Position numbers and translations under genes: made by a program. A stretch of DNA of 64,000 nucleotides. It comes from Vigna angularis. Lineage: Eukaryota; Streptophyta; Magnoliopsida; Fabales; Fabaceae. The stretch covers positions 33,883,090-33,947,089 of the forward strand of contig NC_068974.1 of assembly GCF_016808095.1 (NCBI RefSeq). Direction: 5' to 3'. The notes beneath the pieces are model-generated. The model was not told the origin of the DNA, ran no database searches, and saw nothing but the letters and a program-made list of their open reading frames with translations. This document shows, one piece after another, positions 1 to 64,000 of the stretch. The first letter of the stretch is position 1. Each line of letters starts with the position of its first letter.

Positions 1-1639
1 ATCATTCATGGTAAGCCAACTACAAAATTCATTACTATATTATCCATTTCTATTTAGGTATATCTAAGGATTGTAGCATTCTTGTTGACTTTTGGTGTTC
101 TATCTTAGTTTTTTTTTTTTACAAACTAGACATGTCATATATTGTGGTACTACCTTCTTCATCTTGAGCCCCAAAAACATTTTCCTTAAGATCTTGATAC
201 ATTTTTATTGTGTCATAAAGTATGCTCAATTTTCTCTTATATGTTTTTTCTAACACCATGCTTTTAACCTTCACATTATTAGGTGATAACCTTAATGCAA
301 TCAAATTAATACTACTAAAATATAGAAACTCTAGTTTCGCTAAGATGCCAACAAAATAAAAAGAGTAAAATCAATCCTAAGTCGTCTTCCAACGAAGACA
401 TAATTTATTCTTAACAAATTAGTTCTTATAAAAACTATACAAAAGGGTTAGTAAAATAAAAATAATAAAGAAGATAAATAAAACAAATAAAAGATTAAAT
501 AACAAAATAAAAAAAAGATAGAAACAAATAAATTTATAAAAAGATTTAAAAAAGATAAAAATAATGATAAAAAAATAACTTGATTTCACCGTTTCTTCAA
601 AATAGGATTCATTATTGTTTATCTAAAGATTATTGTTCAATTAATTATTGTTTTAGATTTTCAAATTAATCAAAGTAAATTCTCAAATCATAGTAAATTT
701 AACCAAATTGCATTCTCAATTAAATATTACTATGCGTAATCATGTCTATTCTTTTACCTTGTATATCAAGTAAAAAGATAATTAACCAAAGTACATTCTT
801 GATAAATTTTAGTTAAAGTTTCCCCCTTTAATCAAAGTACATTATTAATTATTGGAAAAAAAATCATTCAATCACATGAAAGTTTCTAACATTAATTAAA
901 GTAAATTGTCAACTAAAATTAAAAACCCCTTAACTGATATCATTGATATGGTATGTAGATTTAACACCATGTTAACTTACTACAATATAAAAATTATTAC
1001 TTTTACTTTATTAAAAAGCAAAAAACATAGAAAAAAATAAATCACAGCAAGAATAAAAAAGAGCAAACAAATTTATTCATCTAACTTCATAATCTAGTTA
1101 ATAATTTATAGTAAAATCAACTTCATAGGCTCAGCAGTTTATGAAATGTGGAGATAACATAAAAATAGAAAAGGAGAGGATGATGAACATGAGAGAAGAG
1201 AGATGATGCATTTAGGCCCCCCAACCAAAGTTCCTAAGCTCCCTTAATGTGTTTATCTAAATTTCTTTATATATAATGTGATATATGCTTTCTTTTGGGC
1301 TATTCTATAGTTGTAATCTCCTTTCTGATAATGTAATATCCTTTAATTATGTTTTAAATAATCCAATATCTTTAAGATATATTTAATTGTTATGGAGATC
1401 TAAAAATATTTTAGAAGATCTTTTCTAGATTAAAAAAGATTTGACAAATATCATCTTTTGATATTTACTTATATAGTTAAATAAATAATTATTTAAAAAC
1501 ATCAAATAAAATATCTAAATATATATATATTTTTTTTAAATTATACTTTATCATAAACATTTATCAATTATCAAAGTCATTTTTGTAGAAAAAAACTAAA
1601 GAAAATCGCAAGATCTAAGGCTTAATATACTTTGTTCTC
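1..1639. other. AT-rich intergenic DNA, no gene recognised
   Basis: This stretch is very AT-rich, with short A/T homopolymers and repeated phrases such as 'aaagtaaattctcaa'. A short minus-strand frame at 119-304 has no recognisable domain. Near 335-400 the minus strand reads 'cgttggaagacgactt', a phrase I associate with degraded plant retrotransposon DNA, so old transposon relics are likely. I cannot support any gene here. Confidence 0.6.
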
Positions 1640-1672
1640 TAGGCTAAGCACGCTTAACCATGGAGTTCTTAT
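1640..1672 (-). pseudogene. 5S rRNA-like box A/C region (partial)
   Basis: The minus strand contains AAGAACTCC, two bases, then GGTTAAGCGTGCTTAG, nearly the central part of plant 5S rRNA (AGAACTCCGCAGTTAAGCGTGCTTGG). The first and last thirds of a 5S gene are not present, so this is not a functional rRNA gene. It is best read as the 5S-derived promoter part of a Cassandra-type LTR. Confidence 0.6.
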
Positions 1673-1940
1673 AGGTTAGGCTATCGAAAAACAAATGCAT
1701 TTTGATGATATGAGTAGCCAAATCAATCCATTTAAGCTATCCTTCAACTGTATAGTCTCATACCTATACAGTCTCTAGATCCTTCTCATTCCGGTGTATG
1801 CTCGATTCATCCATGTGTCCCTTCCACTGGAAGCCTGCCAGGAGCCGCTCCTTGTCTGTGCTCCTTGTCTGTGCCCCTTGCACTTCGTGCCTCTTGCATT
1901 GGCGATCACTCCCCGCCCTCGTCAGTGCCCGGGTGTCACA
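1640..1940 (-). mobile_element. Cassandra-like TRIM LTR fragment carrying a 5S rRNA-like segment
   Basis: Read on the minus strand, the fragment starts TGTGACACCCGGGC at 1940, the TG terminus expected of an LTR. It ends near 1640 in a block closely resembling the internal promoter region of plant 5S rRNA (AGAACTCC, then GTTAAGCGTGCTT, at 1640-1672). Cassandra elements are terminal-repeat retrotransposons in miniature whose LTRs carry a 5S promoter, which fits. The sequence diverges right after this block, so the 3' end of the LTR is missing. It is more GC-rich than its surroundings. An isolated 5S pseudogene next to another LTR is the alternative. Confidence 0.55.
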
Positions 1941-2376
1941 TTCTTCATGCAATGCTTAGCTTGACTTATTGTAGTTTTCATTATTTTCTATTCTTGAATT
2001 TATCTTCAAGTTTCATGAAAATTTAACTAATTTATTTTCACACCTCCATGACTTTAACATAACTACAACTGTACTAACACACATCAAAATATCCAAAAAA
2101 AATAAAATATTTATGCAATTAAAAACTATTTTTAACATCTCACACTCAATAATCTCAATTATAATAAATCCTAATTAAAATATTCTTTTAAAGTACAAAA
2201 ATCAATTAAGAGTACACTAGACTAAATGAGGATATAAATATACGCATTCTATCATTAAATCTCAAAATTCTTATACTAGGCAAATAATTTCTCCATTCTT
2301 TTGTCCTCTCAAGGTATTTTACTTCTGAATGAAATCATCACTTACTTATGTTAGAAAAAAATAATGAAATACAAAA

Positions 2377-2419
<43 letters not shown>

Positions 2420-2673
2420 TGAAGAAGAGGAATAAGAAGAAGATAGAGATGAAGATTAATAATGGCAAAAATCTAATTAAATAAAATACTAATTGGTAAT
2501 AAAATTAAAATCATTAACCTATAAATAGCATTTATTCATAAAATTAATAATACATAAAAACATTAATAATCATAAGATAATTTAATTATTTTTTAAATTA
2601 TATGAAATGTTTCAAATAACTTGAGTCGGTGGATTTTATTCTATAAGTTAGCTATACGAATGGAGTTTAATTT
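1941..2673. other. AT-rich intergenic DNA with an (AAT)n microsatellite
   Basis: There is no coding signal. A perfect AAT trinucleotide microsatellite occupies about 2378-2419. The last five bases, aattt at 2669-2673, are the left target-site duplication of the following solo LTR. Confidence 0.7.
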
Positions 2674-5270
2674 TGTCACGCCCCATTAATTAACCTGCTT
2701 ATTCACCTCTCTACTTCCATAAATGCACCTTGCCACGCGTACACCTCCATTTGACACGCACGCCCTTCATTTAAAACGCACTCACGTTCACAATGCATGC
2801 ATGCTGACAAGTGTCACTTTGGAACGTTCCAAAGCGTTAATGGAATCCAAGTGGCAGCAGGCGGTTGGACGATCGTCCTGCGTGAGGAAAGAAATGATTT
2901 CTGGAAAACTCTTTCCCTTTCTCTGTGCACTTCATCTTCTTCCTCCAACTCTCTGATCTCTCAAACTCTCTACCTTCTCTCTAGAACCTCCATTCTTCTC
3001 TCTTCTGTAACTCACCACCCTTTGCTCCGTTCACGTTTCAGCACCGTAAGAAGCATCCCTGCACCGTGAGCTTTCCATCAAACCGATTGGTTTTGGATTC
3101 TGAAACGGGTAAGTTTCACGTCCTCAACCACTCTTCATTTTCAACATGCAAGCTTCGTTTTAATCTGCATGCACCTCCTCTGAACCAGTATTGGTTTTCT
3201 GTAATTTTAGTTGGAAGAGTTTTGGGGTTTTGAACGTTAAGGGTAGAAGAGTATACTGGAATCTTGTGTTCTTTTTGAAGAACGAAAGCACGTTGCTTAA
3301 TCCGGGTAAGGGAAGCTTATTGGTTTAATTCATGAAATTTCTGTACTGCATGTGCGTTATGTAATGCTTGAAATATGATTTATGATATTGGACTTTGGAG
3401 TTTATGAATATGATTCTGAGATGATATGAGAAAACGATGCATGTATGTACTGGAAATTATATGCTGAGTGTATGAATGTTCTGTTACGTTGTATGTGGAT
3501 GATTTTGTTGTTTGAATGTTAGTATATGATGTTGATTAAAAGCATGAGAAGCATGGAAAAATACTATGTTAAGATTGATTAAATGCATGAAAGTTATACT
3601 GGAAAATGAGTTACTGTAAAAGAAGATTTATATGAAAAGTGCATGAAATTGAACGTTCGTATCGATACGGTCATTGACCGTTCGGTATTATCAGTAAATT
3701 CTTGTATTAGTCGGACCCTTTCATTTGGAAAGGACTTCCTTTGAGAACGAACGCCCTCTTATATAGTTTTACGTTGTGCTTTCGGCCAGACGTAAACATC
3801 ACGAGTGTTGTGTGAGAATTGAGAAGTCTGATAATATCCCTTTGAACTTTTAGTCAAATTATTAAAACATAAACTTTAAATATCTCATCTTATATAAATT
3901 CCAATTTCTATGATTTTGAATTCAGCTAAGAGCCTTGACCTAAAAACGTACGTCCTAAGTGGCGTTCGGTCTTAGACCGAACGCTCGTTCAAAAAGGCAA
4001 ACGATTAGTAGCGCTCGTCCTTATGTCGAGCGTTCGTCTTTGGTAGCGTTCGACCTTATGTCGAGCGTTCGTTCTTGATAGCGCTCGTCCTTATGTCGAG
4101 CGTTCGTCTTTGGTAGCGTTCGACCTTATGTCGAGCGTTCGTTCGTGATAGCGCTCGTTCTTTTGTCGAGCGTTCGTATTTGATAGTGTTCGACCCTTGT
4201 CGAGCGTACATCCTTAATAGCGTTCGGCCTCTGTCGAGCGTTAGTCTTTAATAGCGTTTGGCCTTGTCGAGCGTTGATCTTTAAATAGCGTTCGTTCTGA
4301 TCTCAAATAGCGTTCGTCCAAACAGTGAATTAACGTTCGTCTTTTTATGGAAGTGTAATTAAGAATGAAAATGTGATGTTGAGGGAAGTATAAAATGTGC
4401 GAACCATATATGAATTGATATTATGATGTTGGAATTTGAACGAGCGTTCCAGGGTGGAACGACTCTTGACTGGATATTGATATTTGTTGTATGAACGTGG
4501 TAAGCTTAGATGGTGATCCATCCTGATATTCCGTGAGTGCTCGTTCTCAAGTAGAGAGGAGTAGGTCATGCGTGGGAATGGCAGGAGGTCTAGACCATAA
4601 CTGTAACTTGGCAAAAAGACTAACCTCAGGTGGATACTGATGAGCATTCCAGTTACCCCACCTGAGTGCATGGACGCCTTAGCTACACAGGTTTCATACA
4701 GTCCGGACAGTCAGTCTAGTATCAGGAATTTTGTTGAATTAATGTATGATTTGAATGTATGCGTTATGAATAAATTGATATGTTTGATATGTGTGAACTG
4801 TATGTTTGACTTGAATTAAATTCAATGAGCTTACCCTTGCGTTTTCCATTGTGTTGTCCCGTCTATGTATACCCGTCTTGTCGAATGCAATGATCATCCG
4901 TGTGGATGTGAGCAGATGGTGAGGCGTTACTTGAAGAAACGCTGGAAGAAGAAAATTTGGAGGACGCCAACCTCGTCGAAGCTGAAGTGAAGGCCGAACA
5001 ATGAACGTTCGGTTCTAGTTAGTGTATTTAGAGTAGCGAGCGGTTGTGAGCGAGCGCTCTTTTGATTGTAAATAGTTGGACGTGCGGTCATTATTTGGTA
5101 CACCGTTCGTCCTTGTTTTTTTTGTAAACGCTCGTTAATTCTAATATATGAAAGGCCGTTCGGCCATTTGTTTAATCTGTTCCCTTTAATATTAAAACTG
5201 TTTTGGGGGATTGATACGTGTAATTATTCTAAGTATATGGTTGTTGACTGTATAATTTTGGGATGTTACA
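2674..5270 (+). mobile_element. Ty3/gypsy-type solo LTR (family A)
   Basis: The block starts TGTCACGCCCC, ends GGGATGTTACA and is flanked by a perfect 5-bp duplication, aattt (2669-2673 and 5271-5275). No internal region, primer site or coding domain is present, so it is a 2597-bp solo LTR left by LTR-LTR recombination. It holds possible leader-intron donors (GTAAGT near 3108; GTAAGGG at 3306), a CpG-rich tandem array (about 3960-4330), a conserved 'catcctga...tccgtgag...ggcaggaggtc' module (about 4510-4690) and a conserved hairpin (4895-4908). This plan is shared with the other gypsy LTRs in the window. Confidence 0.85.
3960..4330 (+). repeat. CpG-rich tandem repeats inside LTR family A
   Basis: This is a run of about 30-35-bp imperfect repeats built on 'gcgttcg', 'ccttatgtcgagcgttcg' and 'gcgctcgtcc'. 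Because 'cgaacg' and 'cgttcg' alternate, many copies are locally palindromic. The block is much richer in CpG than the surrounding LTR. It is absent from the AT-rich host DNA and belongs to the LTR. Confidence 0.8.
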
Positions 5271-5275
5271 AATTT

Positions 5276-5421
5276 CATCATATTATGACTAAATGTACTA
5301 TCTGTAAATAATATAAATAATAAATAAAGTCTTAACAGAATCGATGTAATGTTACAGGACAATATTATACAAGCTAAAATAATCAGACAGTGTATATGTG
5401 AAGTCTAATGAGACGAATCAA
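5276..5421. other. AT-rich host sequence between two LTR insertions
   Basis: This belongs to the same AT-rich repeat family as 29.40, 42.93 and 56.06 kb. Those loci read 'gacgaatcaatactta' without interruption, showing the empty site of the retrotransposon that begins at 5422. The last five bases, atcaa (5417-5421), are its left target-site duplication. Confidence 0.7.
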
Positions 5422-8160
5422 TGTAAGGACCTCATTTTAAGTGATAAGGACACCCACTCCTTGGCCGTGACATTATTCACTCACTTTGCAATCAAGGAGT
5501 CACGGGCCAACTCTTCTTCACGTGAAAAGAAACACTCTTTATGGCTCCACCCACTGTTGCCTTCTATTTAAAATTGTTTACCTCTTCTCCAGAAAAGAAA
5601 AGTGGCGTGTGTGGTGTCTTCTCCATCTAACAAAGACGGCAGTTTCCTCTTGGTCTTGTGTCTCCCTCCAGAAAGTGAATTTCCAGTGTCTCAATAATCA
5701 AACACGCATGCTACCTTCATCTCTTCTTGGCTGTAGGAAGGTTGTGCATGGGGAAGAATGTTCACAGCCAAGAGAAGAGGTGCAGCAGCCACCTTTAGAG
5801 GAGAAAACGTTCCAGCAACAAGCTGGAAGTCTCACGGCCCTGGTCCAGCTGAGTTGGAAGAAGAAACACACGGCCATGGCAGCAGAGAGAGCAGCGGAGG
5901 GAAGGAACTCTTCTCCTGTTTCCAGCCGTCCAAAGAACACCCGAGGGAAGCAATTCAAATTTTACAAGAGGTGAGAGGAAGGCTAGGAGGAAGCAACAAT
6001 CAGAAAGAGAGAGGGAGAAAGAAAAAAGAGAAAAATGGAGCCAGAGGAGAAGGAGAATTCCACTGGAGAAGGATCGGAACATATGGGAGAGGATCAAGTT
6101 CTTGATGGAAGTCTTCAAGAGGTAAGGGGAGCTAGATCTTTTGTTTAGTTGATGATATATGTTATATTTGATGCAAATCTGGGATGAATGGGATGAATAT
6201 TTGGGTTCTGGTTTCGTTTATGGGTTTCTGGAAAACTTGCAGAAATTCTGCAGAAACACCGTTCGTCCAATTTGATTTCAAATTGGACGTTCGTCCTAAA
6301 TAGCTAACGTTCGTCCAAAATGGTTGAACGTTCGTCAAGGTGAATTTGGACGTTCGTCCAATATGTTCGGTAGTCGTTGGAGAGCGTTCGTTTGTGGACG
6401 CTCGTTCAAAGTTGGTGAAGTGGAAAGTGGACGTTCGTCCCATTTGCTATGCGCGTCCGTCCTTAAATCAAAGTGTTCGACATTGAGTGATTCGTTCTGT
6501 ACGTGTGAGCGTTCGTCCGCAAAGGCTCGTCGCGCGTTCGTCCAAGTTGTAGATTATGAACGTCCATGCTTCAGCTAGCAAGTGAGCGTTCGTCCCAGTG
6601 AGCGTTCGCCAGAGAGCGTTCGCCAGTGAGCGTTCGTCCAAGTGAGCGTTCGTACAGACCACGAGCGTTCGTCCATGACTTCAACTTGTGGAGCGTTCGT
6701 CCAAATAGTGAGCGTTCGTCCGTAATTGAGTGAGCGTTCGTCCAATAGTACCCAGTGAATAGTACTCGTCCAAATAGTATTTTACAAATGTTGAATTTTA
6801 AGTTCCTTTGCTTTTGGATTTAATTGTGTGTATCAATGTTTGGAATATTATCTATGACATGAATTATGTGAATGTATGAGATATGTTGGAATTGTTGGGA
6901 TAATATGGTGGTATCTGATTTTTCCTAATTGAGGTTAAGATTCAATGTAACAGTAAGTATGTTATTTAAATATTTCGGTTGCAATTTATGAATGCATGTT
7001 CATGTAATCAAGATTGGTTGAAAGGGTATGGTTATAAGTGGTTTATGATGTACATTGTTGGTCCAAAAGAAATATCATGAGGTTTAAAATGGTCGGATTG
7101 AATCGGAAATTTAGATCTCTCGGTGAGATCAGTTGGTGTAAAGAATGAATGTGGGAAGCTTAGCCGGTTGTTCATCCTGATGTTCCGTGAGTACTCGTCC
7201 TCACGTAGAGGGGGTACGTCATGTGTGGGAACGGCAGGAGGTCCTAGTCCTAGGGTATCTGGACAGATAGGACTAACCTCGGGTGGCAGCTGATGACAGT
7301 TCCAGTTACTACATCACCCGGGTGCACGAACACCGAAGCTACACAGAGACTCAGAATTTTATTATTGAGAATTGTAAAGAATGAATGTGGGAAGCTTAGC
7401 CGGTTGTTCATCCTGATGTTCCGTGAGTACTCGTCCTCACGTAGAGGGGGTACGTCATGTGTGGGAACGGCAGGAGGTCCTAGTCCTAGGGTATCGGGAC
7501 AGATAGGACTAACCTCGGGTGGCAGCTGATGAGAGTTCCAGTTACTACATCACCCGGGTGCACGAACATCGAAGCTACACAGAATTCATTCTAGTCCGGA
7601 CGAGTTTGTCTATGAAGTAACGAGTCTGTCTATGAAGTAACAAGTCGGGGTATAAAGTAACAAGTATTGTAATGTTGGTTTACCATGTTTGGATGACTTT
7701 TGCATGTTGTATGAGTGGGTGGAATTATGGTTTAATGAATATGCTCTAATTGTTCTTTTATACGAATCTAAGTATGATAACATTGAATTTAACTGTTCTA
7801 TCTGTATAACATGTTTTTATATCTAGCTCACCCTTGCATTGTTTTGTTATGTGCTGTTTGGGTATGTTTCGTTGGCGATGATCATCCACTTGGATGGGAG
7901 CAGATGTTGTCGTGGAGTTTCCCTTGGAGCCATAGCTGGAGGTTGTTGATATTGCGGAGTAATCTTCTTAGAATTTCTTGATTAAACACTTGTAGTGTTT
8001 AATCCTTTCAACTGTTTAAGTTTAAATTTTAAGTTCCTTTTATTTCTGGATGACTGTAATACCACATTTAATTACACGTCAAAATTCTGACTGTTCTCTA
8101 TATTTGAATGTTAACGTCCTTATTATATAATATTGATTATTATATAATCGGGATGTTACA
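5422..8160 (+). repeat. 5' LTR of the WOX-bearing retrotransposon (family B)
   Basis: The LTR starts TGTAAGGACC and ends GGGATGTTACA, 2739 bp, exactly as long as the 3' LTR. It contains a splice-donor-like GTAAGGGGAGCTAG at 6122, a CpG-rich 'gcgttcgtcc' array (about 6258-6760), an internal tandem duplication of about 236 bp (7138-7373, then from 7374) and the conserved hairpin at 7883-7896. The open frames inside it recur identically in the 3' LTR and match no protein I know, so I do not call genes from them. Confidence 0.93.
6258..6760 (+). repeat. CpG-rich 'gagcgttcgtcc' subrepeats in the LTR
   Basis: More than twenty imperfect copies of a 10-14-bp motif (gagcgttcgtcc, gcgttcgcca, gaacgttcgtcc) are packed into about 500 bp, in places spaced by only a few bases ('agtgagcgttcgtcc'). 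The same block recurs in the 3' LTR at 12417-12919. It occupies the same slot, between the leader donor and the conserved modules, as unrelated CpG-rich blocks in other LTR families here. Confidence 0.85.
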
Positions 8161-8164
8161 TTAA

Positions 8165-8176
8165 TGGTATCAGAGC
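8165..8176 (+). promoter_or_regulatory. Primer-binding site complementary to initiator tRNA-Met
   Basis: TGGTATCAGAGC lies four bases after the 5' LTR end. This is the standard plant LTR-retrotransposon primer site pairing with the 3' end of initiator methionine tRNA, and it fixes the element's orientation as plus. Confidence 0.95.
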
Positions 8177-8301
8177 AGTTCTTCCTTAGAAACCTGTAGG
8201 TTGTGGATGCGCTTCGTTTGTGATTGTGTACTTTGGTCTCGGGTTGGAAGTTGTATTGGTTTGTGTCAGGCTAATGGTCTTTCTTTCTGTATGAACAGAA
8301 G

Positions 8302-8845
8302 ATGGTACCTACTTCTTCTCCTCCTTCGTCCCAGGGAGTTGATCCGTCTGACTCTAATCAGATGTTGAATGCGGTGTTCCAAGCGTTGCAAGAACAGAAT
8401 GCTGCATTGGTGGAGTAAAATACCATAACCCTGCACAATCAAGAAGCCGCAAGGGTATTTGCCAAGAACGCGAGAGTAACATCTGAGAACACTCAAAGAC
8501 AATCCATTAAAGTGATTGACTAGTGGCTGAACCGTTCAGAGTGTTTTCTCTTCTGTTATTTTGGTCCAAGAGTGGAACTTGGAAAGCCTTCTGCAACACC
8601 ATCCAGTCTGGTTTGATGGGAAGTGCAGTCCGAATGAAGCTGATCAGTGGTTAAGGGACATTGAGAGAAATTATAGTGCTAAGAGATGTCCAGATGAGAA
8701 AGGGCTAGCATATGCTGAGTACTTGCCTTACAGTGTAAGGTATGACCTGGAGATTGAATTCCTTCAGTTAATACCGGGTAATACGTCGTGACTGAGTATG
8801 CGGGCAGGTTCGAGCACTTGCTCTGATTGAACACCATGACTACGG

Positions 8846-8850
<5 letters not shown>
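8302..8850 (+). pseudogene. Degenerate gag fragment of the retrotransposon
   Basis: An ATG at 8302 opens a gag-like frame (MVPTSSPPSSQG...), which ends at a TAA after about 38 codons where the sequence still reads as gag. The same frame continues to a TAG near 8521. A shifted frame from 8561 gives the retrotransposon-gag-like stretch WFDGKCSPNEADQWLRDIE, typical of Ty3/gypsy capsid N-termini. The homology stops at the long A-tract at 8850. With stops, a frameshift and no nucleocapsid zinc knuckle or pol, this cannot give a working capsid. Mobilisation would need proteins supplied in trans. Confidence 0.8.

Positions 8851-8892
<42 letters not shown>
8850..8892 (+). repeat. 43-bp A-tract at the left junction of the captured segment
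   Basis: An uninterrupted run of A separates gag sequence ('tacggttat') from the foreign segment ('tttgttatc'). A second A-tract at 11241-11260 marks the other junction with similar context ('tcggttgat' A20 'tttagtatg'). The matched pair suggests homopolymer microhomology during capture. Confidence 0.8.
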
Positions 8893-8896
<4 letters not shown>

Positions 8897-9809
8897 TTAT
8901 CATTATGAGTTTAATTCTCCCTATCTTAACCTTGATGCGCCATGTTTTGGTCTTTTGCTCGTGTTTAAGCCTAAACACTGTTTAAACCGTTTTTGTCGTC
9001 AAGTTAATGCTTTAATCCTGTCGTGTTCAACCTTAAACATTCATTCATTTCATTAACATGTATCATTTTTGGGTTATCAACCTCTATGTGTCTAAACCAG
9101 ATTTCGGCTCCCGTTCAGGTTGTGTCAAACGTATGTATTCTGTGTTTTCAAAGTTCATTAATACTTTGTTATTTTTGCCTTAATGTGAAATCCTATTGGT
9201 TATTTTTGAGTCTGCAAACACAAAGGTTGTTTTAAGATTGGGGTAAATTCATGTTCTGTTTACCTTATCGAGTATTGAAGTATCGTTAAAATTTTGATAA
9301 ATTTTTAGACATAATTTTCACGCGTTTCAAACTCATTGATAACTTATTATGTTCTTCTTTTGGGCCAAATAAAAATAAAAATAGTTGAGAATAACTCTGA
9401 GTCAAATTTCAAAATTTCGTAATAAATTAATTTATCTAAATTTGTGAACAAGTACATATATATATATATTTCAAATAAATACAATAAAGATTTCAAACAG
9501 GTGGTTGTGTTTCTGTGAGGTTTTTCTCTTCTGATACTCTTGAGTTTGGAAAGACGTTAACCTGTAAATAAATCGTTAGAAAAAATATATAACTGGCATG
9601 GCAGATAATAAAAATAATCATCAAACTAGCATGGCAGATAAATATTACAATGCATAATTAAAATAAATATGTTCTAGAGTCGATCATAAGTGATCGTTAA
9701 ATATTACAGTCCATAAAATACGCAGATAAGGTAAATAAACAAAAAGCAAATAAAGGATGTTCGGGAATCGATCACTCGTGATCATTAAGTTACAGATAAA
9801 AATAAAAAT
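8893..9809. other. Captured flanking or 3'-untranslated region of the WOX-like gene
   Basis: This lies downstream of the stop codon on the minus strand. It is AT-rich with no convincing coding frame. It holds two short palindrome-like motifs, 'gatcactcgtgatc' (near 9769-9782) and 'gatcataagtgatc' (near 9681-9694), and two copies of 'agcatggcagata'/'ggcatggcagata' (near 9594-9640). It plausibly carries the gene's 3' UTR and terminator, but I cannot place a polyadenylation site with confidence. Confidence 0.5.
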
Positions 9810-10356
9810 TTAACGAAAATATTCTCGAGCTGGTTGTGGTGGCCTAAGGGAGAGCTCCGTCGAGGGAGCTCTGATTCGGAATGCGAGAGGCATGGGTTGA
9901 GGGATTTGTCGTTCGTCCCTGTCATCGTCGATGATGATAGGAACAGGGAACAAATCCAGCAGCCTTGGCGCCTTCATAATCACCCAGCCATATTCTTCAA
10001 ACAAAAATTTGTGTTAATAATAGAAGGGGAAGAATAAAATAAAGTAAATGAAAATAAAAATAGTGGTAATTAGGGTTCTTACCATACATATACAGCGGCA
10101 GCTGAGAAAATACGGTGCCAGTGGGATCTAATTCCGCTTGCCAGCGCCTAACCCGGTTACCGTGATTGTTGAACCAGCAGTGTACATTATATTCACTGAC
10201 TTCTCCGAAGGCCCTGAGTCGAGATGTAATCTCGACGACTTGGGCTCTGCTGGGATGTGTGACCCCGTGGTTGAAGATATTGGTCATCATTTTAACCTGG
10301 TCATCAGTAGGTTTCCACCGCTGACTGGTGTACCTCTCCATCTCCATATCACTCAT
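9810..10356 (-). CDS. WUSCHEL-related (WOX-type) homeodomain protein captured in an LTR retrotransposon
   Basis: Two coding exons on the minus strand: 10356-10083 and 9994-9810, joined by an 88-bp intron with GTAAGA donor (at 10082) and TTTGAAG acceptor (ending 9995). A 5'-UTR acceptor (TTATGCTTTAG) ends at 10375. The frame stays open across the junction for 152 residues. Residues about 11-75 form a WOX homeodomain: QRWKPTDDQ at the start, P35, EITSRLRAFG (42-51) before helix 3, and NVHCWFNNH (57-65), which corresponds to NVFYWFQNH of WUS-clade proteins. The invariant W61, F62 and N64 are kept, while the following HKAR becomes HGNR. Residues 103-110, LLDLFPVP, resemble the WUS box (TLxLFPxx), and residues 136-142, STELSLR, resemble an EAR repressor motif. 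A nuclear DNA-binding repressor is inferred. It is short for the family and lies antisense to the element. An undecayed relic is the alternative. Confidence 0.85.
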
Positions 10357-10374
10357 CTTCTTCTCAGAGTATTT

Positions 10375-10976
10375 CTAAAGCATAAGGAAATAATAAAATA
10401 AAATAAAAAGAGCAAAATCAGAACAAAAATATTCTGTGTTTTCTTTATTTGTTTTGTTCTCTTTTAGGTTCTTTTGTCCAGTCAATCATTGTTGTTTCAG
10501 TGTCCAGTCTCTGATCTGTTTCACGGTCCTCGCAAAGGTTCCTAAACGGATCTATGTCAATTTGTTCATGTTCGGTTCATACAAATAAATTCCTCTTTTT
10601 AAGTTTTCTGTTTTTATGGGGTACGTGGCGTTGTTCTACCCGATTGTCTCTGCCATACCCTCAATCGAGGGGAGATTAACGTCTGGTTTCCAGCCGATAT
10701 ACCCCTTATCTTAGTTAATGCAGTGTGTTCTTAGTTTTTGTTAATAAAAGGAAAATAGAAGAAGAAGAAAGTAAATGCAGGAGCAAAAGCGAAATAACAA
10801 AACGGAAAATAAAGAAGAAAGCAGAATAAAATTGCGGGAAATAAAAGCTCAGAAAAGAAAAAGAAAAGTACATGAAAGGAAGCAGAAAGAAGAAAGGGAA
10901 GAAAAGAAGCGAGAAGTAAAGAAAGAGGAGAAGCTGGGTAAAGGAAAGGAAGAGATAAGAGAAGAGAAATACTTAC
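10375..10976 (-). other. Predicted 5'-UTR intron of the captured WOX-like gene
   Basis: On the minus strand a GTAAGT donor begins at 10976, right after 'cctcga', and an acceptor ending TTATGCTTTAG lies at 10375, 18 bases before the start codon. The intervening DNA is pyrimidine-rich on this strand near the donor (10750-10960) and has no ATG-led coding frame of interest. The lysine/glutamate-rich plus-strand frame at 10775-11239 is the complement of this polypyrimidine DNA and is not a gene. Confidence 0.6.
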
Positions 10977-11140
10977 TCGAGGCGGAGCAGAGCCTTGGAA
11001 CTTGCAGATTTGAAACTTGCCGGGAGACTCTCCGATCTACCACACTCAGTCGTTCAGATCTCACAAAGTTTTCACACTCAGAACTCTCAGTGCTCAGATC
11101 GCTCTCTCAGATGCTCTCAGATCTCAACGTTTCGAAGTGT
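10977..11140 (-). other. Predicted non-coding first exon of the captured WOX-like gene
   Basis: It runs from the expected transcription start about 25-30 bases below the TATA box (near 11140) to the GTAAGT donor at 10976. It is rich in 'gatctgaga'/'ctctgag' repeats such as 'gatctgagagcatctgagagagcgatctgag', typical of a 5' leader rather than of coding DNA. Confidence 0.5.
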
Positions 11141-11163
11141 CGCCCAACGCGGCTAGCACCTCG

Positions 11164-11220
11164 TTTTATAGCCAAGGAAACGTCACTGTGCTCACAGTTC
11201 CGGTCATGCATAACCGGAAC
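11164..11220 (-). promoter_or_regulatory. Core promoter of the captured WOX-like gene, with two dyads
   Basis: The minus strand carries TATAAAA at 11170-11164. Just upstream are two perfect inverted repeats: ACTGTG-AG-CACAGT (11185-11198) and GTTCCGGT, 8 bases, ACCGGAAC (11197-11220), the latter enclosing an RY-like ATGCAT. A TGACG (bZIP-type) motif lies between the dyads and the TATA box. Only about 70 bp of foreign DNA lies upstream of the TATA box before the A-tract at 11241, so distal control elements, if any, would come from the retrotransposon. Confidence 0.6.
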
Positions 11221-11260
11221 CTTCAATAGTATCGGTTGATAAAAAAAAAAAAAAAAAAAA

Positions 11261-11580
11261 TTTAGTATGCGGATTTTGCCACATTTTCGGAGTATGAAGC
11301 ATTCATTTAGAGAGGATCTTTTGCTATGTGAGTAAGTGTGACCTGATTTTGGTGTGAGTTATGTGATGTGCATGATGATCCAAAATTATCTCCTCGTATG
11401 AGTGGTTGAAGTTATCCTGATAAGCTCTTTGAGTGGTGGGAACTGCCTGGATAAGTTTATTATACGAGTTGTTGGGGGCAACTCTACCTAAGAATTTGAG
11501 GACGAGATGAGAGAGATGTATCTCAACTTGTTTTGGAAAGCTTAATTTTCGAGGACGAAAATTTTTGCTGTTGGGGAGAA
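11261..11580 (+). pseudogene. Residual pol 3' end and polypurine tract of the retrotransposon
   Basis: This short remnant lies between the right junction A-tract and the 3' LTR. It includes 'gaatttgaggacgagatgagag' and 'cgaggacgaaaattttt', phrases found just upstream of 3' LTRs in plant chromoviruses, and ends in the polypurine tract GGGGAGAA (11573-11580). No integrase or chromodomain frame survives. Confidence 0.65.
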
Positions 11581-14319
11581 TGTAAGGACCTCATTTTAAG
11601 TGATAAGGACACCCACTCCTTGGCCGTGACATTATTCACTCACTTTGCAATCAAGGAGTCACGGGCCAACTCTTCTTCACGTGAAAAGAAACACTCTTTA
11701 TGGCTCCACCCACTGTTGCCTTCTATTTAAAATTGTTTACCTCTTCTCCAGAAAAGAAAAGTGGCGTGTGTGGTGTCTTCTCCATCTAACAAAGACGGCA
11801 GTTTCCTCTTGGTCTTGTGTCTCCCTCCAGAAAGTGAATTTCCAGTGTCTCAATAATCAAACACGCATGCTACCTTCATCTCTTCTTGGCTGTAGGAAGG
11901 TTGTGCATGGGGAAGAATGTTCACAGCCAAGAGAAGAGGTGCAGCAGCCACCTTTAGAGGAGAAAACGTTCCAGCAACAAGCTGGAAGTCTCACGGCCCT
12001 GGTCCAGCTGAGTTGGAAGAAGAAACACACGGCCATGGCAGCAGAGAGAGCAGCGGAGGGAAGGAACTCTTCTCCTGTTTCCAGCCGTCCAAAGAACACC
12101 CGAGGGAAGCAATTCAAATTTTACAAGAGGTGAGAGGAAGGCTAGGAGGAAGCAACAATCAGAAAGAGAGAGGGAGAAAGAAAAAAGAGAAAAATGGAGC
12201 CAGAGGAGAAGGAGAATTCCACTGGAGAAGGATCGGAACATATGGGAGAGGATCAAGTTCTTGATGGAAGTCTTCAAGAGGTAAGGGGAGCTAGATCTTT
12301 TGTTTAGTTGATGATATATGTTATATTTGATGCAAATCTGGGATGAATGGGATGAATATTTGGGTTCTGGTTTCGTTTATGGGTTTCTGGAAAACTTGCA
12401 GAAATTCTGCAGAAACACCGTTCGTCCAATTTGATTTCAAATTGGACGTTCGTCCTAAATAGCTAACGTTCGTCCAAAATGGTTGAACGTTCGTCAAGGT
12501 GAATTTGGACGTTCGTCCAATATGTTCGGTAGTCGTTGGAGAGCGTTCGTTTGTGGACGCTCGTTCAAAGTTGGTGAAGTGGAAAGTGGACGTTCGTCCC
12601 ATTTGCTATGCGCGTCCGTCCTTAAATCAAAGTGTTCGACATTGAGTGATTCGTTCTGTACGTGTGAGCGTTCGTCCGCAAAGGCTCGTCGCGCGTTCGT
12701 CCAAGTTGTAGATTATGAACGTCCGTGCTTCAGCTAGCAAGTGAGCGTTCGTCCCAGTGAGCGTTCGCCAGAGAGCGTTCGCCAGTGAGCGTTCGTCCAA
12801 GTGAGCGTTCGTACAGACCACGAGCGTTCGTCCATGACTTCAACTTGTGGAGCGTTCGTCCAAATAGTGAGCGTTCGTCCGTAATTGAGTGAGCGTTCGT
12901 CCAATAGTACCCAGTGAATAGTACTCGTCCAAATAGTATTTTACAAATGTTGAATTTTAAGTTCCTTTGCTTTTGGATTTAATTGTGTGTATCAATGTTT
13001 GGAATATTATCTATGACATGAATTATGTGAATGTATGAGATATGTTGGAATTGTTGGGATAATATGGTGGTATCTGATTTTTCCTAATTGAGGTTAAGAT
13101 TCAATGTAACAGTAAGTATGTTATTTAAATATTTCGGTTGCAATTTATGAATGCATGTTCATGTAATCAAGATTGGTTGAAAGGGTATGGTTATAAGTGG
13201 TTTATGATGTACATTGTTGGTCCAAAAGAAATATCATGAGGTTTAAAATGGTCGGATTGAATCGGAAATTTAGATCTCTCGGTGAGATCAGTTGGTGTAA
13301 AGAATGAATGTGGGAAGCTTAGCCGGTTGTTCATCCTGATGTTCCGTGAGTACTCGTCCTCACGTAGAGGGGGTACGTCATGTGTGGGAACGGCAGGAGG
13401 TCCTAGTCCTAGGGTATCTGGACAGATAGGACTAACCTCGGGTGGCAGCTGATGACAGTTCCAGTTACTACATCACCCGGGTGCACGAACACCGAAGCTA
13501 CACAGAGACTCAGAATTTTATTATTGAGAATTGTAAAGAATGAATGTGGGAAGCTTAGCCGGTTGTTCATCCTGATGTTCCGTGAGTACTCGTCCTCACG
13601 TAGAGGGGGTACGTCATGTGTGGGAACGGCAGGAGGTCCTAGTCCTAGGGTATCGGGACAGATAGGACTAACCTCGGGTGGCAGCTGATGAGAGTTCCAG
13701 TTACTACATCACCCGGGTGCACGAACATCGAAGCTACACAGAATTCATTCTAGTCCGGACGAGTTTGTCTATGAAGTAACGAGTCTGTCTATGAAGTAAC
13801 AAGTCGGGGTATAAAGTAACAAGTATTGTAATGTTGGTTTACCATGTTTGGATGACTTTTGCATGTTGTATGAGTGGGTGGAATTATGGTTTAATGAATA
13901 TGCTCTAATTGTTCTTTTATACGAATCTAAGTATGATAACATTGAATTTAACTGTTCTATCTGTATAACATGTTTTTATATCTAGCTCACCCTTGCATTG
14001 TTTTGTTATGTGCTGTTTGGGTATGTTTCGTTGGCGATGATCATCCACTTGGATGGGAGCAGATGTTGTCGTGGAGTTTCCCTTGGAGCCATAGCTGGAG
14101 GTTGTTGATATTGCGGAGTAATCTTCTTAGAATTTCTTGATTAAACACTTGTAGTGTTTAATCCTTTCAACTGTTTAAGTTTAAATTTTAAGTTCCTTTT
14201 ATTTCTGGATGACTGTAATACCACATTTAATTACACGTCAAAATTCTGACTGTTCTCTATATTTGAATGTTAACGTCCTTATTATATAATATTGATTATT
14301 ATATAATCGGGATGTTACA
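11581..14319 (+). repeat. 3' LTR of the WOX-bearing retrotransposon (family B)
   Basis: A 2739-bp copy of the 5' LTR at a constant offset of 6159 bp. The only difference I found by eye is G at 12725 where the 5' LTR has A at 6566. It ends GGGATGTTACA, followed by the target-site duplication atcaa (14320-14324). It carries the CpG array (12417-12919), the 236-bp internal duplication (13297 onward) and the hairpin (14042-14055). Confidence 0.93.
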
Positions 14320-14324
14320 ATCAA

Positions 14325-16647
14325 TACTTACATTAATCATATTATAGAAGTCTAAATAATCTCAACAGTCATATATGATAGAAGCTGGGTCATATTAATA
14401 AGATGAAACAATTCTAAAGTCCAAACTTATATAGATTACACAATAAAGTAGAATGAATTGATTAGACAAACATAGTAGAACAAAAATATAAACACATAAT
14501 AAATAAATGTCTATATATTATTACACCAATCTATTAATATACATTAAATAAATTTGATGATATATTAAATGAGTATGTTTATATTTTTTTTCATCGTCTA
14601 ACATTTGTATTTTTATAGTCACTCCTTACATTTTTTACATGGTATATCCTTTGTAATTTTGCATTGTCTACTATTTAAGTTTTTATGCATCTTCTAGTCT
14701 TTGTATTTTTATAAAGTCTATTATTTACCGAGTTCATACCGTTTATCCTTTTATTCTTAAAGCATTTACTCTTTATATTTTTTTTCATATTCCTATAATT
14801 CAAATTGAAAAGTCTAAATAAATAATGCTTCATGTCTTAAAAGTTGTGTTTTAAAATGAATCTATAATAAATAATAATAATAAAATAGTTCATAATAAAT
14901 AATAATAAATCTAAATAATAGTAAAATAATTTATAGTAAATAATAATAAATATAAATATAATAAAAAATAAATTATAAATAAATATAAATAACAATTAAT
15001 AATATATATCAATATAATAAGTAGTAGTAAAAAGAATGAAAATAAATAGTAATAAATTATAATAAATATAAATAATAAATAATATAAATAGTAAATAATA
15101 TAAATAATAAATAAATCCTAAATTAAATGTATATTAAATAGATTAGATTATACAAAGACCAAATACAAGTTGAAATCACAATATATGTGAATCCATAATC
15201 CATACTTACACTAATAAAATGATACAAGTTTAAATGATTTTAACTTTTAAACGATACAAACTTATCATATTGATAAAGAAATACAATGTTGAAGTTTCTA
15301 TTTATACTAATAAAACGATATAGTCGAATGAATTTATTATACAATTAATATATTAGAATAAATATAAATACGACTAATGTATCCATATACAATCATCATA
15401 TAATTCTATTAATACACATAAAAAGAATACGTCCATATATTGATTAGATAAATATATTCATATACAGAGACTATAAACAAGTTTCTCCAACATCTTTGCA
15501 TTTTCAATCATACCAATAAGCACAAAACTGCAAATAATTACTAATCTACATCTTTTTAATAATTTATCATTTGTGTTTTTAAATTGTCTACTCTTTATAC
15601 TCTTCATGTTTATACTCTACATTTTTTTACAAGTTTACTTTTGACATTTTTTTTTTCATATCCTTTCTAATTTTTACATCATCTATTATTTAAATTTTTG
15701 TGAATCATCTAGCTTTTATATTTTTACAGTGTACTATGTACTCGTATTGTTCATTGTCTAACTTTTAGATTTTTACAGAGTCTATTTTTTACACTTTTAT
15801 ACATATAGTCCATATCATTTGTAGTTTTATTGTCTACTCTTCACATGGTTTTACATGGTCTAACTTTTACATTTTTACTAAATTTATTCAACATTTTGTA
15901 CATCATCTATTTTTTATTATTAAATAATTTACTCTTTATATTTTTTTGCATTATTTAGTTATGTATTTATTTTAAAATTTAATTTAAATTCTTTATTTTG
16001 ATTAACTTCATCACAATATATTATTTAAAATAATTATATACAATTTATTTTATTAAAACTATATATAACTAAAATATATTCACATTATAAAAATAATTAA
16101 AATATTACTATTTATAAAATTAAATATTTATATTAAATTATAATTATATTTCTGTAAACTCAAATTAATATATAAATATATTACAATTTTTAGAAGTCCA
16201 TGCCTTTCACGGATATTACATAGTATAAAACAACCATTTTATTGTGTGTATGTATATGGTAGAAGAATTCATCAACTAAGTTGTTAGAATCAATAAATAA
16301 ATAACTAATATTCAAATATAATAGAAAATTAGGGCATAAAATGTCTCCAAAATATTTATCTTCAATTCACTGCATTCTTATTAATTACATCCAGGTTGCC
16401 TCGGGTCAAGCAAGTAAAACACTGTATGTAAAACAAATCTCAAACTTTTTTAATATTATTATATTTCTATTAAATTAATTATAAAATAATGTTTTAAAAA
16501 ATTTAATTTTTTAATACTAATATATCTCTATTAAATTAATTATAAAATTATGTTTAAGAAAATAAAGGTCTTAAAAAAATTTAATACTAATATATCTCTA
16601 TTTAACTAATTATAATTTTATGTTTGAGAATAATATTTAATTAAATT
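14325..16647. repeat. AT-rich unit sequence with degenerate 'tctactctttacattttta' minisatellite
   Basis: This is non-coding DNA that recurs around 28.85-30.18, 42.54-43.80 and 55.53-56.93 kb and in part at 24.6-25.03 kb. About 14580-16000 is a strongly decayed tandem array on a 30-45-bp theme (variants of 'tctaacttttacatttttac', 'gtctactctttatactc'). It is part of the segmentally duplicated unit carrying the cysteine-rich peptide genes. No gene is seen. Confidence 0.65.
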
Positions 16648-16652
16648 ATTAT

Positions 16653-19450
16653 TGATAGGGGAGCTATGTTAAAGATAAACCCACATATCTTATATATGTT
16701 CTTGATAATGACAATAACAAAAATATTTTAATAGTTTTTTGCACACATTAAGCAAAACTGTTTGTTATGTATTTGATTGTGCTTGAACTATCTATTATGC
16801 ATATTTATTGTATTTGTTAAAATAGAATGACAAAATTTTGAACACCAAGAGGGAGTGAATTGGTGAAATACAAAAACAATGTTTTCTTTAAATTTTTTTT
16901 GCAAAGTATATGACTTTAAAAACTTTCTTGAAACACAAAGAAAAAGATTTTTAAGTGCAGCAGAAATAAAGTTGATTAAACACAGTACATGTCGATTAAG
17001 TAAAAGTGTATAGGGATAGAAAAATCAAACACTGCTTTTTATACTGGTTCAGCCAAGCCTACATCCAGTGTCCTTCCTTACCAGGAAGCAAATGCACTAT
17101 AATGATCAAGGTTTTTACAACAAGGCTTTTATAGAGACCTCCACATCAAAAATATAAAACACCTCTCTAACCCTCTAATCAAAATATAAGCATACAACAC
17201 ACAAAGACCAGCAGCAAGATGTCCCCTCTTCTGCCGTCTTCAACCCTTTGAGAAACCCCTCAAAGTCCAGAACGCAGCACGTCCTCTTCCTGTAGTCAGA
17301 ACAGGGCAACAACACCAATCTTCACAAGATTGAATTCTTGATCACCAAAACAGACACCTTCAGTGCAGATTTGATCAGACAGTAAAAGCACACAATCCTT
17401 GCTCTTCAAGCTATCTCCAAAGATGAACACCACAGTCTTCTTTAAGAGTTCTTGGAGCTTTTCCCAAATCTGTAAAATAATACTAATCTGAAAATTATCA
17501 CACAATTCGTTAGATTCTCAAAACTTCTTACAGAATTCAAATTTGCGTCAATATATAGTTTTTCACAATTCTGACGCTCTTCAGTCGACTTTGCCACTAA
17601 TGAAGTCGAATACAGTCATGACAGTTATAACAGTTAGTAGCAGTCATAGCAATTAATTGATTACGGAATTAATGTAGTTGTTTCACAATTAATGCTTTGT
17701 CAAACATATCTAAAAGTTGTTAGACACTTTAAGACAAGCATTAACAGAATTTCAAAACATAACAAACTTAGTCGAATGGCTTGCACACATAGTCGACTTT
17801 GTAATAGTTAAAAACATAGTTTTGAAAAACTTTCTCTTCAAAAATTCTCACAACACACTTTGAAAAAGTTTGTGCAAAGCCACGAGTTTTAATTGACTTA
17901 CTTCATAATGAAATCGACTCCAAGCTCTTGTTTTGCTACACAATTTAAGTTCAACTAAGTGTGTGTGATTTTTCTTTTCCAAAACAATTTTCATGCAATC
18001 ACATATTAAATCTCACATATATAACATAGTGAATTGCAATGATCAACACAACACAAACATGTTCTCATATAATCATAATCATGAAAGTAATGAACATGTA
18101 ACACATAAACACATGTGTTATTAATTATGTGTTGTCATCATAAAAAATTAGAAGCTCTGAGATTGTAAGTTCAGCTAAACTAGTGCTCCCCCTATCAATA
18201 ATCTCAATAGTATTTATATATGTGATATGTGATTATATCTGTGATATGCATATTAACTGGTTGAGATTGATAAAACTCTTTGCACATTGCATATCTGTAT
18301 GATTTAATCGATTACAGTATGAATTAATCGATTAGAGAGTTTATATTCGGTTAAATTTATTAGATATCAGCATTTTCTTAATATGTAGTGACAAAACTGC
18401 TAGTTTTAACCGATTACATTAAAAGTATAATCGATTAAAACACGTGTCTTTGCCTATACTTGTTTGTTGAGTGCACGGATGAGTTTTAAGGGAAAAAGTT
18501 TTCAGAAATTGCTTAAGTGTTGTACTTAACCGATTACACTCTTTTCTTAATCGGTTAAACCTCATGTGGTTTGAAAACTTGTTTTTGATAAGTCATAACT
18601 ACCTTAACGGTCATATTTTTAAATACTTTGACTTACATTAATTGTGCAATCAATTACATTAAATGTGTAATCTGTTAAATGTGTTTTAATGTAATGTTGT
18701 TATAGCAGTGTTAATTGCTTAACCGATTACATTAAAATTGTAATCGATTAAAATACGTCAGACTTAAAAAAACTATAAATTGACGCATAACATAATAAGA
18801 GCTTTTGAATATTACATATCTTTCATATATGACAAAGTTAGTAGAGATCTTAATTTTCAGGAGCGTTCATTCTCCAAGAATCAAGAAGCATTTTGTTTGG
18901 AAGATTAAAAGGATTCTTGAAGAAATTTCTATGTGATTACATTGGTTGATCATTATCTGCACTCTTAGGTGTGCTTAATCATATTACTGTTGATTTGCAA
19001 TCTGTTGATTGTGGTTTCCTTGTTGTCGCGGACCAGGAAGGGAACGATGGAGTTCTAGTTTCTTTGAGAAGGGTATCCCAAAGGGGTTCTTACTAAAAGA
19101 GGATTGTTCTTTTTGTGTGTTTGACTATAGTAGATTTGGAGTTAGAGAGAAGGATACATTGAGAGGGTGTCTTTGTATTGCTTGCTGTAAAAATCGATCT
19201 ATATAATGCATTGGCTTTCAATCTCAGGTTTATTGAAAGGGGATTGAATGTAGGCATTGAGGCCGAACCAGTATAAACCTTAGTGTGGTTCTTTCTATCC
19301 TTTTTTTCTCTTTCATTTCATTACATTCTTTATTTGCTTGCATTTCAAGAAATGCTTAGAGATTTTCAAAAGGTTTTAAAAGAACAAGTTTTATAATAAA
19401 CAACCAATTCACCCCTCTTGGTTGGGAAACTATGTCAATCCTTTTCTACA
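16653..19450 (+). mobile_element. SIRE-like Ty1/copia LTR with a second, inverted LTR nested inside
   Basis: The outer element starts TGATAGGGGAGC and ends CTTTTCTACA with the perfect 5-bp duplication attat (16648-16652 and 19451-19455). The empty site is visible at the paralogous locus near 25530. Its 3' part (about 18200-19450) has the marks of legume SIRE-type LTRs: several AATCGATTA palindromes, a 'gaaccagtataaacc' stretch and 'ccaattcacccctcttgg' before the end. Between about 16817 and 18200 lies a similar LTR in reverse orientation, recognised by the complements of the same landmarks and a terminal 'gctccccctatca'. No gag or pol is present. Confidence 0.7.
16817..18200 (-). mobile_element. 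Inverted SIRE-like LTR nested in the outer LTR (limits approximate)
   Basis: Read on the minus strand it begins TGATAGGGGGAGCAC near 18200 and ends around 'ccaattcactccctcttgg...ttttaaca' near 16817, the same order of landmarks as the outer LTR. No clear 5-bp site duplication could be assigned, so one or both edges may be altered. With the plus-oriented LTR it forms a large inverted arrangement. Confidence 0.5.
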
Positions 19451-19942
19451 ATTATTATAAGTGTTTCTTACTTTTTATTCTTGTTAAAATGATATTCCAT
19501 GAGTTAAATTTTTTTTATAAATTATAATTTTGTTTAAAAAAATTATGAGTTAGAAAACTTTGAATTTTTATTAATAATTGGTATGATATGACATATTATT
19601 TGCAGTTACAAAGAACTTACCATCGAAAGATATGCACATTGATGAAGCTATTAAACAATTAAGAGATCTTCTTTCATTTTTTGAAAATTATAAAAAACTG
19701 AATTTGAAAATGTAATGGTTTATGTCAATGAAATAGGTTTTGAAATGGATATAGACTCTAAATTTAGTAAAAAAAAATATTAGTCACAAAAAAAAAACAA
19801 ATTGATAAAAGAATTGATAATGAAATTGTAAAATCTCTTCCAGAATTATTTAGAATTGCTTATGTAGATAAAACAATCACAACACTTCAAAATATATTCA
19901 AATAATTTAAAATATATGAAGATATATATTGTTTTTTATTTA

Positions 19943-20241
19943 GGCTTTGTTCACTTGAATGAATTTAAAGAATAATGATTGAATGAATTTGAGAGGATTT
20001 GAAGATAAATTTTTTGTTGTTTATTTGAGTGGATTTTGGAGGTAAGTGAGAGTGAATTTGGAAGTAAATTTTTTTAATTTGTCACATCAATCAAATCCTA
20101 CACTAATTCTCACAAACTTTACTTCCAAATTCACTCTCACTTACCTCCAAAATTCACTCAAATAAACAACAAAAAATTTACCTTCAAATTCTCTCAAATC
20201 CATTCAATCACTCTCTCCCAAATCCATTGAACAAAGTGTTA
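19943..20241. mobile_element. Fold-back MITE of about 300 bp
   Basis: Two arms of roughly 130-140 bp are inverted copies of each other. The left arm begins 'ggctttgttcacttgaatg' and includes 'gaggtaagtgagagtgaatttgg'. The right arm has the complement ('ccaaattcactctcacttacctcc') and ends 'ccattgaacaaagtg'. It sits at the point where the paralogous units carry the older LTR (25876, 45714, 58854), so the two insertions used the same small region. There is no coding capacity. Confidence 0.75.
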
Positions 20242-20952
20242 GTGATTAAAAAATTAAAGTCACTATGTAGACTTTTGAAAGAAAAATGTTTGAAATTTGA
20301 AAAATCTTTAAAACATGATAATTTATTGGATCTTTATTGTCTTGTATATATTCTTCGAGTTAATAAGTCAGATTGTTTGACAGACCGATCGACTAACGTG
20401 TCAATCGACTGATCGACTGGCGGGTTGACGGACTGACTAATAGGTCGATTGACCGATTGCAAAAATAAAATTCAGATTAACACTTCACATATAATAACCA
20501 GAAATCAATAAACTAATTATTATTAAGGTGTGATTGAGTTATGATTAGGCTTGCAAAAAGTTAAAAGTTCATAACACCAAATATAAATAAAGGTCTAATG
20601 TATGGTTATTGGGACATACATCACTGCATTTAATACACTTCCATCGGTCACCTACTGACTTTAATATTAAAGTACCTTCTACATGTGTTATCTGATAAAT
20701 GTTGGATGAACGGAAGACTTTAAAGACCGAACAAACAAAAAAACAAGAACAACGCAAGATAAAGCTATCCGAAATTTGATAATGCTCGACTCGTACATAT
20801 CAAAACATTGATGGATTTAATTTATTTTTATAATTAAATATCTTAGGAGAAATTATAAGTTTAGAAAATGATAAATTAATTAATAATCTCAATTATATAA
20901 AAATAATATATTCTTTTTTAATTATATAAAAATAATATATTCTTTTTCAACT
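20242..20952. repeat. Unit sequence upstream of the first cysteine-rich gene
   Basis: It recurs at 27.15-27.50, 47.80-48.42 and 61.80-62.40 kb. It includes a GATC/CGAC-rich stretch ('gatcgactaacgtgtcaatcgactgatcgac', about 20385-20460) with short tandem character. I see no gene. Confidence 0.7.
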
Positions 20953-22830
20953 CACTACAGGAAAAACAATTAATACCGACGGTTTATTATCGAAGGCCTT
21001 TTGGCCTTCGGTAAATGTAATTTACCGAAGGCTTTTCCGAGGGCTTGTGTAACATGACTTTATCGAAGGATAATGGCCGTCTTTAATGGACATGAGTGAT
21101 TATCGAAGGCAAACGACCGTCGGTAAGTGAGTAATGTTTATCAAATTAGAAAGTCAGATATTTCGGAAGCATTTCGCGAAAACTCCTTCTTCCCCCCAAT
21201 CTTCACATTCTCTGCCCTAACTTCATCGACGAACTTAGTGGCTGGCTTGTGCAGACTACTTCCCACCCTAAGCACAATCTGGATACGCTTCTTCTCCACT
21301 CCTCCATTATAGGTGAAGTGTCCCATTCTCCCATCTCATTTTGTGTTCGTGTTACTGTTTTGGATTACGCGTCAATGGTGTAACCTTTTTCCTTGTAGCG
21401 TTTTGCAGGGTTCTGAGCTGAGGAAGGTGGTGGGTGGCTGAGTTGAAGGCTACCATTGTCGAGGGAGGATATTGGACGACGCGGCATGGACGAGGCGGCG
21501 TAACCAGGGCAGTGTCGCTGCTTGACAAGGTCTTCCACTACTGCTTCAGAGGCTATCGAAGGGGCTACCGTCGAGGTAAGTTGTTATTTTCATTGATGAA
21601 CTATGAAAGCTAAGAAGCATTTCTTCTGACTTTGTTAAATATATGCTCTGAATTATTTTGTTCAATATGATTTGGTATAGAAAAATTGTTCAAAGTTGGC
21701 ATTTAGATTGGTCATCCATTTTTTAGAATTAGGCATTTTAAAACTAAAGCAAGGTAATATCAGTAGATTATGAAAACTGATAACAGTTACTCACTGAGAG
21801 TAAAAAGCTACTGGTACACCTAAAAAGCCAATGACATGTTGTTAACTGAAGGGCAAGACAAAGGATTGCACGAAAATGGAGGAAGTTTCTATAATGGCTA
21901 AACTTTTCTCAATTCCACCTTGAGAACAAGGTGAATCTTTCTAGGCTGGGTACTGTTAGGACACAACCTCCTATTATGAAGGTCCATAAAAGAAGAAACA
22001 AGGGAAATGAAAAATGCAGCTATTTGTTTTAATTCAAATAGCTCTGAAATTTGTTATTTAAGTTGTTGTGTTGGGAAACTTGTATAAACATAGGTGTGTT
22101 TTCAAGATTGGGAGGGAGGGAGAAAATTAGTTGATTAGTGGGACGTTCCTGGACCCTCAAAGTGTGTGTCTGTAAAGGAATTTCTGAAACTTCTTCACGC
22201 AGTTCTCAATTCCTTTGTTTGAGTTTCCTTTCTTTCTTTCTTTTTTTGAGTTTCTGATTCAGTTTCTATAACATTCTTACAGCACTTCCAATCCTTTCTG
22301 ACAATCGAACTTAACCATTTTAATCATTAAGTATCAAAAATCAAAAAGACCAGTTTTACATATCTTCTACTGTGATCAAATCCTGAAGCAAGGGTTGATG
22401 CATTCCTAATATACCTAATATACCAACTTTAGCATACCAAAGACTTAAAGATGCTAAAACATGTTGATGCATTCCACCACTACCACCGCGAGTTCAATAA
22501 ATGATCTTGATTTCTCCCAACTAATTTAAAGTGAAAATGCTGAGTTGAAGGTCATTAGGTGTGCTTTTACTGACTCTTCCATAAACATTCAAACAACTTT
22601 GCAGAAGGAAATGAAATCCTTGTGAAACCCTTCCTCATCCATCACGTGACAGCTATTAAGTCTCATCTAATTTCACTTGACTAAAATGCTTCATTCACTG
22701 CCATACCACACCACTCCCATTCACTCCATTCACGTTTCCATGCGTTTGTCTTCTATACTAAAGAAAACTCGAAACCCCATTCTCAGATCCATGCGTATGG
22801 CCTTCGATAATGTCCAACTTTTTTGTAGTG
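20953..22830. mobile_element. Non-autonomous CACTA (En/Spm-type) transposon
   Basis: It starts CACTACAGGAAAAAC and ends TTTTTTGTAGTG, the inverted CACTA termini, with the 3-bp duplication act on both sides (20950-20952 and 22831-22833). Subterminal repeats of 'ccttcggtaa'/'taccgaagg' follow the left end (20985-21130), and 'ggccttcgataatg' precedes the right end. No transposase frame is present. The interior has a more GC-rich gene-like stretch (about 21170-21575) ending in a plausible splice donor, 'gaggtaagttg', which may be captured host sequence. I cannot identify its source. Confidence 0.85.
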
Positions 22831-23013
22831 ACTGTATATATAATTTATACAATAGTGTTAGTATCAATTATTTTAATTTAAAGAAGTTTTTCAAAACTAA
22901 AGATGATAAAAATTTATTTAAAATCAACAATATATTAACAAAAATAAACAAATTAACCTTATTATTAATTCAAAAAGAATATTATATTAAGTTAATTATG
23001 CAACTTTAATGGA

Positions 23014-23017
<4 letters not shown>

Positions 23018-23053
<36 letters not shown>
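23018..23053. repeat. (AT)n microsatellite
   Basis: An uninterrupted AT run just downstream of cysteine-rich gene 1. The same position in the fourth unit (62614-62662) also carries an AT run; in the third unit the run is short. Confidence 0.9.
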
Positions 23054-23054
<1 letters not shown>

Positions 23055-23191
23055 CACTAAAAAAAATTTAAATAAAATAAATTTATTATTTGTTTTAGAC
23101 TTCCCAACCTGAAACACCTTATTACATCAAGGATGAATATCATTACAACTAACCATTTTATTCATAAATATTCAAACAAGAAAAATATATA

Positions 23192-23582
23192 CTAAATAGT
23201 TGGACACTTCTGTAGACAAGAATTCATCACTTCAGATACAACACCGCTACCATCTGATATACAAAATGAGTCATTAGAAATATGAAAAAACATATTGACT
23301 GAAATATGAAAAATATGAGAAGAATGTTATAAGAATTTGAATACCAATTTTGATGTTTATGAACTTGTTAACCCCACAACGAGTAATGCACTCGGAAGCT
23401 TCTTTAGATAAGTTTGGACACTTTGAAACACAGATCGCAATACATATTGTATAAGTAAGAGTAGAAAAAAGACAATTTATCCCACATTTAGCAGGACATG
23501 AAAGTGCATATGCTTTTGAGAAACACAACATCATCATTATCACAACAACAACTCCAACATTTTTTATCTCATTCTTTGCCAT
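23192..23582 (-). CDS. Small secreted cysteine-rich (thionin-like) peptide, copy 1
   Basis: Two exons: 23582-23345 and 23253-23192, with a 91-bp GT-AG intron (GTATTC donor, TATATCAG acceptor); the joined frame is 99 residues. The N-terminus is a signal peptide (basic start, then a hydrophobic core GVVVVIMMMLCF, cleavage expected near residue 26). The mature part has ten cysteines as CX3CX3C-X9-CX3CX3C-X9-CX3C in exon 1 and a final CX3C in exon 2. Repeated CX3C pairs suggest disulfide-linked helices, as in thionin-like or hairpinin-like plant peptides. Secretion and a defence or signalling role are inferred. A TATATAAG box lies at 23668-23661. It is the most diverged of four copies here; without splicing the frame would run into a hydrophobic tail encoded by the intron. 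Confidence 0.82.
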
Positions 23583-23660
23583 AACTTCTTTTCAACGCTC
23601 TACTATATGAAAATTTTTTCTAGAACTTAAATTTATGTTGTGTCTTTCAAGCCAAACATG

Positions 23661-23668
23661 CTTATATA
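23661..23668 (-). promoter_or_regulatory. TATA box of cysteine-rich gene 1
   Basis: TATATAAG on the minus strand, followed by GCATGTTTGGCTTGAAAG, lies about 80 bp above the start codon. The same arrangement is kept in all four copies. Confidence 0.7.
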
Positions 23669-23699
23669 TGCACAAAATAACTACCAATTTTAGAATTAT

Positions 23700-25037
23700 A
23701 TTAATGCACAAAATAACTACCAATTTTAGAATTATATTAATGATATTAATTAGAATCAATGTGATTTGCACTCCTTCAAGGATGAATTTTGAAATTTATT
23801 AATGAATTGTTGAGGTTCATGTTTTAAATAAATAATTCAAAATGTGAAGTCTATGCTTCATGTCATAAAAGTTGTGTTTTAAAATGAATCTATAATAAAT
23901 ACTAATAATAAAAATAGTGCATAATAAATAATAATAAATATAAAACAATAGTAAAATAATTTATAATAAATATATAAATATAGAAAATAATAAATTATAA
24001 TAAATATAAGTAACAATAAATAATATATATATATATATATATATAAATATAATAAGTAGTAATAAAATGAATAGAAATAAATAATAATAAATATAAATAA
24101 TAAATAATATAAATAGTAAATAATATAAATAAAAAATAAACTCATGTACAATAATTATATTACATGATATTTGATATTAGATGATAGAAATTGAAATCAT
24201 AAAACCAATTAATATACTTATACTAATCAAATGCTACAAATCCAAATGTTTTTAACTATGACTATACAAGCTTATCATAAAACAAAATAATATTAAAAAT
24301 TTTCACTCACACTAATTAGACTATATAATAAAACAAATTTATCATACCATCAACATCAACATCAACATCAACATCAACATCAACATCAATATCAATATCA
24401 ATATCAACATCAATATCAATATCAATATAATAAAATAAATACAAATACACAATAGATAAAGTATATTCATATAAATACAAATACACAATATATTCATATA
24501 AATACAAATACACAATAGATAAGTATAAATACAAATACACAATAGATAAGTATATTCATATAATCGTTAAACAAATCTATTAATACATATAATTGTCCAG
24601 TAACAAATCTATTACTGGGTCTACTTTTTACAGTTTTATACATGTATCATTTGTACTATTAGATTGCCTACTCTTCACACTTTTGTGCATAGTTTAATTT
24701 TTAGATGTTTGCTAAATTTATTCAACATTTTGTACATGCGTTCATCTTTTATATTTTTAAAGAATTTACTCTTTACATTTTTGTGAATAATTTAGCATGT
24801 GTTTCTTTTAAAATTTAATTTAAATTCTTTGTGCTGATTAACTTGATCATAATATATTATTTAAAATAATCACATACAACTTATTTTATTAAAACTATAT
24901 ATAACTAAAATACATTCACATTTTTAAAATAATTAAAATATTATTATTTATAAAATTAAATTATAATTATATTTTTATAAACTCAAATTAATATAATAAA
25001 TATATTACAATTTTTAAAAGTCTCAAGCATTGCACGG

Positions 25038-25107
<70 letters not shown>

Positions 25108-25870
25108 AACAATCATTTTATTGTGTGTGTACGTATATGGTAGAAGAATTCATCAACTAAGTTGTTAGAATCAATAAATAATTAATAGATATAGTATTCT
25201 AATATAATAGAAAATTGGGACAGAAAATGTGTCCAAATTATTTATCTTCAATTCACTGGATTTTTATTAATTACATCCAGGTTGCCTCGGGTCAAGCAAG
25301 TAAAACACTGTATCTAAAAATAATCTCAAAATTTTTTAGTATTATTAATTTTTTATTAAATTAATTATAAAATATTGATTAAAAGAAAGTCTTAATTTTT
25401 TAATACTAATATATCTCTATTAAATTAATTATAAAATTGTTTTAAAAAAAGTCTTATAAATGTTTTTAGTACTAATATATCTTTATTTAATTAATTATAA
25501 TTTTATGTTTGAGAATAATATTCAATTAAATTATTATAAGTGTTTTTTACTTTTTATTGGTATTAAAATGATATTAAATGAGTTAAAACTTATTTTTCAT
25601 AAATTATAATTTTGTTTAGAAAAATTTATGAGTTAGAAAACTATGAATTTTTGTTAAGCACGAATATTTGGTATGATATGACATTTTATTTGCAGTTACT
25701 AAGAACTTACTTTCAAAAGTTAAAAAGATATATGTACATTGACGAAGCTACTGAAAAATGAATTTGAAAATAAAATTATTTCCGTCAAAGAAATTACTTT
25801 TGAAAATGGATATAACACTTCAAAGTAGATTCAAATAATTTAAAATATACGAAGATTTATTTATATTTTA
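23700..25870. repeat. AT-rich unit sequence with several microsatellites, no gene
   Basis: This is a further copy of the unit DNA. It contains a 47-bp direct repeat around 23653-23742 ('cacaaaataactaccaatt'), an (ATCAAC/ATCAAT)n run at about 24344-24428, a 30-45-bp tandem of 'aaatacaaatacacaatagat' at 24440-24550, and an (AT)n run at 25042-25102 inside 'gcacggatatt'. The Asp/Val- and Ile/Tyr-rich frames over these runs are microsatellite translations. Confidence 0.75.
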
Positions 25871-25875
25871 TTTAA

Positions 25876-27146
25876 TGTAACATCTTATTTTAATAGTATA
25901 AAACTTTTAAAGTAAATCATTATAAAGATGATAATAGAACAATTAGATGAAACAAACCTACCACAAAAGCCAGAGATCTACCTCTTGGAGAACCATCTAA
26001 CAACTCATCTTCTTCATCCTCACCTCTTGCTGGAATAACTGAAAAGACGTCTCCCTAATCTTACACAATTTAGATAATCATTGTAAAAGAGAAAAATAAC
26101 ACACGGACAGATAACACAAATGCAAGGGTAAGCCAGTGATATAACAGTTCATCATATATAGTAAAATAAAATTCTATCATATATTATATTGCACACCAAA
26201 TAAAAAGTTCATCCTAATCATATTACAAACTTATCACCATCATCACATATAGACCCACATAATCATATACATATATTTCACATAAACATGGTAACCAATC
26301 ACATGAAACCATTCTATATACATCAATTCACAAGAACCAGTCCAAGAAAAACCACTAAACAACACAAAAACCCTTTTAAAATCATACAACCAGAAGTGGC
26401 GCTCAACCCTAAAAAGTAGTGTTCAACACTACAACCACTGGAAAGTGGTGATCAACTCCAACGACACTAGAAACTGGTGCTCGCCATGATAGAGGCGTTC
26501 AGCACCATATTAGAACTTGAAACTCTATTTTTATAACTTTAGGCATTTCCTATACCACTTCAATTGATCCCTATGACACTCTTGACACTAAGAAACCTCA
26601 AAAAACAACACTCTAACTCAAAATGACCACTTCAAACCAAATCAACTTCCCTAAACTACCCAAATTAATTTCTACTCTTTCTAACAACATTTCAATCAAC
26701 CAAAGGTACAAACAAGTCATAAATGACTCTATGACAGACCCAAAATCATCATTTTTACCTCAGACCTTCCAATTTGAAATCTCACTAGTCAAAACCCCTA
26801 AAACGAGTTCTAAACCCCTAAAACTAGTTCCAAACCAAGCTAAGATCCACCTACAAACCACCAAACACTCTTGCATCAGATTTTACTCATTCCAACATCA
26901 AAACCAATTCTAGATGACCAAATAACCAACCTTAAACTTCTGATTTTCCCTCCTAACCCTTATATAAAAAATTCACATGTCAAAACCCCCTAATTTGAAC
27001 TTAAAACATTTTAAAACCATCACATTGACCCATTCCAATTTCCCTATCAGATTTCCACCAACTCAAGATGCTAACAAATCACAATTAACATGTAATCAAA
27101 CATGAAACATCAAATTTCTCAATCCACACCCTATCTCACAAACTTG
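25876..27146 (-). mobile_element. Truncated solo LTR (family F), copy in unit 2
   Basis: On the plus strand it begins TGTAACATCTTATTTTAATAG after 'tttaa'. It follows the same sequence as 33786, 45714 and 58854 up to 'ccacaccctatctcacaaacttg', then jumps directly to unit sequence, so its remaining 600-700 bp are deleted. The LTR reads on the minus strand (ending GATGTTACA). The phrases 'gtggcgctcaaccc' and 'agtgttcaacact' at 26395-26500 are its subrepeat block. Confidence 0.7.
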
Positions 27147-27899
27147 AATTAAAACATGATAGTTTCTTGGATCTTGATTGTGTTGTGCATATCCTTCAGG
27201 TTAATAAGTCAGATTGATTAACAAATTGATCGGTTGATGTGTCGATCGACTGATCGACTAGTAGGTTGACCAACTAATAGGTCGATCGATTGCAGAATAA
27301 AGGTTAGATTAACACTTAACAAATAATAATCAAGAACCAATCAACTAATTATTATTAAGGTATGATTGAGTAATTAGGGTAGCAAAAAGTTAAAAGTCCA
27401 TAACACCAAGTATAAAACCTATGGTTACTAAGACATACATCACTACATTTAATACCCTTCCATTGACCACCTACTAATTTTAGCATTAGAGTACTTTCTG
27501 CTACTGTGAAACTCCAAAAATATTATAATAGATATTTCGTTTTTCTACATGTCTCAAATAATAAATATTTCTTATTATATGTGATCCGGTGTTTAAGTGT
27601 TAGTGTATGAGTCTAGTAATTTTTGTCTGTGAGAATATCATAATACGTTAGAGTAATTCATTTAAAAAGTCAGAATATGTATCCAATACAGTACGAAAAT
27701 TATACTCTCCATGATTTTATTACACCACATATAATACTTGTTTTTTTTGTTAAGGAAAACTGTAACCTCCTTTCAATTTTCTTTCTTTACGTGTTTTGTA
27801 ATCTTTTCCCTACTCATTTTCATTGGTTTCTCCTTTCCACGGTAGCATCCTTGACTGATTGAAGTTGGACACCAACTTTATCTTCATGTAACTAATGGG
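27147..27899. other. Unit flank followed by unrelated DNA where a cysteine-rich gene is expected
   Basis: 27147-27502 matches the DNA preceding each cysteine-rich gene ('taataagtcagattgatt', 'accacctactaattttag'). At about 27503 it departs into sequence found nowhere else in the window, then rejoins post-gene unit DNA at about 27900. No cysteine-rich reading frame is present, so this unit has lost its gene. Confidence 0.65.
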
Positions 27900-27992
27900 A
27901 CAAAATATAATTATTAATTAAAATTACAAAATTAGTAAAGATAGTTATATTAATAATTAAAAGTGAATACAATTAAAAGTTAATATAATAAC

Positions 27993-28530
27993 TAGAGCTG
28001 TCAAAACGGGCCATCCGGTCCGACCCGGTTTGGTCCACCACGGGTTGGTCACTTAGTAAGCCAACCCAACCCGACTTATTTATTAGCGAGCTAAAAATAT
28101 TCGAATCCAGCTCGACCCACCACGAGTTGGTGGGTAAACGAATTGGCTCAGGGGCTCACTTAATTACAATCTTTTTTAAATAAAAAAAATTACAAACTTT
28201 CTATAATTCAAATCTAAACAAATTTCACTCCAAACATGGGTCTTTAATTAATTTTTAAAATAAGGAACTTAAATAATTTTTTGAAGCAAAAACAATATAA
28301 TAAATATTTTTTTTCAAAATTAAAATTAAATTTTAATAAAATAAAATTAGGTAGGTGGGTTGGTGGGCCAACCCAGCCCACTACGGGTTCAACCTGCATG
28401 AGCCGGGTTTAAATGAGCCGAGTTGAAATCTGACCTCTATAAAAAAATACAATTTTTTCAAACCCAACCCGGCTCAAACCCGTGGTTGGCCGGATTGACC
28501 TGCGGGTTGTAACCCATTTTGACAGCTCTG
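27993..28530. mobile_element. hAT-like non-autonomous element with 'agagctgtcaaaacggg' termini
   Basis: The ends are inverted: TAGAGCTGTCAAAACGGG at the left and CCCATTTTGACAGCTCTG at the right. They are flanked by an 8-bp duplication with one mismatch (ataataac 27985-27992, ataataat 28531-28538). The interior is rich in 'aacccggctcaaacccg'/'cgggttgg' repeats, an arrangement known from widespread plant hAT MITEs. No transposase frame is present. The intact site is seen near 50040. Confidence 0.8.
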
Positions 28531-28538
28531 ATAATAAT

Positions 28539-30184
28539 AATTACAATATTAATGACTAAATAAATAAATTAAAAAATATTAATTGTAATAATATCATTAA
28601 TATTTGAAGAAAAATGTTAAAATAAAATATAATTATTGAATAAAATTACAAAATTAGTAAAGATCGTTATATTAAGAATGAAAAGTGAATATAATTAAAA
28701 TTTAATAAATTAAAAGTGAATATAATTAAAATTTAATAAATTAAAAGTGAATATAATAATAATTACAATATTAATGACTAAAGAAATAAATTAAAAAAAT
28801 ATTAATTGTAATAATAACATTAATAATTAAAGAAAAATGTTAATATTTATAGATTTTGCATTGTCTAATATTTATATTTTAATAGTTTACTCTTTACATT
28901 TTTTACATGATCTATGTTTGTAAGTTTAAATTATCTACTATTTACATTTTTATGCATCTTCTAGCCTTTGTATTTTTACAAAGTCTTTACACTTTTCTAC
29001 AAGGTTTATCATTTGTAGCTTTAGGTTGTGTACTCTTCACATTTTTTTATTGTCTTTGTATTTTTATCAAGTTCATACAATATTTTGTATGTCGTTTATC
29101 CTTTTATTCTTAAAAATTTTACTCTTTGTATTGTTTTTCATATTTCTATAATTCAAATTGAAAGGTCTAAATAAATAATGCTTCATGTCTTAAAAAATGT
29201 ATTTTAAAATGAATCTATAACAAATAATAATAATAATAATAAAATAGTTCATAACAAATATAAATAATCGTAAAATAATTTATAATAAATAATAATAAAT
29301 ATATAAATATAAAAAATAATAAAATATATGTGAAAGCATATATACGAAACCAGATGATACAAGTTGAAATCACAAAACCATATATGTGAAATCCAATTAG
29401 ACGAATCAATACTTACACTAATAAAATAATACAAGTTTAAATGATTTCAACTATCAATACAAATTTATCATATTGATTAGCAAAATAATGTTGAATTTCC
29501 CACTTTAAATGATATAGTAAAATGAATTTATTAAAGGATTGAAATAGTAGAACAAGTATAAACAAACAATAAACGAGTGTGTCTTTACAATTATCAAACA
29601 TTTATTAATATACATAAATAAGAGGACAATCATATTATATAATTATGTTCATACATGTATTAAACAAGATTGTCCAACATCTTCGCATTTCCAATCATAT
29701 CAATAAGTACAAAATTGCAAATAATCACTAATCTACATATTTTTCATAATTTATCTTTTATGTTTTTAAATTGTCTACTCTTTATACTCTGATGTATAAT
29801 CTAACATTTATTTAATCTTTGTGTGAGTCATCTAGTTTTTGTATTCTTTATACTGTGTACTCTTTTTGTTGATAGTCTAAGTTTTAGATTTATCTAGAGT
29901 CTATTTTTTACACTTTTATACATATATATCATTTGTAGTTTTTGATTTTAATACTCTTAACATTTTTGTACATAGTCTAACTTTTAAATTTTTATTAAAT
30001 TTATTCAACATTTTGTACATCATATATCTTTTTTTATTATTAAATAATTTACTCTTTATATTTTTGTGCATCATTTAGTATGTATTTCTTTTAAAATTTA
30101 ATTTAAATTCTTTATTTTGATTAACTTGATCACAATATATTATTTAAAATAATTATATAAAATATATTTTTTATTAAAACTATA
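28539..30184. repeat. AT-rich unit sequence with degenerate minisatellite
   Basis: It includes a short tandem of 'taaaagtgaatataattaaaatttaataaat' near 28690-28750 and the decayed 'ctctttacattttttac' array (28856-30065). It is collinear with 42180-43690 and 55528-56820. No gene is seen. The last five bases, ctata (30180-30184), are the site duplication of the next element. Confidence 0.7.
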
Positions 30185-32643
30185 TGTGAAATCCCAAAAT
30201 ATACGACGTGCATATATAATAAAGACGTCATCAGGTTATAATAATAGAAAGCAGTGGGAAACATATATTCGAATATTAGGATTACAGTAATCCTTAAAAT
30301 GCTAAGAAGTCAAAGCGTGAAGTACTAGAGTCTTCCAACATACCATGGGTTCTACATATTATATTTTTTCAAAATACATAAGTTAAAATAAGGAGATCCT
30401 AATGAAACTAGGATTCAACGTCATCTTCCTCCAATGCTTGCTCTAGGGGCACCTCCTCGACATCTGCTCCCATCCAAGTGGATGATCATCGCAAGAGGAA
30501 ACATACACAAACATAGCACGAACAGAAACAAGCAACGGTGAGCTAATTATAAAAAACATAACAATATGTGCATGCAAGAGTTAACTTCAATCAAGCAAGA
30601 TAAACACGCATCCTAACAGGTTATATTCTAGACTTGACTCGTCCGAACTTTAGAATGATAGTCTAGCTATGGCTGGTCTTGCACTCGTGGTGGCTTATGA
30701 AACTTCGATTCCCCACCCTACCACGCTCACGAGGTTAGCCTGTTCCGGGCCTTGAGGCATACTGGAAGCCCCCAAGACTAAGACCTCTCGCTACTCCTCA
30801 CCACATGGTGCAATCCTCTCTACGTGAGAAGAAAAACCATTGGAGCTTCAGGATGACCCCCAAGATTGAGCTCCTACTCACATTCTAAACACTGAGAATC
30901 TCACCAAGAGATTCTACACAGATGGAACTTGGTTTACAACTTGGATCATCTTTCCACCATTTTATAACCATACACTTTTTGCTACAATCCACATACTTGT
31001 TTGAACATCACAATACAATACTATAGATGCTAAAGAATGATTTACCAACAAACCAAAAAATTCATTAATCAAACGCAGTACAAGAGAAAATTCGGAGAAC
31101 TAGGCCCAGCACTCGTCGCACAGCACACCACCCTCGCATGGCGAGACTGGCGCTACTCGCATAACGCACCCACCCAGCTCGCCTTGCGAATTAAGTCTGA
31201 ATAAGTATCAGACTTTGGGTCTCTCGCATAGCGACCTAGGTGCGCTATGCGAGAGCCTAGTCAGAGACCAACCCCCCTAAAACTTTCGCTATGCGCCCCA
31301 CTCGCCTTTCGAATTAAATGGGCAGTGGTTCCAGACCACCACCAGTCGCATAGCGACAGGATTCGCCAGGTGATCCACAAACAGAGAGCAACACCCTCTG
31401 GTCGTTCGCACAGCACACCAGCTCGCACAGCGAATGACTCAGACAGTGAGCACCCTCTACAGGGTCTCGCTATGCGAGACAGCTCGCATAGCGAGTCTGC
31501 ATAATCTGCAGAACGCGAATTCTTCAAATTCATGAAACTCACACCCCTCTAACCAATTTCAACCCTCTTTCCCAACATCTAAGACCTTTAATTCATTATA
31601 TGAACCTAGTTAAACTCGTCTAGATGAACTTTAACAATTATACAGTGATTCTAGAGTGATTTAGGCTTGAATTCAATTCTAAAACATCAAATCCTATGAC
31701 TTAGTGGCTCAAATCAAATTTACCATTTCTAACTTGCTTTAGTCCAATTTTATGATCCTAACAGATCACATTAGGCCTATTTAAGCTACCCAAACAATCC
31801 AGTAACTCTTAAGACTCCAAATGCCCAAAATCAATACTTCACTTCCCTCAAACTGACCTAAAACAATACCCGAACCCCAAACTTCTCATTTAAACAACTC
31901 AACAACCAATTTTCCACTCTAAACACTTAAGCACACACCAATTCCAGAGATCAAGCTAATTCAAAACAGATTAAAATTATCACATCACAACATACACAGG
32001 CTCTATATAGTGTAATACATGCAACTTAGGCTCCTGGAAATTAAAGTTCAAGTAGAAGAACATGCTTACATCAAAGTTCAACATACATGCGAATCACACA
32101 ATGAATTAAAACATATAATTCGCTCCCCTTACTTTAGGGTTCTCACAATACATCTCACAACAGCAACAAGACCTCAACAGTGCCTTACACAGCCAGCACA
32201 CAGCAAGACCCTACAACCCACTAAAGTAGAGACAGAAACAGCTCTTAGAGCTAGAATAGGCAGAGAATCTAAAGGAGAAAACTATTGGCTACATGCAACT
32301 AGCAAAGTTGCATGCCCTAGGTTCAAGAAAGATGGAGAAACAGAAAAGAGTGACTTACCCGCCCAAGACAGAAACTAATCGGATGGATGGGAAGCTCTCG
32401 ACTCCAGGAATGTACGAACACCACCTATTTGAAAATGCAAGGGTTGAAATTTGTCAAAAGGTAGAGAAAAGACAGAGCAAAAAGAAGAAGACAGAGTTTA
32501 GAGAGAGGTTGGGTTTAGGCTAATGAACCAGACATCTTAAAAGTTCTATTTTTGAGGATCAGTGCACTTTAATATGAAGAGTCTGGTCTCTTAAGCTTAA
32601 AGCACTCCTCAACCCTTTACTTTATTTTTTTCAGAACATTACA
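30185..32643 (-). mobile_element. Ty3/gypsy-type solo LTR in minus orientation (family C)
   Basis: On the plus strand it runs TGTGAAATCCC...GAACATTACA, flanked by the perfect duplication ctata (30180-30184 and 32644-32648), interrupting 'aaaactatatataac' that is intact in the other units. Length is 2459 bp with no internal region. In its own orientation it has a donor GGGTAAGTCA (32358), a CpG-rich palindromic block (31100-31510), the conserved 'catcctgaag...gtagagagg...agaggtc' module (30640-30890) and the hairpin CATCC-ACTT-GGATG (30471-30484). Short frames inside it are not genes. Confidence 0.88.
31100..31510 (-). repeat. CpG-rich 'tcgcatagcga' palindromic subrepeats in LTR family C
   Basis: About fifteen imperfect copies of 'tcgcatagcga', 'cgctatgcgag' and 'tcgcacagcga' occur in 400 bp. 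Neighbouring copies are often inverted (for example 'tcgctatgcgagacagctcgcatagcga'), so the block could fold into several hairpins. The sequence is unrelated to the arrays in families A and B but occupies the same slot in the LTR. Confidence 0.8.
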
Positions 32644-33785
<1,142 letters not shown>

Positions 33786-35315
33786 TGTAACATCTCATTT
33801 TAATAGTATAAAACTACTAAAGTAAAACATTACAAAGATGATAATAGAACAACTAAATAAATCAAACCTACCACAAAAGCCAGAGATCTACTCTAACAAC
33901 TCATCTCCTTCATTCTCACCTCTTGCTGGAATAATTGAAAAGACGTCTCCCTAATCTTACACCATTTAGATGATCATTATAAAAGAGAAAAATAACACAC
34001 GGACAGACAACACAAATGCAAGGGTAAGCTAGTGATATAACAGTTCATCATAGTAAAATAAAATTCTATCATATATTATATTGCACACCAAATAAAACAT
34101 TCATCCTAATCATATTACAAACTTAGACTTGACTTATCCGAATAGAGTATGAATGTCAAGCAATGACGATTCGTGCACTTGTAGTGGTGAAACAATTGGC
34201 CTACCTCGAGCTACAACGCAAGGTAAAGTCCGTAGAGTTGGACCTCGTGCTATTCTCACCACTTGCCTTACCCATCTCTATGTGAGAATGGATGACCATT
34301 TAGAGTGTCAAAATGAACCCAAAGGTTGAGCTTACTACATTCATACTTACAACAACACAGAACACCACCATGTAACCTTTCCACGAGGGTCAATGATATA
34401 CGTCCATCAACCATTCACTTAATCAACAACATACTTATCACCATCATCACATATAGACCCACATAATCATATACATATATTTCACATAAACATGGTAACT
34501 AATCACATGAAACCATTCCATATACATCAATTCACAAGAACCAGTCCAAGAAAAACCACTAAACAACACAAAAACCCTTTTAAAATCATACAACAAGAAG
34601 TAGCGCTCAACCCTAAAAAGTAGCGTGCAATGCTACAACCATTGGAAAGTGGTGCTCAGATCCAACAACACTAGAAACTGGTGCTCAAGCGCCATGACAG
34701 AGGCGTTTAGCGCCATATCGGAACTTGAAACTCTATTTCTATAACTTTGGGCATTTCCTATACCACTTCAATTGATCCCTAATACACTCTTGACACTAAG
34801 AAACCTCAAAAAACAACACTCTAACTCAAAATGACCACTTCAAACCAAATCAACTTCCCTCAACTACCCAAATTCATTTCTACTCTTTCTAACAACATTT
34901 CAATAAACCAAAGGTACAATCAAGTAATAAATGACTCTATGACAGACCCAAAATCATCATTTTTACCTTAGACCTTCCAATTTGAAATCTCACTAGTCAA
35001 AACTAGTTCCAAACCAAGCTAAGCTCCACCTATAAACCACCAAACACTATTGCATCAGATTTCACTCATTCCAACATCAAAACCAGTTCTAGATGATCAA
35101 ATAACCAACCTTAAACTTCTGATTTTCCCTCCTAACCCTTATATAAAAAATTCACATGTTAAGACTCCCTAATTTGAACTTAAAACATTTTAAAACCATC
35201 ACATTGACTCATACCAATTTCCCTATCAGATTTTCACCAACTCAAGGTGCTAACAAATCACAATTAACATGTAACCAAACATTAAACATCAAATTTCTCA
35301 ATCCACACCCTATCA
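33786..35315 (-). mobile_element. Solo LTR family F, copy in unit 3 (left part)
   Basis: It starts TGTAACATCTCATTTTAATAG and follows 45714 and 58854 through the 'atggatgaccat...gtgagaat' module (34130-34340) and 'gtagcgctcaaccc' subrepeats (34600-34720). It is cut at 35315 ('ccacaccctatc'), where copia gag sequence begins. The same LTR resumes at 37680, but about 120 bp before the point where it broke off, so part of the LTR is present on both sides. Confidence 0.7.
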
Positions 35316-35962
35316 TCGGGTTCCCTCTTTTTCTTTTTCGTCCTCAATTCGTGGGCTTTTAATGACCCAGCTAACTCCTCCACAGTGAGAATTGACAAAT
35401 CCTTTGTCTGTTCAATAGTGACCACGATACTTTCAAAATCATCTGTCAAATTTCTCAGGATCTTTTTCGCAACCCGGTTAGGAGGAACCTCTTCTCCGTT
35501 CATTCCTAGTTGATTGGCCATCTTCTGCACTCGAGTTATAAACTCGACAACTCCCTCATTTTCATCCATCTCCATATGTTCAAACTCTCTTTTGAGAGCT
35601 TGTACTCGAACCTGCTTCACGCGGGTATCTCCTTTGTATGCCACCTTCAGAATTTCCCATGCTTCTTTTGCTGACTTTGCATTAGCTATTTTCTCGAATC
35701 CAGATTCATCCATTGCATTATACAGAAAGTACAAAGTCGATCTGTCTTTCACTCGTGTCTTTTTCAATGCAGCAATCTGGTTCTCTGTCTGATGCTCATC
35801 ATCTGCGGGTTCATTGTACCTGTCCTCCACTACGTCCCATACATCTTGGGATCCAAGAAGAACCTTCATCTGCAAAGACCAATTGTCGTAATTGGTATTT
35901 TCCGATAATTGTGGCACACTCATCCCATTGAATACCTTTGTCATCTCTCTCAAAAAAATCAA
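35316..35962 (-). pseudogene. Ty1/copia gag (UBN2-type) fragment, 3' truncated
   Basis: A minus-strand frame of about 215 residues has the hallmark copia gag start: SVPQLSENTNYDNWS, then MKVLLGSQDVWDVVED, TLYFLYNAMDES, AKEAWEILKVAYKGD and KRKFE/KREFEHM-type helices ending LTVEELAGSLKAHE. These match the gag_pre/UBN2 capsid of legume copia elements. The initiator is probably the M at the SVPQL start or one just upstream. The frame is undamaged until 35316, where the element is cut off. The zinc knuckle, protease, integrase and reverse transcriptase are all missing. It lies just downstream of its own 5' LTR and primer site. Confidence 0.85.
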
Positions 35963-36038
35963 GCACTCACTTTTTCTCTCACGGTGTTGGACTCTCTCCT
36001 CTCTCTCTTTTTCTCTCTCTCGGTACTCAAAGCATAAA

Positions 36039-36050
36039 GCTCTGATACCA
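36039..36050 (-). promoter_or_regulatory. Primer-binding site of the copia element
   Basis: TGGTATCAGAGC on the minus strand, one base after the LTR end. It matches initiator tRNA-Met as in other copia elements. Confidence 0.9.
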
Positions 36051-36405
36051 CTGATAAGAAAATCTCACAATATACGCACTCTGATATTTTCCTGAAATTG
36101 AGTCTTGCAATTCATTGATAATTGAAAGGCTTTAAATAGCCATAACACTTACAATATTACGAGGAATAAAAATAAAACATCAACTATCTTAAAAATAAAA
36201 TCTGTTTAATCTATCATAAAATAATATTGTACCTAGATAAACCGAAAATCATAACTACGTATCCCTATTTTATCTCTATCAAATCAAACTAAATATTACT
36301 ATAACCAAAAACTAATAAAATAAGATTTAAACAAAATTATTAATAAAACCCTAAAATTTAAGTTTATCCCAAGGGAGGGACAACACACACATATACACAT
36401 AGATC

Positions 36406-37410
36406 TCCAAGAGGAATAACAAACCAAGAGAGTTTTTAATACGAACGTGTGCCTTTTAATTTCTACTCAATTAAACTTACCAAGCAAATAATAAAGACAA
36501 ATAAAGAGCGTAAGGTTGAGAGAAATTTGCACAGATGACTTTATCCTGGTTCGGATCTTACCAATCCTACGTCGAGTCGCTTATCTCAAAACAAGATAAA
36601 CAGTTTACTACTCACAAAACAATTACCAATTACAATCACAAAGAAACAATTTGTAAAAGTTTAGAAACCACCTTTCTTGATACCGCAAGAGATGAACCTG
36701 CACCTCCTTTGAGTCTTCACAAAGGATGAACACCTCCTCCGAATACTTCACGAAGGATGAACTTCCTCTTCCAAACACCTCCTTAGACACACCAAGGATG
36801 AACCGGCTATTTCCTTTGTCACCGTAGCAGCACTTCACCAGCTCCACAGACACGAGTTTCACAAGCCGAACAAGAACACACAAGTCTCAATGATTTCTGA
36901 GTACTAGAGCACAAGGGAAGAGTTGTTGTTGATGGATAAGGAAAACCTATTTATAGACTCAAGCAAATACTCTTCCATTCTTCGTAACTGGCCATTTAAC
37001 GCTTTTAATCGATTAATACAAGTGTTAATCGATTAAAATGAGTACAACGCCTAGTTTTCAAAAGTCAGAAAACTCCAACGGTCATCTTTAATCGATTATT
37101 TTAAGGATTAATCGATTAACTAATCGATTAACATAGGTAATAATCGATTATTTCCATGCAAGTTGAGTTTTCAACACCTGCAACATTTTAATCGATTAAA
37201 ACCGTGTGTTTTTTATTCTGAACAGCAAATACAAAGTATGAAAGTACAAGAATCAAAACCTACTACAAATCTAAGTTCTAAACCTTAAACTATAATTATT
37301 ACAAAAGCTTTTTATAACAAAAACAAGTCTTCAAAGGATCTTCATGAATCTTGATATATCTTGACTTGATTTGGACATCATCAAACTTCATCTTCATCAT
37401 TTTGCTAACA
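36406..37410 (-). mobile_element. SIRE-like LTR nested in the copia LTR, flanked by a 19-bp direct repeat
   Basis: Read on the minus strand it starts TGTTAGCAAAATGATGAAG at 37410 and contains several AATCGATTAA palindromes (36995-37200) and a 'gtcgactcgacg...gaaccaggat' stretch (36535-36580) near its end, as in SIRE-type LTRs. The flanks are 'acacatatacacatagatc' at both 36387-36405 and 37411-37429, much longer than the usual 5-bp duplication. The end near 36406 is not a CA, so the boundary is uncertain. Confidence 0.55.
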
Positions 37411-37679
37411 ACACATATACACATAGATCCACACTTGTAAGATATTGTCCGCTTCGAGCCAAGCCCTCACAGATTTGCTTTTGGTAACACTCCAAATCCA
37501 AAAGGCCTGTGGGTTACAAAAACACCAATAACATCTGAGTCAATTATATAAGGGATTGACACTACTCTTTACCCAAAACCTTAAGGCAATGAGTTAATGG
37601 CTCTTTCACCTTTATATACTGCTCTACTTTCTCATTTATATCCAATGTGGGACTTAGACTCACACTTGGATTCCCAACA

Positions 37680-37995
37680 ATTGACTCATACCAATTTCCC
37701 TATCATATTTTCACCAACTCAAAGTGCTAACAAATCACAATTAACATGTAACCAAACATGAAACATCAAATTTCTCAATCCACACCCTATCTCACAAACT
37801 TGCTTATAAAAACCTCCATTTTTCAACCACAAAACCTATGTATTTGATAACTTCTCATTCCTTAAACCTTGCTACCAATTTCAAACATCAAAACAACATT
37901 ATAACATATGATTCATGGTCAAAAAAACATCTAAATCACATCAAATCAAAATTAAATCAATAAATAAGCAAGCACACACATTGAAATGAAATAAA
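37680..37995 (-). mobile_element. LTR family F continued (unit 3, right part, truncated)
   Basis: It resumes at 'ttgactcataccaatttccc' and matches 46.96-47.19 and 60.3-60.6 kb up to 'acacattgaaatgaa', after which unrelated DNA follows. Confidence 0.65.
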
Positions 37996-38920
37996 CATCA
38001 TTTCTTTTGTTACTGGATTAAATCTCGTCATACACTTAAGCTTCTATATTTTTTTTTATGCTATTTTAATCTCTGTCCAGTACATGTCCAGAGTACAAAT
38101 ATAAGTGTAGGGCCATGGTTATTTTCGAATTGGTACAGAGAGGTAGTTGGTTTTTCTCACAATAATGTTAGTTAATGAACCTTTGTTCTTTTTAGAGGAT
38201 GTATGATACAAGTCTTGATGATGGGTAATTATTGGCTATGAAAAGAAAAGGTGTTAGTAAATGAATATTGAGGTAAGGATAGTTTGGTCGTATACTTTGA
38301 AATGATTTTGAGTGATTGTAGACAAGTACATAAGAAGATAGAAGTAAGACAGTAGGTCAAACACAAAAATCAGATTTTATTTTTGTCTACATAGATGCAA
38401 TATATTTTAGTAAAATTATGGAGCCCATGAGAGGGTATGGTTGGTCCACAAGTGTAGAAAATTTATATGCAGTATTTTGTTTAAAAGAAGGAGAAGCTTG
38501 CTATGTATGTATGCGGTTTTGGACATCAAGAAAATGAGGTTGTGGAGCCCATGTGTTGTTTGGTTTTGGTAATTGATATTTAGAAAGAAAAAAAAATACA
38601 AAATTTCTAGACATAAATGGAAGAAAATATTAGTATATTTACTCATTAGGCTGGAGTTTGGTGTAAGTAGACCATTAAATAGTGTTATTAATTAATTATT
38701 AAGGTGCTGGATTTTATATGGTAAATATTAGTAATTGTTAAGTAGACCATTAAATATTAATTGTTAAGTTGTTGTTAAAGCATGATAAATTAACTGAAGT
38801 TGTTGTAGTTGTTGTGGTACACTCAACTTTATGAATATTAGATCTTAGCTTTATTGGATGTGATATGTTGTATATTATTTGTACATATGTTGTAAACATT
38901 AATTCATTCTAATTGTTTGT

Positions 38921-39012
<92 letters not shown>

Positions 39013-39103
39013 TTGTTCGATGATAGCATAATGTATGTTATACGAGAACTCAAATAGGATTACAAGATGATTTTGGAGTTACACATTAACGAGAGAAGAG
39101 ATC
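37996..39103. other. Unassigned DNA with a long (AT)n run
   Basis: This sequence is not shared with other units. No coding frame has recognisable features. An (AT)n run covers about 38925-39001, followed by (TG)n. The right-hand continuation after the CACTA element (40487-40785) ends GGTGTTACA just before unit sequence resumes at 40786, so all of 37996-40785 may be a larger LTR-type insertion whose left end I cannot find. Confidence 0.45.
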
Positions 39104-39106
39104 TAT

Positions 39107-40483
39107 CACTAGTAAAAAATCGCATTTTAACTCGCACATTACGTTTCGGTTTTTCCATAACCGAAGCGTAACAAAACGCGGTGGCAGTTTTGTAAATTTT
39201 AAACCACTATATGCCTCGGTTGTTAAGCAACCGTTGTCTAAACCGAATACTGCCTCGGTTAGAAGAATGGACCGAGGTATATACCTCAGGTGAAAGAAAT
39301 ACTGCCTCGGTTTACAGATGGACCGAGGCATATAAGACTATTAAAACTTGGGCTTGGACTGTGCAAATCTTCAGAAAACCTACAGAAAACCTAACACCTC
39401 TCCCATTTCCCTTTTATTTTTCTTGCTTCTCTCTCTTCTGTATACACCCCACTGCTGCCTGCGCTAAGTGCCCCCTGCCGCTTCCCCGCCGCTACCCCTT
39501 CGTTGCCCCGTCGCTACCCCTCCACTTCCCCGCCACTGCCGGGAGCCACCACCACCTCATCCTGTGCGACGGCTCGAGCGCAACTTCCACCTCATCTGCC
39601 AGTGCGTCTTCTCTGAAGTGAAGAGCAAGCGGCCCCGCCGCTGCCCCGCCGCTACCGGGAGCCACCACCACCTCGTCTTAGATCCGAAGTCGATGCCTCT
39701 TCGTAGACTCGCGCCTGGGGAACTTCTGTTCGCAACCTCACTCAGATCCACCCTATTTTCATGATCAATCGACCCCATCTGAATGATGGGTCCAACAGGG
39801 TAAATCTCGGGCTTCCCTTTCATGTGTTCATGCAAAGTTGTTATGGCCTCTGATTCCAGTCCGAGGAAGGTATTCATAAAGATACCATCGGGAAGGTCCA
39901 ATGCCCCATTTGCAAAAACATCCACAACCAAAGCTACAACCTTTGCTCTGGAACATAGGGACTTCAATTCTTGCCTTATGTAGGATAGAGAGAGATTGAC
40001 AAAGAGTTCGATTTGAAGTGCGAGAACAGAGGGATCTGTCTTTTGTTCAAGGTTGATGGGGGAAGGAAAATGGAAGTTATGGTTGATGGAAGAGTTTGAA
40101 GGTAAGCTTTGGAGGAAGAAGGAGGTGACCCAAGTGAGGGAATGAAGCATGTGATGTGAAAATGAGATCTGGACCTGGAGATGGAGAAGGCGTTTGGAGA
40201 ACTCAAGAATTTGAGGAAGTTCATAGAAGGTCATGGAAGGTGGATCTGGACCTGATGTTTAGGAAAAAAAAACTTATACCGTCTCGGTTCATCGAACCCG
40301 AAACCAAACCCTCTATCGCCTCGGGTTTCATTTTAACCGAGGCAGAAGCTTACATCTTTTTTACTTGGTCCACAACCGAGGCAAAAAGTGATAAACTTTT
40401 TACCTCGCCTGTATATACCTCGGTTGTAAAACCAGTGCGAATAGACGAAAATAATCGCGGTCTTTTCCCTTTATTGTACTAGT
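39107..40483. mobile_element. CACTA element carrying a captured UDP-glycosyltransferase fragment
   Basis: The left end is CACTAGTAAAAAATCGC and the right end TTTATTGTACTAGT, apparently lacking the last G, with the 3-bp duplication tat (39104-39106, 40484-40486). Subterminal arrays of 'cctcggtt'/'aaccgagg' lie at 39210-39330 and 40280-40435, typical of CACTA elements. There is no transposase. The interior has a GC-rich proline/serine-coding-like stretch (39450-39680) and a minus-strand glycosyltransferase fragment (39770-40234). Confidence 0.8.
39770..40234 (-). pseudogene. UGT72-type UDP-glycosyltransferase N-terminal fragment (captured)
   Basis: The minus-strand frame reads QILEFSKRLLHLQ, then LQSLPSN, LALQIELFVNLSLS, IRQELKSLCSRAKVVALVVD and KPEIYPVGPIIQ. 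These are landmarks of the acceptor-binding half of family-1 plant glucosyltransferases of the hydroquinone/monolignol (UGT72) group. In the +1 frame the missing piece HFHITCFIPSLGSPPSSSKA (about 40090-40150) appears, so a frameshift splits the region. About 80 residues between ALVVDVFANGALD and LPDGIFMNTFLGLE are absent, and the whole C-terminal domain with the UDP-sugar-binding PSPG box is missing. It is a transduplicated, non-functional fragment. The parent gene should exist elsewhere in the genome. Confidence 0.82.
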
Positions 40484-41037
40484 TATGATGGAAAATTTAA
40501 TTATAATGTTTTGGGAATTTATGGAATGTATAAGTTTTAATTAATATTTTATTTATTTAAATGGAGCTATTTACAATAATGATTAAAGTTATAATAAATT
40601 AAATCTCTTTAAAACTTCTAAAACTTTGTCTTTGGTACCAATCCATCTTTGAAAATTCTTTAGTATTTGATACACTTTATGTAAATGTAATAGATTTTCT
40701 TCTAATAATTTTTTTCAATTTATTCTCGATCTCTTCAAATTTTAATTTTTCCACACTTTTATGATATCCAAATTAGGGTGTTACAGGCACCATTCGAAAA
40801 GTGTTGGATAAACGAAAGACTTTGGAAATGAACATACAAGAAAAAAGAGCAATGCAAGATAAAGCTACCTGAAAATTGGCAATTGGCCTATATCTCATTA
40901 CTCTTAAATAAAAAAAGTTTATTCTTAAATTTATTTTATTCCTTCCAACGTGAAATTTTATTCACCTTATTACATCAAGAATGAATCTCATCACAACCAA
41001 CACTTTTTCATGAATATTCGAATCAGAAAAATATATA

Positions 41038-41422
41038 CTAAATGGTTTGGCACTTTTGTAGACAAGAATCCATCACTTCAGACACAACACCACTAGCATC
41101 TGACATACAAAATGAATTATTAGAAATATGAAAAAATATATTAACTGAAATATGAAAAGTATGAGAGCAATGTTGTAAGAGTTTGAATACCAATTTTGAT
41201 GTTTATGGACTTCTTAACCCCACAACGAGTAATGCACTCGGAAGCTTCTTTAGACATTTTTGGACACTTTGCAATACACTCGTCAACACATATTGGATAA
41301 GCAAGTCCAGCTATAAGACAATCTACCTCACATTTAGAACGACATGAAAGTTTAGCTTCTGAGAAACACAGCGTAATCAATAGTAGAACAACAACACCAA
41401 CGTTTTTCATCTCATTTGTCAT
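41038..41422 (-). CDS. Small secreted cysteine-rich (thionin-like) peptide, copy 2
   Basis: Two exons: 41422-41191 and 41099-41038, with a 91-bp intron (GTATTC donor, TATGTCAG acceptor); 97 residues in all. There is a signal peptide to about residue 24 (hydrophobic GVVVLLLITLCF, then SEA). The ten-cysteine pattern is the same as copy 1, with charged changes in the second motif (VDE between the first two cysteines). Frame, splice sites and stop are intact, so it looks functional. The TATATAAG box is at 41512-41505. It is closest to copy 3, and the flanking 600 bp is also highly similar, consistent with segmental duplication. The role is inferred from family resemblance only. Confidence 0.83.
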
Positions 41423-41512
41423 AACTTCTTTTCAACCCTCTACTATATCAAAACTTTATCTATAACTTAATTTTATTGGTGTCTTTCAAAGAAAACCAAA
41501 CATGCTTATATA

Positions 41513-44500
41513 GGAACAAAATAACAACCAATTTTAGAATTATATTAATGATATCAATTAGGATGAATGTGATTTGCACTCCTTTAAGGATGGATTTTGA
41601 AACTTATTAATGAATTGTTGAGGTTCATGTCTTAAATAAATAATTCAAATACAGAAGTAAAAAAAAATCATTTTTTAAAATGATTTTTCGTTTAGTAAGA
41701 TCTTAAAATGAATGTGACATGGACTTAAAAAAATTAAGTTAGGAAATTATATTATAAATATTAAAATGATTTAATATATACTAGTGAAAACCTATGTAAT
41801 AGATACATTTATGTTTACTTTTTTTTAAATAATAAAAGATAATAAAATTGTTTTGTTATTATTATTATAAATATAAAATTTAATATAAATAATTTCTGTA
41901 ATTGTTTTGTAAATAATTTTTATGGATATACTGTGTGCGTGCATGCAGGCGTGCGTCCGTGCGATGAAAAATTTAAATTAAGATATATAATGATTTAAAA
42001 AATATATAAAAGTATTCATTAAATAATAATAATAATTAAAAAGGTTAAATACAATATAATTACTGATTAAATTAATAATAATTACAATATTAATGACTAA
42101 AGAAATAAATTAAAAAATATATTAATAGTAATTATAATATTAATATTTGAAGAAAAATGTTAAAATAAAATATAATTATTGATTAAAATGACAAAATTAG
42201 TAAAGATAGTTATATTAATAATTAAAAGTGAATATAATTAAAAGTGAATAAATTAAAAGTTAATATATTACAATATTAATGACTAAAGAAATAAATTAAA
42301 AAATATTAATTGTAATAATAAAATTAATATTTGAAGAAAAATGTTAAAATAAAATATAATTATTGAATAAAATTACAAAATTAGAAAATATAGTTATATT
42401 AAGAATGAAAAGTGAATATAATTAAAATTTAATAAATTAAAAGTGAATATAATAGTAATTACAATATTAATGACTAAAGAAATAAATTAAAAAAATATTA
42501 ATTGTAATAATAACATTAATAATTAAAGAAAAATATTAATATTTATACATTTTGCATTGTCTAATATTTATAGTTTAATAGTTTATTCTTTACATTTTTT
42601 ACATGATCTATCGTTTGTAAGTTTACATTATCTACTATTTTGTATTTTGTTTATCCTTTTATTCTTAAAGATTTTACTCTTTATATTGTTTTTCATATTC
42701 CTATAATTCAAATTGAAAGGATAATGCTTCATGTCTTAAAATGTATTTTAAAATGAATCTATAATAAATAATAATAATAAAATAGTTCATAACAAATATA
42801 AATAATCGTAAAATAATTTATAATAAATAATAATAAATATATAAATATAAAAAATAATAAAATATATGTGAAACCATATATATGAAACCAGATAATACAA
42901 GTTAAAATCACAAAATGAACCCAATTAGACGAATCAATACTTACACTAATAAAATGATACAAGTTTAAATGATTTCAACTATCAATACAAATTTATCATA
43001 TTGATTAGTAAAATAATGTTGAATTTTCCACTTATTAATTAAATGATATAGTAAAATGAATTTATTAAAGGATTGATATAGTAGAACAAATATAAACAAA
43101 CTATAAACGTGTATGTTAATTTATTAATATACATAAGAGGAGTATCATATTATAAATATGTTCATACATATATTAAACAAGTTTGTCCAACATGTATTTC
43201 CAATCATATCAATAAGTACAAAATTGCAAATAATCATTAATCTACATTTTTTTCATAATTTATCTTTTATGTTTTTAAATTGTCTACTCTTTATACTCTG
43301 ATGTATAGTCTAACATTTATTTTTTTTTTTTTGTGAATCATCTAGCTTTTGTATTTTTACTGTCTACTATGTACTCCGTTTGTTGATAGTCTACTATGTA
43401 CTCCTTTTGTATTTTTTTACACTTTTATACATATATAGTCTATCATTTGTAGTTTTAGATTTTTATACTCTTAACATTTTTGTACACAGTCTAACTTTAA
43501 AATTTTTATTAAATTTATTCAACATTTTGTACATCATATATCTTTTTTTATTATTAAATAATTTACTCTTTATATTTTTGTGCATCATTTAGTATGTATT
43601 TAATTTAAATTCTTTATTTTGATTAACTTGATCATAATATATTATTTAAAATAATTATATAAAATATATTTTTTATTAAAACTATATATAACTAAATATA
43701 TTCACATTATAAAAAATAATTAAAATATTATTATTTATAAAATTAAATATTTATATTAAATTATAATTTTATTTCTATAAACTCAAATTAATAAAATAAA
43801 TAATTACGTCGGGTCAAGTAAAAGACTATATCTAAAAAAAGCTCAAACTTTTTTTAATATTATTAATTTTCTATTAAATTAATTATAACACTATGTTTAA
43901 AAAAAGTCTTAATTTTTTTAATACTAATACAGCTCCATTAAATTAATTATAAAATTATGTTTTAAAAAAAGGTCTTAAATTTTTTTTCAATATTAATAAA
44001 TTTCAATTTAATTAATTATAATATATGTTTGAGAATAATATTTAATTAAATTATTATAATTGCTTTTTACTTTTTATTGGTTTTAAAATTATATTAAATG
44101 AGATAAAACTTTTTTTTCATAAATTATAATTTGGTTTAGAAAAATTTATGTGTAAGAAAACTTTGAATATTTCTTAGGCATGATATGATATGACATTTTA
44201 TTTGCTGTTATTAAGAACGTATTATCAAAAGATAAAAATATATGCACATTGATGAAGCTAACTAAGAGGTTTTCTTTCATTTTTTGAAAAATATAGAAAA
44301 ATGGATTTGAAAATGCAATCATTTCTGTGAAAGAAATTGCTTTTGAAATGGATAGTGACTCTAAATTTAGTTAATATATATATTTGTCACAAAAAAAAAC
44401 AATTTAATAAAAGTGTTGATAATTAAATTGTAAAATCACTTCCAGAATAATTTAGAATTGATCATGTAGATAATTTAATCACGACACTTCAAAGTAGATT

Positions 44501-44518
44501 CAAATAATTTAAAATATA

Positions 44519-44565
<47 letters not shown>
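41513..44565. repeat. AT-rich unit sequence, no gene
   Basis: It contains a G/C-shifted 'gtgtgcgtgcatgcaggcgtgcgtccgtgcg' run (41930-41965), repeated 'aaaatgttaaaataaaatataattattga' blocks (42020-42530), the degenerate minisatellite (42545-43600), and an (AT)n run (44523-44565). It is collinear with 55.5-57.7 kb. No coding signal is seen. Confidence 0.7.
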
Positions 44566-44569
<4 letters not shown>

Positions 44570-45698
44570 TTTATAATACGTCATTAGGTTTGGTAGGTTT
44601 GTTCAAAGTAGCTTTATATTTTTTCAGATGTTCACAGTTGTTTCATGTTTTGTAAAAACGATTCAAGTTGGTCACTTTTACTTACAGCGTTAAAACCTAA
44701 AGGCAAAATGTCCACCTTAGCCAATAATAAATGACATGTACAGTTATGTGACAACTGATCAAATCGACGTGGCAATTGAGTACAATTTTTTGAGTCCAAG
44801 CACACTATTCTGTAGAGCCCCAGTCTAGGGTAGATTCCATCTTCATGGTACCTTGGGCATCAACAACAGCATATTTGCAGTGACGCAAAGACTTGGTTCT
44901 CTGGCGGCTCTGTGGCGACGAGGGTCTCAGTTCTGCAGCGTCTTCTCGCGATTCACAGGGTTGAGTCGTGAAGAGGATGATCTTGATGATTGCAGCGTTT
45001 TGGGGTTTTCTTTTCTTGTGTTTTAGATCTTGCAAATTATATACATTTCAGATTAAAGGATTGATTTCGTATTTTGGGGTTCTTTTTTTTGTTTATGAAT
45101 TGGGTCTCCTTTTTTCGGGTTGGTTTTGTGTTTTGGGTTTTGGTGTTCACGATCTTAGAATTTGGGATTTTGTATTCTTGCTTTCTCAATTTTCGAATTT
45201 GGGATTGGAGGTTGTTGAATTGGATTTTTGGGGTTCTTACTTTTGTGCTCTTGATTTTTATCTGCTAGTTTGATATTGCAATTTGAGGCTAGGGTTTGAA
45301 TTAGGATTCTAGATTTTCACTTGGAGGATGATGACTGAGAATTGGGGTTTTGTTTTTTTTTTCTTTTTCGTTTCTGTTCTTGGACTAAAGATGTTGATGG
45401 TGGTTGCGGTGACATTGAAGTGAGACTATACCGACATGAGGAAGAAAGAGTAAGTAAATTAATTTGGGTAAAATTCAGGAAATTATCAAGTCAATTGACC
45501 TCAGCGTGCCATGTAATCAATAATTTGACAACTCATTTAGTTTTGGTCAGGAAGGCAATTACACCGTTAGCGTTTTTAACACTTTTAGTAAAAAGAACCA
45601 ACTTGAACCGTTTTTACAAAATATGGGATAATTGTGAACATTTGAAAAAAGAGAGAACCACTTTGAACAAACCTAGGGATCAAAATAGGTATTAAACC
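44566..45698. mobile_element. Long-TIR (Mutator-like) non-autonomous element, copy 1
   Basis: The right end 'aaaataggtattaaacc' and about 140 bp before it are the inverted complement of the left end (44574-44690): both arms carry 'gtttgttcaaagt', 'tcagatgttcacagtt'/'tcaaatgttcacaatt' and 'ttttgtaaaaacg.ttcaagttgg'. The GGTTTAATAC..TTTTGGTCC type of terminus is a common legume long-TIR family. The interior (44800-45450) has gene-like GC content, 'gggttttcttttcttgtgttttag' and 'gaggaagaaagagtaag', and may be captured sequence. No family was recognised. The same element, in the same place, is at 57706-58838. Confidence 0.65.
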
Positions 45699-45713
45699 AA
45701 TTTTTTTATTTAG

Positions 45714-47798
45714 TATAACATCTCATTTTAATAGTATAAAACTACTGAAGTAAAACATTACAAGGATGATAATAGAACAACTAGATGAAACAAACCTACC
45801 ACAAAAGCCAAATATCCACATCTTGTAGAACCATCTAACAACTCATCTGCTTGACCCTCACCTCTCGCCGGAATAACTAAAAGATGTCTCCCTAAGCTCA
45901 CACCATTTAGATAATCATTGCAAAAGAGAAAAACAACACATGGACAAACAACACAAATGCAAGGATAACCTAGTGATAAAAGAATTCATCATAGTAAAAT
46001 AAAATTCTATCATATATTATATTGCACACCAAATAAAACATCCATCCTAATCATATTATAGACATAGACTTGACTCATGTGGATATAGTATGAATGTCGA
46101 GCTATGGTGATTTGTGCACTTGTAGTGGTGAAACAATTGGCCCACCCCGAGCTACAACACAAGGTTACTTCGTTATCACTCGCCTTAGGCCAAGGTAAAG
46201 TTCCTATACTAGAACCCCTTCCTACTCTCACCACATGCCTCACCCCAAGACTGAGCTTCCTACATTCACATTTACAACAATATAGAACAACACCACATAA
46301 CCTCTTCACGAGGGTCATTGAATTACGTCCATCAACCATTCACTTAATCAACAACATATTTATCACCATCATCATATATAACCAACATAATCATATACAT
46401 ATATTTCACATAATCATGGTAAGCAATCACATGAAATCATTCCATAAACATCAATACACAAGAACCAGTCCAAGAAAAACCACTAAAGAGCACGTAAACC
46501 TTTTTAAACTCATACTAACAGAAGTAGTGCTCAGCCCCAAAAAGTAGTGCTTAGCACTACAGCCATTGGACACTGGCACTCAACCCTAGTGACACTAGAA
46601 ACTAGTGCTCAAGCGCCATAACAAAAGCGTTTAGCGCCATATCAGAACTTGAAATTCTTCTTATGGGCATTTCCTATACCACTTCAATTGAACCCTATGA
46701 CACTCTTGACACTAAGAAACCTCATAAGACAACACTCTAACTCAAAATGATCACTTCAAACTAAATCAACTTTCCTAAACTACCCAAATTCATTTATACT
46801 CTTTCTAACACCAATTTCAATCAACCAAAGGTACAAAAAAGTCATAAATGACTCTATGATGGATCCCAAATCATCATTTTTACCCGAGACCTTCCACTTT
46901 GAAATCTCACTAATAAAAACCCCTAAAACTAATTTCAAACCAAGCTAAGCTCCACGTATCAACCACCAAACACTCTTACATCAGATTTCACTCATTCCAA
47001 CTTCAAAATTAGTTCTAGATGACCAAATAACCAACCTATGTATTTGATAACTCCTCATTCCTTAAACCTTGCTACCAATTTCAGACATCAAAACGACATT
47101 ATAACATATGATTCTTGGTCAAAAAAACATCCAAATATCATGAAATCAAAATTAAATCATTAAGTAAGCAACAACATACATTGAAATGAACTACACTAGC
47201 ATACTTATTCAAATTATACTAAATCAGTTTAAGATACATATAAACACCAAACCTACACCACAAACATAATTTAAAGTAAAACATCTAGCTTCACTTACCT
47301 GACACCGAAGTCACTAAACTCTAAGAACATTGAAACCCTTACTTCCGACTCAAAGAACTCTGGAAACGCTTAAATCACCAAATCGTGATCGAAGTGAGTC
47401 CTTAGGATCATAGATTTACAAAGAATCAAGAATAGAGCTTAAAAGACACATATGAAGGGATTCTTAAGCATGATCATAAACAAAGAACAAATGGAAAAAG
47501 AGTTAGAAACTTAGTTACTCTAAACGAAGAATTGATTGGTTAGAAATGGAGATCACTCAGCTGTGATCTCATAGGAACTTCCTGATTATCAAACAGATGA
47601 TCGAGGAGTGAGATTTCTTAAAGAGAATAGATAGAAAACTAAGAGAAAAAGTTTTAGAGAGATGGTTTCTGTTTTAATTGATGAGACGAGGTTAAGAAAT
47701 TCTATTTGTATAAGCGAGTTATTTTAATTTTAAAATACTCAGTCTCATTATTTTGAAACACTTATCAGCTCTAATACTCTATTCTCTAGTTTATCACA
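45714..47798 (-). mobile_element. Solo LTR family F, intact copy in unit 4
   Basis: On the plus strand it runs TATAACATCTCATTTTAATAG (TG mutated to TA) to AGTTTATCACA, with the 5-bp duplication tttag (45709-45713 and 47799-47803). Length is 2085 bp. The copy at 58854 has the same mutated start and the same duplication, so both come from one insertion later duplicated with the unit. It includes the 'gtgctcagccccaaaaagtagtgct' subrepeats (46520-46640). No internal region is present. Confidence 0.8.
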
Positions 47799-47803
47799 TT
47801 TAG

Positions 47804-48767
47804 TGTTTAAAAAATTGAAGATATTATGTACACTTTTGAAAGTAATATGTTTGAAAAATCTTAAAAACATGATAATTTCTTGGATCTTGATTGTGTTGTA
47901 CATATTTTTGAGTTAATAAGTCAGATTGATTGACCGATCGACTAACGTGTATATCGACCGCTCGATTGGCGGGCTGACGGACCGACTAATAGCTCGATCG
48001 ATCAATTGCAGAATAAAGCTCATATTAACACTTCACAAATGATAATCACAAATCAATTAACTAATGATTATTAAGGTATGATTGAGTTATGATGAGGCTA
48101 GCAAAAAGTTAAAAGTCCATAACACCAAGTATAAATAAAAGTCTAAGGTATTGTTATTGAGACATGGCATTTAATATCCCTCCATCGACCACCTACTGAT
48201 TTTAGTATCAAAGTACTTTCTGCAGATACTATCCGAGAAGTGTTGGATAGACGGAAGACTTTGGAAACGAACAGACAAGAAACAAGAGCAACGCAAGATA
48301 AAGATATTCATAAATTAACGACTGATCCATATCAAACATTCATAGATTTAATTTATTTTTATAATTAAATATCTTAGGAGAAATTATAAATTTAAAAAAT
48401 AATAAAAAATAATATATTCGTTTTCAAGTAAATATATAACTTATAGAATAATGTTAGTATCAATTACTTTAATAGAAAGAAGTTTTTCAAGACTAAAAAT
48501 AATAAAAAATTATTTAAAATCAATAATATATCAACAAAGATAAACAAATTAACTTTATTATTAATTTAAAAAATATTAAATTAACTTAATTATGAAACTT
48601 TAATGGATAATTTTATATATATAAAAATAAAACTCAACAATTTTAAATAAAAAAAACTTTATTATTTGTTTTAGACTTCCCAACCTGAAACACCTTATTA
48701 CATCAAGGATGAATATCATTACAACCAACTACTTTATTCATGAATATTCGAATAAGAAAAATATATA
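47804..48767. repeat. Unit sequence between the family F LTR and cysteine-rich gene 3
   Basis: Collinear with 61796-62800. It contains the 'gatcgactaacgtgt' stretch and 'taattaaatatcttaggag'. No gene is seen. Confidence 0.7.
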
Positions 48768-49152
48768 CTAAATGGTTGGGCACTTCTGTAGACAAGAATC
48801 CATCACTTCAGACACAGCACCGCTACCATCTGACATACAAAATGAATTATTAGAAATATGAAAAAACATGTTAACTGAAATATAAAAAATATGAGAACAA
48901 TGTTGTAAGAGTTTGAATACCAATTTTGATGTTTATGGACTTCTTAACCCCACAACGAGTAATGCACTCAGAGGCTTCTTTAGACATTTTTGGACACTTT
49001 CCAATACAAACTGCAACACATATTGGATAAGCAAGCCCAGCTATAAGACAATCTACCTCACATTTAGAACGACATGAAAGTTTAGCTTCTGAGAAACACA
49101 GCATAATCATTAGCAGAACAACAAAACCAACATTTTTCATCTCATTTGCCAT
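48768..49152 (-). CDS. Small secreted cysteine-rich (thionin-like) peptide, copy 3
   Basis: Two exons: 49152-48921 and 48829-48768, with a 91-bp intron bounded by the same GTATTC and TATGTCAG sites as copy 2; 97 residues. The signal peptide core is GFVVLLMIMLCF. All ten cysteines of the CX3C pattern are kept. It differs from copy 2 at a handful of positions, mainly between cysteines 4 and 6 (VAVCIGKC instead of VDECIAKC), which is compatible with drift or selection on the mature peptide. The TATATAAG box is at 49243-49236. Reading frame and splice sites are intact. Confidence 0.83.
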
Positions 49153-49243
49153 AACTTCTTTTCAACCCTCTACTATATCAAAACTTTGTCTATAACTTAA
49201 TTTTATGTTGTGTCTTTCAAGGGAAGCCAAACATGCTTATATA

Positions 49244-49740
49244 GGAGCAAAATAACAACCAATTTTAGAATTATATTAATGATATCAATTAGGATGAATG
49301 TGATTTGCACTCTTTTAAGGATGGATTTTGAAACTTATTAATGAATTGTTGAGGTTCGTGTCTTAAATAAATAGTTCAAATTGAGAAGTAAAAAAAAACA
49401 TTTTTTTAAATGATTTTTCTTTTAGCAAGATAAAAATTTAAGTTAGGACATTATATTATAAATATTAAAATGATTTAATATATACTAGTGAAAACATATG
49501 TAATAGATACATTTATGTTTACTTTTTTTAAAATAATAAAAAATAATAAAATTGTTATTGTTGTTATTATTATAAATATAAAATTAAATATAAATAATTT
49601 CTGTAATTTTTTTGTAAATAATTTTTATGGATACAGATATTACGTTAAAATTGAAAAAAAGAAGAGTTAAATAATATGTGTGTGCGCGTGCGTGTTTAAA
49701 TTAAGATGTATAATGATTGACTAATAATAACGTTAGAAAA

Positions 49741-49796
<56 letters not shown>

Positions 49797-50177
49797 TATT
49801 GATTAAATAATAATAATAATTAAAAAGGTTAAATACAATATCATTATTGATTAAATTAATAATAATTACAATATTAATGACTAAAGAAATAAATTAAAAA
49901 AAATATTAATAGTAATAATAACATTAATATTTGAAGAAAAATGTTAAAATAAAATATAATTAGTAAATATAGTTATATTAATAATTAAAAGTGAGTATAA
50001 TTAAAAATGAATAAATTAAAAGTGAATAAATTAAAAGTTAATATAATAATAATTACAATATTAATGACTAAAGAAATAAATTAAAAAATATTAATTGTAA
50101 TAATAAAATTAATATTTGAAGAAAAATGTTAAAATAAAATATAATTATTAAATAAAATTACAAAATTAGTAAAGATA
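49244..50177. repeat. AT-rich unit sequence with an (AT)n run
   Basis: Collinear with 41.6-42.4 and 63.3-64.0 kb. (AT)n lies at 49747-49793 after a short 'tgtgtgtgcgcgtgcgtg' run. Nothing coding. Confidence 0.7.
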
Positions 50178-50182
50178 GTATT

Positions 50183-51373
50183 TGTAAGAGCCTGAAAATG
50201 TAAGGTTATTGGGCCCTACAGCCTGGCCCAAGAAGCTAAGGACACTCGGACCTTAGAAGAGGTCTCATTTTCCAGCTCTGAGTTCTTCATTTAGTTCCTC
50301 TTTCTCTCTCTAAGTTCAGCTTCATTTTCTTATTCTTGCTCTGACTTCTCTCTACTTTTCCACCACTTCCCACCGTTGAAATTTTAAATAGGTAGTGTGC
50401 TTTCGTTCACGGAGTTGAGAGCTTTCCCTTCATGCGATTAGATTTTAGTTTTGGATGGGTAAGTTATCTTTTTTTGTTTCCCCTTTTTCCTTTGAACCTA
50501 GAGCATGCAATTTTCTAGTTGCATGTAGTCAATGGTTTTCCTCTCTAGATTCTCTATCTATTCTAACTCTAAGAGATGTCTCTGTACCCAATTTGACATT
50601 TTGTAGATCCTGTTGAACTTGCTTCTGTGCAAGAGTACTGTTTTGGGGTTTCCTCTAAAGAGTGTTGTGTTTGTAACCATTAAGGTAAGGGGAGCTAATT
50701 ATTTTTGTATGAATTTATTTTATAAAAATATATGCATATGAATGTTGAACTAGTGTGCTCTTGTGAAACTGTGTTATGACTTTTATTATATTGGGTGTTA
50801 TAACTGAAACTGTGAAATTGTGCATGTTGTGATGTGATGAATTTAATTTGTTTTGAATGAGTTTGTTGGCTGAAATTGATCTTGTTGAAAGGTCTGGAGT
50901 AAGGGTTCTGTAATAGTATGTACATGGGTATTAAATAGATGTACATGTACTGTTTCAGGTTGCTGTGAGAGGAAGTGAAAATATTAAAATTAGACATTTC
51001 AGATTTAGTGCATAAGAGAACAGGGTAGATAATTTAAATAAATTAATTGTTAATTGTTGAGAGCCTTCCTTTATTGGTAGGATAGAGCAACCTTAAAAAC
51101 CTAAGTTGGCACATCCCTGATCATAGAGCAGCCCTGGCCTGGTCCAGTCAGTTGTGACTAGTCATATGTGCTGGCGTCGAAGGTGAGTTTGATGCGTTCA
51201 GACATCTGGGTCCTCTCCGGTGACCAATTGGGGTAAAGAAAGATCTTTACTAGGATGAAAATAAAATAAAACAAGTTGATTGAAGATGCATAAAGTTATC
51301 ATGTGTTAATTTCTAGTCAATTATAATTTTAGGAAATCAGTCACTGTGTGTTTGAAATTTAAAGTACGGATTC

Positions 51374-51435
<62 letters not shown>

Positions 51436-53673
51436 GGTTTGCTAACGCGCGTACGCCTGTTTTTCAGTTGGTACATTTTAGTAATGTGTACCGGATTTTA
51501 GTAGACAAAAATACCCTTATATATCATGGATTTTAAGTTTTAAGGTTTTAAGGTATTTTAATAATTTTCATTCTCAAAACTTAAAAAAAAAAAAAACCCC
51601 AAACCCTTACTCATCTCTCTCATTCCTCTCTCTCATCCCTACTCTAGTTCCAATTGAAAAAATCAGAAACATTTGCCTTTAAACAATTTGCCTTTATAAA
51701 GAGTTGAGTCATTGACATATTCACCTTCAAGCAAAGGTTCATTCAAGATCTCTTCAATTTCACCATCTTCACTAACCCTCATCATCTGCATATGTTGAAT
51801 CATCATCTCTAAAAAAACCCTCCAGGCCAATTACCAATTCTTTTGGATGTCATTATGCTTGTGAAAATTAGATAAAATTATATACGACAAAAATTATAAA
51901 ATGAAAACTCATTATAAAGTCATTTTTTGTAAGAAATTGTTTAACAGTGAGTGTTTCTGATTTTTTCCAGGCCAATTACCAATTCCTTTGATGTCATTAT
52001 GCTTGTGAAAATTAGATAAAATTAGATAAGACAAAAATTATAAAATAAAAACTCATTATAAAATCATTTTTTGTAAGATATTGTTTAACAACAAGTATTT
52101 CTGATTTTTTCCAAGTCAATTACCAATTCCTTTATGCTTGTGAAAATTGGATAAAATTAGATAAGACAAAAATTATAAGATGAAAACTCATTATAAAATC
52201 ATTTTTTTTGTAAGATTGTTTAACGGCAAGTGTTTTTGATTTTTTCAATTGGGGCTACAGTAGAGATGACAGAGAAAAGATTGGAGTGAGAAAGATGAAA
52301 GAGAAAGGGTTGAGAGAAATTTTTGATTTTTTCAATTGGGGCTACAGTAGGGATGACAGAGAAAAGATTGGAGTGAGAAAGATGAAAGAGAAAGGGTTGA
52401 GAGGAATGAGAGAGACAGAGAAAAGATTGGAGTTAGAAAGATGAAAGAGAAAGGGTTGAGAGGAATGAGAGAAGTCAGTAAGGGTTTGGGGGTTTTTTTT
52501 TTTTTTTTTGAGAATGAAAATTATTAAAATACCCTTAACCTTAAAACTTAGAATCCATGATATATAAGGATATTTTTGTCTACTAAAACCCGGTACACAT
52601 TGCTAAAACGTACCAACTGAAAAACAGGCGTACGCGCGTTAGCAAACCCCTGTATATATATATATATATAATAAAGTAAGGATAGTTGTTTCTTATATTG
52701 AAATGTGAGTGTTAATCAATAATTATATTACTTGTAGGTATGTATAAATTGATGCATTTTATGAGCTGTTATGGGTTAGTTAAAGCTGTTTGGTTCTTGG
52801 TATTTATTAACTTAGATTCAATTGTGGAGATGTTATTTTTATAATTTGAGTGGTGAGAGTATATTGTTGAGATTGTGTATATGTTGATTGTGGCAGAAAG
52901 TATATGATTACAAAGTGATGAAAGTATGATCCAAGTTGTAAATCAAGTTCCATCTGTGTAGGATCTCTTGGTGAGATCCTTAGTGTTTTAGAATGAAAGT
53001 AGGAGCTCAGTCTTGCGGGTCGTTCTGAAACTCCAATGGCTCATACTCAAGTAGAGGGATTAATCCATATGGTGAGCAGTAGCAGGAGGTCTTAGTCTTG
53101 GGGGCTTCCAGTATGCCTCAAGGCCCGGAACACGCTAGCCTCGTGAGTGTGGCAGGGTGGGGAACCCAAGTTTCATAAGTCACCACGAGTGCAGGATCCG
53201 CCATAGCTCGACTATCATTCTAAGTCCAGACGAGTCAAGTCTAGTTTATGACATGTTTCTTTGTATGATTTAACTTGCTTGGCTTAAAGTATTTATTTGA
53301 TGAATTGTTTACTCTAATATAGTATGATTGCTTGTAAAACTAGCTCACCCTTGCTTGTGTGTTCGTGCTTTGTTTGGGTATGCTTTCTTTTGCAATGATC
53401 ATCCAAAATTGGATGTGAGTAGATGAAGAGGAGGTGTTTGTGGAGCCAGCGCTAGAAGACAGTGATGCTACAGCTTAGTATGTCTAGGATCTTGATTAGT
53501 AGTATTATTCTGATGATAATTCACAGTGGTCATTTATGTTTAAGAGACCAACTCTGATTTTATTTTGGATGATTGTAACCAATATAGTCTGTTATATGTC
53601 TCTAACTGCTTTCCAATATTATAATTGAATGACGTCTTTATTATATATGCATGGCGTATATTGGGATGTCACA
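50183..53673 (+). mobile_element. Ty3/gypsy-type solo LTR (family D) with a nested TIR element
   Basis: It starts TGTAAGAGCCTG and ends TTGGGATGTCACA with the perfect duplication gtatt (50178-50182, 53674-53678). The empty site is intact near 28670 and 42400. It has a donor GTAAGGGGAGCTAA at 50685, the conserved 'cgttctgaaa...aagtagaggg...agcaggaggtc' module (52975-53110) and the hairpin CATCCAA-AA-TTGGATG (53400-53415). Removing the nested element (51434-52650) leaves about 2.27 kb. It is related to family C: the distal third of both reads 'caggcccggaacacgctagcctcgtgag' or its complement. Confidence 0.88.
51434..52650. mobile_element. Long-TIR (probably Mutator-like) element nested in an (AT)n run of the LTR
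   Basis: The terminal inverted repeats begin GGGGTTTGCTAACGCGCGTACGCC and extend roughly 200 bp with small indels, including complementary poly-A/poly-T tracts at 51582-51595 and 52492-52510. The flanks are both (TA)n, so the target duplication cannot be counted. The interior has three imperfect tandem copies of a 125-135-bp block ('aattaccaattc...gtgaaaattagataaaatta', about 51830-52235) and two to three copies of a purine-rich 'gacagagaaaagattggag' block (52255-52460). No transposase is present. Confidence 0.75.
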
Positions 53674-53832
53674 GTATTAAGAATGAAAAGTGAATATAAT
53701 TAAAATTTAATAAATTAAAAGTGAATATAATAATAATTACAATATTAATGACTAAAGAAATAAATTAAAAAAATATTAATTGTAATAATAACATTAATAA
53801 TTAAAGAAAAATGTTAATATTTATACATTTTG

Positions 53833-55527
53833 TGTAAGACTCGTGAAAAATATTTATAATAGTAAATTTTAGCATTTTAATGGATAGAAAAAAAAATTAA
53901 ATTTTTGGATATAAAATTATAGTAATTTTAGAAGGAGAGGTTCAAATTTTTGATAACTTATTTAGGATTTTTTTGTAAAAAAAGTGAATAGTGAATAGTG
54001 AATAGTAAAAAAAAAATTTGAAAGGATAAGAATTCCTACGTAGCATGAAAGGAGTTGGGATCAGATTTGATCAAGTTGATGATTAGAATATTATTTTTAA
54101 AATAATATTAAAATAATAAATAATATTAAAAAATTAATGAATAGTAAAAAAATTTTACCTATAAATAGAGATCAGAGGAATGAAGTTTTTGCACCAAGAA
54201 GTAGAGAGAATTATGAGAAAAGAAGAAATTAGGAAGTTTTTGGAGTAGGAAGAAATTTTATAGTAGAGGTTCTGAAGAGTTTTCGGGGAAACAAATTCGG
54301 AGCAAGAGAAATCTGGAATAGAGGTAAGGGGAGCTAATCTTTCTATGCCTTATGTTAATTATTGTTTGACTATTTATGTATTGAATTATTGTGTATGTTT
54401 ATTCATGCTTAAATTTATGTATTAATATTGTTATATAAAACTATGTTGTTATTTTGAATCTGTGAATAAGAAATTTGTTAAAAACTAGTTGAGGAACACT
54501 TTGGCTAAGGAAAGACTTGGTACTTAAGTTTTCCATTGTGACGCACCTCTCTTTCCTGAAAGTCTACTCGACAAGCTTTTAACTTAAATCTTATTGAACA
54601 GATTATGTACTGTTAAACTATTGTGCAATATATCTCGTTGGAATGAATTCATGTTATTGTGGTAGATACAAAATTATGAATTTTGATTGTGATGATTGTA
54701 ATTTATTATAATAGATTTGAATTTATGCGTCTGAACATGATATGAGTATTATGGGGAGATTTCGTAATGATATAATATGAGTTAAGGAATGTGAGCATTG
54801 TATGAGTCTCGTGGAGAGATTCTGTAATGATGTGGTAATTGTGTATATATTGATGTTGAGGGTCCTGTAGTTGGAGGTTATCCTGATACTCTAATAATCA
54901 TCCAGTCTCAAGTAGAGAGGGATGAATTATGTGGTGAGAGGAGCAGGAGGTCCTGGTCTATGTGCCGGTTTTGGACATAGTGTTGAGGATTTACCTTGTG
55001 AATGGTATGGAGTATTTTGGAAGTATATTTGTAAGAAAAAGTAGAAGTCATCACAAGTGCATAACCTCCCGTGACCGCTCATCAACGTATCATCCGGATG
55101 AGTGTCTATTAGGTATTGTGGTGTTTATTGGGTATTGTGGGACGAGTGTCTAATAAGAATTGTGGTATGATGGTATGAGGGTGTATGACATAATTATTAT
55201 ATGATGTTAGTATCAAAGCAATTATGCATGTTTTATAAATGAATTGTTGCATATTAGCTCACCCTACTTGTTTGTGTTTGGGTATGTATGATGATCGTAT
55301 AATTCGTTATACAGAAGTAGATGAGGGAGTGTCGTCTTATCCAGTACAAGTGAAGATGGAGGAGGAAGGATAGTAAAGAAAAACTCGGGTTATCTTTAAG
55401 TTGAAATCTGAGTTTAAAATATGTAATTAATGTGAAATATTTTATATTTCAAAATGAATGACTGTAGAAATGTAACCGTTTTCATATTATTTATGTAATA
55501 TCAAGTGTGAGATATTGGGATGTTACA
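53833..55527 (+). mobile_element. Ty3/gypsy-type solo LTR (family E)
   Basis: It starts TGTAAGACTCG and ends TTGGGATGTTACA with the perfect duplication ttttg (53828-53832 and 55528-55532), interrupting 'tacattttgcattgtc' that is continuous at 42548. Length is 1695 bp. It shares the leader donor GTAAGGGGAGCTAA (54324), the 'atcctgat...ctcaagtagagaggga...agcaggaggtc' module (54880-54960), 'agctcaccctacttg' (55255) and a hairpin with a different stem, GTATAA-TTCG-TTATAC (55297-55312). Unlike families A-C it has no large CpG-rich array. Confidence 0.88.
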
Positions 55528-55532
55528 TTTTG

Positions 55533-57661
55533 CATTGTCTAATATTTATATTTTAATAGTTTACTCTTTACATTTTTTACATGATCTATCGTTTGTAAGT
55601 TTAAATTATCTAGTATTTACATTTTTATGCATCTTCTAGCCTTTGTATTTTTACAAAGTCTGTACACTTTTCTACAAGGTTTATCATTTGTAGCTTTAGG
55701 TTGTGTACTCTTCACATTTTTTATAATTGTCTAAGTTTTGTATTTTTATCAAGTTCATACAATATTTTGTATGTCGTTTATCCTTTTATTCTTAAAGATT
55801 TTACTCTTTATATTGTTTTTCATATTCCTATAATTCAAATTGAAAGGTCTAAATAATGCTTCATCTCTTAAAAAATGTATTTTAAAATGCATCTATAATA
55901 TATAATAATAATAAAATAGTTCATAACAAATATAAATAATCGTAAAATAATTTATAATTAATATATAAATATAAAAAATAATAAAATATATGTGAAACCA
56001 TATATATGAAATCAGATGATACACGTTAAAATCACAAAATGAAACCCAGTTAGACGAATCAATACTTACACTAATAAAATGATACAAGTTTAAATGATTT
56101 CAACTATCAATACAAATTTATCATATTGATTAGTAAAATAATGTTGAATTTCCACTTATATTAATTAAATGATATAGTAAAATGAATTTATTAAAGGATT
56201 GATATAGTAGAACAAATATAAACAAACAACAAACGTGTGTGTTAATTTATTAATATACATAAGAGGAGTATCATATTATAAATATTGTTCATATATATTA
56301 AACAAGTTTGTGCAACATGTATTTCCAATCATATCAATAAGTACAAAATTGCAAATAATCACTAATCTACATTTTTTTCATAATTTATTTTTTATGTTTT
56401 TAAATTGTCTACTCTTTATACTCTGATGTATAGTCTAAACTTTATTTTTTTTTTTTTTGTGAATCATCTAGCTTTTGTATTTTTACTGTCTACTATGTAC
56501 TCCTTTTGTTGATAGTCTACTATGTACTCCTTTTGTATTTTTTTACACTTTTATACATATATAGTCTATCATTTGTAGTTTTAGATTTTAATACTCTTAA
56601 CATTTTTGTACACAGTCTAACTTTAAAATTTTAATTAAATTTATTCAACATTTTGTACATCATATATCTTTTTTATTATTAAATAATTTACTCTTTATAT
56701 TTTTGTGCATCATATAGTATGTATTTAATTTAAATTCTTTATTTTGATTAACTTGATCATAATATTATTTAAAATAATTATATAAAAGATATTTTTTATT
56801 AAAACTATATATAACTAAAATATATTCACATTATAAAAATAATTAAAATATTATTATTTATAAAATTAAATATTTATATTAAATGATAATTATATTTCTA
56901 TAAACTCAAATTAATAAAATAAATAAATACATCCAGGTTGCCCGGGTCAAGCAAGTAAAACACTATATCTAAAAAAAATGCTCAAACTTTTTTTAATATT
57001 ATTAATTTTCTATTAAATTAATTATAAAACTATGTCTAAAAAAAGTCTTAATTTTTTTAATACTAATACATCTCCATTAAATTAATTATAAGACTATGTT
57101 TTAAAAAAAGGTCTTAAAATTTTTTTCAATACTAATAAATCTCTATTTAATTAATTATAATATTATGTTTGAAAATAATATTTAATTAAATTATTATAAT
57201 TGCTTTTTACTTTTTATTGGTATTAAAATGATATTAAATGAGATAAAACTTTTTTTTCATAAATTATAATTTGGTTTAGATAAATTTATGTGTTAGAAAA
57301 CTTTGAATTTTTCTTAGGCATGATATGATATGACATTTTATTTGCCGTTACTAAGAACTTATTATCAAAAGATAAAAAAGATATGCACATTGATGAACCT
57401 AATTAAGAGGTTTTCTTTCATGTTTTGAAAAATATTGAAAAATGGATTTGAAAATGCAATTATTTCTGTCGAAGAAATTGCTTTTGAAATGGATATTGAA
57501 TCTAAATTTAGTTAATATATATATTTGTCACAAAAAAAACAATTTGATAAAAGTGTTCATAATTAAATTGTAAAATCACTTCACGAATAATTTAGAATTG
57601 ATTATGTAGATAATTTAATCACGACACTTCAAAGTAGATTCAAATAATTTAAAATATATGA

Positions 57662-57705
<44 letters not shown>
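55533..57705. repeat. AT-rich unit sequence with degenerate minisatellite, no gene
   Basis: Collinear with 42.55-44.57 kb at high identity. Minisatellite-like array at 55530-56720 and (AT)n at 57664-57705. Confidence 0.7.
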
Positions 57706-57708
<3 letters not shown>

Positions 57709-58838
57709 ATACGTCATTAGGTTTGGTAGGTTTAGTAGTTTTATATTTTTTCAGATGTTCACAGTTGTTTCATGTTTTGTAAAAACTATTCAAGTTAGTC
57801 ATTTATGCTTACAACGTTAAAACCTAAAGACGAAATATTCACCTTAGTCAATAATAAATGACATGTCCAGTTATGTAGCAAGTGATCAAATCGACGAGGC
57901 AATTGAGTACAATTTTTTGAGTCCAAACACACTGTTCTGTAGAGCCCCAGTCCAGGGTAGATTTCATCTTCGTGTGGTACCCTGGGCATCAACAACAGCA
58001 TATTTGCGGTGACGCGAAGACTTGGTTCTCTAGCGTCTTTGTGGCGATGAGGGTCTCCATTCTCCAGCGTCTTCTCACGATTCACACGGGTTGAGCCATG
58101 AAGAGGATGATCTTGATGATTGCAGTGTTTTGCGGTTTCCTTTTCTGGTGTTTCAGATCTTCAAAATTATAGAGATTTCATATTAGGGTTTTGAATCAAG
58201 GTTGATGACCCGTTTTGGGGTTCTTTTCTTTGTTTACGAATTGGGTCTCCTTTTCTTGGGTTGGTTTTGGTGTTCATGATCTTACAATTTGGGATTTTGT
58301 ATTCTTGCTTTCTCAATTTTCGAATTTGGGATTGGAGGTTGTTGAATTGGATTTTTGGGGTTCTTACTTTTGTGTTCTTGATTTTTATCTGTTGGTTTAG
58401 TATCGCAATTTGAGGCTAGGGTTTGAATTACGATTTTGGATTTTCACTTGAAGGATGATGACTGAGGATTGGGGTTTATTTTTTCTTTTTTTTCTTTTTC
58501 GTTTCTATGCTTGGACTAAAGACGTTGATGGTGGTTGCGGTGACATTGAAGTGAGACTATACCAACATGAGGAAGAAAGAGTAAGTAAATTAATTTGGAT
58601 AAAATTAAGGAAATTACCAAGTCAATTGACCTCAGCGTGCCATATAATCAATAATTGGACAACTCATTTAGTTTTGGCCAGGAAGACAGTTACACCGTTA
58701 GAGTTTTTAACATCGTAATCAAAAAGAACCAACTTGAACCGTTTTTACAAAATATGGGATAACTATGAACATTTGGAAAAAGGTAGAACCACTTTGAAAC
58801 AGCCTATCAAACCTAGGGACCAAAATAGGTATTAAACC
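57706..58838. mobile_element. Long-TIR (Mutator-like) non-autonomous element, copy 2
   Basis: Collinear duplicate of 44566-45698, with the left end at 'tttaatacgtcattaggtttgg' and the right end at 'aaaataggtattaaacc'. Small indels shift the internal frames relative to copy 1: at 58215 onward a frame matching the first copy's 45074 region is shortened. This is what a non-coding or decayed interior would show. Confidence 0.65.
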
Positions 58839-58853
58839 ATTTCTTTTATTTAG

Positions 58854-61790
58854 TATAACATCTCATTTTAATAGTATAAAACTATTAAAGTAAAACATTA
58901 CAAGGATGATAATAGAACAACTAGATGAAAAAAACCTACCACAAAAGTCAGAGATCTACATCTTGTAGAACCATCTAAGAACTCATCTGCTTCATCCTCA
59001 CCTCTCGCCGAAATAACTAAAAGACGTCTCCCTAAGCTCACACCATTTTAGATAATCATTGTAAAAGAGAAACACAACACATGGACAGACAACACAAATG
59101 CAAGAGTAAGCTAGAGATAAAACAGTTCATCATAGTAAAATAAAATTCTATCATATATTATATTGTACTCCAAATAAGAGATTCATCCTAAGACATAGAC
59201 TTGACTCATGCAGATATAGTATGAATGTTGAGCTATCGTGATTTGTGCACTTGTAATGGTGAAACAATTGGCCCACCCCGAGCTACAACACAAGGTGACT
59301 TCGTTATCACTCGCCTTACGCCAAGGTAAAGTTCCTATACTAGAACTTCCTACTACTCTCACCACATACCTCACCCCTCTCTATGTGAGAATGGATGACC
59401 ATTCGAGTGTTAGGATGAACCCCGAGACTAAGCTTCCTACATTCACATTTACAAGAATATAGAACAACACCATATAATCTCTTCACGAGGGTCATTGAAT
59501 TATGTCCGTTAACCATTCACTTAATCAACAACATACTTATCACAATCATCATATATAACCAACATAATCATATACATATATTTCACATAATCATATATTT
59601 CACATAATCATGGTAAGCAATCACATGAAATCATTCCATATACATCAATACACAAGAACCAGTCCAAGAAAAACCACTAAAGAGCACAATTTAAACTCAT
59701 ACTAACAAAAGTAGTGCTCAGCCCCAAAAAGTAGTGCTCAGCACTACAGCCACTGGAAAGTGGCACTCAGACCTAGTGACACTAGAAACTAGTGCTCAAG
59801 CGCCATAACAAAAGTGTTTAGTGCCATATCAGAACTTGAAACTCTTCTTCTATAACTTTGGGCATTTCGTATACCACTTCAACTAATCCCTATGACACTT
59901 TTGACACTAAGAAACCTCATAAAACAACACTTTAACTCAAAATGACCACTTCAAACTAAATCAACTTCCCTAAACTACCCCAATTCATTTGTACTCTTTC
60001 TAACACCAATTTCAATCAACCAAAGGTACAAACAAGTCATAATTGACTCTATGACAGACCCCAATCATCATTTTTACTCCAGACCTTCCAATTTGAAATC
60101 TCACTAATCAAAACCCCTAAAACTAGTTTCAAACCAAGCTAAGCTCCACCTATCAACCACCAAACACTCTTTCATCATATTTCACTCATTCCAACTTCAA
60201 AATTAGTTCTAAATGACCAAATAATCAACCTTAAACTTCTGATTTTCCCTCCTAACCTTTATATAAAAAATTCACATGTCCAAACCCCCTAATTTGAACT
60301 TAAAACATTCTAAAACCATCACATTGACCCATACCAATTTCCCTATCATATTTTCACCAACCTAAGGTGCTAACAGATCACAATTAACATGTAACCAACC
60401 ATGAAACATCAAATTTCTCAATCCACACCTTATCTCACAAACTTGCCTATTAAAACCTCCCTTTTTCAACCACAAAACCTATGTATCTGATAACTCCTCA
60501 TTCCTTAAACCTTGCTACCAATTTCAGACATCAAAAGGACATTATAACATACGATTCTTGGTCAAAAAACATCCAAATATCATCAAATCAAAATTAAATC
60601 ATTAAAGGTTTAATACGTATTTTGGTCCCTCTTTTCGTAGGGTCTGTTCAAATTGGTCCTACTTTTTTTCAAAAGTTCACTAAGATCCCACTTTTCACAA
60701 AAACGATGCACGTTAGTCCTTTTTTAGGTTTAATACGTGTTTTGGTCTCTCTTTTCGTAGGGTCTGTTCAAATTGGTCCTACTTTTTTTCAAAAGTTCCC
60801 TATTTTGATCCCTATTTTGATCCCTCTTAGTGAACTTTTCGTATTTTGGTGAGCTGTACATTTTTCGTTGAGGTGAACTTTTGAGGGATCAAAATGTACA
60901 GCTCACCAAAATACGAAAAGTTCACTAAGAGGGATCAAAATAGGGATCAAAATAGGAAACTTTTGAAAAAAAGTAGGACCAATTTGAACAGACCCTACGA
61001 AAAGAGGGACCAAAACACGTATTAAACCTAAAAAAGGACTAACGTGCATCGATTTTGCGAAAAGTGGGATCTTAGTGAACTTTTGAAAAAAAGTAGGACC
61101 AATTTGAACAGACCCTACGAAAAGAGGGACCAAAATACGTATTAAACCATCATTAAATAAGCAACCACACACATTGAAATGAACTAACACTAGCATACTT
61201 ATTGAAATTATACTAAATCAGTTTAAGATACATATAAACACCAAACTTACACCACAAACATAATTTAAAGTCAAACATTTAGCTTCATTTACCTGACACC
61301 GAAGCCATTAAACTCTAAGAACACTGAAACCCTTGCTTTCGACTCAAAGAACTCTAGAAACGCTTATAAATCACCAAATCATGATCGGAGTTAGTCCTTA
61401 GGATCACATATTTACAAAGAATCAAGAATAGAGCACAAAACACATGTGAAGGGATTCTTAAGCATGATCATAAACAAAGAACAAAAGGAAAAAGAGTTAC
61501 AAACTTAGTTGCTCTAAATGAAGAATTGATCGGTTAGAAATGAAGATCACTCAGCGGTGATCTCATAGGAACTTCCTGATTGTCAAACTGATGACTGAGG
61601 AGTGAGATTTCTTAAAGAGAATAGATAGAAAACTAAGAGAAAAAGTTTGAGAGATGGTTTGTGTTTTAAGTGATGAGACGAGTTTAAGAAATTCTATTTA
61701 TATAAGCGAGTTATTTTAATTTTAAAATACTCGGTCTCATTATTTTAAAACACCTATCAGCTCTGATACTCTATTCTTTAGTTTATCACA
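58854..61790 (-). mobile_element. Solo LTR family F, copy in unit 5, with nested palindrome
   Basis: It begins TATAACATCTC and ends GTTTATCACA with the duplication tttag (58849-58853 and 61791-61795), identical to the copy at 45714. It is collinear with that copy except for the 542-bp palindromic insertion at 60607-61148 and small indels. Short frames (for example 59183-59374) are LTR sequence. Confidence 0.8.
60607..61148. mobile_element. Near-perfect palindromic (fold-back) Mutator-like MITE
   Basis: The element begins GGTTTAATACGTATTTTGG and ends with its exact complement. It is flanked by a perfect 9-bp duplication, atcattaaa (60598-60606 and 61149-61157), the length typical of Mutator-like elements. 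The empty site is at about 47155-47165. Each arm is about 270 bp and itself contains a repeated half ('tttcgtagggtctgttcaaattggtcc' twice per arm). The arms meet near 60870-60880. A transcript would fold into a long double-stranded hairpin. Look-alike reading frames occur on both strands because of the symmetry. Confidence 0.88.
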
Positions 61791-61795
61791 TTTAG

Positions 61796-62611
61796 TGTTT
61801 AAAAAATTGAAGACACTATGTACACTTTTGAAAGTAATATGTTTGAACCTTGAAAAATCTTTAAAACATGATAATTTCTTGGATCTTGATTGTGTTGTAC
61901 ATATTTTCGAGTTAATAAGTCAGATTGATTGACCTATCGACTAACGTGTCAATCAACAGCTCGACTGGCGGGCTGACGGATCGACTAATAGCTCGATCGA
62001 TCAATTGCAGAATAAAGCTCATATTAACACTTCACAAATGATAATCACAAATCAATTAACTAATGATTATTAAGGTATGATTGAGTTATGATGAGGCTAG
62101 CAAAAAGTTAAAAGTTCATAACACCAAATATAAATAAAAGTCTAAGGTATTGTTATTGAGACATGGCATTTAATATCCCTCCACCGACCACCTATCGATT
62201 TTAGTATCAAAGTACTTTCTGTAGGTACTATCCGAGAAGTGTTGGATAGAAAGACTTTGGAAACAAACATACAAGAAACAAAAGCAACGCAAGATAAAGA
62301 TATTCATAAATTGACGACCGATCCATATAGAACATTCATAGATTTAATTTATTTTTATAATTAAATATCTTAGGAGAAATTATAAATTTAAAAAATAAAA
62401 AAAAAAGAATATATTCGTTTTCAAGTGTATATATAACTTATAGAATAATATTAGTATCAATTACTTTAATAGAAAGAAGTTTTACAAGACTAAAGATAAT
62501 AAAAAATTATTTAAAATCAATAATATATCAACAAAGATAAACAAATTAACTTTATTATTAATTAAAAAAAATATTAAATTAACTTAATTATGACACTTTA
62601 ACGGATAATTT

Positions 62612-62664
<53 letters not shown>

Positions 62665-62800
62665 CTCAAAACAATTTTAAATAAAAAAACTTTATTATTT
62701 GTTTTAGACTTCCCAACCTAAAACACCTTATTACATCAAGGATGAATATCATTACAACCAACTACTTTATTCATGAATATTCGAACAAGAAAAATATATA
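61796..62800. repeat. Unit sequence before cysteine-rich gene 4
   Basis: Collinear with 47.80-48.77 kb. (AT)n lies at 62614-62662. No gene is seen. Confidence 0.7.
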
Positions 62801-63194
62801 CTAAATGGTTGGGCACTTCTGTATACAAGAATCCATCACTTCAGACACAGTACCGCTACCATCTGACATACAAAATGAATTATTAGAAATATGAAAAAAT
62901 ATATTAACTGAAATATGAAAAACATGAGAGCAATGTTGTAATAGTTTGAATACCAATGTTGATGTTTATGGACTTGTTAACTCCACAATGTTGAATGCAT
63001 TCGGAAGCTTCTTTAGACAGTCTTGGACACCTTACAATACAAGTCGCAAAACATATTGGATAAGCAAGAGTAGCTAAAAGACAACGTATCCCACATTGAG
63101 CAGCACATGAACGTTTATCTGCTGCTTCTGAAAAACATAGCATAATCATTAGCAGAACAACAACTCCAACATTTTTCATCTCATTCTTTGTCAT
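62801..63194 (-). CDS. Small secreted cysteine-rich (thionin-like) peptide, copy 4
   Basis: Two exons: 63194-62954 and 62862-62801, with a 91-bp intron using the conserved donor and acceptor; 100 residues, three longer than copies 2 and 3. The signal peptide core is GVVVLLMIMLCF with SEAADKR after it, so cleavage is expected near residue 24-26. The ten cysteines and the CX3C spacing are unchanged. The mature N-terminus is more basic than in copies 2 and 3, with ADKRS before the first cysteine and arginines in the first, second and third motifs (GIRC, IVRC, PRLSKE). The TATATAAG box lies at 63281-63274. All signals are intact. Confidence 0.83.
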
Positions 63195-63281
63195 AATTTC
63201 TTTTCAACCTTCTACTATATCAAACCTTTGAGTATAACATAAATTTACTGTCTTTCAAGGTAAGCCAAACATGCTTATATA

Positions 63282-63723
63282 GGCACAAAATAACTCTTAA
63301 TTTTAGAATTATATTAATGGTATTAATTAGATCAAAATGATTTGCACTCTTTAACGATGGATTTTGAAACTTATTAATGAATTGTTAAGGTTCATGTGTT
63401 GAATAAATAATTCAAAATTGAGAAGTAAAAAAAATACATTTTTTTAAATGATTTTTCTTTTAGCAAGATCTTGAAATGAATGTGACATGGACTTAAAAAA
63501 ATAAGTTAGGACATTATATTATAAATATTAAAATGATTTAATATATATTAGTGAAAACATAGATACATTTGTGTTTACTTTTCTTATAATAATAAAAAAT
63601 AATAAAATTATTGTTATTTTTATTATTATAAATATAAAATTAAATATAAATAATTTCTATAAATTGTATTGTAAATAATTTTTATGGATACAGATAGTTA
63701 AAATAGAAAAAAAAAGAGTTATA

Positions 63724-63760
<37 letters not shown>

Positions 63761-64000
63761 GTATGTATATAAACTCAATGAAAAATTTAAATTAAAATAT
63801 ATAATGATTGATTAATAATAACGTTAGAAAAATATAAGTATTGATTAAATAATAATAATAATTAAAAGGGTTGAATACAATATAATTATTAATTAAATTC
63901 ATAATAATTACAATATTAATGACTAAAGAAATTAATTAAAAAATATTAATAGTAATAATAACATTAACATTTGAAGAAATTTGTTAAAATAAAATATAAT
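63282..64000. repeat. Start of the next AT-rich unit, no gene
   Basis: Collinear with 41.5-42.1 and 49.25-49.9 kb. It contains interrupted (AT)n at 63719-63762. The unit continues beyond the window. Confidence 0.7.

Follow-up and report, generated by a model that had tools for sequence, protein, structure and literature searches.

An apparently non-autonomous family of LTR retrotransposons in Vigna angularis carrying an antisense WOX gene with a signature of protein-level purifying selection

Amplification of LTR-flanked WUSCHEL-related homeobox (WOX) genes is already known from two other species of the genus Vigna. According to the accessible part of a meeting report (K. Naito, PMC10714607), Vigna marina and Vigna riukiuensis harbor many WOX copies, more than 1,000 of them in V. 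riukiuensis, which are mostly flanked by identical LTRs with target duplications, and a WOX expansion is also mentioned for V. reflexo-pilosa in the accessible text of a further publication (PMC10357499). Antisense genes in the internal region of plant LTR elements are described, in the part of the article available, for Retand, Grande, and RIRE2 (PMC11963269), where predicted DNA binding and a suggested regulatory role are given for the encoded products and some of the elements are non-autonomous. Moreover, Ty3/gypsy elements of orchids that contain an m6A demethylase domain (PMC9289625, accessible part) represent a case in which a host-type domain was captured and retained through replication.

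In this study, we analyzed a stretch of 64,000 nucleotides from the adzuki bean Vigna angularis (contig NC_068974.1, positions 33,883,090 to 33,947,089 of the forward strand), hereafter called the window, and related sequences of the same genome. As in the amplification reported for V. marina and V. riukiuensis, we found numerous WOX genes between near-identical LTRs with target-site duplications; in contrast to the accessible part of that account, orientation, gene structure, motifs, and selection were analyzed here, and in another species. The antisense gene plan, the shared junctions, the non-autonomous structure, and the selection profile were not found in the published Vigna accounts, as far as these are accessible in the open-access literature. 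Like Retand, Grande, and RIRE2, the adzuki element carries an antisense gene in its internal region, but their common domain TRP28, located between pol and the 3' LTR (PMC11963269, accessible part), was not detected, Pfam giving Homeodomain only; instead, it harbors a homeodomain gene with introns and a promoter-like region of its own, and no pol. Compared to the orchid elements, which are large, possess gag-pol, and carry an enzyme domain active in vitro (PMC9289625, accessible part), the cargo is an antisense transcription factor and not an enzyme.

The element at window positions 5422-14319 displays the hallmarks of an LTR retrotransposon, namely a TG..CA LTR pair, a target-site duplication, a primer binding site, and a polypurine tract. 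Between its A-tracts lies a small complete gene on the minus strand (11240-8893). The features are as follows:

5417..5421, no strand: left target-site duplication ATCAA, an exact 5-bp repeat abutting the LTR end TG
5422..14319: LTR element, whole
5422..8160, plus strand: 5' LTR, 2739 bp, TG...CA, with a single mismatch to the 3' LTR
8165..8176, plus strand: primer binding site TGGTATCAGAGC, located by sequence and, from its motif, presumably of the initiator-Met tRNA type
8302..8848, plus strand: remnant which we take to be gag-like, with stops in all three frames
8850..8892, plus strand: A-tract at the left insertion junction, the same junction being present in 24 of the 30 copies L001-L030
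8893..9809, minus strand: 3' flank of the WOX gene within the insert
9810..9994, minus strand: second coding exon, encoding LLDLFP (WUS-box-like), TELSLR (EAR-like), and the stop
9995..10082, minus strand: coding intron, 88 bp, phase 1, GT-AG as in 40 of 40 copies
10083..10356, minus strand: coding exon 1 with the homeodomain, ATG at 10356
10375..10976, minus strand: 5'UTR intron, 602 bp, GT-AG as in 40 of 40 copies
10977..11139, minus strand: non-coding exon, its 5' limit deduced from the TATA box
11140..11240, minus strand: promoter with TATA at 11164-11170 and dyads at 11186-11197 and 11200-11217
11241..11260, plus strand: A-tract at the right insertion junction, present in 27 of the 30 copies L001-L030
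11571..11580, plus strand: polypurine tract TTGGGGAGAA, located by sequence ahead of the 3' LTR
11581..14319, plus strand: 3' LTR, pairing with the 5' LTR
14320..14324, no strand: right target-site duplication ATCAA, exact repeat

Over 2,739 bp, the two LTRs differ at a single position (A at 6566, G at 12725), and the element is very young; at a substitution rate commonly used for plants (1.3e-8 per site and year), one mismatch corresponds to a very rough figure of about 14,000 years. The 3.4 kb between the LTRs consist of the broken gag-like leader and the WOX segment, and neither the list of frames nor the available space revealed a sense frame of pol size between the window LTRs. Judging from this, the element does not seem to possess the own gag and pol of an autonomous LTR retrotransposon. 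Two pieces of the gag-like remnant gave no Pfam match at the cut-off. A 236-bp tandem duplication is furthermore present in each LTR, together with arrayed short repeats of the CGTTCGTCC type (7137-7583 and 13296-13742). Elsewhere in the window, several direct repeats with 94-97% identity lie about 13.1-13.2 kb apart (42000-47000 and 55000-60000), suggesting a large duplicated element or segment; an inverted repeat with 258-nt arms, 98% complementary and 26 nt apart, is located at 60607-61148, and a 226-aa frame on the minus strand (35282-35962) looks to us like a copia-type gag.

The initial annotation had placed a WOX-type gene on the minus strand of a young, mobile LTR element, with a promoter, a non-coding exon, a 5'UTR intron, a GT-AG coding intron, and 152 residues. 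The gene model agrees with this plan, the A-tracts bound the insert exactly where it had been placed, and a Pfam homeodomain, the single LTR mismatch, and the many copies bear out the remainder. Both dyads, read from the sequence, lie upstream of the TATA box, the one at 11200-11217 with one mismatched pair. Among 22 sequences, the mean pairwise p was 0.061 for the promoter, 0.149 for the 5'UTR exon, 0.080 for the 5'UTR intron, and 0.047-0.048 for the 3' flank; since the 3' flank is at least as alike as the promoter, constraint on the latter is only suggested. A non-coding block near the left junction (8893-9117) showed conservation similar to that of the coding exons (mean p 0.05) and is perhaps a cis-acting signal. 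The WUS site TGAATGAA was not enriched in the window, with 6 occurrences against 7.0 expected.

The deduced protein revealed a significant match to the Pfam Homeodomain (PF00046, E 4.3e-7, 30.1 bits at a cut-off of 22.9), its sole Pfam domain, so that the homeodomain match on which the initial annotation depended was obtained. The nearest solved chains by sequence were WUSCHEL (6ry3, 1.5e-12) and STENOFOLIA (6wig, 4.1e-12), using a 153-aa version with one extra residue at the splice. An AlphaFold model of the homeodomain exon displayed three helices (mean pLDDT 78.8), and in a fold search of the PDB with this model the first 11 matches were all WUS-HD or STENOFOLIA; thus, Pfam together with the top matches by sequence and fold identifies the domain as a homeodomain of the WOX type. 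With WUSCHEL and STENOFOLIA, the window protein shares the homeodomain fold, most base-reading residues, and WUS-box-like and EAR-like motifs; it differs from them in its length of 152 aa, in a recognition helix reading CWFNNHGNR and not YWFQNHKAR, and in being multicopy and mobile. The WUS-box consensus is TLxLFP, and the motif of the window protein is RLLDLFP, in which the first T is missing, subfamily III (see below) having TLDLFP. Similarly, the EAR consensus is LxLxL, while the EAR-like motif of subfamily I, to which the window gene belongs, is LSLRP; LSLRL occurs in six of nine subfamily II/III proteins.

For WUS, base reading by R38, N90, R94, and, less clearly, Q89, backbone contacts by K82, N83, and Y86, and a bearing of T35, S36, and R94 on the preference for TGAA over TAAT have been described (PMC7203112, accessible part). 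In our alignment, T35, S36, R38, N83, N90, and R94 are kept (T35, S36, R38, N90, and R94 corresponding to T10, S11, R13, N64, and R68 of the window protein), and K82, Y86, Q89, K92, and A93 are changed. The changes at K82, Y86, K92, and A93 are common to subfamilies II and III, and Q89 is replaced by N in subfamily I only. Since the backbone residues K82, Y86, and K92 and the base-reading Q89 are replaced, weak DNA binding is possible. HGNR was found in nearly all subfamily I members and in the majority of those of subfamily II, and subfamily III has YGYR. Replacement of HKAR by HGNR had been suggested to reflect either changed DNA contacts or early decay. Since HGNR is widely shared in subfamilies I and II and the codons are under purifying selection, early decay is not supported; HGNR rather seems to be an old, retained change, which fits a WUS relative with altered or weaker binding.

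A scan of the host genome with the coding segment resulted in 510 first-look candidates, the best 40 of which were scored. We read 30 copies with 1.5-kb flanks (L001-L030) and 19 with 9.95 kb, nine of them overlapping, leading to 40 distinct copies. All 40 have a polypurine-side piece of the element next to the WOX gene, in the same orientation. Of the 19 long loci, 14 displayed a direct LTR pair spanning the gene (95.4-100% identical, about 3.1-4.0 kb between the LTRs), with LTR patches oriented relative to the gene as in the window, though the LTRs of other loci resemble the window LTR in patches only. In the remaining five, no direct LTR pair was in view: in L031, L034, and L045, LTR sequences on one side match in the opposite orientation, and in L044 and L048 an LTR was seen on the polypurine side only. 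Among the 14 loci with paired LTRs, target duplications could be assessed in seven by a search that tolerated shifts, revealing three exact 5-bp duplications, two with one mismatch, and two poor ones. The gag leader was matched in ten of the 19 long loci, always in the same orientation, and nine gave no match. Thus, the young element of the initial annotation stands, but its lone capture does not, as the cargo is common to a family; based on frame sizes and the space between the LTRs, which leaves no room for pol, this family appears to be non-autonomous.

Among L001-L030, the insertion junctions lie at the same place on the left in 24, on the right in 27, and on both sides in 22 copies, with A-tracts varying in length between copies, and the boundary between gag remnant and WOX segment coincides in 24 of the 30. 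Since both junctions are common to 22 of the 30, a single insertion event is the simplest reading. A search with the gag leader revealed 32 full-length copies with at least 91% identity among the best 40 of 386 candidates, and a WOX match lies 1.55-2.0 kb away from at least 25 of these 32, among 57 places compared. A break at 687-688 shared by all 32 matches was discarded as support, since the query itself ended there; therefore, the common break point of gag and WOX rests on the junction readings of the copies. The next gag relatives among the best 40 of 386 are 76-82% identical over parts, and no autonomous partner was found among them. The same-genome search proposed in the initial annotation thus yielded other elements with the same cargo, but not the parental host gene. 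For host WOX-type homeodomains, the best 150 of 613 candidates included 11 places that were 53% or more identical to a Rehmannia WOX; most of the remaining places had 30-44%, and two short matches had 59-60%. Distances calculated separately for gag, 3' flank, coding part, intron, and polypurine side among 22 sequences (8302-11560) were poorly correlated (Spearman -0.02 to 0.43), and L002, for example, is 1.3% apart from the window in the coding part and 27.6% on the polypurine side. These discordant distances suggest that the copies are mosaics; some high gag distances (L011, L020, L025) look like misalignment and may add to this signal.

The frame of 459 bp is intact, without indel or stop, in 38 of the 40 distinct copies, L023 and L030 being broken; since these 40 are the best matches of 510 candidates, this is not a genome-wide rate. 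The initial annotation had considered that every copy might carry different frame-breaking changes, which is not so, and had proposed to compare dN/dS between copies. This comparison resulted in dN 0.0376, dS 0.1442, and a dN/dS of 0.26 over 703 pairs. Grouped by divergence, the ratio was 0.90 at dS below 0.02 (16 pairs), 0.29-0.37 at dS 0.02-0.15, and 0.22 at dS 0.15-0.30, a profile typical of a gene that is required while its lineage is active and no longer used once a copy has landed. Across the protein, the ratio was 0.33 for the homeodomain and 0.36 for the rest, with the lowest pN/pS at codons 100-110 (WUS-box-like, 0.069) and codons 135-143 (EAR-like, 0.026). The WUS-box-like and EAR-like motifs named in the initial annotation comprise the most constrained codons, which would fit a predicted repressor. 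Counting over 19 disjoint nearest pairs, not strictly independent of each other, gave 94 synonymous against 73 non-synonymous changes, with 77.5% non-synonymous expected under neutrality (p about 5e-21).

As controls, the other forward frames of the same DNA gave 1.71 and 0.92, and the reverse-strand frames 1.01, 0.35 (0.352), and 1.34; treating the 5'UTR intron as codons resulted in 0.94, 0.63, and 0.82. The low reverse-strand value is expected where third positions line up. In a neutral simulation, 35% of the frames were stop-free at 5.7% divergence. A protein-level neutrality test with 27 proteins, weaker than the DNA test, pointed in the same direction, with a mean BLOSUM62 of -0.105 against -0.463 +/- 0.120 and 63 invariant sites against 50.6 +/- 3.7 (highest simulated 63). 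Based on the frame controls, a chance open frame was rejected, as were constraint at the RNA or DNA level alone by the intron pseudo-frames (0.63-0.94) and passive decay by dN/dS between the sampled copies. Since the insertion junctions are common to 22 of 30 copies, the purifying selection is dated after capture. Altogether, this pattern of mutations suggests maintenance of a functional protein during the multiplication of the elements.

Protein searches also revealed more distant relatives. With the window protein, 63 clusters were obtained, all named V. angularis, and no sequence named V. riukiuensis or V. marina was returned by the WOX protein searches. Two further subfamilies, II and III, at about 45-50% identity, also include proteins of V. 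radiata and V. umbellata, and the homeodomain, WUS-box-like, and EAR-like motifs are kept in most full-length members of all three subfamilies. Subfamily II copies form groups of three with spacings of about 23-31 kb (C2:32.95-33.00 Mb and C3:29.99-30.04 Mb of G000), suggesting segmental duplication. Subfamily III occupies about 40 places in the genome, with stop codons in the matched frame in 12 of the best 42 rows. At its copy L050 (C4:5289850-5292450), the coding intron has the same position as in the window gene, and no part of an LTR element was recognised in the one 2.6-kb stretch read; an unrelated gene-like reading frame lies nearby, and a perfect 18-bp palindrome directly follows the WOX stop.

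We therefore regard it as likely that the window contains one copy of a non-autonomous Vigna LTR family whose one recognisable intact gene, an antisense accessory WOX gene, is selectively kept. That the gene is instead passive cargo, a host gene taken up by chance, multiplying with the element and decaying, would agree with the A-tract junctions and the broken gag usual in defective elements, with the two broken copies among 40, and with the ratio of about 0.9 in the 16 youngest pairs. The latter is, however, the behavior of single insertions after landing, and ratios of 0.22-0.37 at all higher divergences and of 0.03-0.07 in the two repression motifs, 38 intact frames, and constraint specific to the real frame among forward frames make this the least probable of the explanations considered. 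Nearly as improbable is constraint left over from host evolution before many independent captures: segments diverge discordantly, so exchange is likely, and the genome also contains subfamilies II and III, but the 20 intact copies with both junctions in common still gave a dN/dS of 0.294, and the introns have diverged too.

Selection could also act for the plant, if some copies were useful host genes, e.g., in stress or coastal adaptation, and fed the family. The WOX amplification in the coastal species V. marina and V. riukiuensis (PMC10714607), the closely spaced subfamily II sets, and L050 of subfamily III without a recognised LTR-element part point this way, but the accessible text of the same report gives the contribution to coastal adaptation as unknown. 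Moreover, because all 40 subfamily I copies examined have a piece of the element next to the gene, no element-free host copy was seen among them, and we consider a benefit for the plant unlikely.

Judged by comparison of the copies, the family is thus non-autonomous, with an antisense WOX gene under purifying selection at the protein level since its insertion. Such elements would move in trans by enzymes of an autonomous element. The TATA promoter of the WOX gene would drive a transcript running opposite to that of the LTR, and this antisense transcript would be spliced; the 152-aa product may enter the nucleus and bind WUS-type (TGAA-like) sites. Tails with WUS-box and EAR-like motifs recruit TOPLESS-type co-repressors, and the product would probably repress in this way. 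Candidate targets are the element itself or host genes of meristem cells or germ-line precursors. Copies retaining the gene would have to have been favored by the product. For a product acting in trans and encoded by a non-autonomous element, such selection is difficult to account for unless product and encoding copy are somehow linked; our preferred guess is a cell-level advantage in meristem or germ-line precursors. According to the accessible part of a 2020 study (PMC7560203), insertions must be avoided in shoot stem cells that yield germ cells. A rather unlikely extension is that the WUSCHEL mimic serves as a selfish weapon, its altered recognition helix and repression tail acting in shoot stem cells, the germ-line precursors: WUS-type sites would be occupied and the WUS/WOX program of the stem cells bent, whereby silencing or exclusion of mobile elements would be eased and new insertions inherited.

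For genome annotation, this means that adzuki entries named "WUSCHEL-related homeobox" can belong to transposons rather than being regulators of the host. P0037, annotated as WOX2, matches the window gene to 100% over 55% and then follows another frame of the last exon. The WOX expansion in V. reflexo-pilosa, as given in the accessible part of PMC10357499, perhaps also consists of transposon genes. With a developmental transcription factor as the one gene maintained in a defective mobile element, the family offers an unusual opportunity to ask what benefit plant retrotransposons derive from genes they capture, and 38 intact copies with measurable selection make this question directly testable.
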